Source of the DNA: Chloroflexota bacterium
GTDB lineage: Bacteria; Chloroflexota; UBA11872; VXNJ01
Assembly (NCBI GenBank): GCA_009840625.1
Contig: VXNJ01000001.1
Location: 496,001-560,000, forward strand
Direction: 5' to 3'
Length of the DNA: 64,000 nt
The notes under the pieces are model-generated. The model searched no databases. It was not told the origin of the DNA and saw only the letters and a list, made by a program, of their open reading frames with translations. A program made the translations under genes and the position numbers. The first letter of the stretch is position 1, and each line of letters opens with the position of its first letter. This document shows positions 1-64,000 of the stretch, one piece after another.

Positions 1-407
1 CGAAAGGTCGACTGACCGTGCCGAGCCGATTTCGAGACGGGTTGGCCGATGGTGGCGCGATCACGCGCGGCATCGACACCTGCTTGGAAATCCTGCCAAT
101 GGGGGCCTGGGAAGCTAAAGCCGAACGGGTCACCGGGTTGGATGAATTTCGCAGCGAAGGCCGCAACGCCCGACGGGCGCTGTTCGCCAACGCAGTCCGA
201 CTGGATATCGACCGGCAGGGGCGGGTCTCAATCCCCGCGCCGCTGCGCGAAATGGTTGGTATCGCCAAGGAAGTCGCGGTTGTCGGAGCTGGCGAAAAAA
301 TCGAAATCTGGTGCGCCGAGAAATGGGGCCAACTGCAAGCCGGACTGCCGGCGACGATCGCCGACACCTTCAGGACAGCGTCCGAAACCGGCCCCAGCAA
401 CTCTTAA
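1..407 (+). CDS. mraZ: Transcriptional regulator MraZ, 5' end cut by window edge
   Basis: The reading frame is open from base 3 and reads KGRLTVPSRFRDGL, the conserved first AbrB-like half of MraZ, so the GTG at base 18 is an internal Val codon and the true start lies before the window. The second AbrB-like half is also visible (QGRVSIPAPLREMVG, then IEIWCAEKW). MraZ is a DNA-binding repressor that forms ring oligomers and controls the division and cell-wall operon it heads. Its position directly before rsmH is the canonical one. Only a few tens of N-terminal residues and the promoter with its binding repeats are missing from view. Confidence 0.95.
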   Translation, partial: KGRLTVPSRFRDGLADGGAITRGIDTCLEILPMGAWEAKAERVTGLDEFRSEGRNARRALFANAVRLDIDRQGRVSIPAPLREMVGIAKEVAVVGAGEKIEIWCAEKWGQLQAGLPATIADTFRTASETGPSNS

Positions 408-416
408 CGGGTATTC

Positions 417-450
417 GTGTGGGGCAGAGTGCCTCCCCTCCGCCCCACAC
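417..450 (+). promoter_or_regulatory. Inverted repeat between mraZ and rsmH
   Basis: GTGTGGGGC (417-425) pairs perfectly with GCCCCACAC (442-450) around a 16-base loop, starting ten bases after the mraZ stop. It could be an RNA hairpin that tunes translation or decay between the two genes, or a protein site; the TGGGG core resembles half of the GTGGG-type repeats bound by MraZ, but that link is weak. If it folds in the mRNA it would bury the GTG at 417, which favours the later rsmH start at 471. No T-tract follows, so it is not a standard terminator. Confidence 0.5.
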
Positions 451-470
451 ATACCGAAGTCGCTAATCCC

Positions 471-1361
471 GTGGTCCAGCCAACTTCACACCAATCGGTG
501 ATGGCGCGCGAAGCACTGGCCCTGCTCGATCCGCAACCGAACCTGGACTACCTCGACGCCACCACCGGCGGCGGGGGACATTCCTGCTTGATCCTGAACG
601 GCAACGCTCCCGACGGAAGGCTGCTCGCCATCGACGCCGACGCCGACGCGATCGAGCGCGCCCGGCAGCAACTCTCCCGGTTCGGGCAGCGCGCGGTACT
701 GGCACACGCCAACTTTGCCGATGCACCGGCGGTTGCGCGCGAATCCGGGTTCGACCGGTTCGACGGGGTTTTGGCCGATTTGGGCCTTTCCTCGGACCAG
801 CTCGCCGATCCCAATCGCGGTTTCGCGTTCGCCTCCGATGGTCCGCTCGATATGCGGTTCGACCTCCGCCAGGAACGCACTGCCGCAGATTATGTCAATG
901 ACATGCGCGAGAAGGAACTGGCCGACCTTATATATCGCTACGGTGACGAACGCGACAGCCGGCGAATCGCCCGGGCGATCTGTCAGGCCCGCGCCAAGAA
1001 CCCGATTACCCGAACCGGCGATCTGGCCGCGGTTGTGTCAGGGGCGCGCCGGCGGCGGCGCCGCGGCATTCACCCCGCGACGCGCACCTTCCAGGCCCTG
1101 CGGATCGCGGTGAATCGGGAACTTGAAAACCTGGAGCGGTTTCTGGAGGGAATCCTCGGCATCGGCGCCCGGGGCGCTCGCATAGTTGTGATTTCCTTTC
1201 ACAGTGCCGAGGACAGGCTGGTCAAGCTCGCGTTCAGGTCCGGCCAAACCGAGGGTCGACTCACCGTGCGTACGCCCAAACCGCTGCGGCCGCAGGCCGA
1301 TGAATTGGCTGCCAACCGGCGCGCCCGCAGCGCCCGACTCCGATGCGCGGTTCTGAATTGA
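471..1361 (+). CDS. rsmH: 16S rRNA (cytosine(1402)-N(4))-methyltransferase RsmH
   Basis: RsmH (MraW) methylates C1402 of 16S rRNA using S-adenosylmethionine. The SAM-binding motif DATTGGGGHS, the acidic loop AIDADADAI, the ADLGLSSDQL block and the C-terminal VISFHSAEDRLVK block are all present. I chose GTG 471, giving 296 residues, because homologues start only a few residues before the conserved H-x-S-V-M block (here SHQSVMAREAL). An in-frame GTG at 417 would add 18 residues but lies inside a perfect inverted repeat. Neither start has a strong Shine-Dalgarno sequence. Standard second gene of the division and cell-wall cluster; its end overlaps the next gene. Confidence 0.93.
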   Translation: MVQPTSHQSVMAREALALLDPQPNLDYLDATTGGGGHSCLILNGNAPDGRLLAIDADADAIERARQQLSRFGQRAVLAHANFADAPAVARESGFDRFDGVLADLGLSSDQLADPNRGFAFASDGPLDMRFDLRQERTAADYVNDMREKELADLIYRYGDERDSRRIARAICQARAKNPITRTGDLAAVVSGARRRRRRGIHPATRTFQALRIAVNRELENLERFLEGILGIGARGARIVVISFHSAEDRLVKLAFRSGQTEGRLTVRTPKPLRPQADELAANRRARSARLRCAVLN

Positions 1362-1855
1362 ACGTCCAGGGCACCGACTTCATCGCGCTCGGGGCCGCCG
1401 GGTCCTCCGGGAAGTCCGCCGGATTCACCGGGCTGTGGGCCAGAATCCGAGCTGCCGGAACGCTGCCCCGCCCCGGCGTGGTCGTTCTCACCCTGGTGGC
1501 GGCGGCGTTTCTGGTGACCATGATTCTGGTGCTGCAGCTGCAACTGCAGGCGGCCCGGATCGCCACCGTGAACGAACTCGAGCGCGAACTTTCCCAATTG
1601 CAGCGGGTGCGCTCGGCGCTGCTGGTTGAAGCCGCGACCGCGTCTAACCTCCCGCGGATTGAGCAACGGGCCGGCGAACTGGGAATGCACCCGGCCGAGC
1701 CCGCCGCCACAATCTCGCCGCCGACGCGTGGCCGCTCGCGGGTAGGTCCTTCCCCTACCTGGTCGGACCCGGCTCCGCCGGAAATCCCCCACTGGCGAGA
1801 TCGTTTCTGGCACGCCCTTCTGCGGTGGACCGGCCGCAGTCCCCCCGGCGCCTGA
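1343..1855 (+). CDS. ftsL: FtsL-like cell division protein
   Basis: A 170-residue single-pass membrane protein. A short cytoplasmic N-terminus is followed by one transmembrane helix (about residues 46-66) and a coiled coil (about 67-100) running into an IEQRAGELGM segment, the arrangement of FtsL/DivIC proteins, which form a complex with FtsQ/DivIB and activate FtsWI at the septum. The start ATG lies inside the end of rsmH (19-base overlap). The tail after residue 120 is Pro- and Arg-rich and longer than in typical FtsL. Sequence similarity in this family is weak, so the name rests on topology and on the position between rsmH and ftsI. Confidence 0.75.
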   Translation: MRGSELNVQGTDFIALGAAGSSGKSAGFTGLWARIRAAGTLPRPGVVVLTLVAAAFLVTMILVLQLQLQAARIATVNELERELSQLQRVRSALLVEAATASNLPRIEQRAGELGMHPAEPAATISPPTRGRSRVGPSPTWSDPAPPEIPHWRDRFWHALLRWTGRSPPGA

Positions 1856-1858
1856 ACC

Positions 1859-3595
1859 GTGCCAGTGCACCCGACCACGGACGACCGACCGCAGCTCGGC
1901 CGCCGGCTGCTCTTCCTGGGCGGCGCCAACCTCGCTCTGGCCGGGGCGGTCACCCATGCTCTGCTGCGGATTCAGGTCCGCGAGCAAAGCGCGCACACCG
2001 CCGACGCCGTGCTGCAGTTGCGCGCCGACAACTTGCTAAACCCGCGCCGCGGCGACATCATCGACGCCCGGGCCAAACCCATGGCGGTGACTCGCGTTGT
2101 GGACCGGCTGATCATCTCGCCGGCAGTTCTCTCCGAATCGGGCCTGCAGGCCATGCTCGAATTCGTCGCCAGGCACACCGGGATCGCGCTGCATCAACTA
2201 AGGCACCGGGTCCGCGACCGCTTGTCCCAGTACACCGTTCTGGCCGAGGATGTCGATCCGGTGCGCACGGCTCCGATCCAGAAGGCTATCCACGCCGGCC
2301 AGGCTGGCGGTTTGCAGATCGAGAGCCGACACAACCGGCGTTACCCCTCAGGTCCGCTGGCCGCCCACCTGCTCGGGTTTACCGACGCCAGCAACTCCGG
2401 CCGCTCCGGAGTCGAGTCGTTTTACGACCTGCAACTGCGCGGCCGCCCCGGACGGGTCATAGCCGACCGCGACCCACTTGGGCGATCGATACCCGTGGGA
2501 CGCGAAATCGTCACCGCGGCCGAGCCGGGATCAACCGTCCGACTGACCCTGGACCGTCGGGTCCAGCTGAAGGTCGAGGGAATCCTGCAACGGTCGCTCG
2601 CCAAGTACGAGTCCGCGCACGGCACCATACTGGTTCTCGACCCCCGCGACGGGGCGGTTCTGGCCATGGCCAGCCAACCGACGTTCGACCCCGATCGTAT
2701 GCACGAATACGCCGAGATCGGACCCCAGTTCCTCAACCCGGCAGTTCAGCTTGTGTGGGAGCCCGGATCCACGTTCAAGCTAATTACGATGGCCGCCGGA
2801 CTCGATTCCGGGACGATTACCACGGCTTCGACCCACAGCTTCCCGGGAGAGATCGAATACGGCGGACTGCAGATCGCCAACTGGGACCAGAAGACCTACC
2901 CGAACCAGTCCATGACGAGCCTCCTGCGCCACTCTTCGAACACCGGCGCAGTCTGGATCGCCGACCAAATGGGGCCGGAGAAGTTCTACGGCTACCTGCG
3001 CAATTTCGGGATCGGCGAGCCGACCGGAGTCGATTTGGCCGGGGAAGTCGGCGGAATCGTCCGCTACTACCGCGACCCCGGTTGGTACCCCGGAGACCTG
3101 GCCGCCAACTCCTTCGGCCAAGGCCTGGCGATCACCCCGCTGCAGGCCGCGATGTGTTACGCCGCGATCGCCAACGGCGGACTGCTGCTGCGCCCGCGCA
3201 CGGTCGCGGCCTTGATCGATCCCGCGGGCCGGGTCACTCCGAATCCGCCAGTGGTGCGGAGGCGGGCGATTACCGCAGCCACCGCCGGGCGAATGGTCGC
3301 CATGATGCGCGATGCCGAACGCTCGGTTCCCAACAACCCGGCGCTGAGTCCGTGGTTTGATACCGCGGGCAAGACCGCGACCACCGAAGTGCCGATCAAC
3401 TCGGGTTATTCCGAGGATTCGTCGATTCCCAGCTACGCCGGATTCGGGCCCACGCGCGACCCGCGCGCCCTGGTGCTGGTCAAGATCGACGCCCCCGCGA
3501 AGGGTCGCTGGGCCCATGAAGTTGCTTCCCCAGTATTCCGCGAGGTAGTCGAGGCAATCTTTCCGCTGCTGGGCATCCCGGCCAGCGACGGCTGA
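1859..3595 (+). CDS. ftsI: Class B penicillin-binding protein (FtsI/PBP2-type septal transpeptidase)
   Basis: Peptidoglycan D,D-transpeptidase of division, 578 residues. One N-terminal membrane helix (about 15-35) is followed by the dimerisation-domain motif NPRRGDIID and a transpeptidase domain. The nucleophile motif is S304-T-F-K307 and the second motif is S359-S-N361. The third motif, normally K-T-G, reads K505-T-A (AGKTATTEV), an unusual change in a strongly conserved position, although the flanking context is intact. GTG start three bases after the ftsL stop. It is expected to work with the SEDS polymerase encoded next. No PASTA domains are seen. Confidence 0.92.
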   Translation: MPVHPTTDDRPQLGRRLLFLGGANLALAGAVTHALLRIQVREQSAHTADAVLQLRADNLLNPRRGDIIDARAKPMAVTRVVDRLIISPAVLSESGLQAMLEFVARHTGIALHQLRHRVRDRLSQYTVLAEDVDPVRTAPIQKAIHAGQAGGLQIESRHNRRYPSGPLAAHLLGFTDASNSGRSGVESFYDLQLRGRPGRVIADRDPLGRSIPVGREIVTAAEPGSTVRLTLDRRVQLKVEGILQRSLAKYESAHGTILVLDPRDGAVLAMASQPTFDPDRMHEYAEIGPQFLNPAVQLVWEPGSTFKLITMAAGLDSGTITTASTHSFPGEIEYGGLQIANWDQKTYPNQSMTSLLRHSSNTGAVWIADQMGPEKFYGYLRNFGIGEPTGVDLAGEVGGIVRYYRDPGWYPGDLAANSFGQGLAITPLQAAMCYAAIANGGLLLRPRTVAALIDPAGRVTPNPPVVRRRAITAATAGRMVAMMRDAERSVPNNPALSPWFDTAGKTATTEVPINSGYSEDSSIPSYAGFGPTRDPRALVLVKIDAPAKGRWAHEVASPVFREVVEAIFPLLGIPASDG

Positions 3596-3599
3596 CTTC

Positions 3600-4745
3600 A
3601 TGGACGCCCCCTTGCGAAGATTGCGCACCCTTTCCTGGGAAGACCTATCTTGGCCGGCGAACGACTCCTACTTGCTGGCGCTGGTCGTGATCGTCCCGCT
3701 GCTGGGCGCGGTGATGATTGTCAGCGCCAACATGCCGTTCGCCGGCGGCGACGGCGACCTGCTTTCCGGCCCGGTCATGAAGCAGTTGGGGATCCTCATG
3801 GGGGGATTGGTGCTCGCGGTGACGGTCTCATTTGTCGACTATCACGCGATTTGCGCCCGCTGGGCCGGGCTTTACACGATCACCGTACTGGCGTTGTTGG
3901 GGGTGCTGGTTTTCGGGTACGTCTCCGATGCCTATTCGGCGCGCTGGTACGAAATCGGAGGCCTGACCGTTCAGCCGTCGGAGTTGGCCAAACCGGTGCT
4001 GATCGTCAGCCTCAGCGCCCTGGCCTGGCAGTTCCGGGAACGCATCGCCACGCTTCCGGTTTTCGCCAAAGGGGTCCTGGTCAGCGGAGTCCCCATTGTG
4101 CTGGTTATGCTGCAACCCGATCTATCAACCTCCCTGACCCTGGCGATCGCGGCGATGGCGGTGGGGCTAGCGGCGGGGGTGCGGCTGCGTTACCTGGTGC
4201 TCTCGGTGACCGTTTTTGTGACGTTCGCGGTCGTCCTGATGCTGGCCCGCGACCTTGACTACCAGATAGCCAGGATTTCGGCATTCCTGGATCCGGCCAA
4301 TTCGCAATCGGCCAATTACCAGATCCAACAAGCGACGCTGGCCCTGGGATCCGGGGGCCTGACCGGCAAGGGAATCGGGATGGGGACCATCAAGTACCTG
4401 TACCTGCCGGTCTCCAGCTCGGATTCGATTTTTGCCGTGATCGGCGAGGAACTGGGCCTATTGGGCACCGGCGCCGTGCTGGGCGCCTATTTGCTGCTGC
4501 TGGGACGCGGGCTTTGGTGCGCCTACCGGGCGCCCGACCTTTTGGGAAGTTGCCTGGCGGCCGGAATCACGACCTCAATCGTCGCCCAGGCCATGATCAA
4601 CATGCTGGTCATCACCGGGCAGGTCCCGGTGACCGGGCTCCCGCTACCCCTGATTTCTGCCGGCGGGACCTCGCACATATTCACGATGGGGATGCTCGGG
4701 GTGCTCCTCAACGTCGCCCGCAGTTCCCGCTGGGCCAACCGGTGA
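3600..4745 (+). CDS. ftsW: SEDS peptidoglycan polymerase FtsW (FtsW/RodA/SpoVE family)
   Basis: Polytopic membrane protein of 381 residues with about ten hydrophobic segments. Family signatures are QPSELAK in the first half and PLPLISAGGTS near the C-terminus. SEDS proteins polymerise lipid II into glycan strands and pair with a class B PBP, here the adjacent FtsI. FtsW and RodA cannot be separated by motif alone; the division-cluster position between ftsI and murG supports FtsW. The stop TGA shares its last base with the ATG of murG (TGATG). Confidence 0.93.
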   Translation: MDAPLRRLRTLSWEDLSWPANDSYLLALVVIVPLLGAVMIVSANMPFAGGDGDLLSGPVMKQLGILMGGLVLAVTVSFVDYHAICARWAGLYTITVLALLGVLVFGYVSDAYSARWYEIGGLTVQPSELAKPVLIVSLSALAWQFRERIATLPVFAKGVLVSGVPIVLVMLQPDLSTSLTLAIAAMAVGLAAGVRLRYLVLSVTVFVTFAVVLMLARDLDYQIARISAFLDPANSQSANYQIQQATLALGSGGLTGKGIGMGTIKYLYLPVSSSDSIFAVIGEELGLLGTGAVLGAYLLLLGRGLWCAYRAPDLLGSCLAAGITTSIVAQAMINMLVITGQVPVTGLPLPLISAGGTSHIFTMGMLGVLLNVARSSRWANR

Positions 4746-5836
4746 TGCGTCTGGTGGTCTGCGGCGGCGGAACCTACGGGCACACCATGCCGGCGCTGGC
4801 GGTGATCGACCAGTTGCGCTGCCTGCGCAATGACCTGACGGTACTTCTGCTCGGGTCCCGCCGTGGACTGGGACATCGCGAATTACCTGGATTGCGGGTA
4901 GAACGGATTGGCTCGGCGCCGTTGTCGGGCGTATCGCCGGCCGCGGTGCCGTTGAACCTGGCCCGGAACGCTTCCGCGTACCTTTCGGCGCTGGCTCTGG
5001 TAAGAAAATTCGATCCTCAAGTCGCGCTGAGCACCGGGGGATACCCCTCAGTCGCCGGGGCCCTGGCGGCACGCACCCTCAGGCGTCCGCTGTTGCTCTT
5101 GGCGTTGGACCGGCGCCCCGGTTTGGCGGTCGGACTCCAGGCCCGCATCGCCGATCTGGTCTGCTGCGTTGACGGAGATTCGCTCGAGCGCGTGGCGACC
5201 GAACGTGCGGTCGTCAGCGGCCTGCCGCTTAGGACCCAATTCGATCACCCCGATCGCGATGCCGGACGGCGCCGGGTCGGGATCGCGTCAGACCAGAATT
5301 TGCTGTTGGTGGTCGGTGGCAGTCAGGGAGCGGCGGCAATCAACCGGGCGGTTTCCGCACAGTTGCCGCAATTGCTCGCCAATTCGCAATTGGTGCACGT
5401 CACCGGATCCCGACAAATTGATGCGGCGCACTCCGACCGGGCCCAATTAGACGAAAGCCTTAGAGACCGCTACCATCCCTTCGAATTCGTTGACAGCGGT
5501 TTTGCCGACCTACTCGCCGCCGCTGATCTGGTGGTGAGCCGGGCCGGAGCCGGAGCGGTGGCCGAAATCGCCGCCACCAGCCGGCCGGCAATCCTGGTTC
5601 CGGGAAGTTTCGCCGGCGGACATCAGCACGATAACGCCGAACCGCTGGTCCGCGCCGGGGCGGCGGTCTCGATGGCTGACGACTGCCTGGACAAACTGGC
5701 CGACCGGGCCGGCAAATTGATTTCCGACCGACCCCGGCTTTGCCGGATGTCGGCGGCCGGACGCGGGCTGGGCAGACCGGATGCAGCCCGTTTCGTGGCC
5801 GAACAGGTGTTAATGCTGGGGAGCTCGCCGCCGTGA
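4745..5836 (+). CDS. murG: UDP-N-acetylglucosamine--undecaprenyl-pyrophosphoryl-MurNAc-pentapeptide GlcNAc transferase MurG
   Basis: MurG adds GlcNAc to lipid I to make lipid II on the cytoplasmic membrane face. The 363-residue GT-B protein begins MRLVVCGGGTYGH (family G-loop, usually GGGTGGH, with Tyr replacing one Gly). The second half carries the VVGGSQGA loop and the SRAGAGAVAEI block typical of the UDP-GlcNAc site, then an H-Q-x-D-N segment. The start ATG overlaps the ftsW stop and the murC GTG overlaps the murG stop, so the three are probably translationally coupled. Confidence 0.93.
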   Translation: MRLVVCGGGTYGHTMPALAVIDQLRCLRNDLTVLLLGSRRGLGHRELPGLRVERIGSAPLSGVSPAAVPLNLARNASAYLSALALVRKFDPQVALSTGGYPSVAGALAARTLRRPLLLLALDRRPGLAVGLQARIADLVCCVDGDSLERVATERAVVSGLPLRTQFDHPDRDAGRRRVGIASDQNLLLVVGGSQGAAAINRAVSAQLPQLLANSQLVHVTGSRQIDAAHSDRAQLDESLRDRYHPFEFVDSGFADLLAAADLVVSRAGAGAVAEIAATSRPAILVPGSFAGGHQHDNAEPLVRAGAAVSMADDCLDKLADRAGKLISDRPRLCRMSAAGRGLGRPDAARFVAEQVLMLGSSPP

Positions 5837-7218
5837 GCGACCTTCCGATCGTTGACTGGACCGGCCGACCGCAGGTTCACATCGTCGGAATCGGCGGGAT
5901 GGCGATGAGCGGCATCGCCCAGATCGCCCTCGATCGGGGCGCTCGCGTCAGCGGATCGGACATGGTCGATTCGGAGTACGTCGCTCGCCTGCGACACCAG
6001 GGCGCGAGGATCCAACTCGGGCACGCCGCCGGGAACCTGGGAGCCGCCGACCTGCTGGTGCACTCGGCCGCGATCGGGCCCGAAAACCCCGAGATCGCCG
6101 CGGCGGCGTGCCGCGGGATCCCGGTTACCGACCGGGCGAGCTTCATTGCGTCGCTGCTGAGCGAAAAAACGACCCTTGCAATTGCCGGCACACACGGGAA
6201 GACAACCACCAGCGCGATGGCAAGCTTCGCACTGCAGAAGCTTGGTCGCAAACCCGCTTATCTGGTGGGGGCCAACATCCCCCAACTTGGCCGAAACGCC
6301 GCTTGGGGCGACGGCGAGATCGCGGTCGCGGAGGCCGACGAGTACGCGCGGGCGTTCCTGGCTTACCGGCCGCACGTGGCCGTAATCGGCCACCTTGAAC
6401 CCGACCATCTTGACTACTTTGGAACCCAGGAAGCGCTGTACGAGGCCTTCGCGCAATTTGCCCGCGGCGTGGATCCGGCCGGTGCTGTCGTCGCCCGCTG
6501 CGAGATACCGGCCGTCGCGCATGCCGCCGCAGCCGGGACCGCCAGGATCGTCAGTTTCGGTACGGATGGGGATTGGCGGCTGATCGCCAACCGATCCAGC
6601 CGGGGAGGCCAGCAGATCGATGTTGCGGGCCCGGATGGTCTGGGGCTGACCACCTGCCTGGCGGTCCCCGGCGAGCACAACGCCCTCAACGCGCTGGCGG
6701 CCGTTGCGGCATTGGCCCAACTGGGAATCGATCCCGGCGAGAGCTTCGCCGCGCTCGCCGCGTTTACGGGCAGCGACCGTCGCTTCGTCCGTTCAAACCC
6801 GGCGCCCGGGATACGCCTGGTCGACGACTACGCCCATCATCCGACCGAAATCAGCGCCGCGATCGCAGCCGCCAGGGGTCTGGAACCGGAAGCCGACCGG
6901 GTCTGGGTGGTATTCCAGCCCCATTTGCGATCTCGAACGGCGCTCCTTTTTGAGTCTTTCGCCGAGGCCCTGGCGGCGGCCGACAAGGTCACTGTTTGCC
7001 ACATTTATTCGCCCCCGGGGCGGGACCGGGAATATGAGGTCGATGCGGCCGCCCTGGCGGCCGCGGTCGGCGACCGGGCTGACAGCTGCCCAGATTTCGC
7101 GCAAGCCTGCGAAACGGTCGTAGGCGGCGCCAAGCCCGGCGATTTGATCCTGATGCTCGGTGCCGGCGATATCAACCTGCTTTCGGAACGCGTGTCGGCG
7201 CGACTGGGCCGGCGGTGA
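5833..7218 (+). CDS. murC: UDP-N-acetylmuramate--L-alanine ligase MurC
   Basis: ATP-dependent ligase adding L-Ala to UDP-MurNAc, the first peptide-stem step. The N-terminal nucleotide-binding motif is VGIGGMAMSGIA, the ATP loop is GTHGKTTTS, and the central block EADEYARAFL plus the C-terminal DDYAHHPTEI block are typical of MurC rather than MurD/E/F. I chose GTG 5833, which overlaps the murG stop as GTGA, giving 461 residues, the normal MurC length. Longer in-frame starts inside murG are not needed. murD, murE and murF are not nearby. Confidence 0.93.
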   Translation: MSDLPIVDWTGRPQVHIVGIGGMAMSGIAQIALDRGARVSGSDMVDSEYVARLRHQGARIQLGHAAGNLGAADLLVHSAAIGPENPEIAAAACRGIPVTDRASFIASLLSEKTTLAIAGTHGKTTTSAMASFALQKLGRKPAYLVGANIPQLGRNAAWGDGEIAVAEADEYARAFLAYRPHVAVIGHLEPDHLDYFGTQEALYEAFAQFARGVDPAGAVVARCEIPAVAHAAAAGTARIVSFGTDGDWRLIANRSSRGGQQIDVAGPDGLGLTTCLAVPGEHNALNALAAVAALAQLGIDPGESFAALAAFTGSDRRFVRSNPAPGIRLVDDYAHHPTEISAAIAAARGLEPEADRVWVVFQPHLRSRTALLFESFAEALAAADKVTVCHIYSPPGRDREYEVDAAALAAAVGDRADSCPDFAQACETVVGGAKPGDLILMLGAGDINLLSERVSARLGRR

Positions 7219-8129
7219 AGGACTTGGCAAAGAATTCCTGGCCGTCCCATCTGGGGGTTTGCCGAGACCGCGAACTGGCGCCGCATACCTACTTCGGTAT
7301 CGGCGGACCGGCTCAGTACCTGGCGATAGCCGACGAGGCCTCCCGATTGACCGAGCTTCTGGACTTCGGCTCGAGTCGGGAGCTGCCGGTCACCGTACTG
7401 GGCAACGCCTCGAACGTCCTGATCGGCGATGACGGCGTGGAGGGGTTGGTGATCATCAATCAGGCTCGCCAGCTGGGATTGCACGAAAGGGGAAAGATCT
7501 CGGCAGAATCCGGGGCATTGATGGGTCAGCTGGCGCACTTTGCCGCCGAAAACGGGATCGGCGGATTCGAGTTCGGCCTGGGCATCCCGGGGTCGGTGGG
7601 CGGTTCCGTGTTTGGCAATGCGGGCTGCTTCGGATCCGATATTTCGAAAGTTCTGGAGCGGGCTTTGGTCTGGCGGAACGATGGCGTCAGCTGGCAGGGG
7701 CGCGACGAATTTGAATTTGGATACCGTTGCTCTGCACTGCAACGGGAGCCGGGTCTAGCGGTCGTGATAGAGGTCCGGTTGCAGGGGGTCGCCCGGCCAG
7801 AATCCGAAATACGCTCCCGCATGGTCCAAATCCAGGACAAGCGCCGGCAATCACAGCCGGCCGACCGCAGCGCCGGGTCCATATTCAAGAACCCGGCCGG
7901 CGATTTCGCCGGACGCCTGATCGAAAAGGCTGGGTTGAAAGGCGCGCGCAGCGGGGCCGCCCAGGTCTCGGATCGGCACGCAAACTTCATCGTCAACCGC
8001 GGCCAAGCCCGCGCCGCCGACGTGGTTGCTCTGATGGACCGGATCCGCCGCCGGGTTCACGAAGTTAGCGGCATCCGGCTGGAGCCGGAAATTCGGCGCA
8101 TCGGATCGGGTTTCGGGGAGACGGCATGA
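7215..8129 (+). CDS. murB: UDP-N-acetylenolpyruvoylglucosamine reductase MurB
   Basis: FAD enzyme reducing UDP-GlcNAc-enolpyruvate to UDP-MurNAc. The 304-residue protein shows the FAD-binding blocks TYFGIGGPA and GNASNVLI, the loop GIPGSVGGS, the Tyr-Arg pair FGYR, the catalytic-Ser block GSIFKNP and a C-terminal LEPEIRRIG with the catalytic Glu. The compact layout resembles type II MurB. GTG start overlaps the murC stop (GTGA); its stop overlaps the next start (ATGA). Confidence 0.93.
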   Translation: MKDLAKNSWPSHLGVCRDRELAPHTYFGIGGPAQYLAIADEASRLTELLDFGSSRELPVTVLGNASNVLIGDDGVEGLVIINQARQLGLHERGKISAESGALMGQLAHFAAENGIGGFEFGLGIPGSVGGSVFGNAGCFGSDISKVLERALVWRNDGVSWQGRDEFEFGYRCSALQREPGLAVVIEVRLQGVARPESEIRSRMVQIQDKRRQSQPADRSAGSIFKNPAGDFAGRLIEKAGLKGARSGAAQVSDRHANFIVNRGQARAADVVALMDRIRRRVHEVSGIRLEPEIRRIGSGFGETA

Positions 8130-8878
8130 TTGCATTCGTGGCACGCAATCAGGCCCGCTGGCTGGCCCTTGCGGGCGCGTTGGCCCTGTCTGGATTGATC
8201 GCCTGGATGCTGACCGACCCGCTTTTTGATGTCCGCAGTGCGCGGACAACTTTCATCGGAACCGGCGCCGGCAGCGTGCCCGTCGATCACCGCCCGGTGG
8301 AAGAACTGTTTGCAGCCCCGAACAACCTGTTCCTGCTCTCCGGCACGGACGCCGCCGCCCGGTTGGGTGCGCGCCCTGAGATCGCCTGGGCTCAAGTACG
8401 TCCCCGAATTGACGGGTCGGTGGCGGTGTCCGTCCAACCGGCATTGGCGGTCGCCAACTGGTCCACCAGCGACGGTTTCTTCCTGATCGACCGCCGTGGT
8501 AACGCGCTGGCCGCGGGATTCGATCCCGGCCTGGAGCTGGCGATTTCCAGCCCATTCGCCGACGCCGAATCGGGTGTCAATCCGGCGGTACTGGAAGCCG
8601 GCCACCGGATCCAGCAGACGCTCCCCGCGCTGGGGTTCAAACTTGACCACATAGAGCACTCGGCGGCCAACGGCATGATTGCGCGGACGGCCGGCGGTGC
8701 ATTGATCTATCTGGGCACCCCCCAAGCAGTCGATGAAAAGCTATCCGCCCTGATCGAAGTTGTTGGCTACGCCCGCAGCAACCAGCTGCGCCTCCTGCAC
8801 GTGGACCTGCGCCCGCCGCTCCACCCTACGTTCAGGGCGGTGCCGCACGACTTCGACCCTAAGCTGGGGCTCGGTTGA
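8126..8878 (+). CDS. ftsQ: FtsQ/DivIB-like cell division protein
   Basis: A 250-residue bitopic protein with one N-terminal membrane helix (about residues 11-29) followed by a POTRA-like segment starting PLFDVRSA and a FtsQ-like beta region (FFLIDRRGNAL). FtsQ/DivIB connects FtsL/DivIC to the FtsWI synthase. Similarity in this family is low, so the assignment leans on topology and on the position between murB and ftsA. ATG start overlaps murB by four bases; the stop TGA shares a base with the ATG of ftsA. Confidence 0.8.
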   Translation: MIAFVARNQARWLALAGALALSGLIAWMLTDPLFDVRSARTTFIGTGAGSVPVDHRPVEELFAAPNNLFLLSGTDAAARLGARPEIAWAQVRPRIDGSVAVSVQPALAVANWSTSDGFFLIDRRGNALAAGFDPGLELAISSPFADAESGVNPAVLEAGHRIQQTLPALGFKLDHIEHSAANGMIARTAGGALIYLGTPQAVDEKLSALIEVVGYARSNQLRLLHVDLRPPLHPTFRAVPHDFDPKLGLG

Positions 8879-10125
8879 TGGGTCGCCGGCAGCTTGTGGC
8901 GGGACTCGAAGTCGGCTCGCTCAAGACCGTTGCCGTAATCGCCCAGCGCTACCGGAACGATCAGACCCACGTGTTGGGACTGGGCACGGCGCCGAGCGCC
9001 GGGGTATTCCGCGGCCAAGTCGTCGACGTGGACGCGGCCGCCGAATCGATCAAGGCCGCGATCGAGCACGCCCAGCGCGCCGCTAGGGCGGAAATCGAGC
9101 GGGTGTGCGTCGGCGTTTCCGGATCACACCTCGCAACCACCACCGAGACCGCCGACGTATTGCTGCGCGCCAACGAACGCACTTTCCAGCACCGCCACCT
9201 CCAGCAGCTGCTGGCGCGCCTGACCCAGGGCGCGCAGCGCGGCGACCGCGAAATCGTATACGTGTCTCCGCTGGAATTCGTCGTCGACGGCACCGCCCGG
9301 GTCAACGACCCGATCGGTCTGGCCGGTCGCCGCCTCGCGCTGAAGGCCACGGTCGTTACCGGCGTCAGCGGATCGCTGGAGAATCAGGCCAAGGCCCTGC
9401 AGCAATGTGGCCTGGAAGTGGATTTCGCGCTGCTGCAGCCTTACGCGGCGGCCACCGCCTGCCTGGATCAGGAGCAAATCCAATCAGGGGTTGCGGTGAT
9501 CGACATCGGCCACAGCACCACCGACGTGATGGCGTTTCAGGGCGGGGCGTTCAAGTTGATGCACTCGATCCCGATTGCCGGAGAGGCGGTGACCGCGGAC
9601 ATTTCCAAGGGGCTTCACGTCCCGGTCAATGTGGCCGAAGAGTTAAAACTCTCCTACGGGCAATTGGCCGGTCCCAACCCGGGAGCTAGCCTGCCGGCCC
9701 ATTCCTTCCGGTCCCAGATGATCGACGTGGACTCCTCGCTCCTGCACGAAATCCTGGAAGCTCGCTACGAGGACATGCTGCTCAGAGCCCGGTCGGTCCT
9801 AGTCGAAGCCGGCCTGATCCACCATCTGGCGGCCGGCGTCGTGCTTACTGGAGGGGCTAGCCAGATCACCGGGTTGCCCAGCCTGGCCAGCAGGGTCTTC
9901 GGCATGCCGGTCGACCGCGGTCTGGCACCATTCCTATTCGGGATGAATCCGAGCGCTCACAGCGTTGAATTTACGACCGCATTCGGGCTCGCCCTGGCGG
10001 CGATCGGTCCCGAGGAGCATGGTCAGTCGCAATTGACCGGGTTCAACGCCCGCGGGAACACGCTGGAGTCGATGCGACGCTGGATCCGGCAACTGTTCCA
10101 ACCCAGTATTTCCTGGTCAAGTTAG
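8878..10125 (+). CDS. ftsA: Cell division protein FtsA
   Basis: Actin-like ATPase that tethers FtsZ to the membrane and signals to the septal synthase. The 415-residue protein shows the phosphate-1 loop AGLEVGSLKT, the SHS2-like 1C segment (CVGVSGSHL), the phosphate-2 loop VIDIGHSTTD and the adenosine block VVLTGGAS. The last 16 residues (MRRWIRQLFQPSISWS) form a basic amphipathic segment fitting the FtsA membrane-targeting helix. ATG 8878 overlaps the ftsQ stop; a TTG one codon earlier is the alternative. Confidence 0.93.
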   Translation: MGRRQLVAGLEVGSLKTVAVIAQRYRNDQTHVLGLGTAPSAGVFRGQVVDVDAAAESIKAAIEHAQRAARAEIERVCVGVSGSHLATTTETADVLLRANERTFQHRHLQQLLARLTQGAQRGDREIVYVSPLEFVVDGTARVNDPIGLAGRRLALKATVVTGVSGSLENQAKALQQCGLEVDFALLQPYAAATACLDQEQIQSGVAVIDIGHSTTDVMAFQGGAFKLMHSIPIAGEAVTADISKGLHVPVNVAEELKLSYGQLAGPNPGASLPAHSFRSQMIDVDSSLLHEILEARYEDMLLRARSVLVEAGLIHHLAAGVVLTGGASQITGLPSLASRVFGMPVDRGLAPFLFGMNPSAHSVEFTTAFGLALAAIGPEEHGQSQLTGFNARGNTLESMRRWIRQLFQPSISWSS

Positions 10126-10238
10126 GCGGGCCGCGGGTCGCATTTGGCGGCGGCGGGTAAGATATGCGGTATATAAAACCAAGCATTCGGCATGGTGCTC
10201 GCATCAATCTGAAACCGGCTTTTTTCTGAGGCGCGCGC
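10126..10238 (+). promoter_or_regulatory. ftsA-ftsZ intergenic region with AT-rich promoter-like box
   Basis: This 113-base gap is the longest one in the cluster so far. It contains TATATAAAA at 10170-10178, standing out in GC-rich surroundings, about 65 bases before the ftsZ ATG. It could be a -10 element giving ftsZ its own promoter. I see no well-spaced TTGACA-like -35. A run of six T at 10221-10226 precedes a weak CTGAGG ribosome site. Confidence 0.35.
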
Positions 10239-11354
10239 ATGGCTGAATCGACTCGTGGTGGCAACGTAGTCACCCGCATTTCGGGCGGCGGCGCGTCGTC
10301 GGGCGACGGGGTCAGCGCTCCGAATCCGGCCGTGTTGAGGGTCGTCGGAGTAGGCGGCGGCGGCGGCAATGCGATCGACCGGATGATCCGCCAGAAGCTT
10401 GACGGCCTGGACTTTATTTCCATAAACACTGACGCCCAGGCATTGGTCCGCTCGCTGGCTCCCAAGCGCATCCGCATCGGCGAAAAAGCGACCCGCGGGC
10501 TGGGCGCGGGCGGCGACCCGCGGATTGGCGCCAAGGCGGCCGAGGAAAACGCCGACGAAATTGCGGCCTGCCTGCAGGGCGCCGACATGGTCTTTATCAC
10601 CACCGGCTTGGGTGGCGGGACCGGCACCGGCGCCGCGCCTATCGTCGCCGAAATCGCATCCAGCATGAGCATCCTCACGGTCGCCATCGTCACGCGCCCG
10701 TTTTCCTTCGAAGGTTCGCACCGCTCGGCGGTGGCCGAATCCGGCCTGGAGGAATTGCAGCGCCACGTCGACACTTCCATTTCGATCCACAACGACCGGA
10801 TCCTGGAAATTGCCGACCAAAACCTGCCAATGCTGGAAGCGTTCCGGACTGTCGACGACGTCCTGCGTCAGGCGGTGAAGGGAATCTCCGACCTGGTAAC
10901 CAAGCCGGGCTTGATCAACTTGGACTTCAACGACGTCCGGACGGTAATGACCAAGTCCGGAACCGCGCTGATGGCCATCGGGCACGGTACCGGGGAAAAC
11001 CGCGCGGTCGCCGCGGTCAAGGAAGCCCTGGCCTCTCCGCTGCTGGACGCTTCGATTGACGGAGCAAAAGGCGTGCTGCTTAATTTCACCGCCGGCTACG
11101 ATCTCTCCCTTTTCGAGGTAAATGAAGCCGCCAGCATGATCTCCAGCGCCGTCCACGAGGACGCCAACATCATCTTTGGCGCGGTGGTCGAGGAGCAGAC
11201 CGACAAGGACATATTTGTCACCGTGATCGCCACCAGGTTGCAAGGCGAATCGAGCGGCAGCCTGCGCGGATACGGCGCCAGCGATTTTGCCGGCGAATCG
11301 GATCGGACGGATCTGCCATCGTTCATTCGACAGCACCGACGGACGGCGATTTAG
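10239..11354 (+). CDS. ftsZ: Cell division protein FtsZ
   Basis: Tubulin-like GTPase that builds the Z-ring. The 371-residue protein has the N-terminal VVGVGGGGGNA block, the tubulin signature GLGGGTGTGAAP, the T7 synergy loop LINLDFNDVRTVM and a short linker ending in DLPSFIRQHRR, the C-terminal peptide that binds FtsA. The first 30 residues are a flexible Gly/Ser-rich extension. It is separated from ftsA by 113 bases. The stop TAG is followed closely by yggS in another frame. Confidence 0.96.
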   Translation: MAESTRGGNVVTRISGGGASSGDGVSAPNPAVLRVVGVGGGGGNAIDRMIRQKLDGLDFISINTDAQALVRSLAPKRIRIGEKATRGLGAGGDPRIGAKAAEENADEIAACLQGADMVFITTGLGGGTGTGAAPIVAEIASSMSILTVAIVTRPFSFEGSHRSAVAESGLEELQRHVDTSISIHNDRILEIADQNLPMLEAFRTVDDVLRQAVKGISDLVTKPGLINLDFNDVRTVMTKSGTALMAIGHGTGENRAVAAVKEALASPLLDASIDGAKGVLLNFTAGYDLSLFEVNEAASMISSAVHEDANIIFGAVVEEQTDKDIFVTVIATRLQGESSGSLRGYGASDFAGESDRTDLPSFIRQHRRTAI

Positions 11355-11389
11355 GCGAACACGCCGAGATCGAACAGCTTGCCGGCGTC

Positions 11390-12064
11390 ATAGCCGGCAA
11401 TCTGGAGCGGGTCGAGGAGCAGATTCAAGCGGCCTGCGCGGCCGCCGGCCGATCCCGCAAAGACGTCAAGCTCGTCGCGGTCACCAAGACCTTTGGCGAC
11501 TTACACATTCAGGCCGGTCTGCGGGCGGGTTTACGGAGGTTCGGGGAAAACCGCGTCCAGGAAGGAGTGGCCAAGATCCGGCGACTGGACGAACCGGCCC
11601 GCTGGCACCTCATCGGGCGATTGCAGCGCAACAAAGCCCGCGACGCGGCCCGGTATTTCGATTTAGTCGAATCGGTCGATTCACTCCGTTTAGCCTCGGC
11701 GATCGATCGCCGCGCCGAAGCTGCCGGATTCCCAATCCTGGTGCAGGTCAAGCTATCCGGCGTCGATTCCCAGGGCGGGGCTGATGCGCGCGAGTTGCCC
11801 GAACTTCTCGGTGCGATTACCTCCGAGACCCGGTTGCAGGTGCGCGGCCTGATGACGATTGCCCCGCAGACCGAGCATGAACCGACTCTGCGATCGACGT
11901 TTGCCCGACTACGTGAATTGCGCGACGGCCTGGCTTCGCAGTTCCCGGACGCCCCCTTGTACGAGCTTTCAATGGGAATGACCTCGGATTATTCGCAAGC
12001 GATCCTCGAAGGGTCCACCATCGTACGCATCGGCCGGGCAATCTTCGGGTCCAGGCCGCAGTAG
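11390..12064 (+). CDS. yggS: YggS family pyridoxal phosphate homeostasis protein, start codon non-canonical or uncertain
   Basis: PLP-binding alanine-racemase-fold protein of PLP homeostasis. The family core is clear: KLVAVTKTF (the Lys of VTK binds PLP), RFGENRVQEG, WHLIGRLQRNKA, LYELSMGMTSDY and VRIGRAIFG. The first in-frame ATG/GTG/TTG is GTG 11567, but the frame is open and conserved well upstream of it (NLERVEEQIQAACAAAGRS, then the PLP Lys), so a start there would delete the active site. Between ftsZ and this core no canonical start exists. ATA 11390 gives a 224-residue protein of normal family length; CTG 11402 and ATC 11369 are alternatives. Gene position after ftsZ and before yggT is the usual one in many bacteria. 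Confidence 0.85.
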   Translation: MAGNLERVEEQIQAACAAAGRSRKDVKLVAVTKTFGDLHIQAGLRAGLRRFGENRVQEGVAKIRRLDEPARWHLIGRLQRNKARDAARYFDLVESVDSLRLASAIDRRAEAAGFPILVQVKLSGVDSQGGADARELPELLGAITSETRLQVRGLMTIAPQTEHEPTLRSTFARLRELRDGLASQFPDAPLYELSMGMTSDYSQAILEGSTIVRIGRAIFGSRPQ

Positions 12065-12174
12065 CCGGATCAGAACTCCTGCGCACAATAGCGATACTGG
12101 GGTCGGCGCTTTACGCAGTGGCGGCCCGGGATCGGTCATGAGCTTGCGAAGGCGGGAATCGCAAAGGTGAGCTG

Positions 12175-12444
12175 ATGAACGCACTCTCGAATCTGATCCT
12201 GAACCTAGCGATGATCGTCATTCAGACGCTGAGTTTGCTGATCATCGCCCGGGCGCTGCTCTCCTGGTTCATCCAGGACCCCTTCAATCCACTGATGCGC
12301 ACGCTCAATGACCTAACCGAACCAATCCTGGCCCCGATTCGCAACCGGATTGGCGGTGGCATGGGAATCGATCTCTCGCCGTTGATCGCGATCATAGGCC
12401 TGCAGATCCTGGGCGTATTTCTCGACTCCCTCCTGCGAAGTTGA
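12175..12444 (+). CDS. YggT family membrane protein
   Basis: An 89-residue protein with two hydrophobic segments flanking the family block LLSWFIQDPFNPLMR...LTEPILAPIR. YggT proteins are small membrane proteins near the division cluster in many phyla; their role is poorly defined, with links to cell shape and osmotic tolerance. An AAGGTGA-type ribosome site precedes the ATG. Just upstream, TTGCGA (12144-12149) and TCGCAA (12159-12164) form an inverted repeat with a nine-base spacer that could fold near the ribosome site. Confidence 0.88.
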   Translation: MNALSNLILNLAMIVIQTLSLLIIARALLSWFIQDPFNPLMRTLNDLTEPILAPIRNRIGGGMGIDLSPLIAIIGLQILGVFLDSLLRS

Positions 12445-12515
12445 CTACGTCGGATACCGAGTGCCGACGCTTTTGCGCCGGTGGCGGCCCTCGCGGCAGA
12501 GGCTAGGACCAGAAC

Positions 12516-13838
12516 ATGGAATTCAGGACGCCGCGCGGCACGCAGGACCGCCTGCCGGAGCAGCAGCCGTCGTGGGGATTCGTGCTTGGCGCCTTCTGGG
12601 ATCGCTTCGAGAGAGCCGGTTTCGGACGTCTGGACACGCCGCTTTTTGAGGATTCCGCCCTATTTGTGCGCGCGGTCGGCGAAGAATCGGACATAGCCAG
12701 CAAAGAAACCTACAACTTCGCCGACAAATCCGGAGACTCCCTCACCCTTCGCCCGGAAGGCACCGCTCCGGTCGTGCGGGCCTACCTACAGCACGGCATG
12801 GCGTCGCGCCCGCAGCCGCAGCGGCTGGCTTACTTTGCCCCACTATTCCGCTACGATCGCCCCCAGGCCGGACGGCTGCGCCAGCACCACCAGATCGGCG
12901 CCGAAATCCTGGGTGAACAGGATCCGCACGCGGACGTCGAATTAATCTCGCAGATCTGGTGGTTGTTGACCCAAGACTTGGGCCTGCGGGATCTGACCCT
13001 GCAACTGAACAGCATCGGGAGGTCCGACGACCGAGCGCGCTACCTGAAAGCGCTGCTCGATTTCCTGGAGCCGGTGAGATCGGACCTATCCATTGAGAGC
13101 CAGCGGCGATTGTCTACCAACCCCCTGCGAATCCTCGACAGCAAGGATCAGCGCGACCGCAATGTCTGCGAATCGGCGCCGCGCACGCTCGATTTCCTGG
13201 GCGAGGAGTCCGAGTCGCACTTCGCGGCGGTCAAGGACGGCCTTGCCGGCCTCGGAATCGATGCGGTCCTTAATTCGGCCTTGGTTCGGGGCCTTGACTA
13301 CTACACCGACACCGTATTTGAAATCTGGCCGGCCGATTCGCGCGGCCAGTCGACCGTCGCCGGGGGTGGTCGATACGACCTGCTGGCCCAGCAGCTGGGC
13401 GGCCCCCCAACGGCCGGGATCGGGTTCGGGTGCGGGGTCGAGCGGGTGCTGTTGAACCTGGAGGCCCAGGGCAGGCTGCCTGCGGCAGAGTCCGCAATCG
13501 ATGCCTACATTGCCCCGCTCAGCGGGGCGGCGCGGCCGGCGGCGCTGGTCGCGGCCCGCGATCTGCGAGGGACTGGAATGCGGGTCGTGGTCGGATACGC
13601 GGCCGGGTCGCCGCGCTCACACCTGCGCAAGGCCAACGCCCTAGGGGCGCGCTGCGCGGTCATTTTGGGCGACGCCGAGCTGGCCAGTGACAGCGCCTCC
13701 GTCAGGGACCTTGTTGCCGGCAAGCAGGAGACCGTTGCCCGGGACCGGCTGGTGGCTTGCGTGCAGCGGGCAACTGGAGGAGGCGGTCGGCTGAATCCGG
13801 ACAAACGGGCAACCACCAATCCGGTCGAGTCCGGATAA
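12516..13838 (+). CDS. hisS: Histidine--tRNA ligase
   Basis: Class II aminoacyl-tRNA synthetase, 440 residues. Motif 2 (TLRPEGTAPVVRAY), the Gln-Glu-like QIGAEILG block, the histidine-specific LVRGLDYYTDTVFE motif and motif 3 (GIGFGCGVERVLL) are visible, followed by an anticodon-binding domain. The N-terminus MEFRTPRGTQD matches the usual start. The C-terminal 25 residues are a Gly/Arg-rich extension without recognisable domain. It may be the only HisRS, since the LVRGLDYY form is the tRNA-charging type rather than HisZ. Confidence 0.95.
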   Translation: MEFRTPRGTQDRLPEQQPSWGFVLGAFWDRFERAGFGRLDTPLFEDSALFVRAVGEESDIASKETYNFADKSGDSLTLRPEGTAPVVRAYLQHGMASRPQPQRLAYFAPLFRYDRPQAGRLRQHHQIGAEILGEQDPHADVELISQIWWLLTQDLGLRDLTLQLNSIGRSDDRARYLKALLDFLEPVRSDLSIESQRRLSTNPLRILDSKDQRDRNVCESAPRTLDFLGEESESHFAAVKDGLAGLGIDAVLNSALVRGLDYYTDTVFEIWPADSRGQSTVAGGGRYDLLAQQLGGPPTAGIGFGCGVERVLLNLEAQGRLPAAESAIDAYIAPLSGAARPAALVAARDLRGTGMRVVVGYAAGSPRSHLRKANALGARCAVILGDAELASDSASVRDLVAGKQETVARDRLVACVQRATGGGGRLNPDKRATTNPVESG

Positions 13839-13875
13839 ACAGCGCGCGGCCTAGGCCTTCCCGGCCAACGACTTC

Positions 13876-15012
13876 ATGACCGCTGGCCAGGTGCTGGTGG
13901 GGGCGGATCGAATACTCGAACCTCCCTACCTGAGTTTGATCGCCGACAGGAAGGTTGGCCTGGTCACCAACCCGACGGGGGTGGATTCGCGGCTCCGACC
14001 GACCGCCGCAGTGCTGGCCGGCTGTCCCGGGACTGATTTGGCGGCGCTATTTGGACCCGAGCACGGGTATCTGGGTTACGAATCGGCCGAAAAACCGGTC
14101 GCCAGTACCGCCCAAGTACACAGCCTATTCGGACGTACCAAGAAACCGACGCCCGAAATGCTGGCCCCGTTGGACGTGCTCGTCTTCGACATACAGGATC
14201 TTGGAACGCGTTTCTACACCTACATTTCCACCCTTTTCCTGTGCATGCAGGCCGCTGCCGAATGCGCCGTCCCGATGGTGGTCCTGGATCGACCAAATCC
14301 GATTGGCGGCGTGCGCGTCGAGGGGCCGCGGCTGGATCCGGCATTCCGCTCGTTCGTGGGAATTTTCGACCTCCCTGTCCGCTACGGCCTCACGCCGGGG
14401 GAACTGGCCCTTTACTTCAACGCCCACGCGGGTCTGGATTGCTCCATTCAAGTTGTGCCGCTGGCCGGTTGGCGCCGGCAACATTGGTTCGATCAGACCG
14501 GTCTGCAGTGGATTAGCCCTTCGCCCGGCATAGCCACGCTCGACACCGCCACGGTGTTTCCGGGCCTGTGCTTGCTGGAGGGCACCAACCTCTCCTACGG
14601 CCACGGGACGGTCAAGCCCTTCGAGCTCGTCGGAGCGCCGTGGTTGAAGGCGGATGCGCTTGCCGGCCGCCTAAACGAGCTTGCGCTGCCCGGAGCTGTC
14701 TTCCGGCCCCAGGCATTCGTGCCCGAATCGGGCCGATACGTTTCCCAGATATGCCGGGGACTGCAGTTACATGTAACCGACCGAGAGCAGTTCAGGCCGC
14801 TTGAGGCCGCCCTGTACCTGGTCGCCTCTGCAATCGCGCTGCACCCTCAGGAATTTGCCTGGCGAGCCGAGCACTTCGACCGACTAGCCGGCACCGGGCG
14901 GCTACGACAGGCGCTCGCAAAGGGTGATTCGATCAAATCGATTACAAATTCCTGGCGCGAAGGGATTGAAGCATTCGAGCGCGAACGAGGGCCCCGCCTG
15001 CTCTACGACTGA
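13876..15012 (+). CDS. DUF1343 / NamZ-type exo-beta-N-acetylmuramidase
   Basis: A 378-residue protein of the DUF1343 family, for which NamZ of Bacillus and Tannerella homologues have been shown to release MurNAc from the non-reducing ends of peptidoglycan fragments. Family hallmarks are GLVTNPTGVD near the N-terminus, LFGPEHGYLG, VFDIQDLGTRFYTY, VLDRPNPIGG and GTNLSYGHGT. No signal peptide is evident, so if exported it would need another route, or it acts on imported muropeptides. It sits just after the cell-wall cluster, consistent with wall turnover or recycling. Confidence 0.85.
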   Translation: MTAGQVLVGADRILEPPYLSLIADRKVGLVTNPTGVDSRLRPTAAVLAGCPGTDLAALFGPEHGYLGYESAEKPVASTAQVHSLFGRTKKPTPEMLAPLDVLVFDIQDLGTRFYTYISTLFLCMQAAAECAVPMVVLDRPNPIGGVRVEGPRLDPAFRSFVGIFDLPVRYGLTPGELALYFNAHAGLDCSIQVVPLAGWRRQHWFDQTGLQWISPSPGIATLDTATVFPGLCLLEGTNLSYGHGTVKPFELVGAPWLKADALAGRLNELALPGAVFRPQAFVPESGRYVSQICRGLQLHVTDREQFRPLEAALYLVASAIALHPQEFAWRAEHFDRLAGTGRLRQALAKGDSIKSITNSWREGIEAFERERGPRLLYD

Positions 15013-15387
15013 CCTCACAGGCAGTTACCGGCAGTTGAGAGATCAGACCGGCGATCGACGCAAACCAGAAAGCCGGCGGCGATGCGGTTTCCCAACCAGG
15101 ACCTTGAGGGACTGGGACGTGATTCGGCCAGCACCGAATGTACCTGGCTCGGTCGCAAGATGCAAGCGTCCGAGCCACGCGAGAAAGGCATAAACCGGGA
15201 CAATCCGCACCAAGCGATGGCCAAAGCGCGGATTCGCTCCCGTTCGACGTTCCTGAATATCACCGGCGAACCGGTTCTGCGCACGCGGATTGAGGCCGGG
15301 AAACTCGACGAATTGGCTAGTGAGTCACCGTGCACAACCCTCGTGCCGACTTGATCAAGATTCCCATGCCAATCATTTGACGGCGGA
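15013..15387. other. Non-coding gap between convergent genes
   Basis: 375 bases between the convergent namZ-like gene and ilvD. A 90-codon plus-strand frame (15082-15354) has no recognisable family, no ribosome site and a composition typical of chance frames here. Small features only: GGCAGTT repeated near 15018-15039, and a short hairpin ACCGG-CGAA-CCGGT at about 15262-15275. I see no RNA gene or convincing terminator. Confidence 0.5.
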
Positions 15388-17067
15388 TCAGGCCGCCGGC
15401 CGGGTAATCGCCCCCTCGGAAGCGGAAGAAACCAGCGCCGCGTACTTGGCCATGACCCCGCTCGGGTAGCGGTTCTCCGGAGCCTGGTAGGCCTCGATCC
15501 GCGCCGCAATCTCGTCGGCCGAGACGTCCAGGATGAGCTCGCGCGCGTCCACGTCAATGGTGATCCGGTCCCCGTCGCGAACCGCCGCAATAGGGCCGCC
15601 GCGGACAGCTTCCGGGGAGACGTGTCCCACGACCAGGCCGTGGGTCGCGCCCGAAAACCTGCCGTCGGTCATCAGCGCGACCTTGTCGCCCATCCCCGAT
15701 CCCACGATCGCGGCGGTCACCTGCAGCATCTCGCGCATTCCCGGTCCGCCGGCCGGACCCTCGTTGCGGATGACCACGAAGTCGCCATCGCGCAAGTCCT
15801 GCGCCTGCACCGCGGCAAAGCAGTCCTCCTCGGACTCGAAAACCCGCGCATTGCCGCTAAATTGCTTGCGCTCGTGTCCGGCAAGCTTCACCACGCAGCC
15901 CTCGGGGGCCAGGTTCCCCCGCAGGATCGCGATTCCGCCGGTCGGCTTGAATGGATTCTCCAGATCGGTAAAGACCTTCTGGCCGGGAGTGGCGCTCGCG
16001 CTGGCGGCGATTTCGAACATTGACCGCCCGTCGACGTTGGGGCAGTCGTTGAGCACACCCTTGCGGACCAGCTCCTTTGCGACAACGCCAACCCCGCCGG
16101 CGGCGAACGCGTCGGTGGCCACGTATTCCCCGCCGGGTTTGAGGCTGGCCAGCACCGGAGTCTGCTCGGAGATGCGGTCGAAGTCCTCCAGCGGGATCTT
16201 GATTCCGGCCTCGTTGGCTATGGCCATAAGGTGCAGTACGGCGTTGGTCGAACCGGCGGTCGCGCACACCCCGGCGATCGCGTTGTGCACCGATTCGCGG
16301 GTGATGAATTCGCGCGGCAGGCGGTTCTCCCGCACCAATCGCATGGCCATACGGCCGACTTCCCGGGCGACTTCAATTTTGTCGGCGTGGGTGGCCGGCA
16401 CCCCGTTGAGCCCGGCCGGGGAAACTCCCAAAAAGTCCAGCGCCAAGGACATCGTGTTGGCGGTGAACTGTCCCCCGCAGGCGCCGGCGCCCGGGCAGGC
16501 CGCCCCCTCCAGTTCATTTAGTTCGTCGGTTGTCATCTTGCCCGCCGCATGGGCCCCGACCGCCTCGAAAACGTCCTGGATGTTCACGTCGCGTCCTTGG
16601 AAGCGGCCGGGGGCAATGGTCCCCGAATAGAGCACCAGGCCGGGGATGTTCAGTCGCGCCAGCGACATCGCGCCGGCCGGAATCGTCTTGTCGCAACCGA
16701 CGATTACAACCAGGCCGTCGAAGGAGTGTCCCAGCGCGGCCAGTTCGATCGAATCGGTGATGACCTCGCGCGAGGTAAGCGACATCTTCATCCCTTCGGT
16801 GCCCATCGACACCGCGTCCGAGACCGCAATCGTATTGACCTCGACGGGCATTCCGCCGGCCGCGCGGATGCCTTCCTTCACGTGTTGGGCCAGGCGCCGC
16901 TGGTTGAAGTTGCAGGGCATCGTCTCGATCCACATGTGCGCGACGCCTACCAGCGGGCGGTCAAGGTCGGCGTCAGTGAAGCCGATTCCCTTGAAAAAAG
17001 ACCGCGCGGCGGCGCGATTGGGGCCGTCGGTCATGACGGCGCTGCGGCGTTTGGCGGGATCGGACAT
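15388..17067 (-). CDS. ilvD: Dihydroxy-acid dehydratase
   Basis: Iron-sulfur dehydratase of branched-chain amino acid synthesis, converting 2,3-dihydroxy-3-methylvalerate and 2,3-dihydroxyisovalerate to the 2-keto acids. The 559-residue length is normal. Cluster cysteines are visible in [20 protein letters not shown] and [16 protein letters not shown]; the C-terminal block [13 protein letters not shown] is typical. The related sugar-acid dehydratases (Edd, xylonate dehydratase) are possible paralogues, but the motif set fits IlvD best. No other ilv gene is adjacent. It is divergent from the next gene across 133 bases. Confidence 0.93.
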
Positions 17068-17200
17068 GGGTGCGACGGCCTACGAGGACTGGTTCGAGAG
17101 TGGTTCGGGCAAAGCCCCGGAAATTCTGGCAAAAGCAGCAGCCGCGCGTCCCGGCGTCCACAATGGTTCTGGATTTTTACTACCAGTCAGTGAGTGCCTG

Positions 17201-18286
17201 ATGGCCGCCGTGTTGCCGGAAATCAACTACCTGCCCGAGATGCCCGCCGATTCCTCGCGCCGCATTGCCATCGCCGGCGCCGGCGCGATCGTCACCGGTG
17301 CCCACCTGCCCGCCTACGCGCTGGCCGGATTCAATGTCGCCGGGATCTGGAACCGCACCCGGGCCCGCGCAGAGGCGGCCGCCCAGCGGTTCGGGATCGA
17401 ACGCGCGTACGAGAACGTCGACCAGCTCGTCGCCGATGACAGCGTCGAGATAGTCGACATCGCGCTTATTCCCGACGTGCAACTGGAAATCGTACAAGCG
17501 GCGGCGGCGGCTGGAAAGCACATCCTGTGCCAGAAGCCATTACACGAACACTTAGCGCCGGCCCGCGCGATAGTCGAATGCTGCCAGGCGGCCGGGGTGA
17601 AGCTGAACGTTAATCAGCAGTTGCGCCACGACGCCCGAATGCGCTCGGTGGCGGCGTTATTTGACAAGGACTTGCTCGGCCGGCCGACTCGGACGATGTT
17701 CGACACCAACATCGATCTCGATTACGACTTTCCGTGGTTGGCGGGACAGCAAGAGCTCGAAATCATGTATCACTCCATCCACTACCTGGACACCCTACGG
17801 TCCATCTTCGGGAATCCGCACCGGGTCTACTGCACGACCGGCTGCCTGCCCGACCAGCAGGGCAGGGGCGAAACGCGGTCCACCACCGTTCTGGATTTCC
17901 CCGGCGGCCACACCGCCCTGGTATTTGCCTCCTCCAACAACCGGCACGACACCCAGTACGCCCGCTTCCGATTCGAGGGCAGCGGCGGCACGGTGATCGG
18001 CGACAACCACCTTTTCTCAGGCAGCGCGGCCGGCGACCCGACCCGGTTGATGGTGCGCAGCGACAAAATCGATCCCGAAGTCGAATTCGTGATGCGAGTG
18101 CCGGAATTGCGGGTGCCGCACTCCTTCGTTGGGCCGATGGCGTCGCTGATGAAGGCGATCGAAGACGACTGCGAACCCGACCCGGGCGGACTCGACAACC
18201 TCGACACTATCGCCCTGGTGCGGGCCTGCTACCGCTCCGCCGAAATCGGCCAGGCCGTGGAATTCGAGTCCGTCGCCACGCCCTGA
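17201..18286 (+). CDS. Gfo/Idh/MocA family NAD(P)-dependent oxidoreductase
   Basis: A 361-residue protein. The Rossmann fold starts at about residue 22 with IAIAGAGAIVTGAHL, followed by the Asn-Arg-Thr end of strand beta-2 (IWNRTRARAEAAA) and a CQKPLHEH motif in place of the more common EKP. The C-terminal dehydrogenase domain follows. The family oxidises or isomerises sugars and cyclitols; the substrate cannot be read from sequence. I start at ATG 17201; the frame is open further upstream but that stretch lies over the start of ilvD on the other strand. Confidence 0.85.
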   Translation: MAAVLPEINYLPEMPADSSRRIAIAGAGAIVTGAHLPAYALAGFNVAGIWNRTRARAEAAAQRFGIERAYENVDQLVADDSVEIVDIALIPDVQLEIVQAAAAAGKHILCQKPLHEHLAPARAIVECCQAAGVKLNVNQQLRHDARMRSVAALFDKDLLGRPTRTMFDTNIDLDYDFPWLAGQQELEIMYHSIHYLDTLRSIFGNPHRVYCTTGCLPDQQGRGETRSTTVLDFPGGHTALVFASSNNRHDTQYARFRFEGSGGTVIGDNHLFSGSAAGDPTRLMVRSDKIDPEVEFVMRVPELRVPHSFVGPMASLMKAIEDDCEPDPGGLDNLDTIALVRACYRSAEIGQAVEFESVATP

Positions 18287-18304
18287 AGGGACCGCCGGGC
18301 AGCG

Positions 18305-18313
18305 TGCCATAAT
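18305..18313 (+). promoter_or_regulatory. Candidate extended -10 promoter
   Basis: TGCCATAAT is a good match to an extended -10 element (TG-N-TATAAT type) located about 55 bases before the glutaredoxin start, just after the preceding gene ends. No -35 hexamer is evident, which extended -10 promoters can lack. It would drive the glutaredoxin-FIST pair. Confidence 0.4.
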
Positions 18314-18367
18314 CGGCAAATCACCACTCCTCATGCACCATCAGTGGCTGATCCGAGGGAGCGTCCC

Positions 18368-18757
18368 ATGGCCGCCAGCGACCAAGCACCTGCAATTACC
18401 GCCTGGATGAAGCCGTCCTGCGGCTGGAGCAACGGCGTACGCGCGGTACTGGCCAAATACGGGCTCTCGTACGAGGACAAGGACATCATCAACATCCCCG
18501 ACAACTACATCGAGATGGTGATGAAGACCGGCCAGCGCTTCCAGCCCAGCCTCGAAATCAACGGTGAGATCGTGGCCGATGTTTCGGGCGAAGAGCTGGA
18601 ACAGTACCTGATTGCCCGCGGACTGGTCGCCGCGTCCGGTGACGACGCCGGCGTTCCGCTGGACGCCCCCTGTACCGACGAAGAGCACGCCGCGATGGCG
18701 GCCCGCATGGCCCCGCCGACCAATTCGGGCCTGACGCTGCGCGACATCTCCGACTGA
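18368..18757 (+). CDS. Glutaredoxin-like protein with C-terminal extension
   Basis: A 129-residue thioredoxin-fold protein. The redox motif is monothiol-like, CGWS, in WMKPSCGWSNGVRAVL, followed by a family-like segment QPSLEINGEIVADVSGEEL, where classical glutaredoxins have the cis-Pro and glutathione site. About 45 C-terminal residues lie beyond the fold. A GAGGGA ribosome site sits eight bases before ATG 18368, which is why I prefer it to GTG 18344. The FIST gene follows after 20 bases, so the two are probably cotranscribed. Fe-S transfer or reduction of mixed disulfides is the family-level role. Confidence 0.8.
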   Translation: MAASDQAPAITAWMKPSCGWSNGVRAVLAKYGLSYEDKDIINIPDNYIEMVMKTGQRFQPSLEINGEIVADVSGEELEQYLIARGLVAASGDDAGVPLDAPCTDEEHAAMAARMAPPTNSGLTLRDISD

Positions 18758-18777
18758 ATCAGCCTGAGGTGACCGAC

Positions 18778-19974
18778 ATGCGGTTCGCCTCGGCGCTGGC
18801 TGCCGACCAAGCGGCAGCGGACTCGATCCCGGCGCTGGTCGACTCTATTGCCGGCGAGGGCCCGCAAAACCCCGATCTGGCGCTGCTATTTACCGCCCCA
18901 ACCAGCGGGGCCGAGGCCGAGGCCCAGATTGCGGCGCTGGAAAGCACGCTGGCCCCGACCAATTCGATCGCCTGCTCGGCCGAATGGGTAATCGGCAACG
19001 ATCGCGAAGTCGAGGAGCGTCCGGCGGCCACCCTGCTGGCCGGCTGGGGCGAAGGAATGGCATGCTCGGCGTTCGAATTGGGCGACACCGATTGGAAAAC
19101 CATCTTCGGCACCCCGGAGGGACTGCGGGACCATCTAGAGCTTGATTTCGAACCCAAATTGTTCGTACTGCTGGCCGAACCGTTCACGGCCCCGCTCCGG
19201 CATCTGCTGCCGGCATTCGACAGCGCGTTCCCGGCCACGCCGGTCGTCGGCGGCGTCGCCAGCGGCGGCATGTCGCCCGGGATGACGCGCCTTTCGGCCA
19301 ATGGGCGGATCCGCGACGAAGGGGTCGTCGGTCTGGCTCTGGGCGGGGCGCTGGAGCCCGAAATCATCCTTTCGCAGGGCTGCCGTCCGATTGGCAACGA
19401 GTTTGAGGTGACCGGCGCCGAGCGCAGCCAGATTACCGAGTTGGATGGTCGCAAACCGACGCTTGTATTCCGCGACCTTTACCACGAACTCGATTCGGAT
19501 CTGCAGTCCTTCATCCGCAGCGGGGGACTGCTCATCGGGATCGCCGTCGACGACAGCGAAGACCCGCCCGGCCCATCGGATTACCTGATCCGCAACGTGT
19601 CCGGGGTCAATCCGGAAACCGGTGCGATCGGGGTGATGGATCTGGTCCGCAGCGGCCAAGTGGTCCGCTTCCACGTTCGCACCCCGGCGGCGGCGGCCGA
19701 CGATCTTGAATTGCTCTTGTCGCCCCAAGCGTTCGCGACCGCCCCGGCGGCGGCCCTGCTGTTTACCTGCAACGCCCGCGGCACCCGGCTATACGCCGAG
19801 CCGAATCGCGATGTCGGCATCGTCGGCCGCGCGATTGGCCGCCAAGTTCCGGTGGCCGGTTTCTTCGCCAACGGGGAACTGGGCCCGGTCGGGGCCTCCA
19901 ACTACCTGCATTCCTATTCGGCCAGCATCTGCCTGCTGAGACCGGCCGGCGAACGCGCAAGCTGGCCGTCCTGA
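18778..19974 (+). CDS. FIST domain protein (FIST_N plus FIST_C)
   Basis: A 398-residue protein made of a FIST_N segment (about 1-220) and a FIST_C segment (about 221-380) ending in the family block GFFANGELGPVG...YLHSYSAS. FIST domains are predicted small-ligand sensors, proposed for amino acids and found alone or fused to signalling modules; here the protein is stand-alone without an output domain or signal peptide. A TGAGG ribosome site favours ATG 18778 over GTG 18769. It shares an operon-like arrangement with the glutaredoxin. Confidence 0.85.
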   Translation: MRFASALAADQAAADSIPALVDSIAGEGPQNPDLALLFTAPTSGAEAEAQIAALESTLAPTNSIACSAEWVIGNDREVEERPAATLLAGWGEGMACSAFELGDTDWKTIFGTPEGLRDHLELDFEPKLFVLLAEPFTAPLRHLLPAFDSAFPATPVVGGVASGGMSPGMTRLSANGRIRDEGVVGLALGGALEPEIILSQGCRPIGNEFEVTGAERSQITELDGRKPTLVFRDLYHELDSDLQSFIRSGGLLIGIAVDDSEDPPGPSDYLIRNVSGVNPETGAIGVMDLVRSGQVVRFHVRTPAAAADDLELLLSPQAFATAPAAALLFTCNARGTRLYAEPNRDVGIVGRAIGRQVPVAGFFANGELGPVGASNYLHSYSASICLLRPAGERASWPS

Positions 19975-19999
19975 TCGCCCCGGAAAAACCGTCCAAACC

Positions 20000-21166
20000 T
20001 CAAAAATCGATCCAGGTGCCGTCGGGCAACTGCAATTCGTCAGTGGGAGCCGGTCGATGCCGTCGCTTGCGCTCAAGCGCCCGCGCCCGTTCTAGGTCGA
20101 GGGTGATACCCAATCCGGGAGCATCCGGCGGATACATGTAACCACGCCGGGGTTCGGGAATCCCGTCGAATATCTCGTGGAATTGCTCCGGAAACGGCCA
20201 TATCACCTCCTGGATCAGGAAGTTGTGACAGGCCAGGTCAAGCTGCAGACTGGCCATCGTGTTGACCGGCGACTGGGGGTTGTGCGGGGCCAGGCTGATC
20301 AAGTGCGCATCGGCGTAGTCCGCGATCTTCTTGACTTCGGTGATGCCGTGAGCATGCACTATGTCGGGCTGGATTATGTCCACCCATTCGTTTTCGATCA
20401 GGGGCTGGAACTGCCAGCGTGAGTAAAGCCGCTCGCCGGTGGCCAGCGGCGTCGGGCACCGCTCTCGCAGCATCCTAAAGCTCTCTGCGGCCTCGAACCG
20501 GGTCGGTTCTTCAAGAAAAAGAATGTCGAAGTCTTTGACCCGTTCGGCGAATGCCACCACGTCGACCGGCCGCAGTCTCCCGTGGGTTTCAAGCAGAAGG
20601 TCGAATTCGGGCCCGACGAACTCGCGGGCGGCGGCGACCACGGCGGCACCGCGGCGGACCGCGGGCCGCGGGTCGAAGCGTTCCCGTCTTGGTCCCGCGC
20701 CCGGATCGGAAGGAGTTGCCATGAACTTGACCGCAGTCCAGCCATCGTCAATCAGCGGCCCGAGCGCGTCGGGGACGGATTCCGGGGTCGGCAACTGGGC
20801 ATGGTTGTAAAGGCGCACGCGGTCGCGCAACGGCCCGCCCAGGAGCCGGTAGATCGGAACCCCCAGGGCCTGCCCGCGGATGTCCCACAGGGCCACATCG
20901 ATCGCTCCCATGGCCGAGGCGGTCACCGCGCCTCCGCGACGCCGGTCGCCCAGGTACAGCCGCCACCAGATGTCCTCCGAGGCCAGCGGATCCATCCCGC
21001 GGATTACCTCGCCCATCTCTCCCAGGCAGGACCGCACGCTCTGGCTGCGCCCCATCAAAGTAGCCTCGCCCAGGCCGGTGATGCCGGCATCGGTTCGCAC
21101 CAGCGCCCACACGAATGAGCGCCCCGGGCGCCGATATGTACAGACGTCGACGGCGGTGATCTGCAT
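20000..21166 (-). CDS. Enolase-superfamily (mandelate racemase/muconate lactonizing) sugar-acid dehydratase
   Basis: A 388-residue MR-subgroup enzyme most like D-galactonate dehydratases. Such enzymes remove water from aldonic or aldaric acids using Mg2+. Visible motifs are the first metal-ligand block LLLETHGRL, second ligand LFLEEPTR, third ligand TGERLYSRW, the QPDIVHAHGITE block and a base-bearing APHNPQSP block. The first ligand, normally Asp in D-x-H-G-R, is Glu here. ATG 21166 has a TGGAG ribosome site; an earlier in-frame start at 21205 would add 13 residues. It is divergent from the sulfatase, a pairing that could serve breakdown of sulfated sugars. Confidence 0.85.
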   Translation of the reverse strand: MQITAVDVCTYRRPGRSFVWALVRTDAGITGLGEATLMGRSQSVRSCLGEMGEVIRGMDPLASEDIWWRLYLGDRRRGGAVTASAMGAIDVALWDIRGQALGVPIYRLLGGPLRDRVRLYNHAQLPTPESVPDALGPLIDDGWTAVKFMATPSDPGAGPRRERFDPRPAVRRGAAVVAAAREFVGPEFDLLLETHGRLRPVDVVAFAERVKDFDILFLEEPTRFEAAESFRMLRERCPTPLATGERLYSRWQFQPLIENEWVDIIQPDIVHAHGITEVKKIADYADAHLISLAPHNPQSPVNTMASLQLDLACHNFLIQEVIWPFPEQFHEIFDGIPEPRRGYMYPPDAPGLGITLDLERARALERKRRHRPAPTDELQLPDGTWIDF

Positions 21167-21299
21167 TAGCTTGTGCTCCAGAGGAAACGGCCGCCCGCCC
21201 GGCAAGAATCGACGCCGGCGACCGGCCCAAAATAGCGTGGTCGGGTCGGCGAAGTATTTTCAGCGACCCGCGACCCGCATCCAACCCACGGAACGGCCG

Positions 21300-22748
21300 A
21301 TGGCTAGCGCGCAACGTCCCAACATCCTCTTCCTCACGACCGACCAGCAACGGTTCGACTGCCTGGGCGTTAATTCAGGCGGATACGTGAAGACTCCCAA
21401 TATCGATCGCCTGGCCGCCGAGGGCGTCAATCTGACCGGGGCCTTCGTGAACAACCCGGTCTGCATGCCCTCGCGGGCGACGTTGCTGACCGGTCGCTAC
21501 CCTCGCAACCATGGGGTCACCTCGAACGGGTTCACGCTGCCGGAGGATGAAGTCTCCATCGCCGAGATCCTCTCGCAAGCCGGCTACCGGACCGGCAACC
21601 TCGGCAAACTGCACTTCCTGCCCCATTCCAACCGCGACTACGATCGGGCTCACCCCGCGTACGGATTCGACGTCCACGTCAACGCCGACGAACCGGGCTG
21701 CTATCCGGACGATTACATCCGCTGGATCCGGCGAGTGGCGCCGGGCATGGAGGAAAAAGTCGGCGTGCCGCACCCGATCACCGGCGACCGCAACATCCTG
21801 TACTGGGACTTCGACGCTCCCGAGGAACTCAGTTACAGCGCCTGGGTGGCCGATCAGACGATCGGCTTCATCGACGCGTCGGGCGAAACGCCCTGGTTTG
21901 CCATTGCCGGTTTCTACCTGCCGCACTCCCCGTGCAATCCGCTGCCCAAATACCTCGACCTTTACCCGCGCGATAGCGTGCCGCCACCAGACGTGATCCC
22001 TGGCGAGCTGGACGACAAGCCCACTACCGTTCGTCGGATCGCCGAGGCCGTTCTGCCCGAAGACGAGGAGACAGTAATGCAGTTCAGGCGCTACTACTAC
22101 GCCAGTTGCAGCATGATCGACCACCATTGCGGACGCATCGTCGAGCACCTGCGGCAAACGGGCCAACTCGACAACACTTTAGTAGTCTTCTACTCCGACC
22201 ACGGCGACGCCTGCGGCGACAACTTCACGATGGCCAAGCACGAGGCCCATTACGACTCCTGCCTCCGGGTCCCGATGGTTTGGCGCTGGCCGGACAGGAT
22301 CCCGGCGGGCAGCAGTTTTGAGGGGTTCTTCGAAGGAGTTGACCTGGTCCCGACTCTGCTCGCGGCTCTCGGCTTGCAGGTACCCGACCGCGTCGACGGC
22401 AGCTCCCTGTGGGAGCAGCTGACGGGCTCGGGCGGCGGCGGCAAGGAATCGGTGCTGGTCGAGTACTTCAATCCCGGCAACGACCAGGTCCAAACCGAGA
22501 TCTCGCGTCACACTCGCTACTACCAGGGCGGGTCTTCAGTGTTAACCCTGATCAATTCCGAATACAAGTACTGGATCAACGACGAAGGCGAAGAAATTCT
22601 CTATGACCGGGCCGAGGATCCGGGCGAACACGTGAATCTGGCGTGCTCCCCCGGACACGCCGCCCAACTGGCGCGGATGCGGAAGGCGCTGCTGCAGAAA
22701 CTGGCCACGACCTACGATCGCCGCCACCGCAAGCTGGCGCTTTATTAG
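21300..22748 (+). CDS. Cys-type sulfatase
   Basis: A 482-residue type I sulfatase. The N-terminus carries NILFLTTDQQR with the metal-binding Asp pair, and the signature CMPSRATLLTGRYP contains C55, the residue oxidised to formylglycine. The later block FYSDHGDACGD supplies further metal ligands. The C-terminal part has the usual ILYDRAEDPGE segment. No clear signal peptide, so it may be cytoplasmic and act on imported sulfated sugars. A matching formylglycine-generating enzyme is encoded 27 bases downstream on the opposite strand. Substrate unknown; choline-sulfatase-like and carbohydrate sulfatases share these motifs. Confidence 0.92.
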   Translation: MASAQRPNILFLTTDQQRFDCLGVNSGGYVKTPNIDRLAAEGVNLTGAFVNNPVCMPSRATLLTGRYPRNHGVTSNGFTLPEDEVSIAEILSQAGYRTGNLGKLHFLPHSNRDYDRAHPAYGFDVHVNADEPGCYPDDYIRWIRRVAPGMEEKVGVPHPITGDRNILYWDFDAPEELSYSAWVADQTIGFIDASGETPWFAIAGFYLPHSPCNPLPKYLDLYPRDSVPPPDVIPGELDDKPTTVRRIAEAVLPEDEETVMQFRRYYYASCSMIDHHCGRIVEHLRQTGQLDNTLVVFYSDHGDACGDNFTMAKHEAHYDSCLRVPMVWRWPDRIPAGSSFEGFFEGVDLVPTLLAALGLQVPDRVDGSSLWEQLTGSGGGGKESVLVEYFNPGNDQVQTEISRHTRYYQGGSSVLTLINSEYKYWINDEGEEILYDRAEDPGEHVNLACSPGHAAQLARMRKALLQKLATTYDRRHRKLALY

Positions 22749-22775
22749 GCCGCGAAAATTGCCGCCGGAAGCCCG

Positions 22776-23636
22776 TCAGGGGTCGCGGGCGCACCGGAAT
22801 CCGAGATTGCCGGCGCCGGTGTCGGGGGTGTTTCGGTTGCGCGCCGCCACCCGGTAGCGGTTGCAGTAGGAATCATGGCAAAGGTAAGACCCGCCGCGCA
22901 TCACCCGGGCCGAGCCCTCGGCAGGGCCGCGCGGATTAAGAGGTGAGGCGCTCAGGTGGTGGTTGGGGCTGAACCAGTCCTGACACCACTCCCAGACGTT
23001 GCCGGCTACGCCGTACATCCCGTAGCCGTTGGGTTCGAACGATTTGACCGGACAGGTTCCCAGATACCCGTCGTCGCGGGTGTTCAGGTCCGGGAACTTG
23101 CCTTGCCAGATGTTGGCCATGTGTTTGCCGGCCGGAGTCAGATCGTCACCCCAGGGATAAACGGCCTGGACCAATCCGCCGCGCGCGGCATATTCCCATT
23201 CGGCCTCGGTCGGCAGGCGCTTGCCGGCCCAGCGGCAGTACTCGGCGGCGTCGTTCCAGGACACCTGCACGACCGGATGGTCGGGACGCTTGCGCACGTT
23301 CGATCCGGGGCCTTCGGGATGGCGCCAGCTGGCGCCATTGATCGCCAGCCACCAGGGGACCTCGTTGACCCGTTGCGGATTGCCGCGCAGCAATCTGCCC
23401 GGAACCAACAGTTGGAAGACGAATGACCAACCGAAGCGCTCCGACTCAGTCTTGTATCCGGTCGCGCGAACGAACCGACCGAACTCGCGGTTGGTCACCG
23501 GCGTCAAATCGATGAAAAACGGGTCGATCGCGACTTCTCTAATCGGACCTTCCCCGTCGTCGGGGAATCCGTCGCTGCTCTCGGTGCCCATCAGGAAAGT
23601 TCCGCCGTCCAGCAACACCATGCCCTCGGGCGCCAT
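22776..23636 (-). CDS. Formylglycine-generating enzyme (SUMF1-type sulfatase maturase)
   Basis: A 286-residue FGE-sulfatase domain protein. The block beginning MVLLDGGTFLMG opens the domain, followed by DHPVVQVSWNDAAEYCRWAG, TEAEWEYAARGG and GNVWEWCQDW. Near the C-terminus, GGSYLCHDSYCNRYR keeps both cysteines (C253 and C258) that bind copper and act in true FGEs; many relatives with other functions lack them. The FGE oxidises the Cys of C-x-P-x-R motifs to formylglycine, and such a sulfatase lies next door. ATG 23636 has a GGGAG ribosome site; the frame is open upstream across the aminotransferase end. Confidence 0.92.
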   Translation of the reverse strand: MAPEGMVLLDGGTFLMGTESSDGFPDDGEGPIREVAIDPFFIDLTPVTNREFGRFVRATGYKTESERFGWSFVFQLLVPGRLLRGNPQRVNEVPWWLAINGASWRHPEGPGSNVRKRPDHPVVQVSWNDAAEYCRWAGKRLPTEAEWEYAARGGLVQAVYPWGDDLTPAGKHMANIWQGKFPDLNTRDDGYLGTCPVKSFEPNGYGMYGVAGNVWEWCQDWFSPNHHLSASPLNPRGPAEGSARVMRGGSYLCHDSYCNRYRVAARNRNTPDTGAGNLGFRCARDP

Positions 23637-23730
23637 TACACCGGTCTCCCGGACGGCTGGTCGGGGTTCAACTTCCGGAACACCGGACCGGGGCGGTGGG
23701 CAGCAGTCCGGCGTCAAGCTAGGCCGCCGA

Positions 23731-24906
23731 TCACGCGAGAAACTCGGCGACGCGGTCGAGTCCACGGGCAATGGTCTCCATGTCGGTGGCAAAGCTGAGA
23801 CGCACGGTTGCATCCATTCCAAACGCTTCGCCGGGCACCACCGCTACCCGCCCTTCTTCAAGCAGCCGCTGGGCAAATTCGACCGAACCGGCAACTCCCA
23901 GCCGCGAGTAGTTGGCCGAGACGTCGGGCAGGACGTAAAAAGCGCCCTGCGGTCGCGGGCAGGTAACGCCCGGCATGGCGTTGAGGCGTTCGAAGCAGTA
24001 GCGTCCGCGGCGGGCAAACTCCTCGCGCCGTTCGGCCACTATCGCTTGATCGCCGGCTAGAGCGGCCGCATAGCCGAATTGGGTGAAGTTACAGGCCCCG
24101 GACGTGGTCTGGGTCTGAATCTTGGCCATCGCCCCGATGATCTCTGCCGGACCGGCCGCAAATCCCAATCGCCAGCCGGTCATCGCGTAGGTCTTGCTGG
24201 AGGCATTGAACGTTACCGTGCGCGCGTAGGCGTCGTCCGACAGGCTGGCGAAGTTGGCAAAACTTGCCCCGCCAAAAACCAGCTGGTCATAGATCTCGTC
24301 GGCCAGGACGATCACTTCTGAGCCGGCCAGGACTTCGGCGATCGCCGCCGCTTCCTCCGGTGAATAGACGAATCCGCCCGGGTTGGACGGTGAGTTGAAC
24401 ACGAATGCCCGGGTTCGATCGGACAGCGCCGCGGCGACCTGATCAGGAGTCAATTTGTAGTCGTTTTGCGGACTCCCCTCCACGATCACCGGGACGCCGT
24501 CGCAGAGCGCGACCTGCTCCGGAAACGAGACCCAGTACGGCGCCGGCACGATCACCTCGTCACCCGGGTCCAGGATGGCCGCGAACGCCAGAAACAAGGC
24601 TTCCTTGCCGCCGCAAGTGACGATCAGCTGGTCGGATCGGTAATGCAGCCCGGCATCGCGCGCCAGGGCATCGACTATCGCGGTCTTTAGCGGCACGATC
24701 CCCGAAGCCGGGGCCGCGTATCCGGTCTGGCCACCCTGGAGGGCGTCGATGGCAGCTCGCTTGACGTGGTCCGGGGTGTCGAAATCGGGCTCGCCGGCGC
24801 CGAAGCTGACGACGTCGACGCCTTCGCGGCGCAACTGGGCGGCCCGACCGGTCACCGCCATGGTGGCCGATTCGGCCATGCGAAGAGCACGCTGGGAGAT
24901 TTGCAT
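23731..24906 (-). CDS. Class I aminotransferase, aspartate aminotransferase-like
   Basis: PLP-dependent fold type I enzyme of 391 residues, closest to the subgroup Ib aspartate/prephenate aminotransferases. Visible are YAAPASGIVPLKTAI, the cofactor loop VTCGGKEALFLAF, NSPSNPGG, LADEIYDQL with the Asp that binds the pyridine nitrogen, the Schiff-base Lys in ASSKTYAMTGWRLG, and the C-terminal substrate Arg in VRLSFA. I start at ATG 24906, where homologues start (MQISQRALRM); an earlier in-frame codon at 24954 is possible. Amino-acid specificity cannot be fixed from sequence. Confidence 0.9.
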   Translation of the reverse strand: MQISQRALRMAESATMAVTGRAAQLRREGVDVVSFGAGEPDFDTPDHVKRAAIDALQGGQTGYAAPASGIVPLKTAIVDALARDAGLHYRSDQLIVTCGGKEALFLAFAAILDPGDEVIVPAPYWVSFPEQVALCDGVPVIVEGSPQNDYKLTPDQVAAALSDRTRAFVFNSPSNPGGFVYSPEEAAAIAEVLAGSEVIVLADEIYDQLVFGGASFANFASLSDDAYARTVTFNASSKTYAMTGWRLGFAAGPAEIIGAMAKIQTQTTSGACNFTQFGYAAALAGDQAIVAERREEFARRGRYCFERLNAMPGVTCPRPQGAFYVLPDVSANYSRLGVAGSVEFAQRLLEEGRVAVVPGEAFGMDATVRLSFATDMETIARGLDRVAEFLA

Positions 24907-25091
24907 AGTCAGGGCACTGCCTGGAGGGCGTCGGAACGATCGTCGATTGGCCAAGCCAAACCGAACGATTTTGACCTAACGCCGACCGAACCGAACCGGC
25001 GACGGGTAAATTGATGACGCAACTCAGAACCGAGTTCGGATTCCAGGAGGCGGCTGCTATCGCCGCGGGCTGCCAGGGGGCAAATCAGATC

Positions 25092-25856
25092 ATGAACAAC
25101 CTCGAATCGAAGGTCGCGGTAGTCTCCGGCGCAGGGCGGGGCATCGGCCGATCGATCGCCATCGCCCTGGCCCGCGCCGGCGCCGACGTCGTGGGGTGCT
25201 CGCGCACGGTGAGCGAGCTCGAATCCCTGGCGAGCGAAATCAAACAGCTGGGGCGGCGCTGCGCGACCGCCCGCGTCGACGTGGCCGATTGGGAAAACGT
25301 CAAGCATTTCGCCGAAACGGTCGTCGCGGAATTCGGGCGCTGCGACATCCTGGTCAACAACGCCGGCGGGACGTTTGCCGAGGGGGAGTTGGCCGACAGC
25401 GACCCGGCACTTTGGACCAAGACCGTCGACATCAACCTGTACGGCACTTACTTCCTGACAAGGGCCCTGCTGGCCGACATTCCCAGCGGCGGCAAGATCA
25501 TAAACATCGCCTCCGGCATGGGCTTGGCGGCGTTGCCCGGCAACAGTTCGTACGCGGCCGCCAAGGCGGCTGTGCACATGCTCACGCAGGTTCTTTCGCA
25601 GGAAGTCTGGGAACGCGGGATCGAAGTGAACGACGTGATTCCAGGGCTGGTGGCGACCACCAACGTGACCTGGGCCAGCGACCGGTCTTCGGTGGATACG
25701 GTGCTGGCCGAATTCGCGGATCGGCCGGTGCCGTTCGCAGCTTCCGAACGCGTCAAGCACCCTGACGAGGTCGGCGAACTGGTCGCCTGGATGGCCGGCC
25801 TGCCGCCCGGGGGCCCAACCGGCCAGTCATTCTCGCTGGCGCGCCGACCACTCTAA
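25092..25856 (+). CDS. SDR family oxidoreductase
   Basis: Classical short-chain dehydrogenase/reductase of 254 residues. Cofactor motif SGAGRGIGRS, NNAGG motif, and the catalytic Tyr-Lys in SYAAAKAAV are all present. ATG 25092 fits the usual start a few residues before the first strand; an earlier start at 25011 would add a non-conserved leader. It is divergent from the aminotransferase gene. Substrate unknown; alcohols of sugars, polyols or 3-oxoacyl groups are typical for the family. Confidence 0.88.
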   Translation: MNNLESKVAVVSGAGRGIGRSIAIALARAGADVVGCSRTVSELESLASEIKQLGRRCATARVDVADWENVKHFAETVVAEFGRCDILVNNAGGTFAEGELADSDPALWTKTVDINLYGTYFLTRALLADIPSGGKIINIASGMGLAALPGNSSYAAAKAAVHMLTQVLSQEVWERGIEVNDVIPGLVATTNVTWASDRSSVDTVLAEFADRPVPFAASERVKHPDEVGELVAWMAGLPPGGPTGQSFSLARRPL

Positions 25857-25947
25857 TTCGAGACTCGGGCGCTAAGGTCTATGGAAGGTTCCGCGTCCGA
25901 GTCCGTAAACTGGCTTGAGCGTGAGGCCGGCTCCGTTTGTCGATCAT

Positions 25948-25974
25948 TGGAATAATTGGGGCTGGAATAATTGG
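25948..25974 (+). promoter_or_regulatory. Tandem direct repeat upstream of the signalling operon
   Basis: The 12-base unit TGGAATAATTGG occurs perfectly at 25948-25959 and 25963-25974, a 15-base period, ending 36 bases before the GTG of the STAS gene. Each unit contains AATAATT, strikingly AT-rich for this genome. Two identical sites at near one-and-a-half helical turns suggest a protein-binding site or paired promoter elements for the following operon. Confidence 0.5.
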
Positions 25975-26010
25975 CACTGAATCTTTGCCCGCGCTGGAAT
26001 TGGATGGACC

Positions 26011-26346
26011 GTGATTGACACCGCCCGCGAGGGTCCAATACTGATCGCCGGACTCTCCGGCCGCATCGACGGGACCAACGCCCGACAAGTACAGACCGAA
26101 TTGGAATCGGCGCTCGGCGACGATGACCGCCGACTGCTGCTGGATTTCGCGGACCTCTCCTACATCTCCAGCGCCGGGCTTCGGGTTGTACTGCTGGTGG
26201 CCCGCCAGCTCGACCAAAAGGGCGGACAGCTGGCAGTCTGCAGTCTTAGCGAGTCGATTTCCGAAATATTCAAGATCTCCGGATTCGACAAGATCATCAA
26301 CGTCCACGCCGATAGGCCCGCCGCTCTCGCCGACCTGCAGGGCTAG
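26011..26346 (+). CDS. STAS domain anti-sigma factor antagonist
   Basis: A 111-residue single STAS domain of the SpoIIAA/RsbV type. The block LLLDFADLSYISSAGLRVVL contains S54 aligned with the phosphorylated Ser of SpoIIAA. In partner switching the unphosphorylated antagonist binds the anti-sigma kinase and frees the sigma factor; phosphorylation turns it off. An RsbW-like kinase and a PP2C phosphatase are encoded in the same operon, giving both enzymes that would act on S54. GTG start. Confidence 0.9.
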   Translation: MIDTAREGPILIAGLSGRIDGTNARQVQTELESALGDDDRRLLLDFADLSYISSAGLRVVLLVARQLDQKGGQLAVCSLSESISEIFKISGFDKIINVHADRPAALADLQG

Positions 26347-26385
26347 GGCCGAGCCCGACTAGAGTCCTCCACAAAGACTTTTCCG

Positions 26386-27597
26386 GTGCCCCCGGACAGA
26401 CCTAGACGCCGGTCTCGGACCCGCTACGAAGGCCCGACCCGGAAGATTCTGGTGGTCGATGACGAGCCTGACCTGGAGCCGCTGATCCTGCAGCGCATGC
26501 GTCGCCAGATCAGGTCCGGTCAATACGAATTTCAATTCGCCGGCAACGGCGTCGAGGCCGTCGCCCTTCTCGAGCAGGACAAGGAGATCGAGCTAGTCCT
26601 CTCCGACATCAACATGCCGAGGATGGACGGGTTGACGCTCCTGCAACAGATTCCGCAGATCACCGACGACATTCGGTCAGTCATCATCTCCGCATACGGT
26701 GACATGGACAACATCCGAACCGCCATGAATCGGGGCGCGTTCGATTTCGTCACCAAACCGGTCGATTTCAAAGACCTGGACATCACCATTGAGCGCGCGC
26801 TCAACAACCTTGCCGAATGGCGCAACGCGCTGGCGGCCAGGGACCAACTTGTCTCGCTGCAGCGCGAATTGGACATTGCGCGGCGCCTGCAGGAATCAAT
26901 CCTGCCGAAGTCGTTTCCGAAGAGCGACGATTTCGAAATCTCCGGATTCATGCAGGCCGCCCGCAACGTGGGCGGCGACTTCTACGATTTCCTAGAACTG
27001 CCGAACGGAAACGTCGGTTTGGTCATCGCCGACGTATCCGACAAGGGCGTGTCGGCGGCGATGTTCATGATGTCGGCGCGCACCACGATCAAGGGGGCCG
27101 CCTTAGACGGATGCGACGCCGCCGAGGTGCTTACGCGGGCCAACGACTTGCTCAGCGCCGACAACCCCAACATGATGTTCGTCACCGCCTTTTACGCCGA
27201 GTACGAACCTGCCAGCGGAACCCTTACCTACGCCAACGGCGGGCATGACCTGCCGGTGTTGGTTGACAGAGACGGGGCGCGCACCATCCCTTCGACCGGC
27301 GGAGTTGCGCTCGGAGTCTTGCCGGGAATGCCGTATTCGGCCGAATCGATAAAGATGCAAGTCGGCGATACGTTTGTGGCCTATACCGACGGGGTCACCG
27401 ACGCAATGAGCCCGCAGGAGGAACAGTTCGGCCTCGGTCGCCTGATGCAGCTGTTCGCCGAAAAACCCCCGTCGCACGCCGGCGCAACGGTAAACGATGT
27501 GGTGGCGGCCGTCAAACGGTTCGCCGCCGAACAGGACCAATTCGACGACATCACGTGCCTTGTTTTGCAGCGACTGGCGCCGGGATCGCGGCTGTGA
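26386..27597 (+). CDS. Response regulator with PP2C (SpoIIE/RsbU-type) phosphatase output
   Basis: A 403-residue two-domain protein. Residues 20-140 form a receiver: acidic pair D25-D26, phospho-acceptor D74 in LVLSDINMPRMDG and the Lys of TKPVDF. A helical linker (about 140-180, RELDIARRLQESILP) joins a SpoIIE-type PP2C phosphatase with metal motifs GGDFYDFLE, ADVSDKGVSAAMF and YTDGVTDA. Phosphorylation of D74 by the histidine kinase of the operon would control dephosphorylation of the STAS protein. GTG start 39 bases after the STAS gene; its stop overlaps the next gene. Confidence 0.93.
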   Translation: MPPDRPRRRSRTRYEGPTRKILVVDDEPDLEPLILQRMRRQIRSGQYEFQFAGNGVEAVALLEQDKEIELVLSDINMPRMDGLTLLQQIPQITDDIRSVIISAYGDMDNIRTAMNRGAFDFVTKPVDFKDLDITIERALNNLAEWRNALAARDQLVSLQRELDIARRLQESILPKSFPKSDDFEISGFMQAARNVGGDFYDFLELPNGNVGLVIADVSDKGVSAAMFMMSARTTIKGAALDGCDAAEVLTRANDLLSADNPNMMFVTAFYAEYEPASGTLTYANGGHDLPVLVDRDGARTIPSTGGVALGVLPGMPYSAESIKMQVGDTFVAYTDGVTDAMSPQEEQFGLGRLMQLFAEKPPSHAGATVNDVVAAVKRFAAEQDQFDDITCLVLQRLAPGSRL

Positions 27598-28007
27598 AGC
27601 GCGAGCTCTCGCTCACCCCGGAACTGGACTCGGTCAGCAAGCTTGCCGATACCGTTGCCGAAGTGTCGGCCGACGACGATTGGACGCCCGATCTCGAATA
27701 CAAGGTTGCGTTGGCGGTCGAGGAAATCGGCATGAACATCGTCTCCTACGCCGGCCTTTCCAATGACCAGGCCATCCAGGTGACGATCGATTCGACGCCG
27801 GAATCGGTAACGGTCGTCTTCTCGGATCCTGGGCCGGCGTTTAATCCGTTTGTCGACGCGCCCGCCCCGGATCTGGAGGCGTCGGTCGCCGACCGCCGCA
27901 TCGGTGGGCTTGGAGTCCACCTGGTGGAAACTCTGATGGACATGGTTTCCTACGACCGCGGAAGCGGCCGCAACAACCTGACCATGGTTGCCAATCGGGC
28001 AAAGTGA
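27594..28007 (+). CDS. RsbW-like serine kinase / anti-sigma factor (HATPase_c_2)
   Basis: A 137-residue stand-alone GHKL ATPase domain. The N-box is VEEIGMNIVSYAG, followed by a DPGPAFNPF G1-like box and the GGLGVHLV G2-like box. There is no His-phosphotransfer domain, which fits an anti-sigma kinase phosphorylating the STAS antagonist. GTG 27594 overlaps the phosphatase stop (GTGA), and its own stop overlaps the next GTG, so the three are translationally coupled. No sigma factor gene is present in the window, so its target is encoded elsewhere or is not a sigma factor. Confidence 0.88.
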   Translation: MKRELSLTPELDSVSKLADTVAEVSADDDWTPDLEYKVALAVEEIGMNIVSYAGLSNDQAIQVTIDSTPESVTVVFSDPGPAFNPFVDAPAPDLEASVADRRIGGLGVHLVETLMDMVSYDRGSGRNNLTMVANRAK

Positions 28008-29281
28008 TTCCGCTGTTGACCCGCCGGCCAGCCCTTGCCGCGTTGGCGGGGCTGGTGGTCTTGGGCGCGGCCATTGCGGCGATGGTGTTTGTGTTGACGC
28101 GCCCCGACGCGCCCGCAAACGTGAACGCGGACGCGACCGGGCCGGTACCGGCCGTGGCCCCGGACCCGGGCCCGGAACCCGGGATTTTCAATGACCGGGT
28201 AGTTTTCGGCCAAACCGCCGCATTCAGCGGACCGGCGCAGGGACTGGGCATCGAAATGCGGCGCGGCATTGAAGCCGCGTTCGCGGAAGCCAATCGATCG
28301 GGAGGAGTCAACGGCCGGAGGCTTGAGCTGGTGTCCCTGGACGATGCCTACGAACCGGAGGCGGCAATCACCAACGCTCAGCAGTTGATCGGTGTGCAGG
28401 AAGTCTTTGCGCTGATCGGATCGGTGGGAACCCCGACTTCCCGTTCTACGGTTCCGGTTGCCGGCGAAGCGGGGGTGCCCTTCATAGCCCCCTTCACCGG
28501 CGCGGCGTTTCTGCGCGATCCGCAACTCGAGCACGTGATCAACCTGCGCGCTTCCTATGCGCAGGAAACAGAGACGATGGTCGGACTGTTCGTAGATCGA
28601 CGCGGCTTCGACCGCATCGGAGTCCTATACCAGGACGATTCCTTCGGCAGGACCGGGTACAACGGCGCCCGGGACGCCCTGGCGAGGCGGGGCCTTGAGC
28701 CGGTCGGGGTCGGGCTTTATCCGCGCAACACCACCGCCATCAAGACGGCGCTGCTGGACCTGTCGGCGGCCGAACCCGAAGCGATCATCCTAATCGGCGC
28801 TTACGAACCGGTCGGTACGTTGATCAGCCTGGCCAAGTCGATCGGATTGGATTCAGAGTTCATCGCGATTTCGTTTGTTGGGTCAAATTCGCTCGCCCAG
28901 CAGCTGGGGCCGGACGGCGAGGGAGTGAAAGTCACCCAGGTTGTGCCCCTGCCCACCGACCGGTCGGTGCCGATAGTGGTCGAGTACTTGGACGCGATGG
29001 CGTCGCACGATGTCACCGGCCTGCCCGGATTCGTCTCGCTCGAGGGCTATCTGGCCGGACGCCTGGCAATCGCGGGGCTGGCCGCCTGCGGCCCAGACCT
29101 GAGCCGGACATGCTTTGTTGACGGGCTCAAATCGCTGGTCGAATTCGAATTGGGAGGGTTCCCCCTCTCCTTCGGGCCCGATGACAACCAGGGTTCCGAC
29201 AGCGTGTTCCTGACCGAAATCGGACCCGAAGGGCGTTTCCGGCCCCTCGCTCCCGACAACCCTCCCGCCGTTCCGGTTTAG
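28004..29281 (+). CDS. Branched-chain-amino-acid-type periplasmic binding protein, membrane-anchored sensor candidate
   Basis: A 425-residue type I periplasmic-binding protein (LivJ-like, Peripla_BP_6). A hydrophobic N-terminal segment (about residues 9-33) lacks a lipobox Cys, so it may be an uncleaved anchor or signal. A Pro/Gly-rich linker leads into FGQTAAFSGPAQ, the typical first strand, and GVNGRRLELVSLDD. It is followed after eight bases by a histidine kinase and not by ABC permeases, so a role as ligand-sensing subunit for that kinase is more likely than transport. The ligand is unknown; amino acids or small amides are usual in the family. Confidence 0.85.
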   Translation: MIPLLTRRPALAALAGLVVLGAAIAAMVFVLTRPDAPANVNADATGPVPAVAPDPGPEPGIFNDRVVFGQTAAFSGPAQGLGIEMRRGIEAAFAEANRSGGVNGRRLELVSLDDAYEPEAAITNAQQLIGVQEVFALIGSVGTPTSRSTVPVAGEAGVPFIAPFTGAAFLRDPQLEHVINLRASYAQETETMVGLFVDRRGFDRIGVLYQDDSFGRTGYNGARDALARRGLEPVGVGLYPRNTTAIKTALLDLSAAEPEAIILIGAYEPVGTLISLAKSIGLDSEFIAISFVGSNSLAQQLGPDGEGVKVTQVVPLPTDRSVPIVVEYLDAMASHDVTGLPGFVSLEGYLAGRLAIAGLAACGPDLSRTCFVDGLKSLVEFELGGFPLSFGPDDNQGSDSVFLTEIGPEGRFRPLAPDNPPAVPV

Positions 29282-29289
29282 AGTCACCG

Positions 29290-31521
29290 ATGGCACTGAC
29301 CGGAAACCGATGGGCGCGGGCGGCGGGTGATGCCATCCGCGCCGACTGGGATTGGCTCTTGGCCAACCTCCCGGCGCTGCCGCGCCGCATCGCGACCCAG
29401 ATGTATCTGGGCATCGGCGGTGCCTTGGTCATGACGCTGCTGGCGGGCACCGTGGCCCTGATTTCTTTCGAAGTCGTTGGCCGATTCCAGACTCAGATCA
29501 CCGAGAACGCGGTGCCGGAGTTGACGGCGGCCTTTGACCTGGCTCGAATCTCCGGAAATCTGGTGGCGGTGGGGCCCCGGCTGGCATCGGCGGATTCCCC
29601 AGAACAATTCGACCTGGCCGCCGAGGAGGCCGCCTCGGTGCGCGCCGAACTGGACGCCGTCCTGGCGGGGTTCGCCGGTCAGGGTGAGGACGTGGCCCAG
29701 ATACGCCAATTGAGCGCCGCCATTTCTCAAGACATAGCCCAGCTTGAAGATGATCAGCGCCAGATTCTGGAGCTGAACGCCCGGGCGGCCCTCATCAGCG
29801 ATCAGATCGCGCTGCTGCGCGATGACTTGGCCGGGCTGCTGGGTCCGGCTATCGACGACCAGCTCTTCTTCCTGGCGACCGGCATCCGCGATGACCCAGC
29901 CTTGTCGGCCGGGCCCGGCACCCAGATCGGGGACTACCTGACCTCTGAGGAGCTGAACGTTTACCGCCGCCTGACTGATCTTCAGGCCGATGCCAATATC
30001 GCGGTGCAGGTGTTGGCGTCGGCGTTCATCCTCGACCAGGCAGCGGCGGTTGAGCCCCTGCGGGAGCGATTCGAAGCGGCCGCCGAACGAATGCAGCTGG
30101 GTCTCGCCGGGCTGGCCGGTCACCCGATCCAGGGATTGCTCGCACCGGCATTCGGCCAGCTGCAGGGACTGGCGCTGACGGAAGCGGGCGGGTTCGACAC
30201 CATGGAGAACAAGCTGCGCATCACCCAGCAGCAGGCCGATACGATGAGTCACAGTCAGGCGAGCGCGGGAATCCTCGGCCTGCACGTGGACAACCTCGTG
30301 CGCGCCGCATCCGGCGATGCCGCCAGCGCCAGCATGGATGCTTCGAATTCAATTCAAGTCGGCCGCCTGTTCCTATTCGCCATTACCGCCCTGGCGGTCG
30401 CCGGCGGATTGCTTATCGCCTGGCTTTACGTTGGCCGCGTCATAACCGCCCGCATAGACCAGCTCGCGGTCTGGATGCGACGGTTGGCCGGGGGCGATCT
30501 GGAGGCCCGCGAAGTGGTGGCCGGGAACGACGAAATCGCCGAACTGGGTGAGACGCTGGAGGTTTTCCGTCGCCACGCCCTCGAAGTACAGCGCCTGAAC
30601 CTGGTCGAGGAACTGGCCCAGCAACTGCAGGAGAACAACAAGGAGCTCGAGGCCGCGGTGGCCGAACTGCGGCGCGCTCAAGGACAGATCGTGGCCCAGG
30701 AGAAACTCGCCGCCCTGGGCGAACTCACCGCCGCAGTCGCCCACGAAATCCGCAATCCGCTCAATTTCATCAAGAACTTTTCCGAGGCCTCGGAAGAGCT
30801 GCTCGAGGAACTCGGAGACGTGGCCGATCCCGAAAGCGGCGAGATTGACGAGGAGGGGCGCGAGATCATCGTCGAAGTCGCAACCGACCTGGAAGACAAC
30901 CTGGAGCGGATCCGCAACCACTGCCAGCGCGCCGAAAACATCGTGACCAACATGCTGCGCATGGGCCGCGGATCGGGAGAGCTGCAGGCCACCGACATAA
31001 ACCACCTGATTTCCCTGCACGCTAAGCTGGCGTTTCAGGGAGCCCGGTCCAAAGACCCCGACCTGCAGGCCGACCTTGCCTACGAGCTAGATCCGGACGT
31101 CGGCCAGGTGATGGTGATCCCGCAGGACATGGGAAGGGTGATCCTGAACCTCGTGTCCAACGCCTGCTACGCGGTCGACGAGCGCTGGCGCGGCACCATC
31201 GCCGGGCCCGCCCCTAGCAATGGCGGCGAAAGCGGTCCACGAATCCGGCTCATGTCGGCCAAAGATCCCGAAAACGTCGAGATCAGGGTTCGCGACAACG
31301 GTTCCGGCATCCCGGCCGACGTCGTGGACAAGATCTTCAATCCGTTTTTTACGACCAAGCCGACCGATCAGGGAACGGGTCTGGGGCTTTCAATCTCCAA
31401 CGACATCGTCGTCAGGCGCGGCGGGACGATGAGCGTGGAATCCGAACCGGGCCAGTTCACCGAGTTCACTATCCGGTTCCCGGTCGAACCACCGCTGGCC
31501 GGTGCCGTCGAAGCTAGCTAA
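29290..31521 (+). CDS. TorS-like sensor histidine kinase
   Basis: A 743-residue membrane kinase. Transmembrane segments lie at about residues 38-62 and 357-380 and enclose a long, mostly helical extracytoplasmic domain resembling TorS-type sensors, which bind a periplasmic binding protein. A HAMP domain (about 381-435) and a coiled coil precede HisKA with H485 in AAVAHEIRNPLNF. The ATPase domain has N-box NLVSNACYAV, DNGSGIP and a GTGLGLSI box. No receiver or Hpt domain is fused. Its probable partner is the receiver-phosphatase encoded upstream in the same operon. The stop overlaps the stop of the convergent next gene. Confidence 0.92.
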   Translation: MALTGNRWARAAGDAIRADWDWLLANLPALPRRIATQMYLGIGGALVMTLLAGTVALISFEVVGRFQTQITENAVPELTAAFDLARISGNLVAVGPRLASADSPEQFDLAAEEAASVRAELDAVLAGFAGQGEDVAQIRQLSAAISQDIAQLEDDQRQILELNARAALISDQIALLRDDLAGLLGPAIDDQLFFLATGIRDDPALSAGPGTQIGDYLTSEELNVYRRLTDLQADANIAVQVLASAFILDQAAAVEPLRERFEAAAERMQLGLAGLAGHPIQGLLAPAFGQLQGLALTEAGGFDTMENKLRITQQQADTMSHSQASAGILGLHVDNLVRAASGDAASASMDASNSIQVGRLFLFAITALAVAGGLLIAWLYVGRVITARIDQLAVWMRRLAGGDLEAREVVAGNDEIAELGETLEVFRRHALEVQRLNLVEELAQQLQENNKELEAAVAELRRAQGQIVAQEKLAALGELTAAVAHEIRNPLNFIKNFSEASEELLEELGDVADPESGEIDEEGREIIVEVATDLEDNLERIRNHCQRAENIVTNMLRMGRGSGELQATDINHLISLHAKLAFQGARSKDPDLQADLAYELDPDVGQVMVIPQDMGRVILNLVSNACYAVDERWRGTIAGPAPSNGGESGPRIRLMSAKDPENVEIRVRDNGSGIPADVVDKIFNPFFTTKPTDQGTGLGLSISNDIVVRRGGTMSVESEPGQFTEFTIRFPVEPPLAGAVEAS

Positions 31522-32480
31522 CCGGGACGATACACACGACTTGCTTCGGGATTGTCGAAATTCCGAGGAACCTGGGCAACTTCGGTCCAAAACCGATCAG
31601 GAATCGGGAATTCTGCCCAGGCCACAGTTTGCCCGATGCGGTCCGGATGGGAGCACCCGCAGATCGTGGCGGCCACGCGCGCGTTGCGCAGCGAGTACTG
31701 TAACGCGGCGGCCCCCAGTGGCACCTGGAATTCGTGGCAGATCCGCTCGATCCGGCGTACCGGCGCCAGTTGTCGCGACGTAGCCGGCATATACGTAAGC
31801 CTCGGAAACGCATCGGTCCCCTTGGCGAGGATGCCGCCCATATAAGGCGCGGCGTTAAGAACGACCATCCCGCGTTCGATTGCCTGATCGATCAAGGATT
31901 CGGCATTGCCGTTGAGGATCGAGCATCGGTTATGCGTGATCAAGAAGTCAAAGTCCCAAGTACCGACCAGCGGCGCCATTACCATCACGTCACCGGCGGC
32001 CAGCCCTACGTAGTCGCAGAGACCTTCTTCGCGGATCTTGAATAGCTCATCCAGCGCACCTCCCGATCGGGTAACCTCCCCGACGTCGGCGGCATATTCA
32101 GGGTCGTGCAGGTGCAGGATTTCCACCTTGTCGACGCCAAGTACGGCAAGGCTTTCCTCAATCGACCGCCGCGCCTGGCCGGCGTCAAAACGGCCGGTTT
32201 CCATGTCGCGATCGAGTTTGGTGGATATGACCAGATCGGCCGGTTTGCCGCCGCGCTCGCGGATGACATCGCCGACGCGTTGCTCGGACCGTCCGAATCC
32301 GTAGTTTCGCGACGTATCGAGGAAGTTGATCGGCCCGTCGAATATGGCCCGCACCGTGGACCGGGCTCGCTCCGCGTCGACTTCATACGTGTACGAGTCG
32401 GGCATATTGCCCAGCACGCCGGTGCCGATGCACACTGGGGTGACTGAGAGTTCGGTGGTTCCTAGACGGGTCTTTCGCAC
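31518..32480 (-). CDS. Aldo/keto reductase (D-threo-aldose / L-fucose dehydrogenase-like), copy 1
   Basis: A 320-residue TIM-barrel NAD(P)-dependent oxidoreductase. The catalytic tetrad is visible: Asp and Tyr in FLDTSRNYG, Lys in ISTKLDRD and His in ILHLHDPEY. The sequence style matches the AKR group of L-fucose, D-arabinose and pyridoxal dehydrogenases. GTG 32480 has a GGAG ribosome site eight bases upstream, and this start gives exactly the same length as its neighbour copy, which supports it. It is a tandem paralogue of the next gene, with highly similar sequence along its whole length. Confidence 0.88.
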   Translation of the reverse strand: MRKTRLGTTELSVTPVCIGTGVLGNMPDSYTYEVDAERARSTVRAIFDGPINFLDTSRNYGFGRSEQRVGDVIRERGGKPADLVISTKLDRDMETGRFDAGQARRSIEESLAVLGVDKVEILHLHDPEYAADVGEVTRSGGALDELFKIREEGLCDYVGLAAGDVMVMAPLVGTWDFDFLITHNRCSILNGNAESLIDQAIERGMVVLNAAPYMGGILAKGTDAFPRLTYMPATSRQLAPVRRIERICHEFQVPLGAAALQYSLRNARVAATICGCSHPDRIGQTVAWAEFPIPDRFWTEVAQVPRNFDNPEASRVYRPG

Positions 32481-32615
32481 AAATCCGCTCCAGGTAAGAA
32501 GCACATCCCAGTCACACGATCCCGAACCGGTGCGGACTCAAATTGAATTGACGCAGTTGGAGCCGGGTCGCTGGGTACCGGATTACGATCATTCGGCGAT
32601 CGCCGATTTGAAGGA

Positions 32616-33578
32616 TCAACCCGGCTTGTATTCGCGGTCGGCTTCAGGGTCGCCGAACCCGCGTGGTATCTGCGCGATCGCGTTCCAGAATCCTTCCGGA
32701 ACCGGGTGCTCAAACCAGGCAATAGTCTGCTCGATCCGTTCCGGGCGCGAGCAGCCGCAGATGGTCGCGCTCACCCGTGGATCGCGCTGCGAATACTGCA
32801 GCGCGGCAGCGCCCAGCGGCACCTGGTATTCCCGGCAGATCTGCTCGAGTTCGCGCACCGGATCGAGCTGTTTCCGGGACGCCGGCATGTAGGTCATGCG
32901 CGGGTACGCCTCACTGCCCTTGGCCAGGACGCCACCCATGTAGGGAGCGGCGTTTAGGACGACAATCCCGCGCTCGATCGCCAGGTCGAACAGCGGCTCG
33001 GCGTTGCCGTTGATGATTGAGAACCGGTTGTGCGAGATCAAGAAGTCAAAGTCCCACGTCTCAACCAGCGGCGTCATTACGGTCACGTCACCGGCGGCCA
33101 GGCCGACGTAGTCGCACAGGCCTTCGCTGCGCATCTTGAATAACTCGTCCAGAGCGCCCCCCGACCGGGTCACTTCGTCAATGTCGGCGGCGTATTCGGG
33201 ATCGTGCAGGTGCAGGATCTCCACTCGATCGACGCCAAGGGCCGACAGGCTCTCTTCCAGGGAACGGCGCGCCTGGGCGGCGTCGAACCGCCCGCTGTCC
33301 ATGTCGCGATCGAGCTTGGTGGAAATGACCAGATCGGCGGGTTTGCCGCCCCGCTCGCGAATAACGTCACCGATCCGCGCCTCGGACTGTCCCATGCCGT
33401 AATTTCGCGAGACGTCCAGGAAATTTAGCGGACCGTCGAAGATTGCCCGCACGGTTGACCAGGCTCGTTCCTCGCCGACCGCGTAGGTGTAAGTGTCCGG
33501 CATATTGCCAAGCGCGCTGGTTCCGATGCAGATTGGCGTCACCAGCAAGTCGGTGGCACCCAGACGGACTTTTTCCAT
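32616..33578 (-). CDS. Aldo/keto reductase (D-threo-aldose / L-fucose dehydrogenase-like), copy 2
   Basis: A 320-residue paralogue of the gene at 31518, in the same orientation and separated from it by 135 bases. The tetrad is intact: FLDVSRNYG, ISTKLDRD, ILHLHDPEY. ATG 33578 is preceded by an AAAGGGA ribosome site. Differences from copy 1 are scattered, so both are probably functional and may have shifted in substrate. It is divergent from a Gfo/Idh gene across 139 bases; together they suggest sugar oxidation. Confidence 0.88.
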   Translation of the reverse strand: MEKVRLGATDLLVTPICIGTSALGNMPDTYTYAVGEERAWSTVRAIFDGPLNFLDVSRNYGMGQSEARIGDVIRERGGKPADLVISTKLDRDMDSGRFDAAQARRSLEESLSALGVDRVEILHLHDPEYAADIDEVTRSGGALDELFKMRSEGLCDYVGLAAGDVTVMTPLVETWDFDFLISHNRFSIINGNAEPLFDLAIERGIVVLNAAPYMGGVLAKGSEAYPRMTYMPASRKQLDPVRELEQICREYQVPLGAAALQYSQRDPRVSATICGCSRPERIEQTIAWFEHPVPEGFWNAIAQIPRGFGDPEADREYKPG

Positions 33579-33717
33579 CAACAAATCCCTTTGGCGTTCG
33601 TTCGTGTACTGGCCCCGGCCATTATTGCTATTGGGGCCCGCATCCACAGATGAGCGCCGAGCGTAATTTGGCGGCGGACCCATACCAGTTCGGGTCAGCG
33701 CCGGAGGGTGGCAGAAC

Positions 33718-34965
33718 ATGCGGATCGGGATCATCGGTTGCGGGCGAGTCCTGCCTGCCCATCTGGCTGGGATATCCCAGGTGATCGAAGCCGGCGTCTG
33801 TGAGGCCACGATCACGGCTCTGTGTTCCGGTCACATCAAAAACGCGCTGATGTTTCGTTCTCCCGAAGACGGGATTGAGCCCCGAAAACCGCCGGTCAGC
33901 GATCCCGCGAATCCGATGTCGACGCCGCACATCTACGTTTCCGAACTGCAATCGGAAAGACCGGAGGTGTTCGACGACTATCGGGCAATGCTCGATGCCG
34001 ACCTGGTCGACGCGGTACTGATATTGACCCAGGTATCGCAGCACCATGGGATGGCCCGGGACTGCTTCAGCGCCGGGGTGCACGCGTTGGTCGAAAAACC
34101 GATGGCGATAACCACCCACGCCGCCCAGACGATGATCGACTCGGCTGCCGCCCACGATTGCGTCCTGGCGGTGGCGGAAATGGTTCGCCACATCGAACTG
34201 CACCGCGCCCAGCACTGGGTCGTGGAAAGCGGCCGTATCGGATCCATCCAGTTCGTGGTCCACCGCGAGATGGGTGTGCCCGGTAGACCGCCCCACTTCG
34301 GGTCCGGGAACCTATGGCGGCACCAGCTCAACCGGGTCGGATCGAATACCGCCCTCGACCTGGGGGTCCATCGCCTGCACATGATCGAATACGTTGCCGG
34401 CCGGATTGAAGCGGTAAGCGGGATGGCCGGCACTCTCGAGGAGATCAAAACCGCCCCCGACGCCCACGCCGACTACGCCGAGGTCCGGGACGAATCGGAT
34501 GACTTTTGCATTTCGCAGTTGCGGCTGGCCGGTGGCGGTTTCGGCCAGGTCCTGATCGCCCGCGGGCTGCACGGCCGACCGCTCGATCAGCCGCACGTTA
34601 CCGCCTATTACGGCAGTTCGGGATCGATCGTCGGTCGCAACATCGTCGACGATCGCGGCAATTCGGCCGACGTTGTCGACCTGCTCTGGCGGGACGCCGA
34701 ACGGGCCGTCCTTGGTGGGTGGTTTCCGGAGGGAATCAAGCACGAATTCGGTCTTCAGTTCGCCGATTTCCTGGCCGCTATTAACAGCGGCGGAAGCGTC
34801 GCACCCGAATGCGACGGCCGGCAGGGCCTGCGCGATCTGGCGCTCGCCTACGCCCAGCTCGAATCCAGCTCGCTCAAGCGCGAGATTACGCCCGAAGAGG
34901 TGGTCGATCGCCGCGCCTACGCCTGGCAGGGGCCGATCGATGCATCACTTGGCCTGGACGGATAA
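33718..34965 (+). CDS. Gfo/Idh/MocA family NAD(P)-dependent oxidoreductase
   Basis: A 415-residue member beginning IGIIGCGRVLPAHLAG, with an insertion of about 40 residues between the first strand-helix unit and the rest of the Rossmann fold (SPEDGIEPRKPPVS region), then ALVEKPMAIT with the EKP motif and the dehydrogenase domain carrying DLGVHRLHMIEY. The longer-than-usual N-terminal half is the odd feature. Substrate unknown. Divergent from the tandem aldo/keto reductases and convergent with an amidase. Confidence 0.85.
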   Translation: MRIGIIGCGRVLPAHLAGISQVIEAGVCEATITALCSGHIKNALMFRSPEDGIEPRKPPVSDPANPMSTPHIYVSELQSERPEVFDDYRAMLDADLVDAVLILTQVSQHHGMARDCFSAGVHALVEKPMAITTHAAQTMIDSAAAHDCVLAVAEMVRHIELHRAQHWVVESGRIGSIQFVVHREMGVPGRPPHFGSGNLWRHQLNRVGSNTALDLGVHRLHMIEYVAGRIEAVSGMAGTLEEIKTAPDAHADYAEVRDESDDFCISQLRLAGGGFGQVLIARGLHGRPLDQPHVTAYYGSSGSIVGRNIVDDRGNSADVVDLLWRDAERAVLGGWFPEGIKHEFGLQFADFLAAINSGGSVAPECDGRQGLRDLALAYAQLESSSLKREITPEEVVDRRAYAWQGPIDASLGLDG

Positions 34966-34990
34966 CCGCACCGGCTACCAACGCACCGGA

Positions 34991-36415
34991 TCAGGCGACC
35001 AGCGGCGGACGTTCTTCGGCAAACGGCAGGATTTTTTCCAGCAGGCGCGAGTACGAGAGCACCATCTGGTCGGCAAAGCGCGGTCCCACGACCTGCAGGC
35101 CTACCGGCAGGTTGCCGGCGGCGAACCCCGCCGGACAACTGGCAGCCGGGTATCCGGTCAGGTTGAAGGTATAGGTGTGGGCTGCCCAGGAAAGCGGTTC
35201 CAGGCCATCAGCGTCGGCGGGAGCGTCCGTACCGACCTTCAGCGGCAGTACCGCCACCGTCGGCAGCAGCAGGACATCAAATCGCTCGAACAATTCCCGC
35301 CCCCGTGCCACCATTTCGCGGCGCCGGGCGCCGGCGGCGATCACCTTTTCGCGCGAGAGCGAAAGTCCGTGTTCGACCATTGCGACGTAGGTCGGTTCTA
35401 ACAGAGCGCGGTCGCGTTCCAGGTCGGCGCCGCTGCGCAGGGCGTAGTTCGTGCTGAACAGCGCCATAAAGTCCTCGCTCGGATCATCCCAGATGGCTCC
35501 GACTTCCTCGATCCGGCAACCTGCGTCGGAAAGCCGGTCGACGGCCGACCGGCAAACCGCGGCGACTTCCGGGTCGACCTGGGCAAAACCCAGCTCTGGC
35601 GCGTATGCGATGCGCGTGCGGGGCGGATCCAGCTCGTCGATCCCGGCCAGGTAATCCGGAACCGGCCCGGGCAGCGAAATGTTGTCGCGTTCGTCCGGAC
35701 CGGCCAGGACGTTAAGGGTCAGGGCCGCATCGGCCACCGTTCTGGTCATCGGCCCGCCGTGCGAGAGCTGGTCGGAATTTCCGATGGTCGGATACATTGG
35801 CACCCGCCCCAGCGACGGTTTGAGCCCATAGATTCCGGAGAAGGAACTCGGAATCCGGATAGATCCTCCGCCGTCGGTCCCAATCGCCACCGGCGCCATG
35901 CCGCCGGCGACCGCGACCGCCGATCCGCCGGATGAACCGCCGGGAGTGTGGGCCGGGTTCCAGGGGTTGCGGGTGATGCCGTGCAGGTAACTGTGGGTTA
36001 CCCCCATGTGTCCATACGCCGGCATGATCGTCTTGCCCAGAAGCACCGCGCCGGCGGCGCGCAACCGCTCCCAGATGATCGAATCTTCTGCGGCGATGCT
36101 GCCGGCGTTGGCCAGCGAGCCGTACGGTGCCGGCAGGCCCTTCACCAGTGTGTGGTCTTTAAGCACCACCGGCACGCCGCAGAGCGGACCGGCCCGGCCG
36201 GCGTCAATCTGGACCTGGGCCTGCCTGGCCTGCTCAAGGGCGTCTTCACAGACTAGGTAGAAAGCATTCAATCCCGGGTTGAAGCGCTCAATTCGATCCA
36301 GTAGCGCGCGGGCGACCTCGACCGCGCCGAGGCGGCGCTCGGAGTAGGCGCGCACCAGTTCGCGGGCCGAAGTGAATCCGATCGCCGCTGAATCGGGATT
36401 TGCGTCGCTGGGCAT
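34991..36415 (-). CDS. Amidase signature family hydrolase
   Basis: A 474-residue amidase-signature enzyme. The Ser-cisSer-Lys triad is visible as K86 (VVLKDH), S161 (GGSSGGSA) and S185 (GTDGGGSIRIPSSFSG). It lacks neighbours encoding GatB or GatC, so it is unlikely to be the GatA subunit; hydrolysis of small amides, nitrile products, urea derivatives or acylated amines is more likely. ATG 36415 is where homologues start; a longer open frame upstream covers the divergent promoter region and the start of the next gene. Confidence 0.9.
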   Translation of the reverse strand: MPSDANPDSAAIGFTSARELVRAYSERRLGAVEVARALLDRIERFNPGLNAFYLVCEDALEQARQAQVQIDAGRAGPLCGVPVVLKDHTLVKGLPAPYGSLANAGSIAAEDSIIWERLRAAGAVLLGKTIMPAYGHMGVTHSYLHGITRNPWNPAHTPGGSSGGSAVAVAGGMAPVAIGTDGGGSIRIPSSFSGIYGLKPSLGRVPMYPTIGNSDQLSHGGPMTRTVADAALTLNVLAGPDERDNISLPGPVPDYLAGIDELDPPRTRIAYAPELGFAQVDPEVAAVCRSAVDRLSDAGCRIEEVGAIWDDPSEDFMALFSTNYALRSGADLERDRALLEPTYVAMVEHGLSLSREKVIAAGARRREMVARGRELFERFDVLLLPTVAVLPLKVGTDAPADADGLEPLSWAAHTYTFNLTGYPAASCPAGFAAGNLPVGLQVVGPRFADQMVLSYSRLLEKILPFAEERPPLVA

Positions 36416-36497
36416 TGCGCGGGCACAATCTAGCGGGGCTGGACTCGCCGTGATTATGCGAAGCGCCCGCAATCTCAAATGGCAACAGGCGATCAAG

Positions 36498-37343
36498 ATG
36501 CTGGTTACATCCGAACAACGCGAAGCATTCGAGCGCGACGGGTATTTCGTCACCGACAAGCTTTTCACCGACGAATTGCTCGATTCGACCGCAGACGATT
36601 TTGAGCGCCTGCGCAATATCATGGACGCCGAGCGGGCCGAGGACGGTGGCGACTCGATCAACATCGTCGGTCGCAACTTCATCTGGGACATGCACGACAA
36701 GAGTTCCGCCGCACGCCAGCTGGCGGTCGGCGAGACGATGTCGCAGCTGGCAATGGAGCTGATCGGGGACGACGTCCGGCTCTACTGGGACCAGGCAGTC
36801 ACCAAGGCCCCGCGAACCGGCGGCAAATTCGACTGGCACCAGGATTCGGGCTACTACCCGATCGTTCCGGAGGAATACCTGACCATCTGGCTGCCGCTGC
36901 ACGACGTCAACGAGCACAACGGTACCCTCGCAGTCATGCCGGGGTCGCACCGGTGGGGCCTGCAAGAACACAAAAAGGCCGAGGATTCGCCCGATCTGGT
37001 GGGCTACGACGGCGACGACCCGGGCGTGACGATCGACGTGGCCAAAGGACATGCGATCGCAATGTCATCGATGTGCCTGCACCGCTCCGGCCCCAACCAG
37101 TCGGACCAGGCCCGGCTGGCGTACGTAATCCAGTTCTGCCCGTCATTTGCCATCGATCCCAACACCGGGGGTCCGCGGGGGGCCTGGATCGAAGTGGCCC
37201 GGGGCGGCGAAGTGGTTTGCGATCAACTGCCGGAAGGCGAACTCGGCGAGTTGGGAGTCGGGAACTCGACCAAGCAACAAGTTACCGGAATCAACGCCCG
37301 CAAGTCTGGAAAGAAGCCCCGCCCGCTGGGAGGGCGCGTCTAA
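36498..37343 (+). CDS. Phytanoyl-CoA dioxygenase (PhyH) family protein
   Basis: A 281-residue Fe(II)/2-oxoglutarate-dependent dioxygenase. Iron ligands are seen in FDWHQDSGYY (His and Asp) and CLHRSGPNQS (distal His), with an Arg for 2-oxoglutarate downstream. The start motif EAFERDGYFVTD is typical. I chose ATG 36498; an in-frame ATG at 36456 would add 14 residues. Divergent from the amidase across about 80 bases. The family hydroxylates very diverse small molecules and no substrate can be assigned. Confidence 0.88.
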   Translation: MLVTSEQREAFERDGYFVTDKLFTDELLDSTADDFERLRNIMDAERAEDGGDSINIVGRNFIWDMHDKSSAARQLAVGETMSQLAMELIGDDVRLYWDQAVTKAPRTGGKFDWHQDSGYYPIVPEEYLTIWLPLHDVNEHNGTLAVMPGSHRWGLQEHKKAEDSPDLVGYDGDDPGVTIDVAKGHAIAMSSMCLHRSGPNQSDQARLAYVIQFCPSFAIDPNTGGPRGAWIEVARGGEVVCDQLPEGELGELGVGNSTKQQVTGINARKSGKKPRPLGGRV

Positions 37344-37353
37344 AGGCCATTGT

Positions 37354-37382
37354 CTGGCGGCGGCGCAATGCGCTACCGCCAG
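37354..37382 (+). terminator. GC-rich hairpin downstream of PhyH gene
   Basis: CTGGCGG (37354-37360) pairs with CCGCCAG (37376-37382), and inside it GCGC pairs with GCGC around an AAT loop. It starts ten bases after the PhyH stop, in a 164-base convergent gap. No T-tract follows on the plus strand, so it may act as a transcript-end stabiliser or a Rho-related site and not as a classic intrinsic terminator. I see nothing else in the gap. Confidence 0.35.
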
Positions 37383-37507
37383 AACAAAAACCAGGGGCTT
37401 GCGGACCTTCAGTGGAGCGGGCGACGCTCGAGGACGCTAATCCGCCGCCTCCGACTTCCAAGTCCCGGTGAAATTGCCGGGCTAGGTCAAGATCTCGCCG
37501 GAATCGT

Positions 37508-38362
37508 TTATCCCGGAAAAAGCACGTCCACCGGCGGAGCAGCCGGAATTATCTCGGCCGCGGCCGCCCGCCGGTAAAGCTCGGCAAGCGCCGCGACGCC
37601 GTCGTCTCCCATGTCGTAGGTGAGATCGTTCACGTACATCTTGGCGAACTTCTCGCCGCGCTCGGCGTCGATCCCGCGGCCGAACTGCAGCGCGTAATCA
37701 ACCGCGGCGGCATTATTGGCAAACGCCGCCCGGATGCTGCCTTGCAGCGCGTCGAGCAGTTGCAGGCGCAGGTCCGACGGCAACGACCGCTTGACGCAGT
37801 CGAGCCCCAGCGGCAACGGCAGGCCGGTTTCTTCAAACCAGACCTGACCCAGATCGCAGATCTTGTAGAGCCCGGCGTCAACGTAGGTGAGCTGCCCCTC
37901 GTGGATCACGACCGCCGCGGCAAGTTCGCCGTCGGCAACCGGCTCCATAACCTGATCGAACGGCAGCTGCACCGCCTCAACCGTAGGAAGGAACATCTTC
38001 GAGAGCATGAAAGCAGTGGTGTGCGGCCCCGGCATGGCCACCCGCTTCCCGGCCAGATCGGGCAGCGCGCAAGGCTCGCGGCTCACTACCAGCGGGCCGT
38101 AACCGAGCCCCATCGAGGCGCCGCAACAGAGGATCTGGTAGTCGGCGGCCACGTCCGGATAGACGGCCGCCGAAATCGCGGTCATATCCAATTCGGCCCG
38201 CAGGGCACGTTCGTTAAGACTCTGGATGTCTTCGAGCACCTCGCGGTGCCGGTACCTGGCACCATCGCCGATCCCGACCAGGTCGTGGGTGATCGCATAG
38301 AACATGAAAGCATCGTCGGCGTCCGGACTGTGCCCGATCGTCAGTTCGCCAATCCCGGCCAT
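37508..38362 (-). CDS. mqnD: 1,4-dihydroxy-6-naphthoate synthase MqnD
   Basis: A 284-residue protein of the periplasmic-binding-like MqnA/MqnD family. It opens with LTIGHSPDADDAFMFYA, contains MPGPHTTAFML and VVIHEGQLTY, and ends with the MqnD-type segment LTYDMGDDGVAALAELY. MqnD cleaves cyclic dehypoxanthine futalosine to 1,4-dihydroxy-6-naphthoate in the alternative menaquinone pathway. It is last in the mqnE-A-C-D order and its ATG shares a base with the mqnC stop. The MqnA-like fold makes family-level confusion possible, but MqnA is separately present. Confidence 0.88.
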   Translation of the reverse strand: MAGIGELTIGHSPDADDAFMFYAITHDLVGIGDGARYRHREVLEDIQSLNERALRAELDMTAISAAVYPDVAADYQILCCGASMGLGYGPLVVSREPCALPDLAGKRVAMPGPHTTAFMLSKMFLPTVEAVQLPFDQVMEPVADGELAAAVVIHEGQLTYVDAGLYKICDLGQVWFEETGLPLPLGLDCVKRSLPSDLRLQLLDALQGSIRAAFANNAAAVDYALQFGRGIDAERGEKFAKMYVNDLTYDMGDDGVAALAELYRRAAAAEIIPAAPPVDVLFPG

Positions 38363-39471
38363 CAGACCGCCACCGGATCTGCGATCTGTTCAAGCACCCG
38401 GTATTTCGTATCGCGCCGTGCCGGTTTGAAACCGGCTTCGCGGATCATGAGCTGAACTTCGGCCTCGGTCGTCCGGTTGTAATGACCGGCCTCGTTCATC
38501 ACGTTCTCGTCGAACAGCGTGCCGCCGAAATCGTCGGCCCCGAAGTGCAGGGCGATCTGGCCGGTCTTCTTGCCTTCGGAAAACCAGCTGGCGTCGATGT
38601 GATCGAAATTGTCCAGGTACAGCCGCGCCAGCGCCAGGATCCGCAAGTACTTGTTGGGCCCGGCCCGCTTGCGGCCCAGGCGGCGACCCAGCGGCGTGTC
38701 GCCGGGAGAGAAGCTCCAGGGGACGAATGCGTGGAAGTAGCCCGGCCCGGGTTCATCCTGAAGGTCCCGGATCCGGTCCAGGTGCTCGACGATGTCGGCG
38801 TCGGTCTCCACGTGCCCGTACATCATCGTCGCCGTCCCGGTGAATCCGACCCCGTGGGCCGCGCGCAGGATCTTTATCCATTCGTCGGCATCCATCTTCA
38901 GCGGCGAGATCTTGTGCCGCACCCGGTTGGTCAGGACCTCGGCGCCACCACCGGGCAAAGTCCTCTGACCGGCTTCCCAGAGAGCCTCGAAAATCGCGGA
39001 GTAGGACTCTCCGCTGACCTGGGCCATTTTGAAAATCTCCGGGGCCGACCAGAAATGGGGCGTCACCTGTGGATGGGCGGCGAGGACGGCGCGTACCAAG
39101 TCGGTGTAATAGGTCAGCGGCAGGTTCGGGTGAAGGCCGCCCTGCATGAGCACGGTCGTGCATCCCATTTCGGCGGCCCGCCCGACCTGCTCGACGATCT
39201 CGTCGGCGGTGTAGGTGTAAGCGCCCTGCTCGGCGCCGGACCCCGGGGGCCGATAAAACGCGCAGAACGAGCAGTAGGCGTCGCAGATGTTGGTGTAGTT
39301 GAGGTTCGTGTCGACTACGTAAGTGACCACCGGATCGGGGTGCCGCGCAAAGCGGGCCTCTGCGGCCAGCTGGCCCAGCTCCAGCAGGTCGGCGCGCTCC
39401 AAAAGATAGAGACCGTCGGCGCTATCCAGCCGTTCGTTGGCGACGAGTTTGGCGCGGATGGCATCGATCAT
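38362..39471 (-). CDS. mqnC: Cyclic dehypoxanthine futalosine synthase MqnC
   Basis: Radical SAM enzyme of 369 residues. The 4Fe-4S cysteines are C63, C67 and C70 in NICDAYCSFCAFYR. The block MQGGLHPNLPL and the GGGAEVL motif are shared by MqnC and MqnE; pairing with a separate MqnE in the same operon and the order identify this one as MqnC, which forms the spiro ring from dehypoxanthine futalosine. ATG 39471 overlaps the mqnA stop (ATGA). A longer frame upstream inside mqnA is not conserved. Confidence 0.9.
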   Translation of the reverse strand: MIDAIRAKLVANERLDSADGLYLLERADLLELGQLAAEARFARHPDPVVTYVVDTNLNYTNICDAYCSFCAFYRPPGSGAEQGAYTYTADEIVEQVGRAAEMGCTTVLMQGGLHPNLPLTYYTDLVRAVLAAHPQVTPHFWSAPEIFKMAQVSGESYSAIFEALWEAGQRTLPGGGAEVLTNRVRHKISPLKMDADEWIKILRAAHGVGFTGTATMMYGHVETDADIVEHLDRIRDLQDEPGPGYFHAFVPWSFSPGDTPLGRRLGRKRAGPNKYLRILALARLYLDNFDHIDASWFSEGKKTGQIALHFGADDFGGTLFDENVMNEAGHYNRTTEAEVQLMIREAGFKPARRDTKYRVLEQIADPVAV

Positions 39472-40250
39472 CGGGAGACGCTCCGGGTTCGCACGCGGGC
39501 GTCCAATTCGAAGAACTGCTCCAGGCCGACCCGCTCGCGTTCGCCGAGACGGTAGCTGAATTTGGCCAGGTAGGATTCGATCTGCTCCTCCGTCATGCCC
39601 AGCCCCGGGCGGCGGTCCGCGATCTCCGAGACATCGGCGCCGTTGCGGGCCAGGTTGACCGAAAAATAGTCGGCCAGCTCCTCCAGGGCCGATTCGGATG
39701 CGCGGGGGCCGGCCAGCCACAGCGCGTACACGAATGGCGACCCGGAGAACTCGTACCAGGCCGCTCCCAGGTCGATCAAGTGTGGGAATTCGGCCGCCTG
39801 CTCGCTGAGGGCCTGGTCGCCGATCACCAGCTGGGCGTCGTTTTCGGGACCCAAGGGGTCGAATAGCAGGCCTTGGCCCAAGCCCCAGTACTCGTACAGG
39901 AGGACCTTCAGCAGCCGCAGCGAGGTCGCGGTCTCGGAAGTTACGCCGATGCGGGTACCGGGACTGAATTCTGAAGGCGGAATCCGCGAGCGGAGCAGCA
40001 CCGAACTGACCGGACCGGCGGCCGCGATCGTGAAGTTGCCGACCTGGGCAAACAGGTCGGGATGGTCGGCCAGGGCCACCGAGGGAAGCGGGGCGGCGTC
40101 GATCGTGCCGGCGGCTGCCAGGTCGTACATCTGGCGCGGCGGCAGCGAGACCGCGGCCGAGCGGATGGTGTCGCTGGCAAAAAACGGTTCGGTGTTCAGA
40201 TATGCGATCCGGCCCAGCCGCAGCCGTTGCAGCTCGGAGCTCTCAGGCAA
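39468..40250 (-). CDS. mqnA: Chorismate dehydratase MqnA
   Basis: A 260-residue periplasmic-binding-like enzyme that converts chorismate to 3-enolpyruvylbenzoate, the first step of the futalosine pathway. The family start LGRIAYLNTEPF, the block PLPSVALA and the aromatic segment AAWYEFSGSPFVYALW are present. Its start overlaps the end of mqnE by eight bases and its stop overlaps the mqnC start by four. Confidence 0.9.
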   Translation of the reverse strand: MPESSELQRLRLGRIAYLNTEPFFASDTIRSAAVSLPPRQMYDLAAAGTIDAAPLPSVALADHPDLFAQVGNFTIAAAGPVSSVLLRSRIPPSEFSPGTRIGVTSETATSLRLLKVLLYEYWGLGQGLLFDPLGPENDAQLVIGDQALSEQAAEFPHLIDLGAAWYEFSGSPFVYALWLAGPRASESALEELADYFSVNLARNGADVSEIADRRPGLGMTEEQIESYLAKFSYRLGERERVGLEQFFELDARVRTRSVSR

Positions 40251-41379
40251 AGACTTCCACCTCGCGGTAGAGGGCGTTGCGCGCCACCGGAATCTTGCCG
40301 GCGTCGCGCACCATCTGGGCCATCGCTTCCCGTTCGAGTCCCAGGGGACTCTCCGCCAGGGCAGCGTGGGCTATGCGCTCCTTGCCGATCGTGCCGTCGA
40401 GGTCGTCGGCGCCGAAATTGAGGCCGATCGCGGCGGTTTCGGCCCCGGTCATGATCCAATAGGACTTGATGTGCGGGACGTTGTCCAGCATCAGGCGCGA
40501 CACCGCCAGCATCTTCAGGTCATCGATTGCGGTGGCGCCGCGGTCAACCAGGCGGGTGGTCCCCAGCTGGTATTCGAGCGGAATGAAAGCCAGGAATCCA
40601 CCGGTCACGTCCTGTCCCTCGCGCAGGACGACCAGATGGTCGATCCGTTCCTCCAGCGTTTCTATGTGCCCGTATAGCAGCGTCGCATTCGAGCGCAGGC
40701 CGCGGCGGTGGGCCATGTGGTGGATGTCCATCCAGCGGTGACGGCCGATCTTGCCGCGGAACAGGAGTTTGCGTACGCGGTCGGAGAACACTTCCGCTCC
40801 GCCGCCGGGCATCGACTGTAATCCGGCATCGATCAATCGGTCGAATACCTCGTCCTCGCTGAGCTTGAAACGCTTGCAGAAGTAATCGATCTCGGCCGCC
40901 GTGAACGCCTTGATCTGCACGTTGGGGCGCTCGCGGCGGACCGTGCGCAGGAGCTCCTCGTACCACTCGAACGGCAGCGTGTGGTGATGCCCGCCGACCA
41001 GGTGCATTTCCTCCATCTCGGGGTGGATGGTTTCCAGGATTTCCTCGTAGGACATCTCGTAGGCGTGGTCGTCGCCGGGCTTGGCGGCGAAGTCGCAGAA
41101 TTTGCACGAAAGCACGCAGATGTTGGTCGGGTTCACCTGCACGTTCAGGACAAAGTAGACCTTGTCTCCCGAGACTCGCCGCTTGGCGAAATCGGCCATT
41201 CGTCCCAGCCCCAGGATGTCGGAGGTCTCAAGCAGCGCCAGACCGTCCGCCTTGGGTAATCGCTCGCCGGCGACGACTCTCTCCCAGATCGGCGCCAGGG
41301 CCGGGTCGCTGAATTTCAGATCGGGTACCGGTGTCGGAAGGCGTTCCGGAAGGTCGAAGACCAGATCCGATGAGCTCAA
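40243..41379 (-). CDS. mqnE: Aminodeoxyfutalosine synthase MqnE
   Basis: Radical SAM enzyme of 378 residues that joins 3-enolpyruvylbenzoate to the SAM-derived adenosyl group. Cluster cysteines are C88, C92 and C95 in NICVLSCKFCDF; HLVGGHHHTLPFEWY is a typical MqnE block. I chose TTG 41379 because a strong GGAGGG ribosome site lies seven bases upstream, and homology begins after it; an upstream ATG at 41529 would add 50 non-conserved Arg-rich residues. First gene of the mqn operon. The nucleosidase step (MqnB or MTAN) is not encoded here. Confidence 0.9.
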   Translation of the reverse strand: MSSSDLVFDLPERLPTPVPDLKFSDPALAPIWERVVAGERLPKADGLALLETSDILGLGRMADFAKRRVSGDKVYFVLNVQVNPTNICVLSCKFCDFAAKPGDDHAYEMSYEEILETIHPEMEEMHLVGGHHHTLPFEWYEELLRTVRRERPNVQIKAFTAAEIDYFCKRFKLSEDEVFDRLIDAGLQSMPGGGAEVFSDRVRKLLFRGKIGRHRWMDIHHMAHRRGLRSNATLLYGHIETLEERIDHLVVLREGQDVTGGFLAFIPLEYQLGTTRLVDRGATAIDDLKMLAVSRLMLDNVPHIKSYWIMTGAETAAIGLNFGADDLDGTIGKERIAHAALAESPLGLEREAMAQMVRDAGKIPVARNALYREVEVFA

Positions 41380-41384
41380 TTCTG

Positions 41385-41393
41385 CTCCCTCCG
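41385..41393 (-). promoter_or_regulatory. mqnE: Strong ribosome binding site deciding the mqnE TTG start
   Basis: On the minus strand CGGAGGGAG precedes TTG 41379 by about six bases. It is one of the best Shine-Dalgarno matches in the window and supports a rare TTG start over the distant ATG. Confidence 0.65.
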
Positions 41394-41647
41394 TGGGCTG
41401 GGAAGGCAACCGCGGCCGCGTTGCTCGCTCGTGCGGTCGAATCCCGTCCTGTCGTGGGTCCTTGGCAATTTTTTCGCGCCGGCGCCCGTAACCGGCAGTT
41501 TGCGGCGGCGCAATCCGGGCCCGATTCAATTATCGTTGCCTAGCATGCCGCGATCCCCGTAGCGCTCGTCGTCCAAAGCCTGCCGGGGCGGAACCGGAAT
41601 CGGCCGGTTGACGGCAGGCCGGATACTTGAACCGAAGGATCCAACCG

Positions 41648-41720
41648 GCCGGGATAGCTCAGCTGGCAGAGCAGCTGTTTTGTAAACAGCAGGTCGTGGG
41701 TTCGAGTCCCACTCCCGGCT
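41648..41720 (+). tRNA. tRNA-Thr (anticodon UGU)
   Basis: A complete 73-base cloverleaf without encoded CCA. Acceptor GCCGGGA pairs with TCCCGGC, discriminator T at 41720. The D arm is GCTC/GAGC, the anticodon stem GCTGT/ACAGC holds the loop TTTGTAA with anticodon TGT, and the T arm is GTGGG-TTCGAGT-CCCAC. Anticodon UGU reads ACA and wobble ACN codons. It lies alone between the divergent mqn operon and the convergent thiolase gene, which ends nine bases downstream. Confidence 0.97.
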
Positions 41721-41728
41721 CCGCGCCG

Positions 41729-42904
41729 CTAGGCGGCGCCAACCTCCACCAGAGCCGCCTTGCCCATCCCGCCGCCGACGCAGAGGGCCGCCACCCCGCG
41801 GCCGCCGCCGCGCCGCACCAGTTCGTGGACCAGACTGATCAGGATCCGGGCGCCGGTGGCTCCCAGCGGGTGGCCCAGGGCGACCGCGCCCCCATTTACA
41901 TTGACCCGTTCCTGCGAGATCCCAAGATCTGCCAGCACCGCCAGAACCTGCCCGGCGAAAGCCTCGTTGATTTCGAGCAGGTCGATTTCGCCCAGCGACT
42001 GGCCATGCTCTCGCAGGAGTTTTCGAATCGCCGGGGCCGGGGCGATGCCCATCCGCCGCGGGTCGACTCCGACGGTCGTAAACCCCTGCAGGCGGGCCAG
42101 CGTGGTCAGGCCCAACTGGTGCGCAAATCCGCGTTCGGCAACCAAAACAAGCGCTGCGCCGTCGGCGAGTCCCGATGCGTTGCCGGCGGTTACTGAACCA
42201 TTAGGCGCAAATACCGGACGCAGCCGGGCCAGTCCTTGGAGGTCACTGTCGCGAGGCAGTTCGTCAACCTCGAGTCCAGCCGCCTCCGGGTTGTCGGCGC
42301 TGCGCAGCGGCAGGATTTCTTCGGCCAATTTGGCGGCCGCCGCCCGGTAACGCTGTTGGCTCTGCAGCGCGTAGGCGTCCTGGAGTTCCCGCGACAGACC
42401 GTATTCGAAATTGATTTCCTCGGCGGTCTCGCCCATGTGAATGTGTTCAAGCGCGCAGGTCAGTCCGTCGACCAGGATCAGGTCCTCGACTTCGGCCGGC
42501 CCGTATTGGCGACCGCGGCGCAGGCGCCGCAACAGGTGCGGCGCGGTCGACATCGAATCCACCCCGCCGGCCAGGACCAGCCGGGCGCGCCCGGACTCTA
42601 CCTGCACGGCCGCCAGTTCGATCGCGGTCAATCCGCTGGCGCAGACCTGGTTCACGGTCAGCGCCGGGCGATCGGCAGGGACCCCGGCGCCGATCGCAAC
42701 CTGACGCGCCACGTTCATTCCCTGTCCCCCCTGGAGAACGCAGCCCAGGATCGTTTCGTCGATATCTTTGGGGTCGATCGAGAATCTGCGCCAGAACTCC
42801 ACCGCCAGGGCCCCGCCCAGTGCGCCGGCCGAGAGCTTGCCCAGGCCCCCGCCCAATCGACCGATGGGGCTGCGCGCGGCAGCGGCCAGGACCGCCTCAG
42901 GCAT
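41729..42904 (-). CDS. Thiolase family acetyl-CoA C-acetyltransferase
   Basis: A 391-residue thiolase. C88 in VNQVCASGL is the acyl-accepting Cys; NEAFA, GGAVALGHPLGATGA with the catalytic His, and the C-terminal CVGGGMG with the second Cys are all present. Directly downstream of acetoacetyl-CoA synthetase with an eight-base overlap, so it most likely splits acetoacetyl-CoA into two acetyl-CoA. Biosynthetic direction or longer 3-ketoacyl substrates remain possible. Confidence 0.93.
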   Translation of the reverse strand: MPEAVLAAAARSPIGRLGGGLGKLSAGALGGALAVEFWRRFSIDPKDIDETILGCVLQGGQGMNVARQVAIGAGVPADRPALTVNQVCASGLTAIELAAVQVESGRARLVLAGGVDSMSTAPHLLRRLRRGRQYGPAEVEDLILVDGLTCALEHIHMGETAEEINFEYGLSRELQDAYALQSQQRYRAAAAKLAEEILPLRSADNPEAAGLEVDELPRDSDLQGLARLRPVFAPNGSVTAGNASGLADGAALVLVAERGFAHQLGLTTLARLQGFTTVGVDPRRMGIAPAPAIRKLLREHGQSLGEIDLLEINEAFAGQVLAVLADLGISQERVNVNGGAVALGHPLGATGARILISLVHELVRRGGGRGVAALCVGGGMGKAALVEVGAA

Positions 42905-44846
42905 TTGCGATTTCCCGGGCTATTTGCTCGAAATCGGCCAGGCATTCCGGGTTGGCCAGGGCCGCGACGTTGCCCGGCCGCCGTCCCGCCAGAACGTCTC
43001 GCACCGTCAACTCTGCTTTCTTGCCGTTGCGGGTGACCGGAATGCCGGAGACTCGCCGGATCAGCGAGGGTGCGTGGCGCGGGCTGGCCGCGTCCACGAT
43101 CGCGTTGCGAACCCGCGCGCGCCAGTCGTCGTCGGGCTCGGTCCGGCAGACCAGGAAGAGGCCGATTCTCTCCACTCCGCCGTCGACGTACGCGGCCGCG
43201 ATGGCTTCGTCGATCCACTCGATCTCCTCCAGCGGCCGGTAGATCTCGGCCGTTCCGATGCGCACGCCCTGCGGATTGAGGGTCGCGTCCGAGCGTCCGT
43301 AGATGACGCAGCTGCCGTCGGAGCCGAACTGGATGAAGTCGCCGTGCCGCCAGACTCCGTCGAAATGATCGAAGTAGGCGGCCCGGTAGCGGCTGCCGTC
43401 GGGATCATCCCAGAAAGCCACCGGCATCGAGGGAAACGGCCGCCGGCAGACGAGCTCGCCGCGCTGGCCCACGACCTCGCGGCCCTGTTCGTCGAAAGCC
43501 GCGACGTCCATCCCCAGCCCGGGACCCTGGATCTGGCCGGCCCGCACCGGACGGGTGGGATTCGAGAGCACGAAGCAGGAGATTATGTCGGTTCCGCCGG
43601 AGATCGAGCCCATCAAGAGGTCGGATCCTACGTTCTCGTAAACCCAGCGGAATCCGTCCGGGGAGAGCGGTGATCCGGTCGAAAGAACCGCGCGTACTCC
43701 GCCCAGACCGTAACGCCGACGCGGGGCGACGCCACGGCTGCGGCAGGCCTCGATGAATGCGGCGCTGGTGCCAAACACGGTCACGCCGAGATCGGCCGCC
43801 AACTCCCACATGGCCCACATGTCGGGGTGGCCGAAGCTTCCCTCGTAGAGGACCAGGGTGGAACCCTCGGCCAACGCGCTCACCAGCCAGTGCCACATCA
43901 TCCAGCTGCAGGTCGTCCCGTAGAAAACCACGTCCGATGCCCGCAGGTCGCAATGCAGCAGGTGCTCCTTGCGGTGCTGCAGCAGGGTCCCGCCGGCACC
44001 GTGGACGATTCCCTTGGGGGCACCGGTAGTACCCGACGAATAAAGGATGTAGCAGGGATGATCGAACGGCAGTTGCGCGTACATCGGCGCCGCCCCGGCT
44101 CCCTCGGCAAGAAAACCCTGCCAGTCGCCGTCCCCGCCGCTCGAATCGGATTCCGGTTGGTAGGGGACCTGGATGACTTCATCCACGGAATCGATTCCGG
44201 CCAACGCCGCGGCCGCCCCGCGGCAGTCAAACTGGCGCCCGCCGTAGGAGTAACAGTCCGAGGCGAACACCAGGCGGGGCCGGACCTGGCCCAATCGTGC
44301 GACCGCGCCATCCGAACCGAAATCGGGTGAGCAGGCCGTCCACACCGCTCCGATTGATATCGCCGCCAGGGCGGCGATGACGGTTTCCGGACTGTTGGTC
44401 ATGTAACCGGCCACACGGTCGCCGGGACCGATCCCGCGGCGGCGCATCGCCGCCGCCGCGGCCGCAACGTCTAATTCCAGCTGCCGGTAACTGAGGCTCC
44501 GCTGCTGCCCGGACTCGTCGCGGTAGATGATCGCAATCTTTTCGTCACGGCGTGACAGGAGGTTTTGAGCCAGGTTCAGGCGGGCGCCCTGGAACCATTC
44601 GGTGCCTGGCATCTGATCTGGACCCTTGATCCTGGCCGGCGGCGTGGAAAAATCAACGCCGGCGAACTCGGCCAGTTGACCCCAGAATTCGTCCCGTCGG
44701 TTGACCGACCAATCATGCAGTTGACGGTGACCGGAGAGATCACGACCGGTGCTCACGCAGGCCCGGATTCGGAACCGCTCAAGGTTGGATGCGGCGACCT
44801 GGGCGGGCGATGGCTGCCAGAGCACCTCGGCTCGATCCTGGACCAT
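42897..44846 (-). CDS. Acetoacetyl-CoA synthetase
   Basis: A 649-residue ANL-superfamily ligase activating acetoacetate with ATP and CoA. The N-terminal family segment QPSPAQVAASNLERF, the P-loop-like LYSSGTTGAPKGIVHG, the acetoacetate-type QHRKEHLLHCDLR block and the C-terminal VTRNGKKAEL with the catalytic Lys fit AacS rather than acetyl-CoA synthetase. It overlaps the thiolase start, forming a two-gene ketone-body module. The class IV aminotransferase lies 47 bases upstream in the same direction. Confidence 0.93.
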   Translation of the reverse strand: MVQDRAEVLWQPSPAQVAASNLERFRIRACVSTGRDLSGHRQLHDWSVNRRDEFWGQLAEFAGVDFSTPPARIKGPDQMPGTEWFQGARLNLAQNLLSRRDEKIAIIYRDESGQQRSLSYRQLELDVAAAAAAMRRRGIGPGDRVAGYMTNSPETVIAALAAISIGAVWTACSPDFGSDGAVARLGQVRPRLVFASDCYSYGGRQFDCRGAAAALAGIDSVDEVIQVPYQPESDSSGGDGDWQGFLAEGAGAAPMYAQLPFDHPCYILYSSGTTGAPKGIVHGAGGTLLQHRKEHLLHCDLRASDVVFYGTTCSWMMWHWLVSALAEGSTLVLYEGSFGHPDMWAMWELAADLGVTVFGTSAAFIEACRSRGVAPRRRYGLGGVRAVLSTGSPLSPDGFRWVYENVGSDLLMGSISGGTDIISCFVLSNPTRPVRAGQIQGPGLGMDVAAFDEQGREVVGQRGELVCRRPFPSMPVAFWDDPDGSRYRAAYFDHFDGVWRHGDFIQFGSDGSCVIYGRSDATLNPQGVRIGTAEIYRPLEEIEWIDEAIAAAYVDGGVERIGLFLVCRTEPDDDWRARVRNAIVDAASPRHAPSLIRRVSGIPVTRNGKKAELTVRDVLAGRRPGNVAALANPECLADFEQIAREIANA

Positions 44847-44893
44847 CTGGGGATTCCGGGTCGCGGCCGGCGCCCGCTTGCGGGTCGTCGGCG

Positions 44894-45844
44894 TCAGTGG
44901 GCCAGCGCGGGCTCGGGCAGGTCGAACAGTTCGCGCGCCTGTTGGATGAAGTCGATGCCGACATCATCGGAAAACGCATCGATGATCCGCTGGGTTACCG
45001 GTCCCGGAATTCCTTCCGAGATCCGGTGATCGTCGACGGTCCGGATCGGCATGATGGCAAACGACGTCGAGCAGAAAAACGCCTCGTCAGCGGTGTACAC
45101 GTCGTACGGATCGAGATTCGTTTCAACGAACGGAATCTCGAGCGCCTGGGCCAGGTCGATGATCGCTCCCCGGGTCACTCCGCGCAGGATGTTGCGCGGC
45201 TCCGGCGAGACGAGCGTTCCGTCGCGCACCAGCATGACGTTGCAGCTTGTGCCCTCGGAAATGTGCCCGTCGTCGTCGACCAGGATCGCCATCGATCCGG
45301 GTTTTATCCGCGCCGCCTGGACCTCGGCCATGCGGTAGTGCATCCGCGAGCGATTCTTGACTTTGGGATCGATCAGCTTCGACGGAACCGTCCGTTGCGG
45401 GGTGATCACCGCGTCCATCCCGATCGACTGGTGAATCCACTGATCGGGCTTGAATAGCGAAATCGGCCAGACGTTGATAGTGACCGTAGGTCGGCTGGAT
45501 TGCGGGGCCATGTCCTGGTACTGGGTCTGGATTCCGGGACTGCAGTTGTGCCAAATCCCGAAATCGTCCCCATCGGCCAGGGTGTGCATGTTTCGTTCAA
45601 GCAGCTCCATGGTCAGGTCGTACATTTCATCCATGGTGAGGCCGCAGTCGATGTCGGCGACCTGCATCGAGTTGTAGAGGCGCTGCAGGTGATGCACCAG
45701 CCGGAAAGGCTTGCGGTTGTAGGTGCGCGTGAATTCAAAGACCATCTGGCCGTAGAGCACCCCCAGATCGAACACCGAGACGCTCGATTTCGTCTCGGGC
45801 ACCCATTCACCGTTCAGATACGCGACTCTCTGCGAATCTCCCAC
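44894..45844 (-). CDS. Class IV (branched-chain type) PLP aminotransferase
   Basis: Fold type IV PLP enzyme of 316 residues. The family start YLNGEWVPETKSSVSVFDLG, the Lys-bearing segment KVKNRSRMHYRMAE, the ISEGTSCNVML block (Glu contacting PLP) and the RGVTRGAI block are present. Branched-chain aminotransferase is the usual label; D-amino-acid or 4-amino-4-deoxychorismate-type activities share the fold. GTG 45844 has a GGGAG ribosome site. It probably starts the transcript leading to the acetoacetate genes. Confidence 0.85.
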   Translation of the reverse strand: MGDSQRVAYLNGEWVPETKSSVSVFDLGVLYGQMVFEFTRTYNRKPFRLVHHLQRLYNSMQVADIDCGLTMDEMYDLTMELLERNMHTLADGDDFGIWHNCSPGIQTQYQDMAPQSSRPTVTINVWPISLFKPDQWIHQSIGMDAVITPQRTVPSKLIDPKVKNRSRMHYRMAEVQAARIKPGSMAILVDDDGHISEGTSCNVMLVRDGTLVSPEPRNILRGVTRGAIIDLAQALEIPFVETNLDPYDVYTADEAFFCSTSFAIMPIRTVDDHRISEGIPGPVTQRIIDAFSDDVGIDFIQQARELFDLPEPALAH

Positions 45845-45956
45845 CGGCCGCTCCCGCTCTGCTTGCCTTGTTGTCACGCCATCAGGCGCCACCCACGGGC
45901 CCTGATATGGGTCGATTCTATTTGGGGGCAGCCCCAAACCCCGCGGGCGGCCCGGC

Positions 45957-46604
45957 CTACTGCATGTGCTGCATCGAGGCCGCAATCGAGATTTCGATAT
46001 CGCGAATCGCCTGGGTCATGGTCTGTCCGATCAGATCCAGCCGACGCACCTGCTCGATGCGCGGCGCGGCCGCATCCAGTTCACGCCGGGAGAGCAGTTC
46101 GCTCAAGATACCGCATGCATCGGCCAGGCAGATGATCACAACGTCGCGGGGGGCTGGAATCTGGTCGCTGAACAACACCTCCAGGATGCGGAGTTTCACC
46201 TCGCGTTCGACGGTACCGTCAACCGACGGGTAACGGCGCGAACGAAACACCCAGAGGATCCGGTCGTCCTCGACCTCGAGGATTCCCTGGCTGACCAGGC
46301 GGCTCAGCGCCTCCTCGCGTATTTCATCGGCCTGGGCGGCAACCTGGTCGACCCAGAAACGGATTTCGTGCTCATCGCCGGCGGCGATTGCCGCCAAGGT
46401 CGGGTCCAGCAGACTGTCGCCGACCGGGGTCGAATCGATGACCGAAAGGTTCTGCAGGTCGGTGTCGATCCGGTTCTCCATGGCCAGGTCCATCAATACC
46501 GCCCCGGCCAGCGCATAGCGAATCGACCAGTTGGGCACGTTAACGAACCGACCGTCGTCATCGTGCAGGAGCAGCAGGACGATCTCCTCGGCGAATTTGA
46601 GCAT
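45957..46604 (-). CDS. GPP34 (GOLPH3/Vps74-like) family protein
   Basis: A 215-residue helical protein of the GPP34 family, whose eukaryotic members bind phosphatidylinositol 4-phosphate on Golgi membranes. Recognisable are the opening FAEEIVLLLLHDDDGRF, YALAGAVLMDLAM and the LVSQGILEVEDDRILWVF block. Bacterial members are common in Actinobacteria and some other phyla and have no settled role; association with membranes is the likely theme. It sits between hyuB and the aminotransferase, about 110-120 bases from each, so operon membership is uncertain. Confidence 0.82.
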   Translation of the reverse strand: MLKFAEEIVLLLLHDDDGRFVNVPNWSIRYALAGAVLMDLAMENRIDTDLQNLSVIDSTPVGDSLLDPTLAAIAAGDEHEIRFWVDQVAAQADEIREEALSRLVSQGILEVEDDRILWVFRSRRYPSVDGTVEREVKLRILEVLFSDQIPAPRDVVIICLADACGILSELLSRRELDAAAPRIEQVRRLDLIGQTMTQAIRDIEISIAASMQHMQ

Positions 46605-46727
46605 GCGTTTGTTCCAGTTCTCGCGCGATTCAAAGCCCTCGCGCGGACGGCGAGAGGGTCAACTCCTTATATATTGACCGCCGGGGGCTCCGGCGACGCG
46701 AATTCGCAGATTGCCCCGGCCGGTCGC

Positions 46728-48458
46728 TTAGGGTCCTCGGGTGCTCCGCAGGAGCTCTGTAGCCTCGACATCGACCGACCAATCCTCAGGCCGAACGACG
46801 ACCCCGTAATCGCGCCGGGCGGCGGCCGGGTCCAAGTACCCTTGCCGCACATCCCCGGCAACTTTTGCGGCCGGTCGGTCCAGGGGGTCCCCATAACCGC
46901 CGCCGCCCGGAGTTTCCAGGCGGAGGCGATCGCCCGGCCGCATAGCTACGTCCTCATCCTTGGTGATGTGAGTCGGCCGATAATCTCGGCCTTCCAGGAC
47001 GAAAGTGTGCCGGGCGCGCTGGCCGGGTCCGCCGCCCAAGATTCCAAACGGAGCGAAGCGTCCCCTTTCCCCCAGCATCGAACCGACGGCCGTCCCGCGC
47101 AGGAGCTCGAATTCGAATATGACCCCCAAGCCACCACGAAGCCGGCCGGCTCCGGCCGATCCCTCGCGCAGCGCGTAACGCCGGAAAATGACCGGGTATC
47201 TGGATTCGAAGATTTCCAGCGCCTGGGTCCGGGCCAAGGCGATCGTCGGATTGCCGTTGTTGAGGCCGTCGGTGAGGTAGTTCCCCCCGTATCCGCCGCC
47301 GATGAACGAGTAAAAAACATAGGGTCCGTGCTCCGGGTCCTCTCCGCCGACCGAGACGTTGGTGACCGTGCCCATGGGCGCCGCATAGCAACGATCTGGA
47401 ATCGCCTGGCTGAATGCGCCGAGTACGACGTCGATGATTCGCTGGCACACCTCGGAGGCACAACCGGCGACCGGGCGCGGCGGCTGGGCATTGAGAAAGG
47501 TCGACTCCGGCAAGTCGAAGGTGAACGGCACAAAGCAACCCGCATTTATCGGGACATCCGGGAACAGGTGCTTGACGGCGATGTAGGCTCCGGAAATCGA
47601 TGTGCTCAATACGCTGTTGAGCGGTCCCCTGCACGGCGGGCTGCTCCGGGAGAAATCGAAATGAACAGCACTGCCGGAAACGGTCATTCGGAGATCGATC
47701 TTAAGTGGTTGCCAGACGATTCCGTCACTGTCCAGATGGTCGATAAACGCGTACGTGCCGTCGGGAACCGTCTCGATGTGCGATCGCATCAGCCGCTCCG
47801 ATCGATTCCGCAGCTCCGCGATGCCGGCAAACAGGGTTTCCCGACCGTAGCGGTCCAGCAGTTCGACCAGGCGGTCGCCGCCGACATCGAGCGCGGCAAT
47901 CTTGGCGATGATGTCGCCCTGGCGCTCGGATGCAACTCGCACGTTCCGCAAGATGATCTCGAGCACGTCGCGGTTTAACCGACCCCGGTCCATGAGCTTG
48001 ACCGGAGGTAGGCGCAGCCCTTCCTGGTAGACCTCGGTTGCCCTGGTCGAGAACCCGCCCGGGACCCGTCCACCGATATCCGGCCAGTGGCCGCTGGTGG
48101 CAACAAACGCGGTAAGCCGGTCCCGGTAGAAGACCGGCTTGACCATCTTCACATCCATCAGATGGGTGCCGCCCAGATAGGGATCGTTGACGATGTACAC
48201 GTCCCCGGGAGCGAATTCATCGACCCATTCAATTACCGAGCGGACGGTGAATTCCATTACGTAGATGAAATTCGGCAGCCCGCGCGGTCCCTGGACTATG
48301 ATCTCGCCGCTGTCGGGGTGGTAGATTCCGCTGGCCCGATCCCAGCCGTCCGAGATCACCGGGGAGAAGGCCATGCGCTCGAGCGTGGTGTCCATCTCGT
48401 CGGCAATTTGCTCAAGGCTCCCCTGCAGGACCGCCAGGGTGATCGGATCGACCGTCAT
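46728..48458 (-). CDS. Hydantoinase B/oxoprolinase family protein (HyuB)
   Basis: A 576-residue subunit. Family features include the opening TVDPITLAVLQGSLEQIADEM, VNDPYLGGTHLMDV, GHWPDIGG and the Gly-rich C-terminal TPGGGGYGDP. With HyuA it forms ATP-dependent N-methylhydantoinase/5-oxoprolinase-type complexes; acetone and acetophenone carboxylases are homologous. Its length matches hydantoinase B better than the longer acetone carboxylase subunit. It begins right after the hyuA stop, so the two are surely coexpressed. Confidence 0.9.
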   Translation of the reverse strand: MTVDPITLAVLQGSLEQIADEMDTTLERMAFSPVISDGWDRASGIYHPDSGEIIVQGPRGLPNFIYVMEFTVRSVIEWVDEFAPGDVYIVNDPYLGGTHLMDVKMVKPVFYRDRLTAFVATSGHWPDIGGRVPGGFSTRATEVYQEGLRLPPVKLMDRGRLNRDVLEIILRNVRVASERQGDIIAKIAALDVGGDRLVELLDRYGRETLFAGIAELRNRSERLMRSHIETVPDGTYAFIDHLDSDGIVWQPLKIDLRMTVSGSAVHFDFSRSSPPCRGPLNSVLSTSISGAYIAVKHLFPDVPINAGCFVPFTFDLPESTFLNAQPPRPVAGCASEVCQRIIDVVLGAFSQAIPDRCYAAPMGTVTNVSVGGEDPEHGPYVFYSFIGGGYGGNYLTDGLNNGNPTIALARTQALEIFESRYPVIFRRYALREGSAGAGRLRGGLGVIFEFELLRGTAVGSMLGERGRFAPFGILGGGPGQRARHTFVLEGRDYRPTHITKDEDVAMRPGDRLRLETPGGGGYGDPLDRPAAKVAGDVRQGYLDPAAARRDYGVVVRPEDWSVDVEATELLRSTRGP

Positions 48459-50579
48459 TCAGGTTTTCCCCACCAGCAGGTTCCCGCCCTCGGTGACGGT
48501 GGCTTCAAACCCTGGCTCGAGCCAGGTGGTAGCGTCCGGTTGTTCGGCTATCAACGGGCCTTCGATGCGCGCTCCCCAGGGAAGCTTGGCGCGCTCGTAG
48601 GTCGGGCAGTCGATTATTTTTCCATCGGCGTATACCGGACGCGTTCCCTTGTAGGCGTCCTTCAGCTCGGTATCCGGCTTTTCTAGGTAATCGCTAAGCG
48701 AAAGGCCGGGACGGATGCCTATTACCGCCGTGCGCAGGCTGAGCAGCCGGATTGGAATCTCCTCCAGCAGTCGGCCCAACCCTTCAAAGTAGGCCTCCGA
48801 TTGCCGGTAGCGCCGCCGGTAGGCGCGACGAAAACTCTCCGCCATGCCGACCCGGCTTAACCGGCCGGCCGGCAACCGTGCCCGCACCACGTGGGTCTGC
48901 CCCTGGTATGCGAACTCGGCTTCGCGTATGACCTCGACCCCCGTCAATGGCAATGGTTCCTGGCGGAGCATTTCGCGGCCGCGCTTCTCTTGCCCAGCCA
49001 AAAGTCTCGCGGCTTCGCCCAGGTCCAGATCCTCCAGCCGGACATTGAGCATTGTCACCAGATCATGGCGGCGGTCGGCTATTGCGCATCCCCAGGCCGA
49101 GACGATTCCGGGCGCGCTCGGAATCAGAGCCCTTTCGGCGCCAAGCTCGGTAAGCAATGCGCTTACCAGCAGCGGACCGGCGCCGCCGGACGCGAACAGG
49201 GCAAAGTCGCGCGGATCGTGGCCGCGGTCAACCGTTGCGCGCCGCAGGATTCCCGCGATCCGGTTCGTGGCCACCGTGACTATCGCCTGCGCGGCGGCCG
49301 CCGCAGGCAGTCCGAGGGGTTCTCCGATTTGCTCGGCGATCGCCGTCTCGGCCCGGTGCACGTCCAGCTCAAGGCCCGCGCTGGCGGCTATCGGGTAAGT
49401 GGGATTGATCCTGCCGAGCACGAGTTGGGCGTCGGTGAACGTTGGCCGTATTCCGCCCCGCCCGTACCCGACTGGACCGGGGTCGGCACCGGCGCTCTCG
49501 GGGCCCACCCGCAGGATCCCGCCGGCGTCGACGGCGGCAATACTGCCGCCGCCGGCCGCGACCGAATCAATGTCGACCATGGAAGCCATGATCGGGATTC
49601 CGAATTCCAGTTCGATTCCACTCTTGGTCTGCGGATTCCCGTCAATCACCAGCGCGACGTCCAGGCTGGTGCCTCCCATGTCGTAGGAAATCAGATTCGA
49701 CTCGCCGCACTGCTTGGCCAGGCTGGCGGCCGCGATCACGCCGGCAGCCGGGCCCGAGAGGACCGTCTGGACCGGAAATTTTTTCGCTGCGCTGGCAGAT
49801 ATCATGCCGCCGTTGGATTGGACGATGAAGAGCTCGCCGGGGGCGCCGCGTCGGCGCAGGCGAGTCTGCAAGCCAGCCAGGTAGCGTGAAATGGTTGGCT
49901 GCACGTAGGCATTGACGACTGCGGTGCTGGTGCGCTCAAACTCCCTCAGCACCGGCAGGACTTCGGCCGATGCGGAAACGTGCAGCTTCGGCCAGCGATC
50001 TTCCAAGATCGATTTGGCCTCGAGTTCATGGGCCGGGTTGACGTACGAGTTCAGGAACGCGACAACGACGGCCTCTACGCCCTGTTCCACCAGCCATTCG
50101 CCCGCGGCGACGACATCGTCCTCAGAGAGCCGGTCGACGACCGCCCCGTCGAACCCGATTCGCTCGGTCACTTCAAGACGCAGATCACGTGGGATCAAGG
50201 GTTCGAAACTGCCGGTGAGGCCATAAAGATGCGGACGATCGCGGCGTCGCAATTCGAGGATGTCCCGGAACCCGCGGGTGGCGATCAATCCGCAGCGGCT
50301 GCCCTTGCGCTCCAATATGGCGTTGGTGGCAACGGTGGTTCCGTGCGTGACCAGTGCGATCTCGGCCCAGGGAACCGCCAGCGAGTGGAGGGCCGCAATC
50401 AGCCCGCGCGACTGGTCGGCGGTGGTCGGCACCTTGGCGACCCGCAGCCGGCGCTGGCGCTCGTCGAATGTCAAGACGTCGGTAAAAGTGCCCCCGATGT
50501 CCACTCCCACCAGGGTCCCGCCCGATAGCGTGTCGGGATCCGGGGAATCGGCTGGATCAGATGGTCCGGGTTCGGTCAA
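48459..50579 (-). CDS. Hydantoinase A/oxoprolinase family protein (HyuA)
   Basis: A 706-residue ATPase subunit of the ASKHA fold. N-terminal VGVDIGGTFTDVL, HGTTVATNAILER, the FERTSTAVVNAYVQP block, SNGGMISA and SYDMGGTSLDVAL phosphate motif are typical. HyuA activates a carbonyl with ATP so that HyuB can open or carboxylate it. Substrate (hydantoin, 5-oxoproline, a ketone) cannot be assigned. hyuB follows with no gap, and a small unknown gene precedes it by 25 bases. Confidence 0.92.
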   Translation of the reverse strand: MTEPGPSDPADSPDPDTLSGGTLVGVDIGGTFTDVLTFDERQRRLRVAKVPTTADQSRGLIAALHSLAVPWAEIALVTHGTTVATNAILERKGSRCGLIATRGFRDILELRRRDRPHLYGLTGSFEPLIPRDLRLEVTERIGFDGAVVDRLSEDDVVAAGEWLVEQGVEAVVVAFLNSYVNPAHELEAKSILEDRWPKLHVSASAEVLPVLREFERTSTAVVNAYVQPTISRYLAGLQTRLRRRGAPGELFIVQSNGGMISASAAKKFPVQTVLSGPAAGVIAAASLAKQCGESNLISYDMGGTSLDVALVIDGNPQTKSGIELEFGIPIMASMVDIDSVAAGGGSIAAVDAGGILRVGPESAGADPGPVGYGRGGIRPTFTDAQLVLGRINPTYPIAASAGLELDVHRAETAIAEQIGEPLGLPAAAAAQAIVTVATNRIAGILRRATVDRGHDPRDFALFASGGAGPLLVSALLTELGAERALIPSAPGIVSAWGCAIADRRHDLVTMLNVRLEDLDLGEAARLLAGQEKRGREMLRQEPLPLTGVEVIREAEFAYQGQTHVVRARLPAGRLSRVGMAESFRRAYRRRYRQSEAYFEGLGRLLEEIPIRLLSLRTAVIGIRPGLSLSDYLEKPDTELKDAYKGTRPVYADGKIIDCPTYERAKLPWGARIEGPLIAEQPDATTWLEPGFEATVTEGGNLLVGKT

Positions 50580-50604
50580 CGGCGTTCAACCAGCTAAATG
50601 TCTT

Positions 50605-51042
50605 TCAAGCCCCTGTATAGCGTGGGGCGGGTGGCGGAACCGGCGCCAAGCCCAGGTCCTGGCCGGCGGCGATCGCATCCGCGACCCGGTCAAGAACGGC
50701 CTCCAACCCATCCCGCAGCCGGGCAAACAGCTCCCGGGCGCTCGATTCCTCGTCCGGGTCCGCTTTCGCGGGGAGCAGGAGTTCGAAACCACCGGCCAGG
50801 GCGCAGCCGCGGACGAAGAACTTGCAGCGCGGTCGCGGTGCAAACCCGAGCAGCATCAGGGCGTGCCCCTCCTTGAAGGCGCGCCGGCCGAACCGCCGAT
50901 CTGGTTCGGGACGGACATAGATCGCGAATCGATGCGGGGCGGGTCCTTCGGACCGCGCCAGGACCGCGTCATGGCGACCGATCCGATCGCGCACCAGGAT
51001 TTGAAAGCCGTCCCCGGCCTGTGGCCGCGTGTCGATAACCAT
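50605..51042 (-). CDS. Hypothetical protein upstream of hyuA
   Basis: A 145-residue frame in the same direction as hyuA and 25 bases before it. It is soluble, with an N-terminal beta-rich half (GFQILVRDRIG, HRFAIYVRPEP, HALMLLGFAP), then a helical segment (ELFARLRDGLEAVLDRVADAI) and a Pro-rich tail. I recognise no family. Evidence that it is real: codon pattern like its neighbours, operon-like spacing, and a divergent gene upstream leaving a normal promoter gap. The ribosome site is weak. A small accessory subunit of the HyuAB complex is one idea, unproven. Confidence 0.55.
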   Translation of the reverse strand: MVIDTRPQAGDGFQILVRDRIGRHDAVLARSEGPAPHRFAIYVRPEPDRRFGRRAFKEGHALMLLGFAPRPRCKFFVRGCALAGGFELLLPAKADPDEESSARELFARLRDGLEAVLDRVADAIAAGQDLGLAPVPPPAPRYTGA

Positions 51043-51074
51043 GGTCCGATTCCAAGCACTAATCTGGGCGTTGA

Positions 51075-51106
51075 TTGGTATTTCCCACCAAATTGACTAT
51101 ATTGGT
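51075..51106. promoter_or_regulatory. TTGGT repeats in the divergent hypothetical/sulfurtransferase promoter region
   Basis: TTGGT (51075-51079) and ACCAA (51087-51091) form an inverted repeat with a seven-base spacer, and TTGGT recurs at 51102-51106. TATATT at 51098-51103 is a -10-like hexamer, but I find no properly spaced -35 (TTGATT at 51071 is 21 bases away). This AT-rich patch lies in the 123 bases between two divergent starts and is the likely control region. Confidence 0.35.
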
Positions 51107-51165
51107 AAAGATTGCCGCGACCGGCGGCTCGCTTGATGCTCACGGCATTCCTCAAAGGAACCACC

Positions 51166-52005
51166 ATGGCCGAATACGCAAATCCATCCGCGCTGGTCTC
51201 CGCCGACTGGGTCGAACAGCATGGCGCCGACAGCAACGTGCGTCTCGTCGAAGTCGATGTTGACACGACCGCCTACGAGAGCGGCCACATCACGGGGGCG
51301 GTCGGCTGGAATTGGCAGACCCAGCTTTCCGACAACATCCGCCGCGACATCGTCAACCAGGACGACTGGGAGGAGCTGCTCTCGGCCTCCGGCATTGCCA
51401 ACGACACCCGCGTGGTTCTGTACGGCGACAACAACAACTGGTTCGCGGCCTTCGCCTACTGGCAGTTCCGGCTTTACGGTCACGAAGACGTGCACCTGCT
51501 CAACGGCGGGCGGGTCAAGTGGGAGCTGGACGGGCGAGCGCTCAGCACCGACCCGGTCTCCTACCCCCGCAGCAGCTACCGCGCCCGCGCCCGCGACGAG
51601 TCGCTGCGCGCCTACCAGCCCCAGGTCTTGGACGCGCTCTCGCGCGACGTGGTCTTGATCGACGTGCGCGCGCCGGAGGAGTACCGGGGCGAGATCATGG
51701 CCCCGCCGGGTCTTCCGGAAACTGCTCAGCGAATGGGTCGCATCCCCGGAGCTGCCAACGTTCCGTGGGCGACGGCCGTCAACAGCGACGGCACTTTCAA
51801 GTCGGCCGATGAGCTCAACGAAATCTACGGCTCCAAGGGCGTGTCGCCGGGCCAGGAAACGATCGCCTACTGCCGGATCGGCGAGCGCTCCTCGCACACC
51901 TGGTTCGTCCTGAAGGAGCTGATCGGGGTCTCCGACGTTCGCAATTACGACGGGTCATGGACCGAGTGGGGCAGCATGATCGGCACGCCCGTCGACGTCG
52001 GCTAG
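51166..52005 (+). CDS. Sulfurtransferase (thiosulfate/3-mercaptopyruvate type, two rhodanese domains)
   Basis: A 279-residue protein with two rhodanese modules. The N-terminal one (residues about 5-130) is the inactive type; the C-terminal one carries the active-site loop CRIGERSSHTWF with the persulfide Cys. Opening SALVSADWVEQH and GHITGAVGWNW are family features. CRIGERS-type loops are typical of actinobacterial and chloroflexal SseA/CysA enzymes; donor specificity is unclear. ATG 51166 has an AAAGGA ribosome site; the upstream GTG-like extension is not conserved. Confidence 0.9.
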   Translation: MAEYANPSALVSADWVEQHGADSNVRLVEVDVDTTAYESGHITGAVGWNWQTQLSDNIRRDIVNQDDWEELLSASGIANDTRVVLYGDNNNWFAAFAYWQFRLYGHEDVHLLNGGRVKWELDGRALSTDPVSYPRSSYRARARDESLRAYQPQVLDALSRDVVLIDVRAPEEYRGEIMAPPGLPETAQRMGRIPGAANVPWATAVNSDGTFKSADELNEIYGSKGVSPGQETIAYCRIGERSSHTWFVLKELIGVSDVRNYDGSWTEWGSMIGTPVDVG

Positions 52006-52038
52006 TACTCCGTCGCGCCGCCGTTCGAATACATTGCG

Positions 52039-52079
52039 CCGCCGGCAATAGCCGGCCATCGCCGGCGGTGGGACCTTTT
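52039..52079. terminator. Candidate terminator between convergent genes
   Basis: CCGCCGGC (52039-52046) pairs with GCCGGCGG (52061-52068) around a 14-base loop, then TTTT at 52076-52079 after a short spacer. It lies in the 78-base gap between the convergent sulfurtransferase and FAD oxidoreductase genes. The spacer before the T-run makes it weaker than the hsp20 terminator. Confidence 0.5.
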
Positions 52080-52083
52080 CCGG

Positions 52084-53250
52084 TCAGTAGATGTTGCCGG
52101 TGGCCGGGAATTGAGAACCCCGCTCGAATCTATAGGGTGAATAGGGTGCTGCCAGGTCGGGGGTTTCTTGGTTGGCGATCATCTGCGCCACGCTCCAACC
52201 GGTGGCCGGTGAATGCATCACGCCGTGACCCGAAAATCCGGCCGCCAGGACGATTCCGGCCGGATCCCGCAGCGGCCCGATATAAGGGTGGTGGTCGGGG
52301 GTGACCGCGTAGAGTCCCGCCCAGCTGCGGCGGGGCGACAAGAGCGGTTCGCCCGGGTCTTTTAAGCGGCTCACGAGGCGTTCGCGGAGGACGGCGCCGA
52401 ACGCTACGTCGAATTCCTGGTTGAAGCTCTCCGGCTCTGCCGGGTCTTCCCATATCAAGTTGGCGCCGCCCCCGCCCAGGTGGTCCTTGCGGAAGTGGAA
52501 TCCGTCGTCATCGAAGGTCATCGGCGAGTCCGACGGCAGTTGCGGAAGGGGGTGGGTGCCGGCAATCTGGCGCCGCACCGGAGCCAGATGCAACTCAACG
52601 CCCAGTTGCCTGAGCAGGCGTCCGCTCCAGGCGCCGGCGGCGACCACCGCCCATTCCACTTCCAGGTCTAGGCCCGGCCCCTGAAGCTTTTGCACCCGGC
52701 CGTTCGTAACAACCACCCGCTCGACCTCCTGGCCGAGTCGGAAGCGGACTCCGCGGGCGCGGGCCGCGCGGGCGTAGCCGTGCATGATGTACAGCGGGTC
52801 CAGGAACCCGTCCAGCGGACAGAACGAGGCCCCTAACACGTCGTCGACCACCACGTGAGGCACGAGTTCGGCCACGCTCTCGCGATCAAGCATTACCGCT
52901 TCCGAAAGTCCCGCCCGGCGCTGAACCTGGTGGATTCCGCGCAACTGGTCGAGGCGGGCCTGGCTTTGCGCCAGGAACAGGTATCCGTGCATCCTCAGGT
53001 TGGGGTCGACGCCGGTGTCGGCTTCAAACCGCCGGAACCGCTCGAACGCGAAACGCGAAAAGGCGATGTCGGCCGGGTGGGGGAACTGGTGCCGGAAACC
53101 GCCGGCGGCGCGCCCCGTCGACCCCCATCCCGGCAACGGACCGCGGTCAATAACGACTACATCGCTGATTCCCGCGTTCGCCAGGTTAAAGGCGATCGAG
53201 GACCCGACGATTCCGCCGCCGATGATTCCGACGCGGGCCCGATCGGACAC
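52084..53250 (-). CDS. FAD-dependent oxidoreductase, DAO family (sarcosine/glycine oxidase-like)
   Basis: A 388-residue flavoprotein. The dinucleotide fold VGIIGGGIVGSSIAFNLANAG is at the N-terminus, followed by GSTGRAAGGFRHQF (FAD pyrophosphate region), WAVVAAGAWS and the C-terminal VLAAGFSGHGVMHSPATG. The DAO family oxidises amines or N-methylated amino acids; SoxB-like sarcosine oxidases and dimethylglycine dehydrogenases are near relatives. Last gene of a minus-strand operon with two PhyH dioxygenases, an aldolase, an SDR and an IolE-like enzyme; eleven bases separate it from the PhyH stop. Confidence 0.88.
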   Translation of the reverse strand: MSDRARVGIIGGGIVGSSIAFNLANAGISDVVVIDRGPLPGWGSTGRAAGGFRHQFPHPADIAFSRFAFERFRRFEADTGVDPNLRMHGYLFLAQSQARLDQLRGIHQVQRRAGLSEAVMLDRESVAELVPHVVVDDVLGASFCPLDGFLDPLYIMHGYARAARARGVRFRLGQEVERVVVTNGRVQKLQGPGLDLEVEWAVVAAGAWSGRLLRQLGVELHLAPVRRQIAGTHPLPQLPSDSPMTFDDDGFHFRKDHLGGGGANLIWEDPAEPESFNQEFDVAFGAVLRERLVSRLKDPGEPLLSPRRSWAGLYAVTPDHHPYIGPLRDPAGIVLAAGFSGHGVMHSPATGWSVAQMIANQETPDLAAPYSPYRFERGSQFPATGNIY

Positions 53251-53261
53251 GGTTTAAACGC

Positions 53262-54026
53262 TCATACGTGCAGGATGTGGCGCTCCGCCGGCGATAAACG
53301 GCCGATGGTTTCGGGCGAGAGCCATTCGGCCTGGACCTGCTGCTGCTCCTGGTCGCGGCGCACGTAGCAGCCGTGCAGCACGCGGCGCTGGCCCTGGCTG
53401 CGGTTCTGGGTCCCGCCGTGCCAGCAGTGGCCGTTAAAAATCACCACCGATCCGGCCGGCGCCAATACCAATTCCTCGTCCGGATGGGAAGCTTTGGGGT
53501 CCTCCATGACCTCGCGCGGATCCTCGTTTGATCGATGAGTCCCGGGCACGATTCTAGTGGCGCCGTTAACCGGCGTGAAATCGTCCAGGATCCAGAGGCT
53601 CTGGCAAACCCGGAAACCGGTTTCGTCGGTCGAACCCATGGCGTCGCGGTGGAGGGCCTGAAGGCCTTCGCCGGGCGGGCAGTTCCGGCCGTTCAGGGAA
53701 TCGAAGTGGATTTCTTCGCCCATGATGTGGGCCATCGCCGCCAGCACCCTGGGGTGGGTGTAGCAGGGAGCGAACTCCACGCCCTTCTCCACCAGGTTGG
53801 CCAGCCGCCCGATGCCGGCTTCCTTGACGCGAGCCATCTCCTCGCCAGCCTCATCGCCCTCGCTAGATTCGATCTCGTCAAATCGCTGGCGAATCGCCTC
53901 AAGCTGGTCCGCGGTGAGCACATTGTGCAGGTACAAGTACCCGCGTTCGTCCAGTTGGGATTTTTCCTCCACGCTCAGGGTGTCCGACGCAACTCCCAGC
54001 GCGCTCAGGGCCTCGGCCGTTTTCAT
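53262..54026 (-). CDS. PhyH family Fe(II)/2-oxoglutarate dioxygenase, tandem copy A
   Basis: A 254-residue dioxygenase. Iron ligands are in ALHRDAMGS (His, Asp) and HCWHGGTQNRS (distal His); HGCYVRRDQ follows. The N-terminus reads KSQLDERGYLYLHNVL and the C-terminus ends ETIGRLSPAERHILHV. An AGAAGG ribosome site precedes ATG 54026. It is a paralogue of the next upstream gene, sharing the block order and the unusual C-terminal tail, so a local duplication is likely. Substrate unknown. Confidence 0.88.
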   Translation of the reverse strand: MKTAEALSALGVASDTLSVEEKSQLDERGYLYLHNVLTADQLEAIRQRFDEIESSEGDEAGEEMARVKEAGIGRLANLVEKGVEFAPCYTHPRVLAAMAHIMGEEIHFDSLNGRNCPPGEGLQALHRDAMGSTDETGFRVCQSLWILDDFTPVNGATRIVPGTHRSNEDPREVMEDPKASHPDEELVLAPAGSVVIFNGHCWHGGTQNRSQGQRRVLHGCYVRRDQEQQQVQAEWLSPETIGRLSPAERHILHV

Positions 54027-54131
54027 CGCCTTCTCCACCATCAACTCCCGGACGCGGCTGCCCCGGCCCGTTGCAGAAAGATTACCGAGAACGGCGCGGT
54101 CTGGCTGGCTTGATCCAAGCGGTCCGGGCGG

Positions 54132-54887
54132 CTAAACGTCCACTAGGAAACGCAGCGCCGGCGAAAACCGCGCGATTGTTTCGGTCGCCAGCCATTGGCG
54201 CTGGTCAGTCTGTTGCTGCAGCGACCGTTCCACCCAGAATGAGTGCAGCGCGCGCCGTTCGCGCGTTGTCTGATTGCGCGTCCCGCCGTGCCAGGTGAGG
54301 GCGTTGAAGACGATTACCGTTCCGGCCCGGCCCAGCGCCAGAATCTGCTGCGGGTGCCGAGCGGACGGGTCGTCGAGCAATTCCTCCGGTTTGGTGGCCC
54401 GGCGATGACTGCCGGGAACCAGCCGGGTCGGGCCGTTGTCGGGGACGAAATCGTCCAGCATCCAGACCGAATTGCAGGCCCGGAATCCGGGGCCGGGCTG
54501 GCCGGCGTAGATGTCGCAATGCAACGCCTGATGGCCGTGGCCGGGCGGGGCCGAGCGGCCGTTGAGCGACGAAAGGTGGAATTCGCCGCCGATTACGTGC
54601 CAGACCGCCGCCAAAACCTTGGGGTGGGAATAGCAGATTTCCCATTCACGCCCCTTGTTCACCAGATTGGCCAGGCGATCGACGTTGGACTCCGAATGCA
54701 CCTCGCGGCCCAGGCCGTCCTCGCTGGCCAGCAGTTCGTCGAAACGCCGCCGCAGGGGAGCCAGCTCGGCCGGCGAAATCAGGTCGTGTAGAACCAGATA
54801 CCCCTCCCGATCGAGCGACTCGCGCTCGGCGGCGGTGAGGAGTTCGGCGCCTGACCCCAATGCGGCGAGCGCCGATCTGGTATCCAT
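54132..54887 (-). CDS. PhyH family Fe(II)/2-oxoglutarate dioxygenase, tandem copy B
   Basis: A 251-residue paralogue of the gene at 53262. Iron ligands are in ALHCDIYAG and LTWHGGTRNQT, and the tail ETIARFSPALRFLVDV parallels copy A. The conserved segments NVDRLANLVNKG and YSHPKVLAAVWHVIGGEFH line up with RLANLVEKG and YTHPRVLAAMAHIMGEEIH in copy A. ATG 54887 starts 22 bases after the aldolase stop; a longer frame into the aldolase end is not needed. The two may act in sequence or on related substrates. Confidence 0.88.
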   Translation of the reverse strand: MDTRSALAALGSGAELLTAAERESLDREGYLVLHDLISPAELAPLRRRFDELLASEDGLGREVHSESNVDRLANLVNKGREWEICYSHPKVLAAVWHVIGGEFHLSSLNGRSAPPGHGHQALHCDIYAGQPGPGFRACNSVWMLDDFVPDNGPTRLVPGSHRRATKPEELLDDPSARHPQQILALGRAGTVIVFNALTWHGGTRNQTTRERRALHSFWVERSLQQQTDQRQWLATETIARFSPALRFLVDV

Positions 54888-54909
54888 CTGAGCCTGACCG
54901 CCCATTCCG

Positions 54910-55806
54910 TCAGGCCGGCAGCCGGCGACCGGTGTGGCGTCGCCCGACCGAGGCAAATGCGGCCCCGTTGGGACCGGCCGCGACGACTTTGACCTGTTGG
55001 TCGTCGAAGAGGAATCGGGCTTTGTCCTCCGGGCTCATCTCCGCATCGTCCCAGCTCATCAGGAAGGCGAGGCCGGCCGATTGCGTGGCCGTCTTGATTT
55101 TTTGCCGAACAACTTCCATTTCCGGCGGGTATGGAGGATCGTGGTTGGTCGGATAACCGAAAGACATCCCCATGTCGCCCGGACCCCATTCGGCATAGGC
55201 CAGGCCGGGCACCGCCAGGCATTCGTCGGCGGCGGCGGCGCACTCCTGGTCCTCGAGCTTTAGGCCCAGCAGCAGCTCGCCGGCCGGATTCAGCGGCCAC
55301 GGATCGGCCCGCTGCAAGTATTCCTCCGGGCTTATGCCCCATATTTCGGCCGGGTGCTGTTGACCGCCGTTGCCGCGCAGACCGGTGCCGGGGCCGCCTT
55401 CGGCGTCACGGTGAAAAACGAAGCGGGAGCAGTCGACGAAAGCCTTGACCGCCTCCGGATCGCGGGCCCGGCAGAGCACAAGCCCGTGAACTCCGGCATT
55501 AAGCAGATGGGTAATCTGCCACTGGTTGTCGAGCACTTCCGACGCGGATTTGCCCGACGCCGGCAGGGTGCAGAAGATCGCCGGCATGCGGTGCCCGGAA
55601 CGCGTCGGTCCCGCATCGACCAGTCCGCGCATGAAACTCCGCAACGCGGTCATGTCGAACGGGCGGTGCTCGTAGTCGATCAAAAGGAAATCGGCCCAGG
55701 TCGCGGCTTCGGCAAGGCCGCCCTCGTAGCTGATTTCGCCGGCCGCCGTGTAGTAGACCGGTTGGCCGGATTCCAGCAGCTCGATCGCTCGGTTGATGCG
55801 TGGCAT
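54910..55806 (-). CDS. HpcH/HpaI-type aldolase/citrate lyase family protein
   Basis: A 298-residue TIM-barrel class II aldolase relative. DFLLIDYEHRPFDM matches the family block with the conserved Asp-x-Glu-His region; LNAGVHGLVLCRARDPE and LLLGLKLEDQECAAAADE (metal-binding Glu region) follow, and LAYAEWGPGDMGMSFG is the family GPxDLxxSxG block. The substrate is likely a 2-keto-3-deoxy acid cleaved to pyruvate or a related keto acid, but the sequence is divergent. Five bases after the SDR stop, in an operon. Confidence 0.82.
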   Translation of the reverse strand: MPRINRAIELLESGQPVYYTAAGEISYEGGLAEAATWADFLLIDYEHRPFDMTALRSFMRGLVDAGPTRSGHRMPAIFCTLPASGKSASEVLDNQWQITHLLNAGVHGLVLCRARDPEAVKAFVDCSRFVFHRDAEGGPGTGLRGNGGQQHPAEIWGISPEEYLQRADPWPLNPAGELLLGLKLEDQECAAAADECLAVPGLAYAEWGPGDMGMSFGYPTNHDPPYPPEMEVVRQKIKTATQSAGLAFLMSWDDAEMSPEDKARFLFDDQQVKVVAAGPNGAAFASVGRRHTGRRLPA

Positions 55807-55811
55807 GGGAT

Positions 55812-56642
55812 TCAGGTCTCCAGTGGCGCCGGACGCGGGGGCTCTTGGAAGGCCCCGATTACATACTGGTCGAAATCGACCAACGCGCCGGTCATCAGAC
55901 CGGACTCGTCCGAAGTCAGGAATGCCACCGCGCGCGCGACCTCGTCTGGCTGAACCAGCCGTCCGAACGGCAGCTCGCGGTTGGCACGCTCGACCCAGTC
56001 CGGCGGCTGACCCTGGGCGGTCGTCTGCACGATGTGCTCGTTCGGCGTCTGGGCCCAGCCGATATTGAGAACGTTCACCTTGATGCGGTGGCGCATCAAC
56101 TGGAACGCGGTGTTGCGGGTAAAGGACATCAGCGCGCCTTTGGACGCGGCATAGGCGTTTATGTAGGGCTGACCGCCGTAGCCCGAGATCGATCCGATGG
56201 AGCAGACCGCCCCGCCGCGACCGCCGCGCTGTATCAGGTGCACCGCGGACTGGGTGAGGAAATAAGGGGCCCGCATATTGACGTTGAAGATGTATTCGTA
56301 CGTCTCAAGATCGGTGTCCCAAATGGTCCCGCGCGGCCCAACCCCGGCGCAGTTGACCAGGACATCGAGTTGGCCGAAGTCCGATTCGGCGCGATCCACG
56401 ATCGGTTTCAGGTCCTCATAGCGGGAAAGATCGGCGCGCTGGTAGCTGGTCGGGCAGCCGCCGGCAGTCAATTCGGCAGCCAGCGCCGCCCCACGATCCT
56501 GCGAACGCCCGCAGATCACGAGTCCGGCGGCGCCCCGCGCCGCGAACAGCCGCGCCGTAGCCTCGCCAATACCCTGGGTCGATCCGGTGATGACCGCCAC
56601 CTTGCCGGCGAACTGATCGGGGAATGCGGCCCGGTCAGTCAT
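55812..56642 (-). CDS. SDR family oxidoreductase
   Basis: Classical SDR of 276 residues: cofactor motif ITGSTQGIGEA, CGRS after beta-2, NCAGVGPRG, catalytic Ser in SIGSISGYGG and Tyr-Lys in AYAASKGALMSF. It follows the IolE-like gene by 38 bases and precedes the aldolase by five. A role in oxidising a polyol or cyclitol hydroxyl in the same pathway is a reasonable inference. Confidence 0.9.
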   Translation of the reverse strand: MTDRAAFPDQFAGKVAVITGSTQGIGEATARLFAARGAAGLVICGRSQDRGAALAAELTAGGCPTSYQRADLSRYEDLKPIVDRAESDFGQLDVLVNCAGVGPRGTIWDTDLETYEYIFNVNMRAPYFLTQSAVHLIQRGGRGGAVCSIGSISGYGGQPYINAYAASKGALMSFTRNTAFQLMRHRIKVNVLNIGWAQTPNEHIVQTTAQGQPPDWVERANRELPFGRLVQPDEVARAVAFLTSDESGLMTGALVDFDQYVIGAFQEPPRPAPLET

Positions 56643-56680
56643 CGTCGCGGATTCCCGGTAGACACCTCAGCGTTCGGCGG

Positions 56681-57592
56681 TCAGGCGCTCGTGTACCCGT
56701 GCTCTTCGAGCCAGGCCAGGGTGCGCTTGGCGATCGGCAGCGGTTTGTCAAACGGTACCGGATACATGTCCTGCTCCACGACAGCGTAGCCGGAGAAGTC
56801 GGCCTCGACGATGGCGTTCAGGAAGTCGTCGAAGTCCACCACCCCGTCGCCCGGTTCGACCCAGACGCCCATCTTGGTGGCTTCGGTCATGGGGATGTTT
56901 TCGGCTTGCACCTTGGCCGCAATCGTGGGTTCGACGTTCTTCAGGTGCAGGTAGTCGACGCGGTGGCCCCACTTGCGCATGAACGCGACCGGGTCTCCGC
57001 CGGCATAGGCGTGGTGACCGGTGTCCAGCAGCAGGCCGACATCGGCGTGATCGGTGGCCTCGAGATAGCGTTCGATCTGGTCTTCGTACTGGACATGGGT
57101 GTCGGCGTGGGGGTGAAACACCGGGCGCAGGCCGTAGTCGGCCGAGATCATGCGGGCCAGATCGACCGTGAATTCGATCAGCGCGTCGAAGGCGGCATCG
57201 TCCAGCCGCTCCGGCATTTCGACTTCGCGGCCGGTCGGGTCGGTATGGGTACCGCCGGTGTAGCTGCCATCGATAAAAATGAAATATTCGGCGTCCAGTT
57301 TGGCCAGGTAGTCCGAAATCTGGCGCGCCACCGACCGAATCTGGTCGCGGGCCTCCACGTCCTCGTAGTGGACCATCATGTTGGTGCCGGTAACACTGAA
57401 ACCGCGCGCCTCCATGGCCGCCTTCATTACCTGCGCGTCGGTCGGAGCGTAACCCCAGGGCCCCGACTCGACGTACTTGTACCCGGCTTCCTTGATTTCG
57501 TCGTAGCAGCGCTCCCATGGAGTCTGCAGCGGATCGGGTTCACCGAACCAGACACCCCATGAATCGGGGCAGTTGCCAACCTTGAGCCGCAT
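56681..57592 (-). CDS. IolE-like inosose dehydratase / sugar phosphate isomerase-epimerase family
   Basis: A 303-residue xylose-isomerase-like TIM barrel. The opening VGNCPDSWGVWFGEPDP and QTPWERCYDEIKEAGY followed by ESGPWGYAP match inosose dehydratase (IolE). Metal ligands are spread through PVFHPHADTHVQ, LLLDTGHHAYAGG and the C-terminal VVEQDMYP. ATG 57592 is where the conserved start lies; an upstream codon at 57634 would add 14 residues. First gene of the minus-strand operon and divergent from a Gfo/Idh gene, the classical partner (inositol dehydrogenase family) of IolE. Confidence 0.85.
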   Translation of the reverse strand: MRLKVGNCPDSWGVWFGEPDPLQTPWERCYDEIKEAGYKYVESGPWGYAPTDAQVMKAAMEARGFSVTGTNMMVHYEDVEARDQIRSVARQISDYLAKLDAEYFIFIDGSYTGGTHTDPTGREVEMPERLDDAAFDALIEFTVDLARMISADYGLRPVFHPHADTHVQYEDQIERYLEATDHADVGLLLDTGHHAYAGGDPVAFMRKWGHRVDYLHLKNVEPTIAAKVQAENIPMTEATKMGVWVEPGDGVVDFDDFLNAIVEADFSGYAVVEQDMYPVPFDKPLPIAKRTLAWLEEHGYTSA

Positions 57593-57715
57593 CCCTGATC
57601 CGCTCCCCGGATTTAGTGCTCTTTGAATCGCCATTCTAGGTGGAGTGCGCCGCCGGTTTCAGGGGTAGCGGCCGCCAGGGATCTGGTGCAGGCGCGACCG
57701 GGCCATATCGCCGGT

Positions 57716-57733
57716 CAATTTGGCGGTAAATTG
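57716..57733. promoter_or_regulatory. Perfect palindromic operator candidate in the iolE-like/Gfo-Idh divergent region
   Basis: CAATTT (57716-57721), GGCGGT spacer, AAATTG (57728-57733): an 18-base perfect inverted repeat with AT-rich arms in GC-rich DNA. It lies 63 bases before the Gfo/Idh start and about 120 bases from the divergent IolE-like start. The form fits a dimeric repressor such as LacI or GntR types. No regulator gene is adjacent, so the protein is unknown. Confidence 0.5.
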
Positions 57734-57795
57734 CTAGGGCGGCGAGCGCCCGGTCAAGCGCGCCCCGCAAGCACGCCAAACCTTAAGGAATGCAA

Positions 57796-58968
57796 ATGCA
57801 ACGCCAAATTGGGATCGGCACGATCGGCATGGGCTGGATGGGCGAATTGCACTCGCGCTCGCAAAATCAGGTCGCGATTCGGTTTCCGGATGCGCCGGCG
57901 ACGGGAAGGCTGGTCATTTGTGCCGACAACTTCGAGCGCCGGGCCCGATCTTCGGCTGAAAAGTACGGCTATCAGCAGTGGACCACCGACTGGCGGGAGG
58001 TTCTCGAACACCCCGAAGTGGAAGCCGTGAGCATCACGACCCCCAACTTCCTGCACCTGGAAATGGCCGAGGCTGCGGCCGCCGCCGGCAAGCATATCTG
58101 GCTTGAGAAACCGTGCGGGCGCTCGCCGGCTGAGACCAAGGCGATCGCCGACGCAATCAACACGGCCGGGGTCACCTCGCACATCGGGTTCAATTACCGG
58201 ATGTGTCCGGTGGTGAAGTTTGCCAAGCAGATTGTCGATTCGGGCCGGCTCGGCCGGTTGACCCACTTCCGGGGTCGCTTCCTGGAAGGCTACGGAAGCA
58301 ACCCGGACGCCATGCTGACCTGGCGCTTTTCGCGTTCAATGGCCGGATCGGGGGTCGTGGCGGACATGCTTTCGCACGTCGTCGACCAGGCCCATTTCCT
58401 GGCCGGTCCGATCAAGCGCCTGGCCTCGCAGCAGAACACATTCATCGGGGATCGACCGGAGCCGATTCCCGGCGAGGGGACCCATTTCTCAATCCGCAAG
58501 GGAGCGCCGCGGGCACCGGTCGAAAACGAGGACTACGTCGGCGTCCTGGTCGAATTTGCCAACGGCGTCTTCGGCCACCTCGAGTCGTGCCGGGTCATCC
58601 AGGGCGAGAAGATCAATCTGAGCTGGGAGTTGCACGGCACCAACGGAGTCCTCAAGTGGTACCTGGGCCGAATGGGTGAACTCGAATTCTTCGAACTGAG
58701 CGAAGGCGACAACGCGCGTGATGGTTATGTCAATCTACTTGCCAGCGTCGAGATGCCGTACTTCGCCAACTTCACCCCCGGCGACGGTTTGTCAATGAGT
58801 TATGACGACACCAAGGTAATCGAGGCCTACGAGTTCTTGCGCGCCACCGACGCGGGCGAGCCCGGCGAGCCCAACATCAACGCCGCCCTGGCGGTGGCCG
58901 AGGTGTCGGACGCGATCTTTCGTTCCTGGGAGTCAAATTCGTTCGAGGACGTGCGGCCGATCACCTGA
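57796..58968 (+). CDS. Gfo/Idh/MocA family oxidoreductase, inositol-dehydrogenase-like context
   Basis: A 390-residue protein with Rossmann start IGIGTIGMGWMGELHS, then WLEKPCGRSPAE (EKP motif), IGFNYRMCPVVKFA and a dehydrogenase domain with DMLSHVVDQAHFL. ATG 57796 is six bases after AAGGA; ATG 57790 touches that site and is unlikely. Divergent from the IolE-like operon, consistent with oxidation of a cyclitol or sugar to the ketone that the IolE-like enzyme would then dehydrate. Family-level only; no substrate proven. Confidence 0.87.
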   Translation: MQRQIGIGTIGMGWMGELHSRSQNQVAIRFPDAPATGRLVICADNFERRARSSAEKYGYQQWTTDWREVLEHPEVEAVSITTPNFLHLEMAEAAAAAGKHIWLEKPCGRSPAETKAIADAINTAGVTSHIGFNYRMCPVVKFAKQIVDSGRLGRLTHFRGRFLEGYGSNPDAMLTWRFSRSMAGSGVVADMLSHVVDQAHFLAGPIKRLASQQNTFIGDRPEPIPGEGTHFSIRKGAPRAPVENEDYVGVLVEFANGVFGHLESCRVIQGEKINLSWELHGTNGVLKWYLGRMGELEFFELSEGDNARDGYVNLLASVEMPYFANFTPGDGLSMSYDDTKVIEAYEFLRATDAGEPGEPNINAALAVAEVSDAIFRSWESNSFEDVRPIT

Positions 58969-59030
58969 ATGGCCGATTCCCGTTCCTAGCCGCGTGGGCG
59001 CAGCAAACCGTTGTTCGCATTGTAATAACT

Positions 59031-59051
59031 CTTGACAATTACACGCTCAAG
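59031..59051 (+). promoter_or_regulatory. HAIR-like HspR operator overlapping the hsp20 -35 box
   Basis: CTTGACA (59031-59037), seven-base spacer, GCTCAAG (59045-59051). The HspR operator HAIR is CTTGAGT-N7-ACTCAAG; 11 of 14 half-site bases match and the spacing is exact. It covers the -35 hexamer and most of the promoter spacer, where a repressor would block RNA polymerase. It stands before a small heat-shock protein gene, the expected type of target. Confidence 0.6.
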
Positions 59052-59060
59052 CTTTATCAT
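59032..59060 (+). promoter_or_regulatory. Housekeeping-type promoter of hsp20
   Basis: TTGACA (59032-59037) and TATCAT (59055-59060) are separated by 17 bases, a near-consensus sigma-70/SigA-type promoter and the best in the window. It lies about 55 bases before the hsp20 start. Downstream of it GTTGAC (59074-59079) and GTCAAC (59086-59091) form a perfect six-base inverted repeat with a six-base spacer, in the 5' leader, possibly a second operator or a leader hairpin. Confidence 0.75.
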
Positions 59061-59115
59061 TTAGCAACGGCAGGTTGACAACGAGGTCAACACGAATTCT
59101 GAAAGGAACCATGCA

Positions 59116-59568
59116 ATGCCGCAGTTGCTCCGCCGACCCACCCGAAGTCGACTGGCGCCGGCCAGCGCGGATTTCGGTTTTCCCTGGGCCCGTCCGCTGC
59201 TGAGCGAGTTTTTCGATATTGGCCGCGACGTCTTTTTTGAAACCTACGTTCCGATCGACATGACAAGGACCGACGAGGCGATCACGGTGGTCGCATCGGT
59301 CCCCGGCATCGACCCCGACCGGATCGAGGTGACTCTCGATCGAGGCGTCCTCACGATCGCCGGAACGGCGTCCGGTTCGTCCGCCGAGGAGGGCGACTCG
59401 TTCATCGTGCGCGAGCGTCGAATCGGTTCATTCGAGCGCTCGGTGCGGCTGCCGCGCGGCGTGGACGCCGGTGCCGCCACCAGCAACTACGCCAACGGCG
59501 AGCTGTCCGTGCAAATCCCGCTGGTCGAGGACCACAAGCCGCAGCGAATAAAGATCTCCAAAAACTAA
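59116..59568 (+). CDS. Hsp20/alpha-crystallin small heat shock protein
   Basis: A 150-residue ATP-independent holdase chaperone. The alpha-crystallin domain runs from about residue 45 (VPIDMTRTDEAITVVASVPG) through DPDRIEVTLDRGVLTIAG, the dimer loop and GSFERSVRLPRGVD to the ANGELSVQIPL block; an IKI motif near the end (RIKISKN) matches the I-x-I/V oligomerisation signal. An AAAGGA ribosome site sits eight bases before ATG 59116. Flanked by its own strong promoter and terminator, so a single-gene transcript. Confidence 0.95.
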   Translation: MPQLLRRPTRSRLAPASADFGFPWARPLLSEFFDIGRDVFFETYVPIDMTRTDEAITVVASVPGIDPDRIEVTLDRGVLTIAGTASGSSAEEGDSFIVRERRIGSFERSVRLPRGVDAGAATSNYANGELSVQIPLVEDHKPQRIKISKN

Positions 59569-59590
59569 TCGGAATCGATTCGCAAAGCTG

Positions 59591-59620
59591 CCGGCCCCCG
59601 CAGTCGCGGGGGCCGGTTTT
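59591..59620 (+). terminator. Rho-independent terminator of hsp20
   Basis: CCGGCCCCCGC (59591-59601) and GCGGGGGCCGG (59606-59616) form a perfect 11-pair stem with an AGTC loop, followed at once by TTTT. It begins 23 bases after the hsp20 stop and is the clearest intrinsic terminator in the window. Confidence 0.88.
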
Positions 59621-59709
59621 GGTATGGGGCCCGGCCGCTCCAGGCGACGCCGAGACGGCGGTGCCAGACAAAATCGGTTGGGTCACACAAACAAGATCGA
59701 ACACCGCCT

Positions 59710-61689
59710 ATGCGCGCCGAAATCCGGATCGAACCGCAGGAAATCCTCGGGGAGATCGATCCGATGCTTTACGGAGTGAACGTCGAGCATCTCGAGCGCG
59801 CGGTCTACGGCGGTTACTGGGCCGAACTGGTCCGAAACCGCAAGTTCGCCGGTCACGACGACGACCGACCCGGACGCGGTCGGCCGGTTGCCTGGAAACG
59901 CGAATTTGCCGACCCGCCGGGGTTCGGGATCGCCGCGTGCTGGGAGCCGTTCGGGGCCGGTCCGGCGGTGGAATATGCCCACGACAATTCAGTCTTCTAC
60001 AGCGGCGGGCAGTCGCAGCGGATCGACCTGCTCGGCGACGACCGGAGTCCCCGCGGAGTTTCCCAGCCGGGCATAGCGGTGCTGGGCGGTGAGGAATACC
60101 ACCTGCGGACGGTGCTGCGCGCGCGGGGACCGATCGGTCCGGTCAGGATCGGACTCGGCGACGACGTCGCCGAGTTGGTGGTCGACGATCGCGACCTGGC
60201 CGATGAATGGCGCACCATCGAATCCCGGCTGGTGCCGAAGGCGGGAGGCGATTTTGATCTTCGGATCACCGCCTCGGGCAGCGGGCAACTCTGGGTCGGG
60301 GCGGTGTCGCTGATGCGCGCCGACCATCATCGCGCCGGCGGAATTCGGCAGGACGTTGCCGAGCGGCTCAAGACCGGCGGCATCACCCTCATTCGCTGGC
60401 CGGGCGGGAATTTCGCATCCGACTACGACTGGGAATGCGGCGTCGGGCCGCGCGACCGCCGTCCGACGGCCCTAAACCGCGCCTGGGGGGAATGGGAACC
60501 GCACGACCTGGGTACCGACGAATTCCTGACCCATTGCGAACAATGGGGCATCACCCCCTTCCTGACCGTGAACGCCGGCTCCGGATCGCCCGAGCAGGCG
60601 GCCGCCTGGGTCGAGTACTGCAACGGCCCGCCCGATTCGGAGTACGGGGCGATCCGGGCCGCCAACGGCCGGACGCAACCCTACGGCGTGCGCCACTGGT
60701 CGATTGGAAACGAGATTTGGGGCAACTTCCAGGTCGGGCACGTTGACGCCGAGACCTACGCGCGACGCTGTGTTCAATTCGCCCGAGCCATGCGGGCGGT
60801 GGACGACCGACTGCACCTAACCGCGGTTGGGCACGTCCGCAACGTGCTGGGCCGTTGGAACGAGCGCGTGTCAAGAATCGCCGGCGCCAGCGTCGACGCG
60901 ATTGCAATACACAGCTACACCCTCAACCCGATGATCCTGTCCACGGAACCCGATCCGGAGGAGAAGTACCTGGCCATAGTGGCCGGTCCAGAGACGGTCG
61001 ATCGAGTGCTGGACGATTCGATCAGCGTGATCGATGAGCACTGGAGCGGGCCCGGGGCCGAGATTTCTTACGACGAATACGGGGTTCGCGAAGACCTTCG
61101 AACCGCCACTCCCTGGAAAGAGGTCTACACCCTGCGTGATGGGCTTTGCATCGCCGGAATCATCCAGTCGATGCAGCAGCGCTCCGCCCGGGTGCGGATC
61201 GGCGCCCAGTTCGGATTCGCCAACCGGCTCGGGCTAATCGACGTGGAAGCCGACTCGATCGCCGAAACTCCGTGTTTCCAAGCGTTCGCGCTGCTGGCCA
61301 ATCACTCCGGTCCGCTGGCGGTTGCCAGCACCTGCCGTTCGGAGTCGTACAGCACGCCCGGTCTGGGAACCGAACCCCCGCAGCGGGCGGTGCCCTGGCT
61401 GCGCGTTGCCGCCACCGCCAGCCGGGATAGCGACCGCGTCTGGATATCGGTGATCAACCGTCACCCCGGCCAGGCGGTCACCGCGATGATCGAGATCGCC
61501 GGTGATTGGAATCCGCGCGCTCGGGTGAGCGTGCTCGGGGGCGACGGACCCAACGCCCGCAACGCCGCCGGTGCTGTCCCCGTCGTCCGGCTCTCGCGCG
61601 CCGACTGCGAACTGGAGCCGGGAGACCGGGGTTTTACCCGCCAATTCGAACCGCATTCGTTGACGGTGCTCGAATTGTCCCGCGTCTGA
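59710..61689 (+). CDS. GH51 family alpha-L-arabinofuranosidase-like glycoside hydrolase
   Basis: A 659-residue protein. The start EIDPMLYGVNVEHLERAVYGG matches the GH51 entry loop. A carbohydrate-binding-like beta domain precedes the TIM barrel; WPGGNFASDYDWECGVGP is a family block. The acid/base is probably E335 in WSIGNEIWG and the nucleophile E456 in SYDEYGVRE. A C-terminal beta domain follows. No signal peptide, as in many intracellular GH51 enzymes that trim imported arabino-oligosaccharides. The sulfatase-family and Gfo/Idh genes downstream suggest a sugar-utilisation set. Confidence 0.87.
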   Translation: MRAEIRIEPQEILGEIDPMLYGVNVEHLERAVYGGYWAELVRNRKFAGHDDDRPGRGRPVAWKREFADPPGFGIAACWEPFGAGPAVEYAHDNSVFYSGGQSQRIDLLGDDRSPRGVSQPGIAVLGGEEYHLRTVLRARGPIGPVRIGLGDDVAELVVDDRDLADEWRTIESRLVPKAGGDFDLRITASGSGQLWVGAVSLMRADHHRAGGIRQDVAERLKTGGITLIRWPGGNFASDYDWECGVGPRDRRPTALNRAWGEWEPHDLGTDEFLTHCEQWGITPFLTVNAGSGSPEQAAAWVEYCNGPPDSEYGAIRAANGRTQPYGVRHWSIGNEIWGNFQVGHVDAETYARRCVQFARAMRAVDDRLHLTAVGHVRNVLGRWNERVSRIAGASVDAIAIHSYTLNPMILSTEPDPEEKYLAIVAGPETVDRVLDDSISVIDEHWSGPGAEISYDEYGVREDLRTATPWKEVYTLRDGLCIAGIIQSMQQRSARVRIGAQFGFANRLGLIDVEADSIAETPCFQAFALLANHSGPLAVASTCRSESYSTPGLGTEPPQRAVPWLRVAATASRDSDRVWISVINRHPGQAVTAMIEIAGDWNPRARVSVLGGDGPNARNAAGAVPVVRLSRADCELEPGDRGFTRQFEPHSLTVLELSRV

Positions 61690-61778
61690 GAGTGCCTCCG
61701 GCCAAAATGATCGGCGCCCCCTGAGGGGGTCGGTGCGGCCGGCGGCGGGGCGGCAAGCAACAAGGGGTGGGATCGACT

Positions 61779-63197
61779 ATGAACATCATCGTGATCATGC
61801 TGGACAGTTACCGGCAGGACCACTTCGGCTTCTACCACCAGGGTCGGCGCGTCTTCCCGAACGTCCCGCCCTGCCAAACGCCCAACATGGACGCGTTCGC
61901 GGCCGAGTCGGTTGTTTTCGATTCGATGTACGCCGACGCCCTGCCGACGATTCCAGCCAGGACCGCACTGTTTACCGGAAACCGCACCCTCTTCACGCGC
62001 GCCTGGCAGCCGCTGGCCGACGAGGATTTTTCGATTTCGTCGATCCTGGCCCTGGAGGGATACGTATCGGCGCTGATCGCCGACGTCTACCATTACCGCG
62101 CCGCCGACCAGAACTTCCACGCCGGATTTCACGCCTACGAATGGGTGCGCGGGCAGGAATACGATCCCTGGCGCTCGGAACCCCCCAAGAGCGATCTGGC
62201 CAAGTTCACCAACGAGCACTACGACGAGCTCTGGCGCGCCAACGTGGCCCAGTTCATCGTGAATACCGAGGAATTCGCGCGGAAAGAAGACTGGTTCGCA
62301 TTCAAAGTCGCCGACCTGGCCTGCGACTGGCTGAAACGCAACCGGGGGCAGGACAAGGTCTTCCTGTGGATGGACAGCTTCGACCCCCACGAGCCGTGGG
62401 ACCCGCCTGCCGAATTCGACGTATACGGCGACCCCGATTACACGGGTCCACGCTACGTGATGCCCATGGGCGGGCCGGCGCGCAACTGGTACAGCGATGC
62501 CGAAATCGACAACATCCGCGCTCTTTATGCCGGCGAAGCCGCGTCGGTCGATGCCGCGGTCGGCATGGTGCTTGAACAACTGCGCGAACTGGGCTATTAC
62601 GACGATTCGGCAATCGTGCTGATGGGCGACCACGGTCACCCGCTGGCCGATCACGGAAAGTTCCTAAAAGGTGCCGACCGCCTCTACAACGAACAGCTGT
62701 TGATACCGTTCATGGTCCGCCTGCCGGGCGGGCGCGGCGCCAGGCGCACTTCAGCCATTTGTCAATATCAGGACCTGCTCCCCACGTTGTTGGAAGTGGC
62801 CGGGCTCGGAAATTGCACCGCTGACATGCACGGCCGGAGCTTCCTGCCAGTTCTTGAAGGCGACACCGACCATCACCGCGATGCAATCATCTGCGGTTAT
62901 CACGAGGCGTTCGACCGGGTAATCCGCAACGACCGCTGGAGCCTTGTTCTGCGGCCCGCCGGTGAGGGCGATGAGCTGTACGACCTGCAAGCAGATCCCG
63001 GTGAGCGAACCAATCTTCGTTCCGGAAACGACGAGCTGGCCCGCGACATGCTGGCGGGCTTCGGCCGCATGTACTTTGACCACCTTCGCCGCGAGGCGCA
63101 GGGACGTCGACACGGCCTTGAGAGCAACGGTCGCAATCTGGGCGTCTGGGGTCCGCCAACCGGCGATCCGGCCGCGCGGCCGTTCATCCGCCGCTAG
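61779..63197 (+). CDS. Sulfatase-family (alkaline phosphatase superfamily) hydrolase with Thr nucleophile position
   Basis: A 472-residue member of the type I sulfatase fold: NIIVIMLDSYRQDHFG with metal Asp, VLMGDHGHPLADHGKF, and the C-terminal LYDLQADPGERTNL. The signature normally C/S-x-P-x-R reads T57-I-P-A-R in ALPTIPARTALFTG, so no formylglycine can form. Relatives of the superfamily that use Thr cleave phospho-esters or transfer phospho-groups, so it may be a phosphodiesterase/phosphonate-type enzyme or a distinct sulfatase. ATG 61779 has an AAGGGG site; the in-frame GTG 61767 lies inside that site. Confidence 0.85.
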   Translation: MNIIVIMLDSYRQDHFGFYHQGRRVFPNVPPCQTPNMDAFAAESVVFDSMYADALPTIPARTALFTGNRTLFTRAWQPLADEDFSISSILALEGYVSALIADVYHYRAADQNFHAGFHAYEWVRGQEYDPWRSEPPKSDLAKFTNEHYDELWRANVAQFIVNTEEFARKEDWFAFKVADLACDWLKRNRGQDKVFLWMDSFDPHEPWDPPAEFDVYGDPDYTGPRYVMPMGGPARNWYSDAEIDNIRALYAGEAASVDAAVGMVLEQLRELGYYDDSAIVLMGDHGHPLADHGKFLKGADRLYNEQLLIPFMVRLPGGRGARRTSAICQYQDLLPTLLEVAGLGNCTADMHGRSFLPVLEGDTDHHRDAIICGYHEAFDRVIRNDRWSLVLRPAGEGDELYDLQADPGERTNLRSGNDELARDMLAGFGRMYFDHLRREAQGRRHGLESNGRNLGVWGPPTGDPAARPFIRR

Positions 63198-63200
63198 CCC

Positions 63201-64000
63201 ATGGCGCTCAGGCTGGCGATCATCGGCGCCGGCCCGGCCGGGGCGCAGGTGATGTACCCCCCGGCGCTGGCCGGCAGCGACCGATTCGAAGTGGCCTGGG
63301 TCTACGACCCGGACCGCAAGAACAGCGCCGCGCTGGTCGACGCTATCGGCCAAGGCCGGCCGGCCGCCAGCCTGCAGGAAGCGCTCACCGATGGGGTTGA
63401 GGCGGCCATCATCGCCTCGCCGGTCCAGTTTCATCGGCCGCAGGCGATAGCCGCCTTGGAATCGGGCCTGCACGTTCTGGTTGAAAAACCGATGGCGCGC
63501 ACGCTCTCCGGATGCCGGGCGATCCAGCGGGCGGCGGCGGCCGCCGGCAGGGTCCTGATGGTCGGATTCATGAAGCGGTTCGACCGCAGCTTCGAGCGCG
63601 CCACTGAAATGGTCGCCGGTGGCGAGCTGGGAACGATGATCGAGGTCCGCTGTGATTGGTCGCACCGTTCGCCGTTTCCGGCCCACGAATCGCGAGCTCA
63701 CCCCCAAACCTGGGGCGGGACCTTCCAGGACCACGGATCGCACACGATCGACCTTTGTCGTCTCTGGCTGGGTGATATCGAGCAGGTGTCGGCCGAGATG
63801 AAGATCGCGTTCGGGGAACGCCACAACGAGGATGTCGGCGCGGCCATCTGCCTGCACGCGCAAGGCGCGATCTCAACCCACAATATTTCCAGGGTGCACA
63901 CGGGGCGGATGATGGAGAGTTACGACCTCGTAGGAACGCGCGGCCGCCTGCGGATCCAGTATTCCGGTCGGGCCAGCTACGCCTCGGCCGATCCGTTCCA
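63201..64000 (+). CDS. Gfo/Idh/MocA family oxidoreductase, 3' end beyond window
   Basis: The frame opens at ATG 63201, three bases after the sulfatase-family stop, and stays open to the window edge (266 codons). It reads ALRLAIIGAGPAGAQVMYPP at the start, then LHVLVEKPMARTLSG (EKP motif), VGFMKRFDRSFERA and a dehydrogenase domain with FQDHGSHTIDLCRLW. About 60-100 C-terminal residues should lie outside the window. The tight junction suggests cotranscription with the sulfatase-family gene and perhaps GH51. Substrate unknown. Confidence 0.87.
   Translation, partial: MALRLAIIGAGPAGAQVMYPPALAGSDRFEVAWVYDPDRKNSAALVDAIGQGRPAASLQEALTDGVEAAIIASPVQFHRPQAIAALESGLHVLVEKPMARTLSGCRAIQRAAAAAGRVLMVGFMKRFDRSFERATEMVAGGELGTMIEVRCDWSHRSPFPAHESRAHPQTWGGTFQDHGSHTIDLCRLWLGDIEQVSAEMKIAFGERHNEDVGAAICLHAQGAISTHNISRVHTGRMMESYDLVGTRGRLRIQYSGRASYASADPF

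Follow-up and report, generated by a model that had tools for sequence, protein, structure and literature searches.

Chains that lead from a histidine kinase through a receiver-PP2C phosphatase and a STAS protein to RsbW are known with supporting biochemistry from B. cereus, as RsbK/RsbY (PMC4574943), and from M. smegmatis, as RsfSR (PMC10950880). For RsbY, phosphorylation of the receiver has been modelled to raise phosphatase activity (PMC4574943); for RsfR, phosphorylation at D74 and a drop in phosphatase activity have both been shown (PMC10950880). The locus analysed here resembles the B. cereus RsbK-RsbY-RsbV-RsbW-SigB system in bringing a sensor kinase, a receiver-PP2C protein, a STAS antagonist and an RsbW kinase into what would be one pathway. 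However, RsbK is a hybrid kinase that is regulated by methylation and works without a binding protein, with SigB as its output (PMC4574943); nothing in the genome analysed here matches SigB over the cut-off. The RsfS-RsfR pair, which acts on RsfB/SigF, is similar in that the kinase is adjacent to a receiver-PP2C protein whose phosphatase acts on a STAS antagonist, but RsfS has a CHASE3 sensor and no binding protein, and the output is SigF (PMC10950880). R. capsulatus RbaV/RbaW/RbaY likewise consists of a STAS protein, an RsbW-like kinase and a receiver-PP2C phosphatase with no sigma client identified, although its operon has neither binding protein nor kinase and the phosphatase gene lies elsewhere (PMC3999984). 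The kinase/receiver-phosphatase/STAS core is therefore of an already known kind, of which our locus is a variant. What is new is the binding-protein/TorS input, the fixed cassette with its spread, and an output other than the usual one; our literature search found no paper describing this combination of binding protein, TorS-like sensor and STAS switch.

On the input side, TorT belongs to a different type of binding protein, and TorS is a hybrid kinase that feeds the DNA-binding regulator TorR. The TorT-TorS pair (PDB 3o1h, 3o1i, 3o1j) is like the present one in joining a binding protein to a kinase with a TorS-type helical sensor. The chemoreceptor pairs of Ruegeria TM1040, Phaeobacter, Thioclava and Terrarubrum contain binding proteins of the same family, at 48-52% identity, which share the GTPT, FTGA and SFVG motifs and have a membrane signal transducer as partner; in these pairs, however, the transducer is a chemoreceptor and there is no STAS switch.

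Gene layout and protein features

The window, by which we mean the whole 64,000-nucleotide stretch of Chloroflexota DNA that was analysed, carries the five genes on the + strand between positions 26011 and 31521, in the order STAS, receiver-SpoIIE, RsbW-like, binding protein and kinase. All five proteins named in an earlier note on this DNA are present, as judged by the Pfam domains of each; the note identified them correctly, but listed them in signalling order, which differs from gene order. Its description of the genes as tightly overlapping applies to the phosphatase/RsbW and RsbW/binding-protein junctions, which are 4-base GTGA overlaps, but not to the STAS/phosphatase and binding-protein/kinase junctions, where 39 and 8 bases separate the genes. 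Scans for promoter- and terminator-like sites at the locus gave chance-level matches only, so it is from spacing that we infer a single-transcript operon. No sigma factor gene lies in the locus, as the note had said, and the active residues that it numbered, STAS S54, receiver D74 and kinase H485, are correctly placed and invariant in the aligned homologous loci. Invariance, here and below, was counted over every aligned locus having letters at the position in question.

The STAS antagonist-type protein (26011-26346, 111 aa from a GTG start) matches Pfam STAS at 1.3e-18 and scores above the cut-off of TIGR00377. It has an SSAG motif containing S53 and S54, both invariant across 74 loci. The receiver fused to a SpoIIE-type (PP2C) phosphatase (26386-27597, 403 aa) matches Response_reg at 7.5e-24 and SpoIIE at 6.3e-53, and its SpoIIE domain is the only one in the genome. 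The residues of the receiver site (D25/D26/D74/K124) and of the phosphatase site (D198, D216, D335, D387/D388) are invariant in homologous loci. The RsbW-like serine kinase or anti-sigma-type protein (27594-28007, 137 aa from a GTG that overlaps the upstream stop) matches HATPase_c_2 at 1.9e-24; its N-box, DxG and GGLG motifs are invariant across 78 loci, as are E44, N48, D78, G80, G104, G105 and G107 in the locus alignment. The two other HATPase_c_2 matches in the genome sit in larger ORFs, and the one that was checked is a GAF histidine kinase. Ten loci have an additional receiver that shares 73-79% identity with that of the phosphatase and in eight of the ten is fused to a STAS domain, which suggests that this type of receiver is tied to STAS control.

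The sensor histidine kinase (29290-31521, 743 aa) has a TorS-like helical sensor between two transmembrane segments, followed by HAMP, HisKA (with H485) and HATPase_c; its Pfam domains include neither a receiver nor an Hpt. Its likeness to TorS, proposed in the earlier note, was borne out both by sequence profile, the best PDB match of the sensor being TorS 3o1h (E 7.6e-6, over residues 46-311), and by fold, where the best Foldseek match is 3o1i, TorS in the TorS-TorT complex (E 1.4e-6, TM 0.81 on the target). TIGR02956, the TorS equivalog model, matches residues 47-492 with 153 bits, far below its cut-off of 676.5, and with an architecture that is also unlike that of hybrid TorS the kinase does not qualify as a TorS equivalog. 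The sensor-to-HAMP region of the Terrarubrum chemoreceptor aligns with that of the kinase (27%, 6e-25). No relatives of the kinase were found on plasmids at E <= 1e-80.

The LivJ-type binding protein (28004-29281, 425 aa), which has an N-terminal membrane anchor and GTPTS, PFTGA and SFVG motifs, matches Peripla_BP_6 at 1.5e-55. Its nearest solved structure is 4kv7, and its AF2 model has a pLDDT of 88. The positions aligned to S79, T102 and E226, which we take to be the amino-acid pocket residues of LivJ, are T, G and S, and these are invariant within the family.

Recurrence and spread of the cassette

The binding protein is found beside the same type of kinase in 80 related loci from nine phyla. 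All five genes occur in the same order in 74 of 81 loci (the window included), representing six phyla, a recurrence far beyond chance. The earlier note had suggested a search of genomes for this conserved order and had thought the joined arrangement unusual; the locus is part of a widespread cassette and no one-off. The kinase gene is directly 3' of the binding-protein gene in all 81 loci, and median gaps at the last three junctions are -1, -4 and -4. Seven of the 81 (for example L045, L064 and L041) are without a detected member beside the rest; some of these are contig ends, and in others the missing member may have been lost or moved. No other gene family recurs in the flanks of more than 14 of the 81 loci, ORF calls being noisy in this GC-rich DNA, and no conserved target gene was found there.

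The five genes have correlated distances (0.69-0.87), in part because the genomes share ancestry. Most of the loci come from sponge-symbiont genomes. Phyla are mixed in the trees of the joined genes, where a single origin per phylum was rejected for the three groups tested, and it therefore appears that the set moves as one; the place of the window itself in these trees is unsure because of its long branch. The cassette, which occurs mainly in sponge symbionts, has apparently passed between phyla.

Proposed pathway, alternatives and output

We consider it likely that the five gene products make up a single signalling line leading from the cell exterior inwards, ending in a phospho-switch that is not of the SigB/F/G kind, and that this cassette has moved between phyla. 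Judging from fold and gene neighbourhood, a small molecule would bind the membrane-tethered LivJ-type protein, and this protein would dock on the kinase's TorS-like sensor in the way that TorT docks on TorS. Phosphorylation of receiver D74, in whichever direction, may then be under the kinase's control, and the state of D74 would determine how active the fused SpoIIE phosphatase is on STAS phospho-S54, the RsbW-like protein being the putative opposing serine kinase. The STAS/RsbW pair is predicted to act on a target encoded elsewhere, other than a SigB/F/G-type sigma factor.

For the input half of this pathway, a dedicated sensing role of the binding protein is well supported. Its LivJ-like fold, and the annotation of its relatives as ABC substrate-binding proteins, would also suit an ordinary amino-acid transport protein placed by chance between unrelated regulators, but the gene neighbourhood led us to reject a transport role, and we regard such a chance placement as very improbable. 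The position between the RsbW and kinase genes is fixed across nine phyla, no dedicated permease or ATPase genes lie beside the window's binding protein, and the genome's two Liv-type permease loci, which lie at a distance of about 366 kb or on a different contig, both have other binding-protein genes beside them, although a distant Liv permease might use the protein in trans. In Burkholderia the gene next to a relative encodes a hybrid kinase; in Ruegeria, Phaeobacter, Thioclava, Terrarubrum and Deinococcus it encodes a chemoreceptor. None of the relatives inspected was paired with a Liv-type ABC permease; no chemoreceptor was found in the source genome itself. The earlier note had argued for sensing from the missing permease partner, and its sensing reading is supported here. 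Homologues paired with ABC permeases, or with a separate regulator for the kinase, were looked for and not found among the relatives and loci inspected, the receiver-phosphatase accompanying the kinase in 80 of the 81 loci. It is also very improbable that binning errors or wrong titles of MAGs, and not transfer, account for the many phyla in which the cassette is seen. Most loci are indeed from metagenome bins, with phylum labels taken from record titles, but the cassette also occurs on assemblies of chromosome scale whose titles give Dehalococcoidia (OY282385, OY282565, OY282441, OY282458), Acidimicrobiales (OX638350) and Rhodothermales (OX638293). The clades formed by the loci are deep and diverse, unlike what near-identical copies would give.

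At the output end, the chain from kinase through receiver, phosphatase and STAS to RsbW that the earlier note drew agrees with the architecture, order being kept and active sites intact; its final step, release of a sigma factor, does not hold up as well. The genome (96.6% complete) has four sigma factors, including two ECF factors and a second sigma-70-type protein with regions 1.2-4 (L114, group-2). None is of the SigB/F/G type, the best TIGR02980 score being 144 bits, for the RpoD gene, against a cut-off of 234. A client of this type was searched for in module-bearing relatives too, and none passed the cut-off; the only two of 61 genomes searched that did (G044 and G056) are not carriers. 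The output therefore cannot be the usual one, and sigma release from the RsbW-like protein is doubtful. We would give an even chance to a variant of our preferred explanation at its last step, in which STAS itself delivers the output and the RsbW-like protein serves only to phosphorylate it on serine; STAS, in its unphosphorylated or its phosphorylated form, would then bind a target other than a sigma factor, in the manner of HsbA-, BtrV-, SypA- or RbaV-type systems. Besides the missing sigma factor, this would fit the extra STAS copies and receiver-STAS fusions seen in some loci, the second stand-alone STAS protein of the source genome (40% identical), and the precedents for STAS outputs or for switches with no known sigma client (reviewed in PMC8256260; see also PMC3999984). 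Nearby genes, however, include no target for free STAS, RsbW-type proteins can bind other clients, and the group-2 factor L114 is still a candidate. A partner switch that is ordinary except for its client, with the RsbW-like protein as the anti-sigma of L114 or of an ECF factor, nevertheless seems unlikely, even with four sigma factors to choose from. RsbW-type proteins bind group-3 (SigB/F-like) sigma factors, both ECF genes already adjoin a likely anti-sigma gene, and a sigma gene is absent from all conserved flanks.

Little is known of the ways in which sponge symbionts that are uncultured and belong to unrelated phyla perceive life within their host. It is conceivable, though we put it forward tentatively and as rather less than an even prospect, that the locus belongs to a horizontally spread cassette of sponge and coral symbionts, in which a binding-protein family whose members serve chemoreceptors in other bacteria is wired to a sigma-less STAS phospho-switch. 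If so, unrelated symbionts would read the same molecule, probably derived from the host or holobiont, and the near-invariant binding motif and five-gene sensor shared across phyla would point to one common signal. The pathway would also represent a partner switch in a genome without a SigB-type client, raising the question of what RsbW/STAS pairs control there. A shared sensor gives a direct route to the signal, namely to ask what the binding protein binds, and as the relatives in Phaeobacter and Ruegeria are wired to chemoreceptors in cultivable bacteria, the question of the ligand can be tested now.

The five-gene cassette and its conservation

The five genes lie on one strand at window positions 26011-31521, in the order STAS, receiver-SpoIIE phosphatase, RsbW-like protein, LivJ-type binding protein and histidine kinase, with two GTGA overlaps and two short gaps at their junctions. 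Upstream, the nearest neighbour is a short-chain dehydrogenase gene whose end is at 25856; downstream, a convergent aldo/keto reductase gene has a four-base overlap with the kinase gene end. This reductase gene and an adjoining paralogue occupy 31518-33815 on the minus strand, the first lying tail-to-tail with the kinase gene. Direct reading of the binding protein shows a proline/alanine-rich linker behind an N-terminal membrane anchor.

The binding protein was searched against GTDB genomes, and the best 80 of 209 relatives, all 55-66% identical to it, were retained. By record title these belong to Chloroflexota, Actinomycetota, Gemmatimonadota, Latescibacterota, Rhodothermota, Pseudomonadota, Acidobacteriota, Spirochaetota and Deinococcota. 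The kinase gene is directly 3' of the binding protein gene in all 81 loci, window included. The operon described in the earlier note is present in the window, and the genome search proposed there recovers its complete order, with or without extra copies, in 74 of the 81 loci and six phyla by title. A cassette member went undetected in the loci from spirochaetes and Acidobacteriota, and Truepera has its STAS gene close by on the opposite strand. Median gaps at the last three junctions are -1, -4 and -4 across loci. Other gene families each recur in at most 14 of the 81 flanks, which makes the five genes the unit. The locus is real, well conserved and functionally coherent.

Sensory input

Among all solved structures, the best sequence-profile match of the kinase sensor region is TorS (E 7.6e-6). 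The four best fold matches of the AlphaFold kinase model (mean pLDDT 84) are likewise the TorS sensor from TorS-TorT complexes (TM 0.80-0.81 on target). Although the sensors are alike in sequence and fold, the window kinase lacks a receiver and scores 153 bits against a TorS cut-off of 676.5, which rules out that it is TorS itself.

In cultured bacteria, plasmid-borne relatives of the binding protein have a hybrid kinase as neighbour in Burkholderia, whereas the neighbour is a chemoreceptor in Ruegeria TM1040, Phaeobacter, Terrarubrum, Thioclava and Deinococcus. The Terrarubrum chemoreceptor aligns with the window kinase from sensor to HAMP (27% identity, E 6e-25) and also matches the TorS model. 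One binding-protein family is thus plugged into the TorS-like sensors of different transducers. On the Burkholderia stagnalis plasmid (locus L127, 6124-10011) the relative is followed by the hybrid kinase, which has receivers and Hpt, and by an EAL-domain gene; here this sensor family has a different output. Neither a direct transducer nor a Liv permease was seen among the neighbours inspected in Eleftheria, Comamonas and Piscinibacter, and two further records of relatives carry no annotation. The motifs GTPT, FTGA and SFVG, invariant in the cassette, are mostly retained in the chemoreceptor-linked proteins, which suggests that the ligands are related.

The window genome has no chemoreceptor. 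Its two Liv-type permease loci each adjoin another binding-protein gene, in agreement with the earlier claim that the cassette protein has no ABC permease partner. In four loci (L050, L057, L061 and L104) the kinase gene is followed by a diverged second binding-protein gene, which may provide an additional input. A distant relative (28%) in one related genome (G050, contig C121, 85666-86709) lies within an 821-residue open frame and is perhaps fused to a signalling domain.

Signalling chain and output

Wherever the alignment of loci has letters, the following are invariant: kinase H485; receiver D25, D26, D74 and K124; phosphatase D198, D216, D335, D387 and D388; STAS S53 and S54; and E44, N48, D78, G80 and the GGLG motif of the RsbW-like protein. 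The residues singled out earlier (H485, D74 and S54) are thus all upheld, and the chain is intact in essentially every carrier. From alignment with SpoIIAA and RsbV, we take S54, the second of the two serines, to be the phospho-serine.

The core resembles RsbK/RsbY of B. cereus, in which the signal passes from a kinase through a receiver-PP2C phosphatase to a STAS antagonist (PMC4574943), and RsfS/RsfR of M. smegmatis, which follows the same route and in which D74 phosphorylation reduces phosphatase activity (PMC10950880). Ten loci have a second receiver, 73-79% identical to that of the phosphatase, and eight of these join it to a STAS domain whose SSAG motif is intact; the same receiver type is thus tied to STAS control again. 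The fusion lies upstream of the cassette at 2403-3314 of locus L049 and in seven other Chloroflexota loci, with both phospho-sites intact.

Four sigma factors of the window genome (96.6% complete) contain region 2. They are RpoD, another sigma-70-type factor (regions 1.2-4) and a pair of ECF factors, with a candidate anti-sigma gene after each ECF gene. None reaches the curated cut-off for a SigB/F/G-type factor, so the target is probably other than a canonical sigma client. Only two of 61 relatives reach that cut-off, both without the cassette. The cassette SpoIIE domain is the only one in the window genome, and the RsbW-like protein the only small one of its type. Elsewhere the genome encodes another stand-alone STAS protein with 40% identity to that of the cassette (contig C10, 108535-108843; locus L135, 1486-1821, minus strand), and this may be a second substrate of the single RsbW-like kinase. 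Its gene sits between enolase-superfamily-like and sulfatase-like genes; a similar cluster, with a putative formylglycine-generating enzyme gene, occupies window positions 20000-23822. The output may be either the STAS or the RsbW-like protein.

Spread among phyla and habitats

Within Chloroflexota the kinase (E <= 1e-90) was found in 28 of 400 genomes, all of the window's class, and the GTDB relative scan found it in Caldilineae too. In a tree of the five joined genes the phyla are interleaved, and the well-supported branches require six or more changes for Chloroflexota and four or more for Actinomycetota. AU tests reject a single clade for Chloroflexota (p 8e-6) and Gemmatimonadota (p 3e-66), and weakly for Actinomycetota (p 0.028). 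Together with pairwise distance correlations of 0.69-0.87 among the five genes, this pattern of sequence relationships is consistent with the whole set having been transferred, though phylum changes in such a tree can also come from paralogy, old losses and mis-titled bins. The cassette is present on chromosome-scale assemblies of three phyla, so mis-binning is unlikely to explain everything. The cassette binding proteins form a clade separate from the plasmid relatives (support 99). In L041, L042 and L057 a putative circularly permuted ATP-grasp gene lies 3' of the kinase, some loci also having an Alpha-E-like gene, and related genes are present in about 12 loci spanning several phyla; a longer block may have moved together with the cassette.

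Habitats were tallied for the best 80 of the 209 relatives, and free-living carriers may stand among the lower-scoring ones. Accessions of four loci match Aplysina aerophoba sponge bins (PMC5649159), and 12 carry jk18x names, as do the Ircinia bins of PMC9531527. Judged by name, 31 have prefixes fitting the sponge species of PMC8163846, four p16x loci fit the Ircinia study, eleven SB06xx loci fit I. ramosa and two resemble Porites lutea coral bins; about 15 have no assignment. Zero-length branches show that several relatives from the window's own family and order are identical with genomes among these sponge bins. The kinase, receiver-PP2C and STAS core is of a known kind; what is new lies in the input, in the cassette's fixed make-up and its spread through sponge symbionts, and in the absence of a sigma client.
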